This document shows, one piece after another, positions 1 to 23,338 of a stretch of DNA of 23,338 nucleotides. Under the pieces are notes generated by a model. That model had not been told where the DNA came from, ran no database searches, and worked only from the letters and a program-made list of their open reading frames with translations. Each line of letters opens with the position of its first letter. The first letter of the stretch is position 1. A program made the translations under genes and the position numbers. The DNA is from a virus: positions 1 to 23,338 of the IMG/VR virus record IMGVR_UViG_3300046012_000483, one strand, 5' to 3'.

Positions 1-8
1 ATGTCATG

Positions 9-16
9 CTCCTTTT
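9..16 (-). promoter_or_regulatory. Shine-Dalgarno for the next gene beyond the left edge
   Basis: On the minus strand positions 16-9 read AAAAGGAG. An ATG at 7-5 is only one base away, too close for good initiation. An ATG beginning at position 2 would have ideal spacing if the next base outside the window is G. The minus-strand tail operon therefore probably continues past the left edge. The gene itself cannot be seen. Confidence 0.45.
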
Positions 17-28
17 CGTCACGTGCAG

Positions 29-57
29 GCTGGCACACACCCGGCCGGGCGGCCAGC
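29..57 (-). terminator. intergenic hairpin after the Tal-like gene
   Basis: The arms GCTGGC (29-34) and GCCAGC (52-57) are perfect inverted repeats, with a nested palindrome CCCGGCCGGG at 40-49. The hairpin lies just downstream of the stop at 63-65 in the minus direction. It has no following T-run, so it may be a weak terminator, an RNA-stability element or a processing site. Confidence 0.35.
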
Positions 58-62
58 ACCGG

Positions 63-1178
63 TCAGCTGTTCACCGCTGGTTTGGGCAGCCACATCGCCA
101 GGTAGTCCAGGAAATCGGACAGTGACGCGGCGACGGCCTGGAGCGGGGTGACCGCCCCCTGGTGGTCGGGGTCGGAGTAGGAGAACTTCCCCACCGGGAA
201 GATGACCGGGTTCGACGGGCCCGCCTGGGCACCGACCGGGCCGTCCGCGATCATCAGCTGGACCACCTGGTCGGCGTGCTCACACCCCAGATCGACCGGT
301 TCCCCCGTCATCGTGGTGTAGGACCCGTACCGGACGGGGATCGCGTCGGCGAAGCTGGCGTCCTGGTAGTGGGACATCGCCGCGGCGGCCCACCCGGCGG
401 CGGTCGCCCCGGACATCACCCCCGCCGAGGTGATGTCCCACACCTGCTCCAGCCGCTGGTGCTTCCCGATCGACACCGTGTTCAGGGCGGGGGTGGACAG
501 GGCGTAGGTCGCGACCGCGCCAGAGTCCGCGTTGTCGGCGGTCACCTGGTAGCGGGTGTACAGGGCGTTGATGAACGCGGCCAGTGACCGGGCCTGCGGT
601 GAGGTGGAGAACAGCAGCCGGGTCGGGACGGTGGGGATCGGGTAGATGGAGATCACGTTGTGCCGGCCGATATGCCACGTGTACGAACCCGGCCGGGTGA
701 TCGTGTTCAGGAACTCGGTGAGGCTCAGCGTCCCGGAGTCCTGCGGGTCGATCAGGTACATGCCCGTCGATGACAGCGACGGGATCTTCCACCGCAGCGG
801 CCCGGGGCTGCGGGCGGCGGCCTGGTTAAGGGCGTCGGTGACGGTCCACGACGACCAGATGTCCCGGAAGTTGTCGCCGTACTGCCCGGCCCCCTGGCAG
901 GTCAGCGACCACGACCCGTTGTCGTTGATGACCGGCTTCTGGAGGATCCCCTCGTACTGGACGGTGCCACCCCGCGACACCTCCAGGATCCGGCCGGTGG
1001 ACAGGGCCGGGGTGCGGTGGAACGCGTCCACCTGGACGGTGCACGTCAGGGTTTCCGGCCCGCCGGGGTTCGTGTCCGCCCACGTCAGGTCCGCGACCGG
1101 CCCCACATACCCCAGGGGGATCATGTCGGTGCGGTCCGGGTTGCGGGTCGTCACAGTCGATGGGGCGCGGTCATACAC
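63..1178 (-). CDS. minor tail protein, Tal-like baseplate hub candidate
   Basis: A 371-residue protein starting at GTG 1178 behind a strong AAGGGAGG site. The N-terminal 100 residues resemble the first beta domain of phage baseplate hub (gp27/Tal-type) proteins: a short strand-rich stretch with a 'GILQKPV' segment, then 'LTCQGAGQYGDNF', which matches the pattern I know from actinophage minor tail proteins (residues ~75-105). The rest alternates strand-rich and Ala-rich segments. No lytic domain is visible, and it is shorter than Tal proteins carrying a C-terminal fibre or peptidase. In siphophages this gene normally follows the Dit gene directly; here a 5.4-kb cassette separates them. It should form the tail tip below the tape measure. 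Virion role is likely; the precise hub assignment is inferred. Confidence 0.7.
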   Translation of the reverse strand: MYDRAPSTVTTRNPDRTDMIPLGYVGPVADLTWADTNPGGPETLTCTVQVDAFHRTPALSTGRILEVSRGGTVQYEGILQKPVINDNGSWSLTCQGAGQYGDNFRDIWSSWTVTDALNQAAARSPGPLRWKIPSLSSTGMYLIDPQDSGTLSLTEFLNTITRPGSYTWHIGRHNVISIYPIPTVPTRLLFSTSPQARSLAAFINALYTRYQVTADNADSGAVATYALSTPALNTVSIGKHQRLEQVWDITSAGVMSGATAAGWAAAAMSHYQDASFADAIPVRYGSYTTMTGEPVDLGCEHADQVVQLMIADGPVGAQAGPSNPVIFPVGKFSYSDPDHQGAVTPLQAVAASLSDFLDYLAMWLPKPAVNS

Positions 1179-1197
1179 CGGGGGCCTCCCTTCTCGC

Positions 1198-1203
1198 TAC
1201 GAT
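1198..1203 (+). promoter_or_regulatory. -10-like hexamer of a putative leaderless promoter
   Basis: TACGAT fits the actinobacterial TANNNT -10 consensus and ends 7 bases before ATG 1211. No clear -35 box and no purine-rich ribosome-binding site are present. The same arrangement occurs before other isolated plus-strand genes in the window. Confidence 0.5.
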
Positions 1204-1210
1204 GACGGGC

Positions 1211-1534
1211 ATGGCCGGATACCAGCTAGACCGAAATGAACTGGACCAGCGGATGGGCCGGGCGGTGACTGGCCTGCGGGACGCCCTGGACGAAGTCGCC
1301 GCGGTCAACGCGATGCTCCAGGACACAACCATCCTTGGTGTGCCCGCCGGCCCCAACCCGGTTGACCCGCTGACCACCCTGGACCAGCCGTACACGGCGG
1401 GGGAGATCACGAACATCCGTAACGGCATGTTCGCCCTGGCGCTGGGGACGATGGTGATGCACGGGCAGGCGACTGTCCCGAGCGTGTCCGATTTCTTTTT
1501 CTTCGCCAAGCACCTGGCCGGTGCCCGCTGGTGA
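1211..1534 (+). CDS. small helical phage protein, function unknown
   Basis: A 107-residue mainly helical protein. Residues 1-40 are rich in charged heptad-like spacing ('LDRNELDQRMGRAVTGLRDAL'-type helix). The C-terminus contains four consecutive Phe in 'SVSDFFFFAKHL', encoded by a T-rich stretch that stands out in this GC-rich DNA. I recall similar proteins of about 100 residues in Streptomyces-type phages, ending in a 'DFFF.AKHL'-like motif, with no known function. ATG 1211 is preferred over ATG 1202 because the -10-like TACGAT sits 7 bases before it and neither start has a proper ribosome-binding site. It runs opposite to the tail operon, diverges from the Tal-like gene 33 bases away, and overlaps the next plus-strand frame by 14 bases. 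Confidence 0.7.
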   Translation: MAGYQLDRNELDQRMGRAVTGLRDALDEVAAVNAMLQDTTILGVPAGPNPVDPLTTLDQPYTAGEITNIRNGMFALALGTMVMHGQATVPSVSDFFFFAKHLAGARW

Positions 1535-1876
1535 TGGCGGGCTGACCGGCGCTGAGCGGTCCACGCTCGATGGCCTGATCACCGCCGTCAACTCGCTGCA
1601 ATCGGCCCTGATCGCTGAGGGTTTCACTGCCCCGCCGCCGGTCCGGCCACCGTGGCGGGTCCCCGTGAAAATCGCTTACCGGCCCGACCCCGGGCACGGG
1701 GGGTTCTCCCCGAGCCGGTTTCGGCGTACCGGGAGCACCGGCTGCGGTTCGAGGTCACCGGGGACCCCGCCGAGCTGGAGAAGATGCTCGGCGCGTGGAC
1801 ACCCGCCGACGACACCCCACCGGCCCGGCCAGCGTGGCAGGTCCGCCTCGCGAGGTGGGTCCTGCGGCGGGTCTAG
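1521..1876 (+). CDS. frameshifted small phage gene (two frames joined at a G6 run)
   Basis: The frame starting at GTG 1521 gives a plausible helical protein ('LDGLITAVNSLQSALIAEGF') with good codon use as far as a six-G run at 1698-1703. After that this frame turns into Arg/Ser-rich nonsense. The -1 frame becomes protein-like there ('VSAYREHRLRFEVTGD', 'AELEKMLGAW', 'LARWVLRRV') and ends at TAG 1876. Before the G-run the -1 frame (openable from GTG 1652) uses codons such as TTA, AAT and CGA, so it does not look coding. The simplest reading is one protein of about 118 residues crossing the run by a -1 shift. It could instead be a natural frameshift mutation or an assembly indel. It overlaps the preceding gene by 14 bases, so translation may be coupled. 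Function unknown. Confidence 0.5.
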
Positions 1877-2370
1877 CTCACCGTGCCCGGGGTGACCGCA
1901 CCGGCACCGGCCGTGGTAGCGGTCAGGACCCCGTCCAGGTCCTCCACCGCCGCGAGGACCGCCGCGACGACCGCGTCCACATCACCCAGGGTCAGGACCC
2001 CGTCGATCGGTGACGCGGAGAACAGCCACATCCCGCCGTGCATCACCTCACCACCGACGTCGTAGCTGAACCCGTTGACCCGCCACTCATCGTCGCGGAA
2101 CTGGATATCGACCAGGCCCGCCTCATCGAACGGTGGCTGGTTATCGACGGCGAACAGCGTTTCGGTGCAGGACACCACCGGGGGCAGGGCCTCCACAGCG
2201 GCGGACAGCGCCGCCCGCACCGCATCCACCTGGGCGCCGGTCAGGTTCGCGTCACCGGGTGAGGACGACAGGAACGCGAGCTGGGTGGGGTCCCCGGCGG
2301 TGGTCACGTCGTAGATCCACATGGGGTATTCGTTGGTGCTGAACTCCCGGGTCCCGAGGATCTTGGGCAC
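1873..2370 (-). CDS. hypothetical phage protein with duplicated helix
   Basis: A 165-residue protein. GTG 2370 is chosen because TAGGAGG lies 7 bases upstream; the frame stays open further upstream but that part is a shadow of other genes. Residues 1-35 ('GTREFSTNEYPMWIYDV') look strand-rich. A helix 'LTGAQVDAVRAALSAAVEAL' recurs near the C-terminus as 'LTLGDVDAVVAAVLAAVEDL', suggesting an internal duplication flanking a central beta-rich segment. It follows the 148-residue gene by 11 bases, so the two probably form a minus-strand pair. Its TAG stop lies in the palindrome CTAG that also supplies the stop of the convergent plus-strand gene. I do not recognise the family. Confidence 0.65.
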   Translation of the reverse strand: MPKILGTREFSTNEYPMWIYDVTTAGDPTQLAFLSSSPGDANLTGAQVDAVRAALSAAVEALPPVVSCTETLFAVDNQPPFDEAGLVDIQFRDDEWRVNGFSYDVGGEVMHGGMWLFSASPIDGVLTLGDVDAVVAAVLAAVEDLDGVLTATTAGAGAVTPGTVS

Positions 2371-2381
2371 GGTGGGGCCTC

Positions 2382-2828
2382 CTACGCTTCGATGTTCGCG
2401 GATTGCAGGTGTGATTGCAGGTTGTTCACGGCGTTGACCAGCCCGTTGAACGCGGTCCTCTCCGAGGTCGTCATGCTGCCCGCGACCGTCGAAATCGTGG
2501 CGTTGGCGGTGGTCTGGTTCGCTATCGGCCCGATCATCCCGGCCAGGAACGTGGGGTCGTTGGCGTTGGCCAGGGTGGTCAGCACCGACCCGTTCGTCGC
2601 GACGAAATGCACCGCCGCCGAGGTCGCGGCGATGTGCGATTCCAGCCGCTTTTTGGTGTTCCGGTCCTGGGAGATGGGCTGCAACCCCACCACCGCGGTC
2701 GCGGCCAGCAGGAACAGCGACCCCACCTTGACCCTCGGTGATGCGGCCGCTTTGGACCCGGCCAGGTACAGGACGGTGGTCGCCGCCCCGGTGGCCAGGG
2801 CACGTGCGTGAGTGCGGGTGAGCTTCAC
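2382..2828 (-). CDS. small membrane-associated phage protein, holin-like candidate
   Basis: A 148-residue protein from GTG 2828 with GGAGG 5 bases upstream. The basic N-terminus ('KLTRTHARA') is followed by two hydrophobic stretches, residues ~11-28 and ~35-50 ('VGSLFLLAATAVVGL'), then a soluble tail rich in Thr, Ala and Asn. The last 25 residues ('SERTAFNGLVNAVNNLQSHL') resemble residues 11-35 of the plus-strand gene at 1521. Two membrane segments near the N-terminus and a position among tail genes make a holin-type role possible, but no lysin accompanies it and the C-terminal region is long for a holin. It diverges from the plus-strand gene at 2857 with only 28 bases between them. Confidence 0.6.
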   Translation of the reverse strand: MKLTRTHARALATGAATTVLYLAGSKAAASPRVKVGSLFLLAATAVVGLQPISQDRNTKKRLESHIAATSAAVHFVATNGSVLTTLANANDPTFLAGMIGPIANQTTANATISTVAGSMTTSERTAFNGLVNAVNNLQSHLQSANIEA

Positions 2829-2844
2829 CAGGACCTCCAGGTGA

Positions 2845-2850
2845 GACGAT
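2845..2850 (+). promoter_or_regulatory. weak -10-like hexamer upstream of GTG 2857
   Basis: GACGAT shares the conserved second A and last T of TANNNT and ends 6 bases before GTG 2857, the spacing of a leaderless promoter. The first base is not T, making this the weakest member of the set. It overlaps the ribosome-binding region of the divergent gene. Confidence 0.3.
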
Positions 2851-2856
2851 GCGGGA

Positions 2857-3144
2857 GTGAGCGAACTGTCGGACTTCGTGACGGCCCGCCTGGACGCGGC
2901 AGAGGCTTACGCCCGCGAGCCCACCAGCTGGAATGAGTGGGACCCCGGCGACCCCATCGACCCGGACCGGCAACTGCGAGTGGTGGCGTTCCTGCGCGGC
3001 GAACTGGCCGGGCACACCGGCACCCACCGCTGCGCGTGGGGTGACCACGTCACCGAAGAATCGGAGATGTGCGCCATGCAGCGGAAGATCGCATGGATCG
3101 ACCGTGACCATCCCCGCTGGCAGCAGGGGTGGGAACCGTCATGA
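2857..3144 (+). CDS. DUF6221-like small actinobacterial/phage protein
   Basis: A 95-residue soluble acidic protein beginning at GTG 2857. The opening helix 'DFVTARLDAAEAYAR' and the ending 'C..QRKIAWIDRDHPRWQQGW' resemble DUF6221 proteins, which I recall as starting with a similar 'ARLDEDEA.AR' helix and ending in a '...HP.....W' motif. The middle (residues 45-75) carries His and Cys residues ('GTHRCAWGDHVTEESEMC') that could bind metal, though this is only suggestive. There is no clear ribosome-binding site; a GACGAT -10-like hexamer lies 6 bases upstream. The stop overlaps the start of the next gene as ATGA, so the two are probably translated together. Function of the family is unknown. Confidence 0.65.
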   Translation: MSELSDFVTARLDAAEAYAREPTSWNEWDPGDPIDPDRQLRVVAFLRGELAGHTGTHRCAWGDHVTEESEMCAMQRKIAWIDRDHPRWQQGWEPS

Positions 3145-3467
3145 ACAGGGCCCGGCTGGTGTGGCGGTGGCTGTGCCAGCCGCTGCCGGTCAGCCGCGGT
3201 GCGGCACTGGTATGGGTCGCGTTCCTGGCCAGCTCCCGGACGCTCAGCCGCCTGCTGGCCGGGCACCCCGCCGTGCTCCCATGGACAGGTGTGGCCCTGG
3301 CCGGGCTGCTGGTACTCGTCACCGTCCGGCTGGCCTGGGGCACCCGCCGGACCCGCCGCGAAACGGCCGCCGCTGGCGCCCGGCAACTCCGCGCCCGGCA
3401 GACCGCTATGGTCCGGGTGATGCTGCGGGTCAAACCGAGAGCAGACGGCCGGCCACCACCCGGGTAA
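3141..3467 (+). CDS. small two-helix membrane protein, holin-like candidate
   Basis: A 108-residue protein starting at ATG 3141, which overlaps the preceding stop as ATGA. It has a short basic N-terminus, a hydrophobic segment at residues ~22-36 ('GAALVWVAFLASS'), a second at ~50-68 ('WTGVALAGLLVLVTVRLAWG'), and a strongly basic C-terminal tail ('RRTRRETA', 'ARQLRAR'). Two membrane spans plus a charged tail is a holin-like topology, but the same plan fits many small phage membrane proteins and no lysin gene is nearby. It is convergent with the secreted-protein gene, with a hairpin across the junction. A 12-residue longer start at GTG 3129 is possible but less likely given the ATGA overlap. 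Confidence 0.6.
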   Translation: MNRARLVWRWLCQPLPVSRGAALVWVAFLASSRTLSRLLAGHPAVLPWTGVALAGLLVLVTVRLAWGTRRTRRETAAAGARQLRARQTAMVRVMLRVKPRADGRPPPG

Positions 3468-3485
3468 CCAGGCGGCGGCCGGCCG
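3446..3485. terminator. bidirectional hairpin between convergent genes
   Basis: CGGCCGGCC (3446-3454) and GGCCGGCCG (3477-3485) form a perfect 9-bp stem around a 22-base loop. It spans the end of the plus-strand membrane-protein gene (stop 3467) and the gap before the minus-strand gene ending at 3492. No U-run follows on either strand; GC-only terminators of this kind are common in actinobacteria. Confidence 0.5.
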
Positions 3486-3491
3486 GTTCCG

Positions 3492-5270
3492 CTAGTCGTG
3501 GTTCAGCTGGACCCCTGCGATGCCCCACCAGTCCGACGCGGACTGGGTCCACCCCAGGGTCACACCACTACCGGTCGCGGGGGCGGTCACCCCACCGGAG
3601 TTCCCGGCACCCGAGCTGCTGTTCCCGTTCTCAATGAACCGGGACACCGCCGGGGACAGGGCCGCATCGAGCGGGTTCCCATCGGTGATGAACCCGGCGA
3701 CCAGGTTGCCCGCCGCCGTGGCCGGGACAGTGACCGACGGGGTGATGCTGAACCCGGTAGCGGCGGTCACCGCACTGAACGGGCTGGCCGGGTCCACGTG
3801 GCTGAACGACTCCCCCCCGGCGGTCAGCACAGACGGGGTGCACCCGGTCATCTTGACGCTGATCACGTTCGCGCCAGCCGGCGGGGCGGGGCGGGCCCAC
3901 AGGTCCATGTACCCTTCGTCACCGCCGTTGGAATGGACGACCGTCAGCCGGGTCATCGCAACCCCGTTGTCGGTGACCTTCTGGGTGCAGCCGACGTCGT
4001 TGCTGATCCCCACCGACGCCTCCACCAGCAGGGCCCGGTCCGTGCCGGACCCGACCGTCTGGGTGAAACTCAGCGACCGGGACCCGAAGCTGCGCGCGGC
4101 GGTGGCCGACCCGAACGCGACGGAGTTACCCGCCGCCGCGGTGGTCAGGACCTGGTCCGCGCCCAGGGTCGTGCCCGTGGCGTTGGTGGCCTCCACCCGG
4201 TAGTGGTAGGCGGTGGACGGTGCCAGGCCCGCCAGGGTGGCACTCTGCGCCACCGAGGCGCTGCCCGAGCCCGCGTCACCAGCGGGGACCGGGACGGACG
4301 TGCCGTAGCTGGTGGTGGTCCCGTAGTCGAACTGGTAGGTGGTGGCCTGGGCTTCGGGGTTGACGGTGCCGTTCAGGGTCGCGGCCGACGCGGTGACCCC
4401 GGTCGCGGCCTGGGTGTTGACCACCGGGGCCTGCGGGGTGCCGCCACCACCCGAACCCGGCGTGGCGGTGATCGTGTAGGCCGACACGGTGAACGTGGCG
4501 TGCTCCGCCGAGGTGATCTCGTACCCGGTGTTCAGCTGGGTCATCGTCACCGGGCCCGGGATGAACCCGTTCGAGGACAGCCAGTCCAGGCCGGCTTTGA
4601 TGTCGATCGTCCCGGACTGCTGGTGGGCGCAGCTGTTCGGCGTGCCCGGGTCAGTGTCGAGCACCATGATGATCTCAGCGCCGGGCCCGCCGTACCGGTT
4701 GACCGTCCAGGTCTGCCCACCGAAAACGGCGGTGCCCAGGATGGTGTCACCGTAGGACCCGGGGTTGCACCGCCCGACCGTGTCCGCCCAGAACATCACG
4801 TCGGACGGGTAGTTCGTCCACACGTCCGGCGCGAACTCATACATGTCATTCGCGCCGGACGGGCCGGCTTCGGTGTAGTTGACTGCGAGGGTGGACAGCT
4901 GGTCAACGGGGGTGTCGGCGGTGCCGTCCCACCCGGCGCCGTCCCAGTCGTTGGTCAGCTGCTGGGTGTCGGGGAACAGCTCCACCGACCCGTTCCCGTA
5001 CGGCTGCGCGTCGGCCACCAGCGACCAGGACTGGGGCCCGCCCGCGGTCAGGGTCGCTGTGGTCTGCGGGAACGCCCCGACGTCCTGGTTGGCCACATAG
5101 GTGTTGAACCCGTTGGACATGGGGCTGAACACATTGTCCTGGTAGGGGCCGCAGTTCTGGCCGAGAGTGACGGTGCAGGTGGCCGCCTGGGCGGCCCCCG
5201 CAGGGGCGGCCAGGGCCAGCCCCGTTCCCAGCAGCGCTGCGCTGAACAGCGCGGCGAGTTTCCTGATCAT
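3492..5270 (-). CDS. secreted GH12-like / fibronectin III-like / beta-module protein
   Basis: A 592-residue protein from ATG 5270 with GAGGAG upstream; an upstream extension would spoil the signal peptide. Residues 1-30 are a signal peptide (MIRK, hydrophobic core, 'AQA' cleavage site). Residues ~40-270 resemble GH12-type concanavalin-like domains: 'CGPYQDN', 'MYEFAPDVW', 'SDVMFW', 'NTGYEITSAE'. Comparing from memory with actinobacterial GH12 cellulases, the acid/base Glu may be E251, but the nucleophile position appears to be D157 in 'SDVMFW', so this may be a binding domain rather than an enzyme. After a Gly linker, residues 282-378 form an Fn3-like domain ('ATLNGTVNPEAQATTYQFDYG', 'YHYRVEATNATGTT'). 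Residues ~384-590 are a beta-sandwich module ending 'WWGIAGVQL', also found in two other proteins here. A Sec signal on a gene among tail genes suggests a cargo or moron gene acting outside the cell. Confidence 0.75.
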   Translation of the reverse strand: MIRKLAALFSAALLGTGLALAAPAGAAQAATCTVTLGQNCGPYQDNVFSPMSNGFNTYVANQDVGAFPQTTATLTAGGPQSWSLVADAQPYGNGSVELFPDTQQLTNDWDGAGWDGTADTPVDQLSTLAVNYTEAGPSGANDMYEFAPDVWTNYPSDVMFWADTVGRCNPGSYGDTILGTAVFGGQTWTVNRYGGPGAEIIMVLDTDPGTPNSCAHQQSGTIDIKAGLDWLSSNGFIPGPVTMTQLNTGYEITSAEHATFTVSAYTITATPGSGGGGTPQAPVVNTQAATGVTASAATLNGTVNPEAQATTYQFDYGTTTSYGTSVPVPAGDAGSGSASVAQSATLAGLAPSTAYHYRVEATNATGTTLGADQVLTTAAAGNSVAFGSATAARSFGSRSLSFTQTVGSGTDRALLVEASVGISNDVGCTQKVTDNGVAMTRLTVVHSNGGDEGYMDLWARPAPPAGANVISVKMTGCTPSVLTAGGESFSHVDPASPFSAVTAATGFSITPSVTVPATAAGNLVAGFITDGNPLDAALSPAVSRFIENGNSSSGAGNSGGVTAPATGSGVTLGWTQSASDWWGIAGVQLNHD

Positions 5271-5327
5271 GATCGGTGCTCCTCGGTTTGGCGGTCGGTT
5301 GGGCACTGCGGATCAAGGCCCCGGCGG

Positions 5328-5333
5328 TAAGGT
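5328..5333 (+). promoter_or_regulatory. -10-like hexamer upstream of the tRNA
   Basis: TAAGGT fits TANNNT and ends 8 bases before the first base of the tRNA (5342). No convincing -35 is visible at 17-18 bases upstream. It could start a transcript covering the tRNA and the gene at 5437. Confidence 0.4.
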
Positions 5334-5341
5334 GACCAGCA

Positions 5342-5418
5342 CGCGGGGTGGAGCAGCTCGGTAGCTCGCTAGGCTCATTACCTAGAGGTCGTCAGTTCAA
5401 ATCTGGCCCCCGCTACTA
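5342..5418 (+). tRNA. initiator-type tRNA-Met (anticodon CAT), variant
   Basis: A full cloverleaf folds by eye. Acceptor: CGCGGGG (5342-5348) with CCCCGCT (5408-5414). D-stem: GAGC/GCTC. Anticodon stem: CTAGG/CCTAG, with loop CTCATTA (CAT at 5376-5378). Variable loop: AGGTC. T-arm: GTCAG, loop TTCAAAT, then CTGGC. The discriminator is A5415. Initiator hallmarks are the unpaired C1 x T72, the A11:T24 D-stem pair and close similarity to actinobacterial initiator tRNAs as I recall them. Oddities: the usual three G:C pairs at 29-31:39-41 are reduced to two, with A:T at 29:41; base 37 is T (5379) instead of a purine; the 3' end reads CTA rather than CCA. It sits 18 bases before the plus-strand CDS at 5437 and diverges from the secreted-protein gene. 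It may be functional and phage-adapted, or decaying. Confidence 0.85.
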
Positions 5419-5436
5419 CCGGGAGAGGACCGTCCG

Positions 5437-5775
5437 TTGAGTTTCGGGATCTACTGCCAGTGGCCGCCCGCCGACAAACCACCCGTGGTCAGCCTGCCAC
5501 AGCCGCTCAAGTACGTCCTGGCCAAACGGCTGTGGGGCCACGACGGGTCACTGCGCGGTGAGGCCATCCTGGGCAAGGACTCCGTGGAGTACCTCCAGGG
5601 CATCTGCGACGCCTCCGACCCGGACGGTGACGTGGCCAAGGGCGCGAAGATGCTGATGACGCTAATCCGCAGGCACGGCGACATGAAGCTGTGGGTCGGT
5701 GAGTGGTACGACGGTCCCGGTGACAACAACGGGCAGGTCATCCCCAGCTCCGAGCTGCCCCCCGATTTCTTCTGA
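5437..5775 (+). CDS. hypothetical phage protein
   Basis: A 112-residue soluble protein that I do not recognise. The start is TTG 5437, with GAGAGGA 8 bases upstream; no ATG or GTG start fits as well. It begins 'SFGIYCQWPP' and contains several Trp residues, a central Lys-rich helix ('DVAKGAKMLMTLIRR'), and ends in an acidic, Pro-containing tail ('PSSELPPDFF'). It lies 18 bases after the tRNA, so the two may share a transcript. Downstream is a region of strong hairpins and then a convergent minus-strand gene. Unlike the other isolated plus-strand genes it has a proper ribosome-binding site, consistent with being second on a message. Confidence 0.65.
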   Translation: MSFGIYCQWPPADKPPVVSLPQPLKYVLAKRLWGHDGSLRGEAILGKDSVEYLQGICDASDPDGDVAKGAKMLMTLIRRHGDMKLWVGEWYDGPGDNNGQVIPSSELPPDFF

Positions 5776-5792
5776 TATCTTGACCGCCGGGT

Positions 5793-5877
5793 GAAGCACC
5801 GGCCGCCGGTACAGCGGCCGGGCCACGGTGGGCCGTACGAACCCCGTGCTTCCGGGTATGGGTTGAACCCTGGCCCG
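5793..5877. other. dense hairpin element between convergent genes
   Basis: This 112-base gap (5776-5887) has no gene. GAAGCAC (5793-5799) pairs with GTGCTTC (5846-5852). Immediately inside is a perfect 7-bp hairpin CGGCCGC/GCGGCCG (5800-5806, 5814-5820; loop CGGTACA). Further on are the palindrome GGGTTGAACCC (5860-5870) and an alternative closing pair CGGGCCA (5819-5825) with TGGCCCG (5871-5877). The 7-bp outer stem stacked on a hairpin recalls a tRNA-like fold, but no T-loop or anticodon arm fits. A bidirectional terminator is the most economical explanation; a small structured RNA is the alternative. Confidence 0.45.
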
Positions 5878-5887
5878 CCCCCACAGC

Positions 5888-6133
5888 TCACTGTTCGAGG
5901 TGCGGCGGGCCGGCACCTTCGCGGATCTCCATGGGCAGGCCCATCAGCAGCTCCGGCCCGGTGACCGGCACGGGCGGGGGACAGAACGCGCTCCGGCGGT
6001 CGTCATCGACCCGGCGGACGTCGCTGACCCACTCGGGGTCCATCACCCAGTGGGAGGCCCGCCGCTGACCGGCGGGGGTGTCCGAGTAGGTGCGGATGAT
6101 GTGCTCGCGCAGTTCCTCGGCCAGGCCCGTCAT
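5888..6133 (-). CDS. small actinophage protein, function unknown
   Basis: An 81-residue protein starting at ATG 6133 ('MTGLAEELREHIIRTY'). The frame is open further upstream, but that part has no start signal and looks like non-coding translation. The middle contains 'HWVMDPEWVSDVRRVDDD'; the C-terminus 'LMGLPMEIREGAGPPHLE' matches a tail ending ('.G.P.E.R..AGPPHL') that I recall from small proteins of Streptomyces-type phages. Upstream of the ATG are AAGG and GGGTGG, giving a modest ribosome-binding site, and also TAAGGT (6147-6142 on the minus strand) 8 bases before the start. It is divergent from the gene at 6257 across a structured 123-base gap. No function is known. Confidence 0.65.
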   Translation of the reverse strand: MTGLAEELREHIIRTYSDTPAGQRRASHWVMDPEWVSDVRRVDDDRRSAFCPPPVPVTGPELLMGLPMEIREGAGPPHLEQ

Positions 6134-6141
6134 GCCACCCG

Positions 6142-6147
6142 ACCTTA
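6142..6147 (-). promoter_or_regulatory. -10-like hexamer upstream of ATG 6133
   Basis: On the minus strand TAAGGT ends 8 bases before ATG 6133, and the same hexamer precedes the tRNA. It overlaps a possible AAGG ribosome-binding site, so this gene could be leadered or leaderless. Confidence 0.3.
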
Positions 6148-6171
6148 CTGGTACGGTGGGGTTCTGCTCTG

Positions 6172-6228
6172 ATCCCCCCGCCACCGGCCCGCGCACCTCT
6201 ACTGCGCAGGGGCCGCCAGCGGGGGGAT
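6172..6228. repeat. 10-bp inverted repeat in a divergent intergenic region
   Basis: ATCCCCCCGC (6172-6181) and GCGGGGGGAT (6219-6228) are perfect inverted repeats 37 bases apart. Between them GCGCA (6191-6195) pairs with TGCGC (6203-6207), and GGCCC with GGGCC around it with a bulge. The region separates the divergent genes starting at 6133 and 6257. It could be an operator, a cruciform, or a hairpin insulating the two promoters. Confidence 0.5.
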
Positions 6229-6244
6229 TATTCAGTTCCGGGGC

Positions 6245-6250
6245 TACCCT
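6245..6250 (+). promoter_or_regulatory. -10-like hexamer of a putative leaderless promoter
   Basis: TACCCT fits TANNNT and ends 6 bases before ATG 6257. No ribosome-binding site lies in the usual window, and no -35 match is apparent. Confidence 0.4.
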
Positions 6251-6256
6251 GACCGC

Positions 6257-6472
6257 ATGGACTATGCCGACCGGCCGATTGTGGAGCGGGAACTGCGCCT
6301 GACCCTGGACATCCTCCGCCACGAACTACGGGCCATCAGCGAGGACACCCCCGGTGACCGCGACGCGTGGGACGCGAAGATGGCCGAGTTCCAGGACGCG
6401 GAGCAGAGATTGCGGATGTACCTGGACCGGCAGGACCGGCGGGCCCAGGCCGGGCTACTATTGCCTGGCTGA
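6257..6472 (+). CDS. small helical (coiled-coil-like) phage protein
   Basis: A 71-residue highly charged protein, almost entirely helical by eye ('ERELRLTLDILRHELRAIS', then 'AEFQDAEQRLRMYLDRQDRR'), with a short loop around 'TPGDRDAW' that suggests a helical hairpin. ATG 6257 is the only reasonable start. It lacks a ribosome-binding site but has TACCCT 6 bases upstream, so it is a leaderless candidate. It is convergent with the Dit-like gene and separated from it by a hairpin-rich 160-base gap. Function unknown. Confidence 0.65.
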   Translation: MDYADRPIVERELRLTLDILRHELRAISEDTPGDRDAWDAKMAEFQDAEQRLRMYLDRQDRRAQAGLLLPG

Positions 6473-6515
6473 GCCTGGGCGCCAGTCAATATGTCGCCTG
6501 GGTAGGGGACGCCCG

Positions 6516-6630
6516 AACCGCCGCCAGCCGTACAGGGTCCTAGGCCCGCACCGGCCCGGCGGTTGCGGCACAGCAGAGGGCCCCGGCCCGCGCCCGACTA
6601 GATCCGGGCACGGTACGGGGTCCCTCCGTG
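6516..6630. terminator. hairpin-rich convergent gap
   Basis: The 160-base gap 6473-6632 holds no gene. AACCGCCG (6516-6523) pairs with CGGCGGTT (6557-6564), with GGGTCCTAGGCCC nested in the loop. CACGG (6609-6613) pairs with CCGTG (6626-6630) immediately after the Dit-like stop codon. These probably end both the minus-strand tail transcript and the plus-strand small gene's transcript. Confidence 0.5.
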
Positions 6631-6632
6631 TG

Positions 6633-9600
6633 TCAGTACAGCCGTGAGTCGCGCCACCGCCGCCAGAACCCCGCCGTCAGGGCAGGAGCCCCAGCGTCGG
6701 GGGAGTACGCCAGCATCCACCCCGGCCCCTCCGGGTCCATGACCAGCGGCCCCCCGGACATCGCCGCCACACTGTCGAGCGCGGACACCGCCGATTCCCG
6801 GCCGTACGGCGACGCGAGGACCCGGCCCCAGTCCCGGTTCTTGTTCAGCTCCGGGGCGTCAGCCCACAGGTTCGGGGCCCCCACCGCGTCGTTGTACACC
6901 AGCAGCTGCCCGGACACGTCCGCCACGATGATGTCCATGCACCGGTCCGCCGCGTTGGTGGACGTGACCCCCGCCGTGGTGAACGCCGACGTCTGGTCAT
7001 CGGCAATATCACGGCAGGGCAGGGCCACCTCATCGAGCGTCACATACCCGTTGAGGATCGCGGGGATCTCCGCGGACGGGGTCAGGACCCGCGACACCGT
7101 CCGCACGGTTGGGGTGCCCCCCACGTACGGGTACTGCTTGAAAGTGACCGTGTGGGTCCGCTGCGCCGATGGGGTGTCGATCACCAGCCAGATCGTGATG
7201 ATCGTGTACGTGCCGGCGTAGCGGGCGTTCAGCCCAGGGACCGGCGACGGGATGGTGTACTCCCGCCCATCGGGTGCATCGAGCCCCGACCCCACCGGGA
7301 TCAGCGGGGAGAACGTCGCCGGGGCGTCATACCCCGGGACGTGCACGATCAGGGTTTTGATGTTGGGCAGCGCCGCTGTGGTGGTGATCGCCACCGACCC
7401 GTTAGCGGCAGCCGAGGACGACACCGCACCGGACGTGGACACCGCACCACCGGACGCACCGCCAGGCGCCGACCCGGCCACACCCGGGTTGTTCCCCCCG
7501 GCCGCGCCGCCAGCACCACCGGCACCACCCCCGGTGGGGGCCGCTGCGCCGGCCTGCCCGGCCGCGTCGTTGCCCTGGGCCGAATCACCAGCTGAGGACC
7601 CGCCACCGCCACCTGTGGTCACGGCGGTGAAACCGTTACCGCCACGCAGCGGGGTGTTCCCCCCAGCGGGGGTGACACAGTTCGCGGTCACCCCACCGAG
7701 CCCGCCTGTGGTGGTGTCCGGCGGGACGGACTTCCCGCCGTCCGCGACGAACGCCAGGCTGTCGAAACTGGACTTGCCGCCGTCGGTGAGCCCACCTGTG
7801 TTGGCCGACTGGATTTCGATCCCGGCCAGCTCCCAGACCTGCGACGCGGGGGCGGTCAGCCCGCAGGTCTGCGCCCCCGCCGCAGCGGCCTGCTGCCACG
7901 CCCAGTACCCGGTGTAGGTGGACGGGACCACGTGGTAGGCGTCCTCCGTCGCGGAGGACCGGTATGTCCGGGCGGAGGACGCGGCGTTGCGGTCAGCGTT
8001 GACCCACGACACCACGCTTTGCGCCGCGACGGTTGTGCACGTCCCGGACGGGGCGGACCCGGACCCGGAGCTGGACAGCAGCGCCGGGGACCCGGCCAGT
8101 TTCGCGTTGCCCCACCGCTCGACCAGCATCGCGTGTGGCATGGGGTAGCCGGAGAACGGCACCGACACCGTCATGGCTGACGGGGTGGCGCCCACGGTCG
8201 CGGTCCACACCGTGCACCGGGACGTGCCGAACGCCGTCCCGATGTTGACCCGCTGGGTCCAGGTCAGGCCCCCGCCGGACGGGGACCCGAAGCTGGCGAA
8301 CGCATCCTCAATGACCCCCTTGATGACGATGACCTCACCCGCGGCCGGGGTGAAACTGGGGGTGGCCAGGGTGAACCCGTTCGCGCCGTCCTGCTGCACG
8401 AAATACGACGTGGTCAGGGTCGGGAACGTCCCGGACCCGCCCGCCGCGCCGACCACACCGAACATGGCCTGCCCGGGGGTCATCGGGTACGTGTCGTGCC
8501 CCACCCCGGCGCCGGCGCCGCCACCACCGGCCAGCCCAGCGGTGGTGCGGCTGCCACCTTTGCCGGCCGCGCCCTTGACCCGGATTTTCCCCGAGGTCTG
8601 CCCGATCCCGGGGATGAACGTGATCGGGCCCGCGGTGGAGAACGTGGTGGTGGCCAGTGCGGGTGACGCGGGCGCCGCAGGCTGGAACTGGGCGTCCATC
8701 AGGGTGCGGACCACCCCACCGGGCGCACCGATGTTGTACACGGTGCCGCGCAGCTGCGCGATCGGGGCGTTCGCCGACGCGGTGGCGGTGAGCCCGTTGA
8801 GGTACACGTCGGCGTCCATCCGCAGGTTCCCCGAGAATGACACCTCCCGCCACGCTTTGATCGACCACGCGGAGATCGTTGCCACGTTGAACCCGGCGGG
8901 CATGTTCTGGATAGCGAACGTGGTGGTCACCCACGTGGGGAAAGCCGGGTTGTTCGACGCGGAGCACTGCGCGTAGTTGCCGAACGTCGCGACTTTCCCC
9001 GCCCCGTCGGTCAGGGTCAGGGAGAACGTGACCCTGCCCTCATGCCACAGGGTGTAGTTCGACGTGCCGAGCCCGAAGTTGAGGGTCAGCCGGTCCAGCC
9101 CGGTGATGTCCACCGGGCCGGCCAGGGTGTGGGTGTACAGCGGGGCGGTGTTCCCCCCCGACCCGGCGTACGACCACCGGGCCGACGCCGAGTCGCTGAC
9201 GACCTGCGCGGATGACGACCACAGGGACGGCTGGGTGGATGACGACACGGTGGAGAAGTCATCGAGCCGCACCGGGGCCACCGAACTGGACCAGCCCACC
9301 GCCGGGATGGGGAACGGCAGCACCGTGTAATCGGCGCTGCGCCCGAACGGGTGAGCGGGAAACGTCAGGTTCACAAACGCGACCAGTTCGTCCTCACTGT
9401 CCTGGTCGGGGTTCTGCGCGGCTTCGGTGGCCCGGTAGCAGTCGTACACCAGCGGCAGGGCGGTGCCGCCCTGCGGGTCGGGGGTCCACTGCAACGGGAA
9501 CTTGGGCTGATCCACCAGCCCGAAGATCATTTCCTTGGCGCCGTTGAGGTTGGCCCGGCTGGTCCCGTAGATCACCACCGGCAGGGTGATCGTCCGGTTT

Positions 9601-9797
9601 TCGGTGCGCCTGCCCGTGGGGACGCTGCCATCAGTCAGCAGCGCCGCGACGACCGCCGTTTCCGGCTGGCCCGCGCCCCGGTTGAAATTGGGCTGGAGCA
9701 CGAACTCCGCGCCGGGGCACAGCGGGTGGGCTGACGCCACCCCGCCGCGCATCAGCTCGCAGGTGCCCGCGAGGATCAGCGAGTCCGAAGCGCTCAC
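6633..9797 (-). CDS. Dit-like distal tail protein with carbohydrate-binding-like, Gly-rich and beta-module regions
   Basis: A 1054-residue protein starting at GTG 9797, overlapping the tape-measure stop as GTGA, with GGGAGG upstream. Residues 1-165 fit the N-terminal Dit/siphovirus tail-component pattern ('LILAGTCELMRGG', 'RTITLPVVIYGTSRANL', 'FVNLTFPAHPFG'). Residues ~178-345 look like a jelly-roll carbohydrate-binding domain. Residues ~403-457 and ~667-803 are Gly-rich, as in phage receptor-binding proteins, and are split by an inserted beta-sandwich (~458-665, ending 'WELAGIEIQ') that resembles modules in two other genes here. The C-terminal 250 residues end 'MLAYSPDAGAPALTAGFW', a tail ending I recall from Streptomyces-type phages. 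It follows the tape measure as Dit genes do. It likely forms the distal tail ring and contributes to host binding. Confidence 0.8.
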   Translation of the reverse strand: MSASDSLILAGTCELMRGGVASAHPLCPGAEFVLQPNFNRGAGQPETAVVAALLTDGSVPTGRRTENRTITLPVVIYGTSRANLNGAKEMIFGLVDQPKFPLQWTPDPQGGTALPLVYDCYRATEAAQNPDQDSEDELVAFVNLTFPAHPFGRSADYTVLPFPIPAVGWSSSVAPVRLDDFSTVSSSTQPSLWSSSAQVVSDSASARWSYAGSGGNTAPLYTHTLAGPVDITGLDRLTLNFGLGTSNYTLWHEGRVTFSLTLTDGAGKVATFGNYAQCSASNNPAFPTWVTTTFAIQNMPAGFNVATISAWSIKAWREVSFSGNLRMDADVYLNGLTATASANAPIAQLRGTVYNIGAPGGVVRTLMDAQFQPAAPASPALATTTFSTAGPITFIPGIGQTSGKIRVKGAAGKGGSRTTAGLAGGGGAGAGVGHDTYPMTPGQAMFGVVGAAGGSGTFPTLTTSYFVQQDGANGFTLATPSFTPAAGEVIVIKGVIEDAFASFGSPSGGGLTWTQRVNIGTAFGTSRCTVWTATVGATPSAMTVSVPFSGYPMPHAMLVERWGNAKLAGSPALLSSSGSGSAPSGTCTTVAAQSVVSWVNADRNAASSARTYRSSATEDAYHVVPSTYTGYWAWQQAAAAGAQTCGLTAPASQVWELAGIEIQSANTGGLTDGGKSSFDSLAFVADGGKSVPPDTTTGGLGGVTANCVTPAGGNTPLRGGNGFTAVTTGGGGGSSAGDSAQGNDAAGQAGAAAPTGGGAGGAGGAAGGNNPGVAGSAPGGASGGAVSTSGAVSSSAAANGSVAITTTAALPNIKTLIVHVPGYDAPATFSPLIPVGSGLDAPDGREYTIPSPVPGLNARYAGTYTIITIWLVIDTPSAQRTHTVTFKQYPYVGGTPTVRTVSRVLTPSAEIPAILNGYVTLDEVALPCRDIADDQTSAFTTAGVTSTNAADRCMDIIVADVSGQLLVYNDAVGAPNLWADAPELNKNRDWGRVLASPYGRESAVSALDSVAAMSGGPLVMDPEGPGWMLAYSPDAGAPALTAGFWRRWRDSRLY

Positions 9798-12700
9798 ATG
9801 AACCTCCCGGCCACCGTTGCGATGTTTTTGTTCAGGACGTCGTCCAGGCCCCGGCTGGTGCCCGGTGCGACCCCGCGGACCGCGGCGGTGACCTCGCGGC
9901 GCATCTGGTGCATGGCGTCGGCCAGTTCAGCCCACCCGCCACCACCAGACGGTGACGCGCCACCGTCACCCGACCAGCCCGACCGTGGGCCGAACCGGCC
10001 GACCGGGTCCAGGAACGGCATGCCCACGGGCATCCTCGGCCTGCCGAACAGCCCCGCGAGCCCGGCGGGGATCCCACCCGCCGCACCTGGCTGCCCGCCA
10101 CCGATGTAGGGCAGCAGCCACGCCGGCGCCGGGAACGTGGGCCCTGGCGCGGAACCACCGCCGCCACCACTGGACCCGCCCCCGGTGTCGCCGCCACCGT
10201 CACCGCCGGGGTCGCCCGGGTCCGGGGCTGGCTTGCCCGGACCGCCGTACTTGGCGCCGGACGGGTAACCGGCGAGCCGCCGCAGGATCGCGATCTTGCG
10301 GGACAGCGCCGATTCGGTCCTGCCCTCGGTGATGTTGAACCGGGCCAGGTTCGCGCGGGCCACCATCCGGTCCCGGTGGTGCTCGTTGTACCCGATCGTG
10401 CCCTTTTTGGCCTTCGGGTGGTTCAGGAACCACAGCTCGGTGACGTCCACACTGGTCCGCAGTTTCCGCCGCCGGATGGCAGCGTGCTTCTCGTCGGTGC
10501 GCAGCGTGTGCACCGCCGTGGCCAGCTGGGCCAGCCACTTTTTGCGGTACGGGTCGTGCTTGCCGACTTTGCCGCCCTTCGCGAACCCGCCCGGCGGCAC
10601 CCCGAACCCGGAGTTGCCCCCGGAACTGTGGATGACCGTACCGACACCGGGGTTGTCCGCACCGACGTACCGGCCGCCGCCCAGGGAGATCCCGACGTGT
10701 GACGCGGTCCCGCCACCGCCGTAGAAAAAGACCAGTGCACCGGGGATGTCCCCCGACGGTTTGGCCCACAGCTGCTGGGTTTGTGAGGTGCGCGGCGGGC
10801 TGTACCCGTAGTGGTTGTAACACCACTTAGAGAAGCCACTGCAATCCCAGCCTGCCGGGGTGTTACCACCCCACACGTACGGGTGGTTCAGGCCGGTGCC
10901 GAACGACGCGGCGTACCGGGCCAGGCCGCGGTTGCCGCCCTTCCCGATCCCGAAACTGCCCGCGTTGGCTTTCAGCTGCGCGCTTTTGATGCCCGCAGCG
11001 GTCGCTTTCGCGGTGGCCTGCTCAATGGTGGTGACGGTCTGGTTGTACTGGGACGTCTCAAACGACCCCACACCACGGGGGGTGCCCTTGAACGTGCCGG
11101 CGACCTGCCCGCCAGCGGCCATGCCCGGGTACAGGATCGCGGCCTGCCCGGTGTTGACCGCGTGCATGGCCCGGTCCCCGTAGTGGGCCGCCGAGTTGGC
11201 GCGGATCACCCATTCGTTGTTCGACAGGGCGTACAGGCCCGCCTTGTCCTCGGTCGGCCCACCCGGACCGCGGACCGCACCACCGGTCGCGCTGTTCTTG
11301 ATGCGCCTGCCACCACCACCGTTGAGGAGCTGACCGCCGTGGGACAGCTCGGACACGCTCCAGTGACCCGACGCGGCCACGGTGATGTCCACCGCCTTGT
11401 TTTTCAGTAGCCGCAGCGCCTCCCGCAGGGCGTCCACCTCCGCCGCCGCGAACTTGGAATGCCCGGCGTGGACCTTGAGCCATTTGATCTGGTCCTGGAT
11501 GGTGCCGGTGGCCTTGGCCATCCCGTTTTTCTGCCGGGACTCCCCGTTGGCCAGGTCGATGGCCGCCTGGGTGGCCAGGAGCACCTGCTGGCGGGCGTCC
11601 ATCGCCGCGGAGGACTGCCCCCGCAGGCCCGTGTTCGAGTTGTTGATCGCGGTCAGGGCAGTCTTCTGGGCCTGCTGGAACGACAGGAGGCTCTGCTGCC
11701 CGGTCAGAAGCCCGTTGGTGACCCGGTCCAGGGACCTTTTCAGGGCGTTCTGCGCGTCGGTCAGCCGCAGTGACGCCACCGTTGCCTGACCGGACCCGGT
11801 CGCGTAGGAGACAATCTTGCGGAACGCCGCCTGGCCGGCCTGGCCGCTGGCGGCGAGCTGCTGCCCGGTAACCCCCGCCTTCTGCGCGAGCTTCTGCGCC
11901 GCCCCGGCGGACAGCCCGTACACGTCCTGCAACGTGTGCAGCCGCGTGGACAGGTTCGCCGCCGCACTGGCCACCTGCGCGTGGACCTGCGCCAGGACCC
12001 CCATCCTCAGCTGGTACGCCTTCGCGGCGAGCCCCGAATCGGCCATGCCACCCTGGGCGCTGCGGAACGACTGCGCGAGCCGGCTGTTACTGCCCTCCGC
12101 GACGTTGGTCTGCTTCGCGAGCCTCGCGTACGCGTCGGAGCTGAACCCGGCCGCTTTGACCTGCCGGTCGATGGACTCGCCAAGCCTGTCCTCGGTCGCC
12201 TTGAACCCGTTGGTGGCGACGGCCAGCACACCGATCGCGGCGGCGGCCACCCCCAGCGGGCCGAGCAGGGACACCAGCACAGACGCGGCGGTGCCGCCCC
12301 TGGCGACGAACGACGCGAGTTTCCCCCCGGCGGTGCCCGCCGCACCGGAGAACGCCGACGCGGCGACCGCAGCGTTCCTGTACCCGCCGACCAGCCGGCC
12401 GATGACCCCGTACAGCTTCGTGGCCCCAGTGATCGCGGTCCCGGAACTGAACACCGTCAGGCCCGTTTTGACGCCCAGGAACGCGAGCTTGAGCCGGGCC
12501 AGGGTGCCCCGCAGCAGACCGAAGTAGATCACCGCCCGGACCAGGCCGGCGTTCGCGGTGAGCTGCGCCATGATCTGGGTCAGCGGGACCAGGATCTGGA
12601 GAAGCGCCTTGGAGTTCGCCGGGGACGCCAGCCCGACCGTGGCCGCCGCCACGTTCTTGATGATGACCACCAGGTTCTTGAGGACCTGCACCGCCAGGGG

Positions 12701-13801
12701 TGTTTCGGTTTTGAACGTGGTCATCAGCGACTGGAACCCCGAGTGGCTGGGCAGCGACGTGGCCCACTGGCGGAACTTCGCGGTCAGCTTCTCCGTGCCG
12801 GCCCCGACCGTGTCCGCCATCGGGAGGAACGCCCGGATGATCCCGCCGATCCCCACCGCGATGTTCGCGATGGAATGGCCCAGGAACAAGATCGCGGGGA
12901 TCACGTGCGGGACCAGTTCCTGCACGAATTTGGTCAGCCCACCCCCGGACAGCGACCTGGAGGCCTGGCCTATCAGGATGCCGATGGCTTTCGCGCCGGC
13001 CAGTACCAGCGGGGTGATGTCGTGCAGCAGCGGGTTGACCAGGGTCAGGCCCTTCTGCAACGGGGCCAGCACCGGGCGGGCCAGGCCGTTCGCCCACTTC
13101 TGGTAGGAGTCCTGGGTGGCCTTGAGGGTTTTCGCGAACGCGATCACCGGGGCTGGGGTGTCTTTCACCGCGGCGTTGTACTTCGCCTGGGCGGCGGCCA
13201 TCGCCGTGGTGCGGGACGCGGCGGCGGTCTGCTGGGATGCACCCCCGGCCAGGGCAGCCTTGTACGCCAGCTGGCCCGTGACCCGGGCGGAGTCCAGGGC
13301 CTTCTGCGCGGTGGTCACCGCGGACGTCTCGGTGATCAGCGGTTTGAGGGCGACGCTGTACGCGGCCAGGCCCGCACCACCGGACGCGAACGCGGCGGCC
13401 AGCCCACCCGCGGTGACCAGCAGCCCGGCCAGGGCCGGTTCCGCGACGCCCGTCGCGAGGTTCACCGCACCCAGGGCCTTCGCGAAAATGCTGGAGTCTT
13501 TCGACGCGATCTGGGTCACCGCGTCGAACCCGGTCACCGTGCCGACCAGGGCGAACACGCTTTTGTTAGCGGACCCGGCGTCCTTGGACTGCTGCCGGAA
13601 CGACGCGGAGGACCGGCCCACCGACGCGGAGGCCTTGTCCGTCTGGGCGGACAGCTGCCGCATCGCGGTTTCGTTGCGGTTCAGGGCGGCCTGGGACGCG
13701 GCGACGGACTTGTTTGACTTGTCCACCTGGTCGGCGAACCGGTTGAACGCGGAACCGGCCCGGTCGTCCCCGAGCAGCACAAACCGCAGCGTGGTTCCCA
13801 C
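9794..13801 (-). CDS. tape measure protein with NlpC/P60 peptidase domain
   Basis: A 1335-residue protein. GTG 13801 is chosen because AAGGGAGG precedes it by 5 bases; ATG 13819 lacks such a site. Residues 1-80 are coiled-coil-like. Hydrophobic segments (~120-150, ~300-328, ~370-395 and others) alternate with Ala-rich helices, as in tape measures. An NlpC/P60 domain at about residues 950-1060 shows 'HPYVWGG', catalytic Cys987 in 'WDCSGF' (codon 10843-10841) and His1035 in 'ASHVGIS' (10699-10697). A basic segment and a Pro/Gly-rich linker follow, then a short C-terminal helix. At roughly 0.15 nm per residue the length implies a tail near 200 nm. The peptidase probably cuts host peptidoglycan during DNA entry. 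The order is typical: chaperones upstream, Dit downstream. Confidence 0.92.
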   Translation of the reverse strand: MGTTLRFVLLGDDRAGSAFNRFADQVDKSNKSVAASQAALNRNETAMRQLSAQTDKASASVGRSSASFRQQSKDAGSANKSVFALVGTVTGFDAVTQIASKDSSIFAKALGAVNLATGVAEPALAGLLVTAGGLAAAFASGGAGLAAYSVALKPLITETSAVTTAQKALDSARVTGQLAYKAALAGGASQQTAAASRTTAMAAAQAKYNAAVKDTPAPVIAFAKTLKATQDSYQKWANGLARPVLAPLQKGLTLVNPLLHDITPLVLAGAKAIGILIGQASRSLSGGGLTKFVQELVPHVIPAILFLGHSIANIAVGIGGIIRAFLPMADTVGAGTEKLTAKFRQWATSLPSHSGFQSLMTTFKTETPLAVQVLKNLVVIIKNVAAATVGLASPANSKALLQILVPLTQIMAQLTANAGLVRAVIYFGLLRGTLARLKLAFLGVKTGLTVFSSGTAITGATKLYGVIGRLVGGYRNAAVAASAFSGAAGTAGGKLASFVARGGTAASVLVSLLGPLGVAAAAIGVLAVATNGFKATEDRLGESIDRQVKAAGFSSDAYARLAKQTNVAEGSNSRLAQSFRSAQGGMADSGLAAKAYQLRMGVLAQVHAQVASAAANLSTRLHTLQDVYGLSAGAAQKLAQKAGVTGQQLAASGQAGQAAFRKIVSYATGSGQATVASLRLTDAQNALKRSLDRVTNGLLTGQQSLLSFQQAQKTALTAINNSNTGLRGQSSAAMDARQQVLLATQAAIDLANGESRQKNGMAKATGTIQDQIKWLKVHAGHSKFAAAEVDALREALRLLKNKAVDITVAASGHWSVSELSHGGQLLNGGGGRRIKNSATGGAVRGPGGPTEDKAGLYALSNNEWVIRANSAAHYGDRAMHAVNTGQAAILYPGMAAGGQVAGTFKGTPRGVGSFETSQYNQTVTTIEQATAKATAAGIKSAQLKANAGSFGIGKGGNRGLARYAASFGTGLNHPYVWGGNTPAGWDCSGFSKWCYNHYGYSPPRTSQTQQLWAKPSGDIPGALVFFYGGGGTASHVGISLGGGRYVGADNPGVGTVIHSSGGNSGFGVPPGGFAKGGKVGKHDPYRKKWLAQLATAVHTLRTDEKHAAIRRRKLRTSVDVTELWFLNHPKAKKGTIGYNEHHRDRMVARANLARFNITEGRTESALSRKIAILRRLAGYPSGAKYGGPGKPAPDPGDPGGDGGGDTGGGSSGGGGGSAPGPTFPAPAWLLPYIGGGQPGAAGGIPAGLAGLFGRPRMPVGMPFLDPVGRFGPRSGWSGDGGASPSGGGGWAELADAMHQMRREVTAAVRGVAPGTSRGLDDVLNKNIATVAGRFM

Positions 13802-13827
13802 CGGGGCCTCCCTTGACATGCAGGTAA

Positions 13828-13861
13828 AGGCGGCCCGCGCATGGGGTGCGCGGGGCCGCCT
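13828..13861 (-). terminator. strong hairpin just upstream of the tape measure gene
   Basis: AGGCGGCCCGCGCA (13828-13841) pairs with the complementary arm at 13847-13861 with one bulged base, forming a ~14-bp GC stem around a 5-base loop. On the minus strand the stem is followed by TTTACC, a short U-tract. It fills the 77-base gap between the gp10-like gene and the tape measure, so it may attenuate transcription or act as an RNA processing/stability element. Confidence 0.5.
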
Positions 13862-13878
13862 CACGGCCGGTGCCCAGG

Positions 13879-14457
13879 TCAGGCTTTGAGCCGTTTCGCT
13901 ACGTCGTTCATCGCCGCCTGGGCGGCGTCCTGGAGGTCCCGGCCGGACGCGATGATCGGGTCCTCGAACCACTGCGGTTTGCCGGTCTGGTGCCTCCACG
14001 TCCACGCCCCGGCTTTGACCGTGGGCCGCAAACCGGGGGCCATGTGCCGGAACTTCCGGTTTTTCGACGGGGCCGCTTTGAACCGTGACCCACGCGCATA
14101 CACCGGGTGGGGCCAGCCCTCCCGGGAGTCCACATGCTTGGGCAGGGTGCTCTCACCCCTGGGCATCTTGGAGCCCAGCGACACAATGTCCAGCCGGATC
14201 CCGTTCTTCGTCAGCCCCACCGAGCTGCCCACCGTCCGGGCGATCGTCTCCCGCAGCGGCGGGTGCGGCCGGGCGCCCGGCTCCGATGGTTTGACCGCCA
14301 TGTCCAGGATGGACCGCTGAACCTTTTCAACGGTTGGCCTGGCCAGGGCCCGGAAGTTGCGGCGCAGCTCCCGTTTCAGCTGCGGGTCCGCGCTGCGCAG
14401 CAGGATCGCCAGTTTCCGCATCTGCGCGGGCCCGGTCCCGGTGATCTGAGCCATCAC
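13879..14457 (-). CDS. HK97 gp10-like tail completion/neck protein
   Basis: About 192 residues. GTG 14457 overlaps the chaperone T-frame stop as GTGA, with ATG 14454 as the alternative start. The N-terminal half is helical and basic ('LKRELRRNFRALARPTVEK'). The C-terminal half has the gp10-like signature of a Gly-Trp-His-Pro segment ('REGWPHPVYARG'), then 'WRHQTGKPQWFEDPI', and a terminal helix rich in Ala ('QDAAQAAMNDVAKRL'). gp10-like proteins normally act at the head-tail joint and their gene usually precedes the tail terminator; here the gene lies between the chaperones and the tape measure. The assignment rests on remembered motif patterns, so another tail protein with a similar fold is possible. 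Confidence 0.6.
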   Translation of the reverse strand: MMAQITGTGPAQMRKLAILLRSADPQLKRELRRNFRALARPTVEKVQRSILDMAVKPSEPGARPHPPLRETIARTVGSSVGLTKNGIRLDIVSLGSKMPRGESTLPKHVDSREGWPHPVYARGSRFKAAPSKNRKFRHMAPGLRPTVKAGAWTWRHQTGKPQWFEDPIIASGRDLQDAAQAAMNDVAKRLKA

Positions 14458-15025
14458 AGCCCCCTGGTGTTGATGTTCTTTTTCCTGGTCCGGGCGCCGT
14501 TACGGGCCGCCCACAGGTCGGCTTCCTCCTGGTCGGTCATCCGGTAGTACTCGGCCCATTCGGCGATCTCCCGGCTGTCTACATACCGGAGGGTGTCTCT
14601 GACGGACCGTCCGAGCTGGGCGGCGAGCCGGAAGTAGACCCGCCGTTCGGGGTGTTCCCGGAGTCTTTTCCCAGCTCCTCCATGTCCTCCTCGGACAGGC
14701 CGGACAGCCGGGCGGCGACCTGCCCGACCCGTTCCAGGGCGGCGGCGGACTTGCGGCCCAGGGCATCTACCTGCTGCTGGGTGAACGCCGGCTCCAGGGT
14801 GTCGGGGTTCACGATGCACCGGGAGCACAGTTTCGCGGACGCGTTCGACACGTCCTGCACCACCCGTTTGCCCTGCTGGACGGCCATGGCCGCGAAATAC
14901 TCATCACGGCCGTGGCCGTCCATGCCGCGCACCAGGACCTTGCCGTGCCACTCGGGCACGTCAACGGTTTCGGTGGGGCGGTCATCTGCGTCAAGGATCT
15001 GCTCAGCGGTCAGAAATTCGGTCAT
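14454..15025 (-). CDS. tail assembly chaperone, long frameshift product (GT-type)
   Basis: By a -1 shift at GGGAAAA (14672-14666) ribosomes pass from codon 120 of the short chaperone into the overlapping frame and read 70 further residues to the TGA at 14454, giving about 190 residues. The added segment ('RVYFRLAAQLGRSV', 'SREIAEWAEYYRMT') has the 'SREIAEW..YYR' motif typical of T extensions in siphophages. The next gene starts with a GTGA overlap on this frame's stop, not on the short product's stop, which supports real use of the T frame. The long form is expected to bind the tape measure and recruit tail tube subunits, and is not normally kept in the virion. Confidence 0.88.
14579..15025 (-). 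CDS. tail assembly chaperone, short product (G-type)
   Basis: A 148-residue protein from ATG 15025. Residues 1-60 form a beta-rich start ('VDVPEWHGKVLVRGMDGHG'), followed by helices with 'LCSRCIVNPDTLEPAFTQQQVDAL' and 'AALERVGQVAARLSGLSEEDMEELGKD'. This is the familiar actinophage G-chaperone layout. After the slippery site the zero-frame tail is low-complexity Ser/Gly/Pro. It lies between the tail tube region and the tape measure as expected. The gene is preceded by a 42-base gap after the His-rich gene. The G-to-GT ratio set by slippage normally matters for tail assembly. Confidence 0.88.
   Translation of the reverse strand: MTEFLTAEQILDADDRPTETVDVPEWHGKVLVRGMDGHGRDEYFAAMAVQQGKRVVQDVSNASAKLCSRCIVNPDTLEPAFTQQQVDALGRKSAAALERVGQVAARLSGLSEEDMEELGKDSGNTPNGGSTSGSPPSSDGPSETPSGM
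14666..14672 (-). promoter_or_regulatory. programmed -1 frameshift slippery heptamer
   Basis: On the minus strand 14672-14666 reads G GGA AAA in the zero frame, an X XXY YYZ heptamer: Gly119 GGA and Lys120 AAA can re-pair as GGG and AAA after a one-base slip. It lies near the end of the short chaperone, as in most siphophage tail chaperone genes. Confidence 0.9.
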
Positions 15026-15067
15026 GGGAGGCCGGTCCCTTCGGGGGGTGAGTATCGCAGGGTGGTG

Positions 15068-15661
15068 CTACAGCTTCGCTGCTTTGGCTTCCGCCTGGTG
15101 GGCGGCCGTCAGCAGGGCGTGGATCCGTGCTTTCGTGGACGCGATCCGGTCCTTGATGTTCGCGACCTTCTCGTGTGCGGTCTGCGCGGCGGTGTGCTTC
15201 GCCGCCTGGTGGTGGTGCTTGGCGGACTTGTGGTGGTGGGCGTGGTTGCGGTGCTGGGCCGCCTGTTTGCGGTGCGCAGCGGCTTTCGCGGCCCTGGCGG
15301 CAGGCCCGCCCCCGGCACCGCCGCTGGGGCCGCCACCGGCCGCTGCGGTGGCTTTGCGGGCCTGGTTCTCCGCCAGTACCTCCTCCGCTTTCAGGACGGT
15401 CAGGGTGTGTTCGAGGCGCTTAGCCTCCTCCCGGTCGTGGTGAGCCTCATCGAGCAGTTGCCGTTTCCCGCCCGTCTGCGCTTTGACCGGCCGGCCCTTG
15501 ACCGGCTGCGACGCGGCGCCGCCAGCCGCGGCCGCCGCGAACTGCCCCCCGGCCGGTGACCCGGCCGGGGCGTGGACCGTGTTGAACCGGCCCAGGGCGA
15601 CGTCCTCCCGGTACTCGCGGGACAGCGCCGCGAGCCGCATGCCGGTCATGTCATCAGCCAC
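15068..15661 (-). CDS. His-rich helical protein with GGQF motif
   Basis: A 197-residue protein from GTG 15661 with AAGGGGAG 4 bases upstream. Residues 25-41 contain 'HAPAGSPAGGQF', a short motif I recall from the ends of phage portal, MuF and other virion-associated proteins. A charged helix follows (residues 65-105), then a Gly/Ala linker, and a segment with 11 His among residues 130-163, ending in a basic helix. The composition (Ala, Lys, His, no Cys) suggests an extended helical, possibly metal- or nucleic-acid-binding protein. It is inserted between the tail tube gene and the chaperones, normally neighbours. Real coding is likely; function unknown. Confidence 0.65.
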   Translation of the reverse strand: MADDMTGMRLAALSREYREDVALGRFNTVHAPAGSPAGGQFAAAAAGGAASQPVKGRPVKAQTGGKRQLLDEAHHDREEAKRLEHTLTVLKAEEVLAENQARKATAAAGGGPSGGAGGGPAARAAKAAAHRKQAAQHRNHAHHHKSAKHHHQAAKHTAAQTAHEKVANIKDRIASTKARIHALLTAAHQAEAKAAKL

Positions 15662-15686
15662 GGTGCTCCCCTTCCGCGGGGTCAGG

Positions 15687-16166
15687 TCAGGGGATCACGA
15701 CGTTCTGCGCCGGGACCTTCGTGATGGTGAACTGGACCTCGATACGGCCAGGGTCATCAGTGCCGGTCTGCGGCACGCACGCGGCGACCTTGATGGGGAA
15801 AACGTCCATCTTCTGGCCCACGACGTCGCCTTCCCACAGGCAGATGATGAACCCGGCGGTATCGCGGGGCAGCACCGTCCGCACATCGTTGGAGGTGGAA
15901 CTGGCGTAGATCGTCAGGGACGAATCGTCGGCGCTGATCCGCCCGGGGATCTTCCCGGTGAACCGGGATGACAGGTCCGGGACGTCCACCGACGCGGAGC
16001 TGACCGTGAACCCGGACACCTCCGCGACCTCATCGGACAGGTCAGTGCCCGCGTTGATTTCCGCCCTGGTCGGTGCGGTGTACGTCGCGATCGTCGGCAC
16101 GTAGTAGAACTTCCGGGTGCCTTCGGGGACGTACCTGGTCGTGGCTGTCAGCTTCGGCGGTGCCAT
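15687..16166 (-). CDS. major tail (tube) protein
   Basis: A 159-residue protein starting at ATG 16166, overlapping the preceding stop as TGATG. The sequence closely follows tail tube proteins of Streptomyces-type siphophages as I recall them: 'LTATTRYVPEGTRKFYYVP' at the start, 'PTRAEINAGTDL' near residue 35, 'SRFTGKIPGRISADDSSLTIY' in the middle, then 'GQKMDVFPIKVAA' and a strand-rich end 'VPAQNVVIP'. The length suits a single-domain tube subunit with no added Ig domain. It should polymerise around the tape measure. The chaperone pair lies downstream with one extra gene between. Confidence 0.88.
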   Translation of the reverse strand: MAPPKLTATTRYVPEGTRKFYYVPTIATYTAPTRAEINAGTDLSDEVAEVSGFTVSSASVDVPDLSSRFTGKIPGRISADDSSLTIYASSTSNDVRTVLPRDTAGFIICLWEGDVVGQKMDVFPIKVAACVPQTGTDDPGRIEVQFTITKVPAQNVVIP

Positions 16167-16579
16167 CAGTTGCTCTCCGATCCGCCGGACCTGGACCCGG
16201 CCGCCTTGGCACCCGGCTTACCGGGGGCCGTTTTGCCGGCCTGGTCGCCGGACCCGTCCTTGGTGGTGCCGCCCGGGGCTGGGTCCGGGACGTTCGGGTC
16301 GCCGCTGCCATCCGGCGGTGGCTGCCCGTCGCCGTCGTTGTGCTTGGCGATGGCCGCCTCCGCGGCCAGGAACTCGTCTTGCCGCCGCTTGATGTCCGCC
16401 TGGACCTGCGCCTCAGTCAGCGGCTCCGGGCCGGCGGGGACCGGGTCGGGGGCCAGGTCATCGGCCAGCAGCGTCCACCCCGCCAGGTAGTGCTGCGCCA
16501 GGGACGATTCCGGCACCGTCGCGACACCCCCCGTATCGGGGTGGATGATCCGCACTTCGCGGTAGTTGTTTTCCGGCAT
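16166..16579 (-). CDS. small phage protein with GW-containing N-terminal motif
   Basis: A 137-residue protein from ATG 16579 with GGGAG upstream. Residues 1-45 ('VRIIHPDTGGVATVPESSLAQHYLAGWTLL') match a widespread short phage motif: an 'IHP..G..A.VPE.....H...GW' strand-turn-helix found in many small actinophage proteins near connector and tail genes. A helix with 'ADIKRRQDEFLAAEAAIAK' follows. Residues ~80-137 are Gly/Pro/Asp-rich and probably disordered. The stop overlaps the tail tube start. Function unknown; position suggests a structural or assembly role. Confidence 0.7.
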   Translation of the reverse strand: MPENNYREVRIIHPDTGGVATVPESSLAQHYLAGWTLLADDLAPDPVPAGPEPLTEAQVQADIKRRQDEFLAAEAAIAKHNDGDGQPPPDGSGDPNVPDPAPGGTTKDGSGDQAGKTAPGKPGAKAAGSRSGGSESN

Positions 16580-16582
16580 GGG

Positions 16583-16957
16583 TCAGCTCCCAGAACGCGT
16601 GCAGGCCAGCGTGGTGCTGGCGAAGGCGGACAGGTCGAATGTGGCCAGGCCCCCGGCAGCCGGGTCACCGTAAACGGCGGGGTCCAGCGGGATCTGGGTG
16701 TCACCCACCGCGCACACCACCCGCCGGGACGGTGCCGCAGCCGCCGACGGGGTTGGCACCCCCAGCCCGCCAGGGGATGGGATCGCGGCGGGGACGTGAA
16801 GGTCACAGTTGATCGACCCGCCCGACGCGTTCTTCACGATCAGGATCACGTCCTGGCCGGTTGGGGCGGTGTGCCCGGTGGTCTGCGTCGGGGTCGAATA
16901 GGTGACCAGCAGGCCGGTCGGTGTCGCGACCTGCACGGCCAGCGCGGTGGCTGCCAT
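16583..16957 (-). CDS. small beta-rich virion-associated protein candidate
   Basis: A 124-residue protein from ATG 16957, with AGGGAG 7 bases upstream; longer starts in this frame are shadow sequence. It begins with strand-rich 'ALAVQVATPTGLLVTY', continues 'DVILIVKNASGGSINCDLHVP', then a polar, Pro/Ala-rich loop, 'RRVVCAVGDTQIPLDPAVYG', and ends in strands with 'TTLACTRSGS'. This pattern of short strands around 'VKN.SG.....' resembles a family of small beta-sandwich proteins often encoded between connector and tail tube genes in actinophages. Three Cys residues could form disulphides. Two tandem hairpins lie upstream. Function is not known; decoration or neck accessory are guesses. Confidence 0.65.
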   Translation of the reverse strand: MAATALAVQVATPTGLLVTYSTPTQTTGHTAPTGQDVILIVKNASGGSINCDLHVPAAIPSPGGLGVPTPSAAAAPSRRVVCAVGDTQIPLDPAVYGDPAAGGLATFDLSAFASTTLACTRSGS

Positions 16958-17020
16958 TGGGAACTCCCTGTGGGTTGGGTTGCGGTTACGCTGGCCGGGT
17001 CTGGTGGGTGCGGTGCCCCT

Positions 17021-17066
17021 GCCGCGAACGCGGCGCAAGGCATCCCGTTGCGGGCCGGGGCCCGCA
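17021..17066 (-). terminator. two tandem GC hairpins between tail genes
   Basis: The 149-base gap 16958-17106 contains no convincing gene. TGCGGGC (17049-17055) pairs with GCCCGCA (17060-17066) around a 4-base loop. GCCGC (17021-17025) pairs with GCGGC (17030-17034) around GAAC. Neither is followed by a T-run. Partial termination, or an RNA cleavage or stability boundary upstream of the tail tube genes, is plausible. Confidence 0.45.
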
Positions 17067-17106
17067 GGGCTGAGCGCGCCAGCGCCGCACCTGCCAGGCC
17101 GCGCGT

Positions 17107-17634
17107 CTAGCGGTTGGTGAACGCATCGACGGCGACGGTGAACCGCAGCCGCATCTCCTGCCCGCCGGTTGTGGCGTCCTGCCGCAGCGCCCACGTGCCG
17201 ACTTTGGCTTTCATGACCGAGTTACGCAGCTTGGGGTCGTCCCGGATGAGCTGCCCCACCGCGGAGAAGATGGCGAACGCCCGGGTGCGGGCGGGGAGGG
17301 CACCCATGTCACCGATCAGGACCGCGATGATGCACGACACCGAGTAGGTTTCCCGGTCCTGGGAGGACCCCAGGTCGCCGTAGGCGATGGTGGCCTCCGC
17401 GGCGGCGTCATCGTCGGGTTCCATGAACCCGACCCCGAGGACCTCCGTGGCGTCGGACTCCACATCCCCGGTGTCGTCGGGGGTGCCGTCCGGGTTGGTG
17501 TCGGCGTCGTTGCCGGGCCCGTTCCCGTCCCACACCGCCACCCCCGACAGTGACCCCGTGGGGAGGCTGGACGCGGACCGGAACATGGCCACCAGGGCGG
17601 CCATCGCCGCAGGCGCAGTCGAACCCCAGGTCAC
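17107..17634 (-). CDS. tail terminator protein
   Basis: A 175-residue protein. GTG 17634 is chosen because GGAGG sits 6 bases upstream and the part further upstream overlaps the connector in another frame. The N-terminal helix ('WGSTAPAAMAALVAMFRSA') is followed by an acidic Asp/Pro-rich loop (residues 38-65). Then comes 'ETYSVSCIIAVLIGDMG', a helix 'RTRAFAIFSAVGQLIRDDPKL', and final strands 'QEMRLRFTVAVDAFT'. This strand-helix-strand order and its position right after the connector match siphophage tail terminators, which cap the tail tube for attachment to the head. It follows the connector by 31 bases. Confidence 0.75.
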   Translation of the reverse strand: MTWGSTAPAAMAALVAMFRSASSLPTGSLSGVAVWDGNGPGNDADTNPDGTPDDTGDVESDATEVLGVGFMEPDDDAAAEATIAYGDLGSSQDRETYSVSCIIAVLIGDMGALPARTRAFAIFSAVGQLIRDDPKLRNSVMKAKVGTWALRQDATTGGQEMRLRFTVAVDAFTNR

Positions 17635-17665
17635 AGTGACCTCCAGGTGGTTGGGTGGTGCCGGG

Positions 17666-18484
17666 TCAGACCGAGGGGAGCAGGTCACCCTCCAGCAGCT
17701 CCAGGACCCGCCTAGGCACGGAGAAGCTGAACCCCTGCGTGGAGCTGAACACTTCCTCGCCTTGCAGCAGCGCCGGGGCCATCGACCCCCGCTGGGTTTC
17801 CCACAGGTGCCGGCACTGTTCCTTCGCCGCGTGGATCCACGGTTCGCGGATCTCCGCCCGCCCGCACGTGTAGACCGCATCCCACGGCCCCCACCAGAAC
17901 TCCATCATCGACGGCTGGTAGATCAGCCCCGCCTCACTGTCCGCCGCCAGGACCGTCCCATCCCCAGGGTCGGCCCACGACGGGCCACCCGCCCACTGGG
18001 AGGTGACCGACTGGACCGACAGGATGGGCCGGTTCGGGACCACCAGCTGCAACCGGCCCTCACTGACCCGGTCGGTGAACTGGCGGGGCACACAGATCCC
18101 GATCTTGTCCTCGACCAGCTCCGTGGCCGCCATCATGAACGCCGCCATCTCATCGTCACTGCCGGCCTTGACCCGGGACTTGTTCAGGTGGTCTTTCATC
18201 TCGGCCATCGACACAATGGAGGCGTACCGGCGGACGTTGACGAACTCGGGGAACGGTGCCGTGCCCGGCCCGGTGGTGACCCACGCGAACTGGTACAGGC
18301 CCGGCGCCGGGAGGGTGTAGTCGTAGGTGTAGATCCCCGACCCGGGCGGGTTATTGACCGGGGCCGGGGCCGGGGACAGCAGCTTCCCCCCCGGCAGGGT
18401 GATGTTCAGGGACACACCACCCGCCGGGATGCTGCCATCCCCGACTTGCAGCTTCGCCTCGTACACCTGTCCCGCGCACAGCAC
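17666..18484 (-). CDS. head-tail connector (HK97 gp6-like) with N-terminal beta domain
   Basis: A 272-residue protein from GTG 18484, directly after the TAG of the repeat-protein gene, with GGGAGG 7 bases upstream. Residues 1-85 look like a small Ig-like beta domain ('GIYTYDYTLPAPGLYQFAWVTTGPG'). Residues ~88-130 give the gp6-like helical signature ('SMAEMKDHLNKS', 'DDEMAAFMMAATELVEDKIG'). After a beta insertion ('PILSVQSVTS') comes the final helix 'REPWIHAAKEQCRHLW'. Connectors of this type form a ring between portal and tail. Position before the tail terminator fits. Confidence 0.8.
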   Translation of the reverse strand: MLCAGQVYEAKLQVGDGSIPAGGVSLNITLPGGKLLSPAPAPVNNPPGSGIYTYDYTLPAPGLYQFAWVTTGPGTAPFPEFVNVRRYASIVSMAEMKDHLNKSRVKAGSDDEMAAFMMAATELVEDKIGICVPRQFTDRVSEGRLQLVVPNRPILSVQSVTSQWAGGPSWADPGDGTVLAADSEAGLIYQPSMMEFWWGPWDAVYTCGRAEIREPWIHAAKEQCRHLWETQRGSMAPALLQGEEVFSSTQGFSFSVPRRVLELLEGDLLPSV

Positions 18485-20386
18485 CTACGGCCTCCCGCTG
18501 GTAGTCGAAACCGCCGGGCCGGCGCCGCCGCTGGCCACGCTGGACACCAGAGGACCGCCCCCGGCCAGGGCGGTCCCGAATACAGCCGGGGTCACAGCGA
18601 CCGCGGCAGCTCTTAGTGCGGCACCCACCGCTGCGGCCAGCCCAGCGGTGGGCAGCGCGGACAGGTGCAGCCCAGCTCCCGGCGCGGTCGCGGCCCCAAG
18701 CGCGGCCCCTGCCGGGTAGAACATGGACCCCACCCCGGCAGGTGCCGGCGCGGCCCCGGCCCCGGCGGCCACGGTGGTGACCCCACGGCTGGCCAGGGTC
18801 AGTGACGTCACCGGGGCGGCACCGGCCGCCTGGGCCAGGGCCACCGCGAACCCGGCGCCGGGGGTGACCGGCTGGGCGGCCCCGGAGGCCGCCGCGACTC
18901 CGGCCGCCGCCGCCACCGCCAGGGTCACCGCTGGTGCGGTGCCGGTGGCGGCGGCCGGGCCGGCCAGCACCGTGCCCGCCAGGGTCAGGGCAGGTGCGGA
19001 CACGGTTCCCGCCGCGCGGGGGACGGTCACCGACGCGGCCAGGGTCAGGGCAGGGGCGGTGCCGGTTCCCGCCGCCGGGCCGGCGACGGCGGAGGTCTGC
19101 CCGCTGGTGGAAGCGGACGCCCCCGGAGCGGACCCTGTCCCAGCTCCCGGGCCAGCAGCGGGTGCCACCGTGGCGGCTGGGCCCGGGTTGGGTGCGGTGC
19201 CCGTGCCAGCAGCACGCGGCACCGCCGCGGTCGCGGCCACGGTCACGGCCGGCGCGGATCCGGTGCCTGCCCCCACCGGCACCGCCGCCGAAGCGGCCAG
19301 GCCCGCACCGGGTGCACCGCCCGTACTCACCGCAGCCGGGACCGCCGCTGCGGCGGCCAGGGCCAGGCCTGGTGCCGTTCCGGTTCCCGCACCGGCCGCC
19401 ACCGCCACCGTGGCGGACAGGCCCGCTCCCGGGGCGGCGCCAGTCCCCACGGCCAGACCTGCGGTAGCTGTGGCGGAACTGGACGTGGACGCGGTCACCA
19501 CCGGGGCGGCCCCGGTCCCAGCGGCCACCGTGGCGGCTGGGCTGACCGCCGCCGTGACCGACCCACCGGGGGCGGTGCCGGTGCCAGCCGCCCGGCTGGT
19601 CGCGACCGAGCCGGCCAGGGTCAGGACCCGTGCCGCACCGGCACCCGCCGCGACCGGCGCCGCCGGGGCCACCGCCGCAGCAGCGGCCGGGCCGGGGGCC
19701 GTCCCGGTCCCTGCGGCCACCCCGACCGACGCGGACGTGCCACCACCGCCGGCGACCTGCGCGACCCACACCCCGGCGTAACAGGTGCCCGGTGATGCGG
19801 ACTCGGCCAGCGGTGTCCACGTCAGCCCGGAGCTGTCCGTGATCGCCATTGTGGTGGAGGTGGTCCCGTTCGCCGCCCCGTCGGTCCCCACCAGGGCCAC
19901 CAGAAGCGCCCCCGCCGGCGGGGTGAAACTGGCCGTCGTGACCGCCGTCAGTGTGTCAGTGAAAGCGAGCGTCGGCGCGGAGGCGTCCTCCGCCAGGGTG
20001 GTGTTCGCGAGTATCTCAGCGGCGGCGATGTTCTCGAACCCGCCCGCCGCCGAGGACAGGCCCACCGTGGTCGCGCCGGGGGTGCCGGTCACCGACGTGG
20101 TCCTCACATACCCGTACGACTCACCGTTGGGGGTGTCGTCGTGCTGGGCCCCGGCCGAGCAACCAGTGTTCGGGGTCCATGCCCCGGAGCTTTCCTGGCT
20201 GATCGCGGCGTAGACCAGCGACCCGGCGACGGTGGTGGTGACACTGACCCGGTTCGGGCTGGCACCCTCCAGGTGGTTGTGCCCGCCGGTCTGGCTGGCC
20301 GGCGCTTTCGCACCGGTCAGCACCACCACCTTGAGAGCCATCCCGGCGAATGACGCACCACCCTGGGTTGCGGTTACCGTCGCCAC
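18485..20386 (-). CDS. large Ala-rich protein with tandem 20-residue repeats and beta-module halves
   Basis: A 633-residue protein from GTG 20386, with GGGGAGG 10 bases upstream. Residues ~1-127 resemble the second half of the beta-sandwich module found in the Dit-like and secreted proteins ('VSVTTTVAGSLVYAAI', 'FENIAAAEIL'). Residues ~150-213 resemble the module's first half ('SFTPPAGALLVALVG', 'SSGLTWTPL', 'YAGVWVAQVAGG'). From ~221 to ~560 run about 16 degenerate repeats of 20 residues with a core like 'AAGTGTAP' followed by an Ala/Val/Leu stretch. The C-terminus is Ala-rich. Related Ala/Gly repeats occur in actinophage fibre-like proteins as I recall. It lies immediately upstream of the connector, so a head or neck fibre or decoration is likely. 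The exact role is unknown. Confidence 0.75.
   Translation of the reverse strand: MATVTATQGGASFAGMALKVVVLTGAKAPASQTGGHNHLEGASPNRVSVTTTVAGSLVYAAISQESSGAWTPNTGCSAGAQHDDTPNGESYGYVRTTSVTGTPGATTVGLSSAAGGFENIAAAEILANTTLAEDASAPTLAFTDTLTAVTTASFTPPAGALLVALVGTDGAANGTTSTTMAITDSSGLTWTPLAESASPGTCYAGVWVAQVAGGGGTSASVGVAAGTGTAPGPAAAAAVAPAAPVAAGAGAARVLTLAGSVATSRAAGTGTAPGGSVTAAVSPAATVAAGTGAAPVVTASTSSSATATAGLAVGTGAAPGAGLSATVAVAAGAGTGTAPGLALAAAAAVPAAVSTGGAPGAGLAASAAVPVGAGTGSAPAVTVAATAAVPRAAGTGTAPNPGPAATVAPAAGPGAGTGSAPGASASTSGQTSAVAGPAAGTGTAPALTLAASVTVPRAAGTVSAPALTLAGTVLAGPAAATGTAPAVTLAVAAAAGVAAASGAAQPVTPGAGFAVALAQAAGAAPVTSLTLASRGVTTVAAGAGAAPAPAGVGSMFYPAGAALGAATAPGAGLHLSALPTAGLAAAVGAALRAAAVAVTPAVFGTALAGGGPLVSSVASGGAGPAVSTTSGRP
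18707..19726 (-). repeat. about 16 tandem degenerate 60-bp (20-residue) repeats
   Basis: In the encoded protein the unit is roughly A-A-G-T-G-[TAS]-A-P-x4-A-x7, recurring at mostly 20-residue spacing from residue ~221 to ~560, with a few units lengthened to 21-25. At DNA level neighbouring units share stretches such as GCCAGGGTCAGGGCAGG (plus strand, near 18978 and 19038). The repeat phase is a multiple of three throughout, so copy number could change without breaking the frame. Confidence 0.85.
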
Positions 20387-20420
20387 ACCGCCACCGCCTC
20401 CCCGCCACCCCGCAGTGTTG

Positions 20421-20906
20421 TTACAGGGTGTAGCGGAATATGCCCAGCACGTCCCAGACCACGGTGAACGTCCCGGCGGTCACCCCGGCGGGCTGGGTGC
20501 TGAACGCGTGGTAGGACATGCCGAGGTCCGCGACGGGGGTGGTGACCGTGTCGTCGTAGACCAGCACCCCGTACGCGTTCGCGATCGTGACGTTCCCCGC
20601 CCCGGCCGTGTCCGCCGCGTCGTACCACACCACCCCGGCGGTATCGGCGAAATGGGTGGTGATCCCGGACAGGACCCGCCCGCCGGCCGCCCAGTTGGTG
20701 TCGGTCAGCTCGTTAGCGGCGACCCACGCCCCGCCCGCACCGTTGTAGGCGTTGTGCGCGGCGGTGTCGTCCTGGTTGGGGGTGCCGGTATTCCCGTAGA
20801 TCGCGACCTTCGGGACGTCGGTGTCCAGGTCGATCGCACTGGTCGTGCGGTCGCACAGGTCCTTGGTCCAGTTCCGCATGATCTTTGAGCTGCTGCCGAA
20901 TGTCAC
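20421..20906 (-). CDS. small beta-rich phage capsid/fibre-associated protein candidate
   Basis: A 161-residue protein from GTG 20906, three bases after the previous stop, with GGGGAGGG 8 bases upstream. The layout 'AIDLDTDVPKVAIYG' then 'TPNQDDTAAHNAYNG', 'WAAGGRVLSG', 'VVWYDAAD', 'ANAYGVLVYDDT', and the ending 'GTFTVVWDVLGIFRY' matches a common phage family I recall. Its members read as '..D..KVAL....YTPN.D.H....', then '..AGG..L....', and end '..G.FTI.WD..GI'. They are usually annotated as hypothetical or decoration proteins encoded near capsid genes. Its place before the repeat protein and connector fits a virion component. Confidence 0.7.
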   Translation of the reverse strand: MTFGSSSKIMRNWTKDLCDRTTSAIDLDTDVPKVAIYGNTGTPNQDDTAAHNAYNGAGGAWVAANELTDTNWAAGGRVLSGITTHFADTAGVVWYDAADTAGAGNVTIANAYGVLVYDDTVTTPVADLGMSYHAFSTQPAGVTAGTFTVVWDVLGIFRYTL

Positions 20907-20909
20907 CGC

Positions 20910-21290
20910 TCAGCCCTCCCCGTCCGTGACGTGCGCCAGGCGTGCCACAGCCTCGGCGTGCCGGGCCTGTTCCGCGGCCAACTCCGCTGCCATCACCCGG
21001 ATGTCCTCGGCGCCGCTGGAACCGAGCAGGTCCATCGCCGCACCGAGGGCGTCATCAGCGGCGGCACGGGCCTGATCCTGCCCGGCCTCAGCGGTCGCGA
21101 TCATGTCCTCGGCGGCGCCGTGGGCCTTGCGGACCTTGGTTTCCATCCGGTCCAGGGCTTCCTGGGTGACGGCGACTTCCATCAGGGCTTCCTGCACCGC
21201 CCTGGCGGGTGTGCCCGGGACGTTGTCGGTTACCTTCGCGGTCACGGGCGGGGCATCGCCCGATCCTGACGCGGTGTTGCTGGCCATCAC
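20910..21290 (-). CDS. small helical/coiled-coil phage protein
   Basis: About 126 residues. GTG 21290 overlaps the preceding stop as GTGA, and ATG 21287 overlaps it as TGATG; a GGGGG ribosome-binding site serves either. After a short Thr/Pro-rich start, residues 30-125 are nearly continuous Ala/Glu/Gln-rich helix ('AVTQEALDRMETKVRKAHGAAEDM', 'AELAAEQARHAEAVARL'), consistent with a long coiled coil. I do not recognise a specific family. Placement among probable head genes makes a structural or assembly role possible. Confidence 0.65.
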   Translation of the reverse strand: MMASNTASGSGDAPPVTAKVTDNVPGTPARAVQEALMEVAVTQEALDRMETKVRKAHGAAEDMIATAEAGQDQARAAADDALGAAMDLLGSSGAEDIRVMAAELAAEQARHAEAVARLAHVTDGEG

Positions 21291-21610
21291 AGCCCCCTTG
21301 CCTCAGCGCCCGCCTGTGCGAGCGGTGCGAACATGATCAGGTCGTTTGAGCCGTCTGGCCGGTCAACTCGGACACCGCCGTAAGCCCGGCCGTCGGTGCC
21401 CATCCGCTGGATTTCACCGTTCAGGTAGTCCTCCCGGGGCAGTGCCGTGATCTTCACGTCAGCACCCACACGGACCAGAGGCGCTACCAGCCCGTGCAGG
21501 CCGGGGCACGGGTGGTAGCGGTTCGGGAACAGCAGCGGCGTTGTGTCCCGGGTGGGGCAGTTCGGGCAGCACCACTCAGCGGACCCGGTCAGCAGCGCCG
21601 CGCCCCTCAC
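21287..21610 (-). CDS. small Cys/His (zinc-ribbon-like) actinophage protein
   Basis: A 107-residue protein from GTG 21610, overlapping the upstream stop as GTGA. The N-terminal part has 'WCCPNCPTRDTT' followed by 'YHPCPGLHGLVAPLV', a C-x2-C ... H-x-C pattern that could bind zinc. The C-terminal half ('VKITALPREDYLNGEIQRMG', 'RVDRPDGSNDLIMFAP') is beta-rich. Proteins with 'CPNC' then 'HPCPGL.GL.APLV..G' recur in Streptomyces-type phages as I recall, always without function. The overlaps on both sides place it firmly in the late operon. Confidence 0.72.
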   Translation of the reverse strand: MRGAALLTGSAEWCCPNCPTRDTTPLLFPNRYHPCPGLHGLVAPLVRVGADVKITALPREDYLNGEIQRMGTDGRAYGGVRVDRPDGSNDLIMFAPLAQAGAEARGL

Positions 21611-22251
21611 TTGCTGGTGCCGCTCTTGCTGCCGGCCGCGCCACCAGCGGACTTCCCACCGCCGGCGCCGGTCCCACCGCTGGTCTTAGCCGAGGAACCA
21701 CCACCGGCCCGGCCGCTGGGGCTGCCGGAACCGCCGGCCGCGCCACCGCCGGAGCTACCGGAATCACCGGCCCGGCCGCTGGGGGCCTCCGGGGGACCAC
21801 CACGGGCAGCGGTGTCGGCGGTGTCGGTGTCACCCGGCCCGCCGGCCTCCACCGATTCCTTGAGCCGGTTCTTGTACGCCAGGTCCTGTTTGTCGTCCCT
21901 GGACCCCGCCCCGGCCCCGGAGCTGGCCCCGCCACGGTCGGTGCCGCGGATCCCGGTCTGGGCACCCTCGGGCTGCCCGGTCTGCCCCTCGGACAGGCCA
22001 CCGGTCGGGTCCCCGGACGGTTCGAGGCCCGGCGGGTTTTCTGACCCGTCGTTGTGCGGGTTCGCGCCGGGGCTGTACTCCGGCTGTGACCACGCCTTCG
22101 TGGTGGCCTTCGCGCCGGACTCCGGCCCGGGGATGTCCTCACGGGCGGGGACATCAGCGGCCTGGTCCTGCTGCGGGCCACCGGGCTGGTCCGCCGGCTG
22201 GGCGCCCTGGTTAGCGGGCTGCGCCTGGGTGGTCTGGTCGTCGTCGGGCAT
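21607..22251 (-). CDS. disordered Gly/Ser/Pro-rich phage protein
   Basis: A 214-residue protein from ATG 22251 with a good AGAGGAG site 7 bases upstream. Residues 1-110 are rich in Gln, Asp, Pro and Gly ('TTQAQPANQGAQPADQ'), with a short motif 'KQDLAYKNRLKESVEAGG' around residues 120-137 that may form the only stable helix. The last 70 residues are Gly/Ser/Ala repeats. Low complexity fits an intrinsically disordered linker, scaffold-like or decoration protein. It is the first gene of its block, with a divergent plus-strand gene 31 bases upstream. No family recognised. Confidence 0.6.
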   Translation of the reverse strand: MPDDDQTTQAQPANQGAQPADQPGGPQQDQAADVPAREDIPGPESGAKATTKAWSQPEYSPGANPHNDGSENPPGLEPSGDPTGGLSEGQTGQPEGAQTGIRGTDRGGASSGAGAGSRDDKQDLAYKNRLKESVEAGGPGDTDTADTAARGGPPEAPSGRAGDSGSSGGGAAGGSGSPSGRAGGGSSAKTSGGTGAGGGKSAGGAAGSKSGTSK

Positions 22252-22270
22252 GACAGCGCTCCTCTCGGTT

Positions 22271-22276
22271 TACGGT
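22271..22276 (+). promoter_or_regulatory. -10-like hexamer of a putative leaderless promoter
   Basis: TACGGT fits TANNNT and ends 6 bases before ATG 22283. ATGACA (22250-22255), close to the TTGACA -35 box, lies 15 bases further upstream, slightly short of ideal spacing. It overlaps the start of the divergent 214-residue gene, so the two could affect each other. Confidence 0.45.
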
Positions 22277-22282
22277 GGGGCC

Positions 22283-22507
22283 ATGAACAATGAGCTGGTC
22301 GCGGTGTTCGGCGCGGACATTTACGAGGCGAACCCGCCGCGGTGGTGGCGGAAGTGGCCGCCGTGGCGCCGCCCCCGTGTGGTGCACGTGGGCTTCCGCC
22401 ACGGCGGCCCGGCGGAACCCCGGATGGGTATCTCCTGGGACAGCTTCGGTACGGCCCGGCTGGACTTCGGCGGTCAGCCCCAGCCGGACAGCGGCGGCGG
22501 GGAGTAA
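22283..22507 (+). CDS. small basic phage protein on the opposite strand
   Basis: A 74-residue protein from ATG 22283. Residues 15-40 are strikingly Trp/Arg/Pro-rich ('NPPRWWRKWPPWRRPRVVHV'), like a membrane- or nucleic-acid-contacting segment. The end is Gly-rich. It opposes the late genes on both sides: divergent from the 214-residue gene, and overlapping the methyltransferase tail end-to-end by 34 bases. There is no strong ribosome-binding site; a TACGGT -10-like hexamer 6 bases upstream suggests a leaderless message. No family recognised, but the start signal and codon use argue for a real gene. Confidence 0.55.
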   Translation: MNNELVAVFGADIYEANPPRWWRKWPPWRRPRVVHVGFRHGGPAEPRMGISWDSFGTARLDFGGQPQPDSGGGE

Positions 22508-23106
22508 TCCACCACCGGGTCCGGGTCACCGGCCGGGTAGATGACACCCCACCCGAACCCGCCCTCGGGGTTGTGGATCTCATCGTGAGCCCAGCTCCCG
22601 GCGACCTCGGGCCACACCTGCCACACCCGCGACCGGGGGTCGGTGGACGGGGTGACGTCGTGCAGCAGGATCAGCCCCCCACCGGGGCGGACCAGCGGCC
22701 CGTACATGGCCACGTCCGAGCGGACCCCGGCTGGCTGGTGGTCCCCGTCGATCACCAGGACGTCGATCAGGTCACCGCCCAGCTGGGCGGTGAGCCAGTC
22801 CCGGGCGGCGGGGTCGTGGGAGTCACCGCGGAGCACCACCGCCCCGTGGGTGTCCAGGGGCAGGCCTGACCCGCCGGTTTCCCGGTCGTTGTCGTCCAGG
22901 GTGATGCCGTACACCCGGTCGCACACCGACCGCCACGCGAACAGGGTCCCGCCCCGGTCACAGCCGATCTCCACGACCACGCGGGGTTCAGCGGCGGCGA
23001 TGACTTCCAGGGCCTGTTTCAGTTCGTAGGGGTCCTGGGATGCGCCGTACAGCATGGCCTGGCGGATGACCGGGTCAGCGTCGTACCCGCCCCACCACCC
23101 GGTCAC
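22474..23106 (-). CDS. CmcI-type SAM-dependent methyltransferase
   Basis: A 210-residue protein. GTG 23106 overlaps the upstream stop as GTGA; a longer start at 23160 would overlap the previous gene by 58 bases and adds an unlikely leader. Rossmann-type SAM-binding motif I is 'VVVEIGCDRGG' (residues ~43-53). 'GDSHD' (94-98), 'LIDVLVIDGDH' (113-123) and 'LILLHDV' (145-151) follow, matching the CmcI / rhamnosyl O-methyltransferase-like family, whose 'IDGDH' motif binds metal. Such enzymes usually O-methylate sugars or small molecules; the phage substrate is unknown, possibly a glycan on the virion or host surface. Confidence 0.78.
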   Translation of the reverse strand: MTGWWGGYDADPVIRQAMLYGASQDPYELKQALEVIAAAEPRVVVEIGCDRGGTLFAWRSVCDRVYGITLDDNDRETGGSGLPLDTHGAVVLRGDSHDPAARDWLTAQLGGDLIDVLVIDGDHQPAGVRSDVAMYGPLVRPGGGLILLHDVTPSTDPRSRVWQVWPEVAGSWAHDEIHNPEGGFGWGVIYPAGDPDPVVDYSPPPLSGWG

Positions 23107-23336
23107 GTGCGGTCCCGGTCGGCCGCCCCACGTCCCGTTTCGATGGCCGCCGCGAACCACGTCAGCATCAGTCCCTCGGTGTCCACCGGTTCGTGGATGC
23201 CACGGTTACCGATCTGAGCGAGGCGCCTGACCCCGAACCTGGCGGCGAACCGCTCCGCCCAGTGCGCCGCGTCGGTGTCACCGTGCAGGTCGGTGTCGCC
23301 TTCGGTGGCGTGCTCCAGGTCAGCCATTGCCATCAC
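23103..23336 (-). CDS. small phage protein, 'MLTWFAAAI' family, possibly truncated by the window edge
   Basis: Up to 77 residues, from GTG 23336 or ATG 23333/23327; the true start may lie off the right edge. The sequence ('AAHWAERFAARFG', then 'DTEGLMLTWFAAAIETG') follows a common phage pattern in which a 'WAE.F...F' helix is followed by 'D.G.M..WFA.AI..G'. Proteins of this type are found in many actinophages, often near terminase or head genes, with no known function. Its stop overlaps the methyltransferase start as GTGA. Confidence 0.6.
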   Translation of the reverse strand: MMAMADLEHATEGDTDLHGDTDAAHWAERFAARFGVRRLAQIGNRGIHEPVDTEGLMLTWFAAAIETGRGAADRDRT

Positions 23337-23338
23337 TT

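Follow-up and report, generated by a model that had tools for sequence, protein, structure and literature searches.

In Streptomyces lividans 17% of transcripts are leaderless; 93.4% of these carry a TAnnnT motif, and the spacer between the -10 element and the start has a mean length of 6.3 nt, 88.7% of the spacers being 5-7 nt long (PMC8079986). Moron genes form a known class of autonomous accessory genes of temperate phages (PMC7067206). In Cluster O mycobacteriophages, the structural operon contains small opposing genes, i.e. genes facing against the operon, and the PL2 promoter before Corndog gene 53 has been predicted to have a leaderless-like arrangement relative to the start codon (PMC4351075). 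The same layout, TTGACA-N17-TAGATT-N6-ATG, is present at Giles gene 4, an opposing gene adjoining the terminase gene. The late region of phiC31 likewise contains an opposing gene, gene 32, for which the annotation records transcription in lysogens. No TANNNT was found at leaderless distance before the annotated opposing genes of VWB, and a literature search of open papers returned no published survey of such genes.

Here we describe plus-strand genes that face the late tail operon of an uncultured soil phage. The window, i.e. the whole stretch of DNA analysed, is a virus record of 23.3 kb with a GC content of about 70%. Its tail module lies on the minus strand, with PHROGs matches to distal tail, major tail and other tail proteins, and a 1328-aa protein containing NlpC/P60 is probably the tape measure. 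Relatives retrieved with the major tail protein as query came not only from metagenomes but also from genomes of Spongiactinospora, Actinomadura and Actinoallomurus, which makes an actinobacterial host very probable. Two further features of the module were observed. Between the major tail protein gene and the large gene at 9794-13780, the minus-strand region 14454-15025 holds overlapping frames (14579-15025 and 14454-14828) that are both conserved in relatives, an arrangement like that of tail assembly chaperones made via programmed frameshift. Moreover, the region 3492-5306 on the same strand encodes a protein of about 600 aa whose N-terminus resembles a signal peptide and which contains fibronectin-like repeats (weak Pfam matches).

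It is likely, judging from the sequence features described below, that the plus-strand genes are autonomous moron-like cassettes that use the leaderless promoter layout of the host. The elements concerned are the following, gap denoting the number of bases between hexamer and start codon:

1198-1203, plus strand: TACGAT, -10 element, gap 7 to the ATG at 1211
1211-1534, plus strand: 107-aa gene, predicted leaderless, with weak relatives in tail operons (locus L053, Streptomyces phage Bing gp22, phrog_35320)
2845-2850, plus strand: GACGAT, weaker -10 element lacking the first T, gap 6 to the GTG at 2857
2857-3144, plus strand: 95-aa DUF6221-like gene, predicted leaderless (PF19730, E=2e-4, below the curated cut-off)
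3141-3467, plus strand: 108-aa gene, second of the cassette, overlapping the stop of 2857-3144
3446-3485, no strand assigned: inverted repeat, candidate two-way terminator at the convergent end of cassette 2857-3467
5328-5333, plus strand: TAAGGT, 8 nt upstream of the tRNA, whose 5' end is at 5342
5342-5416, plus strand: initiator-type tRNA-fMet, sharing 88-89% identity with chromosomal tRNAs of the same type in two actinobacteria
5437-5775, plus strand: 112-aa gene directly behind the tRNA
5888-6133, minus strand: 81-aa late-strand gene without a clear Shine-Dalgarno (SD) site, divergent from 6257
6142-6147, minus strand: TAAGGT, gap 8 to the ATG at 6133
6172-6228, no strand assigned: highly stable and almost symmetric hairpin (about -51 kcal/mol, z about -4.5) separating the divergent genes 6133 and 6257
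6245-6250, plus strand: TACCCT, -10 element, gap 6 to the ATG at 6257
6257-6472, plus strand: 71-aa gene, predicted leaderless
22271-22276, plus strand: TACGGT, -10 element, gap 6 to the ATG at 22283
22283-22507, plus strand: 74-aa gene, predicted leaderless, without homolog in the related loci

The preliminary description had proposed that the isolated plus-strand genes at 1211, 6257 and 22283 each possess a TANNNT hexamer 6-7 bases before the start codon, that 2857 has a weaker one at the same distance, that TAAGGT stands 8 bases upstream of both the tRNA and the minus-strand gene 6133, and that none of the four plus-strand starts has a good SD site. All of these elements were recovered at the positions listed above. 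SD complementarity of at least 4 nt was absent by score at 6257; by eye, no SD was seen at 1211, 22283 has only a weak G-rich sequence, and at 2857 a GGGAG is present only directly against the start codon. Inspection by eye also revealed no -35 box at the four plus-strand promoters. In each plus-strand gene of the window the claimed frame scored best of the six by codon usage, and these genes look coding. The layout expected of a leaderless promoter, with 5-7 nt between the end of TANNNT and the start codon, is found at 1211, 6257 and 22283, while 2857 has NANNNT at gap 6 and 6133, at gap 8, is borderline. As only 63.8% of S. lividans leaderless promoters have the first T (A in 94.5%, last T in 97.4%; PMC8079986), GACGAT lies within the range of leaderless -10 elements, although the site at 2857 taken singly could be due to chance.

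The gene at 2857 heads a two-gene unit together with 3141-3467. At neither the inverted repeat closing this unit nor the hairpin 6172-6228 did a scan detect a U-tract of the terminator type. Orthologs of the window's own plus-strand genes are almost absent and the encoded proteins are nearly orphan: comparison with Pfam and PHROGs gave nothing firm, the 2857 protein has two weak matches in viral contigs and no homolog in phages, and the 5437 and 6257 proteins have no homologs in phages either. For the 1211 protein no homolog was detected in viral contigs, and among phages Bing gp22 was the only match (E=2e-3). Because its relatives in L053 and Bing lie on the tail strand, and the sequence upstream of the L053 copy lacks TANNNT, 1211 may be an inverted gene of the tail module. 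Behind it, the plus-strand ORF 1521-1876 shows an apparent frame change around 1690-1720, and its start (LTGAERSTLDGLITAVNSLQSALIAEGF) resembles the C-terminus (MTTSERTAFNGLVNAVNNLQSHLQSANIEA) of the minus-strand protein 2382-2828. In locus L002 the counterpart of the window interval 1178-6633 measures about 0.76 kb, with no individual insertion junctions discernible.

Like the 2857 gene, 8 of 30 chromosomal DUF6221 genes are preceded by a NANNNT-N6 layout. These eight elements are [CG]AGGAT-like and end exactly 6 nt before the start (e.g. in L255, L256, L257 and L166), which is suggestive of either a leaderless -10 element lacking the first T or a short, weak SD site.

The tRNA 5342-5416 has initiator features (A11:U24, absence of the 1:72 pair), and its chromosomal counterparts belong to the Spongiactinospora rosea and Actinoallomurus genomes. 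It differs from them by A29:U41 in place of the first of three G:C pairs, by U37 for A37 in the anticodon loop and by T-stem changes, and CCA is not encoded. A tRNA of any kind occurs in only 1 of 41 related loci. The gene behind it, 5437-5775, is not leaderless, since it has its own SD (GGGAGAGGA). Altered anticodon loops of phage tRNAs have been proposed to evade tRNA-cutting defences (PMC10264068). It is a speculative and improbable idea that the altered initiator tRNA sustains or favours initiation at the start codon alone under conditions in which the host's own initiator tRNA is scarce or cleaved by a host nuclease; if so, leaderless expression combined with a phage initiator tRNA would be a deliberate translational bypass.

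To assess TANNNT enrichment outside the window, as the preliminary description had suggested, we surveyed about 145 related tail loci. Genes were called with one codon model in three successive sets of loci, each locus oriented by the major tail gene; the start choice of the gene caller is approximate, and TANNNT positions were measured before predicted starts. In the first set (57 loci including the window), TANNNT at gap 6 preceded 6 of 58 opposing genes versus 0 of 749 tail-strand genes. In the second (71 new loci), gaps 5, 6, 7 and 8 were found in 5, 6, 1 and 1 of 43 opposing genes, the gap-5 cases representing one repeated locus, and gap 6 in 11 of 869 tail-strand genes, nearly all from one family behind the major tail protein. 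The third set comprised 21 further tail loci, run together with four genomic DUF6221 loci; among the tail loci, one opposing gene had the hexamer at gap 6 and two at gap 7, and no tail-strand gene had it at gaps 5-8. For the final count, which excluded the window, the four DUF6221 loci and three genomic duplicates of viral contigs, proteins were clustered at 50% identity. TANNNT at gap 6-7 then preceded 12.3 of 83 opposing versus 2.9 of 772 tail-strand clusters (Fisher p of about 1e-10). The enrichment in relatives is therefore specific to both position and strand: the peak before opposing genes is sharp and lies exactly at gap 6, and gap 6-7 matches on that strand recur in all three sets. Only 9% of the leaderless opposing genes had an SD of at least 5 nt, versus 46% of the tail-strand genes without the element.

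An origin of the signal from stop codons was considered and rejected: the tail-strand gap-6 matches nearly all belong to one family, partly built on TAG, and clustering removes most of their weight. The family in question, the tail-strand gene behind the major tail protein in L080-L084, L091-L093, L095 and L096, has TAGCCT, TAATCT or TAGCAT at gap 6; this hexamer, partly lying on the TAG stop, is possibly an internal leaderless promoter. At opposing genes of L029, L053 and L163, a TTGACA or TTGACT precedes the -10 hexamer by just 8 nt (e.g. TTGACAGAGTGGTATACCAT), a distance too short for a -35 box. In a small set of Pseudomonas D3-like control loci of lower GC content (54-62%), none of 21 opposing genes had the TANNNT layout.

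The opposing genes with this layout in relatives include those for a resolvase-type recombinase (L017), a CopG/RHH-like small protein (L122, with a similar gene in L033), Phd/YefM antitoxins (L078, L127), a PadR/MarR-like protein (L063), XRE-like regulators (L080-L084, L095, L096) and a lipoprotein-like protein (L029, L053), a cargo typical of accessory or lysogeny functions. The small opposing genes in L027 and L024/L026 are predicted to be RHH-like, with Pfam matches that are not firm. The preliminary description had named missing hexamer conservation in relatives as evidence against its proposal. In the relatives' cassette families the hexamer is kept: TACTAT, TATGCT or TATACT, always at gap 6-7, in the XRE family; TACCAT in both lipoprotein-like genes; and TACCGT in the RHH-like genes of L024/L026 and L027. 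Furthermore, the XRE cassette, of about 0.5 kb, lies between two tail genes in L082, L095 and L096, and the same tail genes abut in L091/L092, so that the former represent the occupied and the latter the matching empty site. On the far side of this cassette, the next tail gene is preceded by a TTGAC, then a -10-like sequence and a start of the AAGGAG type, as if the cassette restarted tail transcription.

Taken as a working model, the cassettes would lodge between late tail genes of an actinobacterial phage, facing against them. Each unit would start from a -10 TANNNT of the host housekeeping-sigma type without a recognisable -35, located 6-7 bases before the start codon. Given this gap, transcription would begin at the A or G of ATG or GTG, or one base earlier, to yield a leaderless mRNA, on whose end ribosomes would initiate with the start codon itself as signal. 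Promoter and ribosome signal together would occupy only about 13 bp, and a gene could therefore drop in between tail genes. Host RNA polymerase would express such a cassette independently of the late programme, plausibly also in the prophage. For the window genes we infer leaderless transcription and translation as well as expression in lysogens, just as the promoters of the plus-strand units are predictions from their sequence.

Three other explanations were weighed against this model. Genes and hexamers had been chosen after the sequence was seen, so a reader in search of patterns might simply have picked AT-containing hexamers that occur by chance. The frequency of TANNNT in the window is 4.7e-4 per position (both strands), and three or more of 5 plus-strand transcription units would have it at gaps 5-8 with a probability of about 7e-8 (for 3 of 7 units, about 2e-7). 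Moreover, an exhaustive scan of the whole window for TANNNT-N5-8-start codon followed by an ORF of at least 30 codons gave four occurrences, and all four are named genes: 1211, 6257 and 22283 on the plus strand and 6133 on the minus strand. As the pattern also holds in independent loci outside the window, chance is statistically refuted for the hexamer set and is a most improbable explanation; the placement of the named hexamers is real and far beyond chance.

The -10 boxes could also be real while the dominant transcripts start elsewhere, translation then proceeding from leadered mRNAs or readthrough. GGAG-type sites are indeed present at gene 32 of phiC31 and at many of the relatives' opposing genes, and 60% of the opposing genes without the element have an SD of at least 4 nt. 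However, the sharp peak at gap 6 coincides with a low SD frequency in exactly these genes, and a sigma-70 promoter scan of window positions 1-7000 gave no match, which makes this reading unlikely. That the opposing genes form one co-regulated lytic set under a phage factor, rather than having independent host-type promoters, is suggested by the similarity of several TACNNT hexamers within one genome segment (TACGAT, TACCCT, TACGGT). But beyond the hexamer no shared sequence was seen around the four promoters, and in relatives the units code for unrelated proteins and differ in their hexamers, so we consider co-regulation somewhat less probable still. Autonomous, host-type leaderless units remain the preferred reading. 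The proposal of autonomous mini-genes is thus supported by the enrichment and strand bias in relatives and refined in that the units are host-typical, sometimes two-gene cassettes, and not a special regulon. TANNNT at gaps 5-8 precedes 15 of 88 opposing clusters, about 17%. As this share is close to the one that leaderless transcripts have in S. lividans, it seems that the phage employs the ordinary layout of the host rather than a special one. Most opposing genes in relatives lack the layout, and it is commoner in the window than in its relatives. It applies to autonomous units in general, possibly including the late-strand gene 6133.

The units share with actinobacterial leaderless promoters (PMC3160421, PMC8079986) the TANNNT, a spacing of 5-7, mostly ATG starts, a purine at the predicted +1 and a similar share of units; unlike these they belong to phages and, in the loci surveyed, chiefly precede genes opposed to the late operon. 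They resemble morons as additional genes, each with a predicted promoter of its own, lodged among structural genes, with an empty site in relatives for the XRE cassette and a cargo fitting lysogeny or accessory functions, but they face against the operon, their promoter is predicted to be leaderless, and their terminators are only candidates. As with Corndog gene 53, small opposing genes interrupt a structural operon and the promoter is predicted in leaderless position. According to its published description, however, Corndog PL2 concerns one gene for a putative DNA-binding protein in one cluster, with a SigA-like promoter, whereas here several -35-poor units occur in an unrelated phage and relatives were surveyed. 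The phiC31 gene 32 differs from the window genes by having a GGAG site upstream of its start and no TANNNT at leaderless distance. The backward, predicted leaderless genes thus fit a known kind, with Corndog gene 53 as precedent; new are the strand-specific survey and the occupied and empty site.

TANNNT-N6-ATG on the strand against the late operon provides a sequence-only test for autonomous genes in uncultured actinobacterial phages, in which SD-based annotation can misplace or miss short genes. The small size of promoter plus start signal, we suggest, may be a reason why cargo genes are so easily added to the late operons of actinophages.

Follow-up and report, generated by a model that had tools for sequence, protein, structure and literature searches.

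The window analysed here is a virus record of 23,338 bases with a GC content of 70.5%, in which all of the recognised structural genes lie on the minus strand (Table 1). The same strand encodes a large repeat protein, and its gene ends with a stop codon directly against the start codon of the adjoining gene, an arrangement that suggests coupled expression of the two. The product of the adjoining gene belongs to the head-tail adaptor family phrog_442 (E 9e-13), with a match that spans the adaptor core, and this agrees with the original prediction that the repeat sits beside the connector and neck genes. Since the major tail protein is encoded at 15687-16166, the repeat gene is placed upstream of the tail block, and its position in the capsid-to-neck interval, outside the tail-tip gene block, likewise bears out the predicted neck or head fibre locus rather than that of a tail fibre. 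The repeat protein itself matched 0 families among the PHROGs and Pfam profiles at E values of up to 0.1. The tail block also encodes a 604-residue protein (3492-5306, minus strand) with weak fibronectin-type III-like matches, which is a candidate tail-tip protein.

Table 1. Features of the repeat-protein locus and of the neighbouring structural genes in the window.
Feature	Position	Strand	Remarks
Dit-like distal tail protein	6633..9797	-	1054 aa; profile searches
Tape-measure-like protein	9794..14005	-	1403 aa; phrog_329
Tail assembly chaperone	14579-15025	-	
Major tail protein	15687..16166	-	phrog_2491, E 2e-30; 36% to Streptomyces phage ZL12
Head-tail adaptor	17666..18484	-	phrog_442 profile match, E 9.2e-13, residues 24-265
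Ig-like N-terminal extension of the adaptor	18221..18484	-	aa 1-88; putative dock for the repeat-protein tail
Repeat-protein gene	18485..20386	-	633 aa; GTG start, preceded by GGGGAGG
C-terminal tail	18488..18592	-	aa 599-633; TPAVFGTALAGGGPLVSS...STTSGRP; conserved in position
Repeat array	18593..19729	-	aa 220-598; about 18 units of 19-26 aa; core GTGxAP
N-terminal module	19751..20386	-	aa 1-212; predicted beta-sandwich, pLDDT about 90 in most blocks
Gene immediately upstream of the repeat gene	20421..20906	-	phrog_644-like, E 2.7e-4

The 20-residue Ala/Gly/Thr/Pro unit with an AAGTGTAP-like core that had been predicted is indeed present, with its gene on the minus strand and the array at 18593-19729, and the predicted count of sixteen units comes close to the 18 that we count over residues 220-598. 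The claim that the unit length is constant at 20 has to be rejected, as the units measure, in order, 19, 22, 20, 22, 24, 20, 20, 20, 20, 22, 24, 20, 20, 20, 21, 20, 26 and 19 residues. What is constant is the even parity of the core-to-core spacings, which are 20, 22, 24 or 40 residues and are even in 13 of 13 cases when measured on the clear AP anchor. The self-identity of the array at a lag of 20 residues (0.28 versus 0.17 in shuffles, z 7.7) is far above what composition gives, and lags of 40 and 60 likewise stand out. The hydrophobic residues hold one parity from one end of the array to the other (Fourier power at period 2, 31.5), and because the spacing is even and these residues alternate strictly every two positions, the sequence suggests that the array forms beta strands.

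At the DNA level Tandem Repeats Finder detects just 1.9 copies in the array, and the units are on average 55% identical to one another (maximum 73%), with a protein identity of 42%. Judged by the best DNA identity, the copies are old, and a recent expansion of copies in the window is rejected on these values. Mismatches between units are most frequent at the third codon position of the minus frame (0.58 versus 0.38 and 0.38 at the other two), and hence the minus frame is the coding one and the protein unit is the thing that is conserved. The same third-position excess led us to reject a plus-strand origin of the repeat. Plus-strand ORFs over the array are open solely because of composition, and one of 352 residues (18723-19781) is an antisense by-product of the GC-rich repeat.

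Searches with the repeat protein and the adaptor yielded contig L004 and twelve others, and these were followed by 80 viral contigs plus nine genomes of actinobacteria. A repeat protein is encoded just upstream of a phrog_442 adaptor in several prophages of actinobacteria and in about 40 contigs of uncultivated phages. The repeat and its site beside the adaptor are thus shared by relatives, so that one of the two outcomes named as refuting the original prediction is not seen. The repeat ORFs of the roughly 40 contigs have periods of 18, 20, 21 or 22 residues and end no more than a few bases from the start of the adaptor gene, and the lengths of the proteins among relatives range from about 360 to 1,420 residues. 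The predicted variability in copy number is apparent between close relatives of L070 (63-73% identical), which differ by whole 20-residue units, while the window itself gives no sign of recent recombinational expansion. Pooled over the relatives other than L022, in which the spacing is nearly constant at 21, 190 spacings are even and 11 odd, an indicative count on regular-expression anchors chosen by eye. Contigs with a GC content of 48-49% keep the 20-residue period with other residues (z 8.8 in L071, 14.3 in L063 and 9.5 in L078) and L085 has an Asp-rich 20-residue repeat (z 15.2); hence composition is not the cause of the period. Repeats very unlike that of the window (DDPAGLTD, ETDTARPLGR, SARKAAPAAG and Arg-rich), with a period mostly near 20, precede the Ig-extended adaptors described below in L085, L151, L108, L152 and L019. 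ORFs that by eye resemble HNH endonucleases lie directly upstream of the adaptor in L015 (2424-3077) and in L075 (7433-8005), in the latter between the repeat gene and the adaptor.

Among cultured phages, tblastn found no relative of the N-terminal module of the window or of the L004 and L055 repeat proteins, nor of the window, L022 or L019 adaptors, and the L071 adaptor matches Vibrio phage adaptors from about residue 82 on only, past the Ig-like extension. The cultured phages Typha and Courthouse, which have a related capsid, have no repeat-protein-like gene annotated between capsid and adaptor, and the Courthouse adaptor is of the short form, without the extension. We found no description of this repeat-protein family in the open-access literature, and proteins of this kind appear to be undescribed so far.

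The array is accompanied by modules that differ between relatives. The beta-sandwich module of the window is common to L004 (56-57% identity), L038, L030 and L051, and Apiosidase (PF13204; E 7e-23, 9e-22 and 3e-8) and Collagen_bind_2 modules are found in L030, L033 and L035. The module of L022, from Planobispora siamensis, has a Laminin_G_3 match below the cutoff, and further relatives carry other beta domains as N-terminal or internal modules. As judged from the sequences, the Apiosidase, Collagen_bind_2, LamG-like and beta-sandwich modules are therefore interchangeable, and in L054 and L107 a module and a tail occur without an array. Across relatives the last 30-50 residues have no obvious common sequence except for a Gly-rich end (..TSGRP, ..RGGAQ, ..GEGVN). 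A period of 10 residues is evident in the tails when 26 proteins are pooled (z 9.4) and within the window's own clade (z 4.6), and is not significant in the window tail taken alone. The C-terminal tail would be the constant, anchoring part of the protein.

The N-terminal extension of the adaptor, about 90 residues long and placed ahead of the conserved core, is labelled Ig-like from a sequence pattern and a weak filamin match, rather than from a solved or predicted fold, and a search of solved structures with the adaptor profile returned weak filamin matches alone (E about 0.1), over the Ig-like part. The repeat protein lies beside 40 of 69 Ig-extended adaptors in IMG/VR versus 0 of 12 unextended ones, and beside 5 of 19 versus 0 of 41 in GTDB genomes drawn from the class and the order to which Planobispora belongs. 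In a non-redundant set the repeat accompanies 35 of 67 extended and 0 of 27 unextended adaptors (Fisher p 2e-7, with kinship ignored), and about half of the Ig-extended adaptors have no repeat detectable upstream. A tree of the adaptor core implies five or more changes between the extended and unextended states, and a phylogeny-aware test of the link between extension and repeat is not significant because the independent contrasts number just five, none of them opposite in direction for the repeat.

From the gene layout, the repeat, the conservation of the locus, the swapping of modules and the co-occurrence with the Ig-extended adaptor, we propose that a modular appendage of the virion is attached at the head-tail neck or close to it and that the array serves as its stalk, a reading that we consider somewhat probable. 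In such a fibre the N-terminal module would be the outward working end (a beta-sandwich in the window, lectin-like or glycoside-hydrolase-like in relatives), the units of about 20 residues would form a beta-rich stalk with a length set by copy number, and the tail with its 10-residue period would anchor the fibre, its most likely attachment site being the Ig-like extension on the adaptor ring that the adjoining gene encodes. The swappable tips, whether lectin-like and putatively glycan-binding or sugar-cutting, probably help the virus to grip its host or surroundings, and the protein is apparently fixed near the neck of actinobacterial viruses from soil. A broader version, which we regard as possible but less than likely, is that the Ig-extended adaptor, the 10-residue-period tail and the stalk of about 20-residue units together make up a dedicated neck platform of the plug-in type in uncultivated actinophages, on which any module (lectin, glycoside hydrolase or other beta domain) may be mounted, the length of the stalk being adjustable and its unit size kept while its sequence drifts beyond recognition. 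The same modular appendage might instead be a head fibre, placed on capsid vertices or capsomers, as the repeat gene has capsid-proximal genes on one side and the adaptor on the other, with capsid genes upstream in L022 and L055. However, it is with the Ig-extended adaptor, and not with a capsid variant, that the repeat protein is consistently paired, and the repeat gene is the gene nearest to the adaptor in nearly all loci, and we think a head fibre rather unlikely.

The nature of the array itself also admits other explanations. If DNA of 70% GC simply left most frames open, the repeat could be a by-product of codon bias, and several frames are in fact open over the array, on both strands; but the mismatches are concentrated at third positions in the minus frame, this frame also gives an N-terminal module with 56% identity to that of L004, and a GC content of 48% leaves the period intact. 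On these grounds we reject such an artefact as extremely improbable. AlphaFold2 gives a confident beta-sandwich for residues 1-212 of the window protein and a pLDDT of about 32 for the array, a value that, together with a composition of 35% Ala, 17% Gly and 9% Pro, would suit a flexible, largely disordered Ala/Thr/Pro linker between the N-terminal module and the tail, without a fold of its own. Such a linker is unlikely, however, in view of the even-only spacing and long-range hydrophobic alternation, the constancy of the period through very different sequences and GC contents, and the beta rungs modelled for the relative L070, with three regular strands per 20 residues at a pLDDT of 60-87. 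Compared with solved folds, the repeats of the L070 model are closest to the CsgA, HxuA and FHA beta-solenoids (Z 13-17), while the window model had no match above Z 4 in a fold search. The solenoid envisaged in the original prediction is thus obtained for a relative and not for the window array, and AlphaFold2 has a known bias towards solenoids when given repeat sequences (PMC11795689). A triple beta-spiral, or another obligate trimeric beta fibre in place of a monomeric solenoid, would be compatible with the neck fibre, the fold of the stalk being the sole difference. It would accord with the alternation of small and large residues, with Gly and Pro at fixed places, and with the failure of monomer prediction for the window array, whereas L070 is modelled as a monomeric solenoid and the unit here has 20 residues compared with roughly 15 in adenovirus shafts; we regard a trimeric stalk as doubtful, though to be taken seriously.

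The closest analogue of the proposed neck fibre is the neck passage structure (NPS) of the lactococcal 936 and TP901-1 phages, an accessory collar protein of 500-900 residues at the head-tail connector that comprises one constant part, a stalk and tips that vary and bind carbohydrate, is missing in some members and is non-essential in TP901-1 (PMC6669499). The likeness lies in the constant part, stalk and variable tips beside the connector, known here from genes, and the placing of the repeat gene beside the adaptor among structural genes matches the NPS in gene position only. In the NPS the N-terminal part is conserved and the C-terminal carbohydrate-binding module varies, whereas the window family has the reverse order, with variable N-terminal and internal modules and a constant C-terminal tail. 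The NPS stalk is a helical coiled coil rather than a 20-residue beta repeat, and, unlike in the NPS, the partner here is apparently an Ig-extended adaptor and Apiosidase-family enzymes occur. Because of the opposite polarity, the beta-repeat stalk and the lack of any sequence relation found, we do not file the family as a member of the NPS.

The whiskers of phage T4, formed by fibritin (wac), are also accessory fibres at the neck, and fibritin is a coiled coil. Accessory neck fibres would be the common feature, the neck site being putative in our case, and the absence of helix from the window model and the beta strands of L070 differ from a fibritin-like coiled-coil stalk. Mycobacteriophage Douge has surface Ig-like and glycan-binding domains on its capsid and tail-tube proteins, and domains of this phage bind mycobacterial glycans (PMC13033339). 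The window resembles Douge in having Ig-like domains, so labelled from sequence, in an actinophage, and differs in that they are on the adaptor, as a proposed dock. The beta-solenoid adhesins (HxuA, FHA and CsgA of Pontibacter) are like the L070 model repeats in fold, a likeness of shape only that comes from an AlphaFold2 model with a known bias and involves no sequence relation.

A few cultured phages are known to have neck fibres that end in glycan-binding tips, and the locus described herein indicates a large uncultivated group that would have an anchoring domain of its own and in which the period of the stalk is conserved while its sequence is not. The Ig-extended adaptor and the C-terminal tail represent a testable pair, and relatives are present as prophages in strains that can be cultured, Planobispora siamensis NBRC 107568 (L022) among them. 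Our analysis also suggests that in contigs of soil viruses some Apiosidase-family genes encode parts of the virion and do not have to be auxiliary metabolic genes. Domains of this family occur in soil-virus structural clusters of L026 (3531-4871), L030, L033 and L035, and Apiosidase genes in virion clusters could be mistaken for auxiliary metabolic genes.

Genes for sugar and methyl transfer are also found near these loci. In the window a methyltransferase gene (PF13578; 22474-23160, minus strand) is located upstream of the repeat gene. L037 has GT4 and FkbM genes (611-2455), and Courthouse (L105) three glycosyltransferases and an O-methyltransferase (9624-13679), in the stretch between capsid and adaptor or ahead of the repeat gene. 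Given these nearby genes, the Thr-rich repeat, or else the capsid, may be glycosylated.
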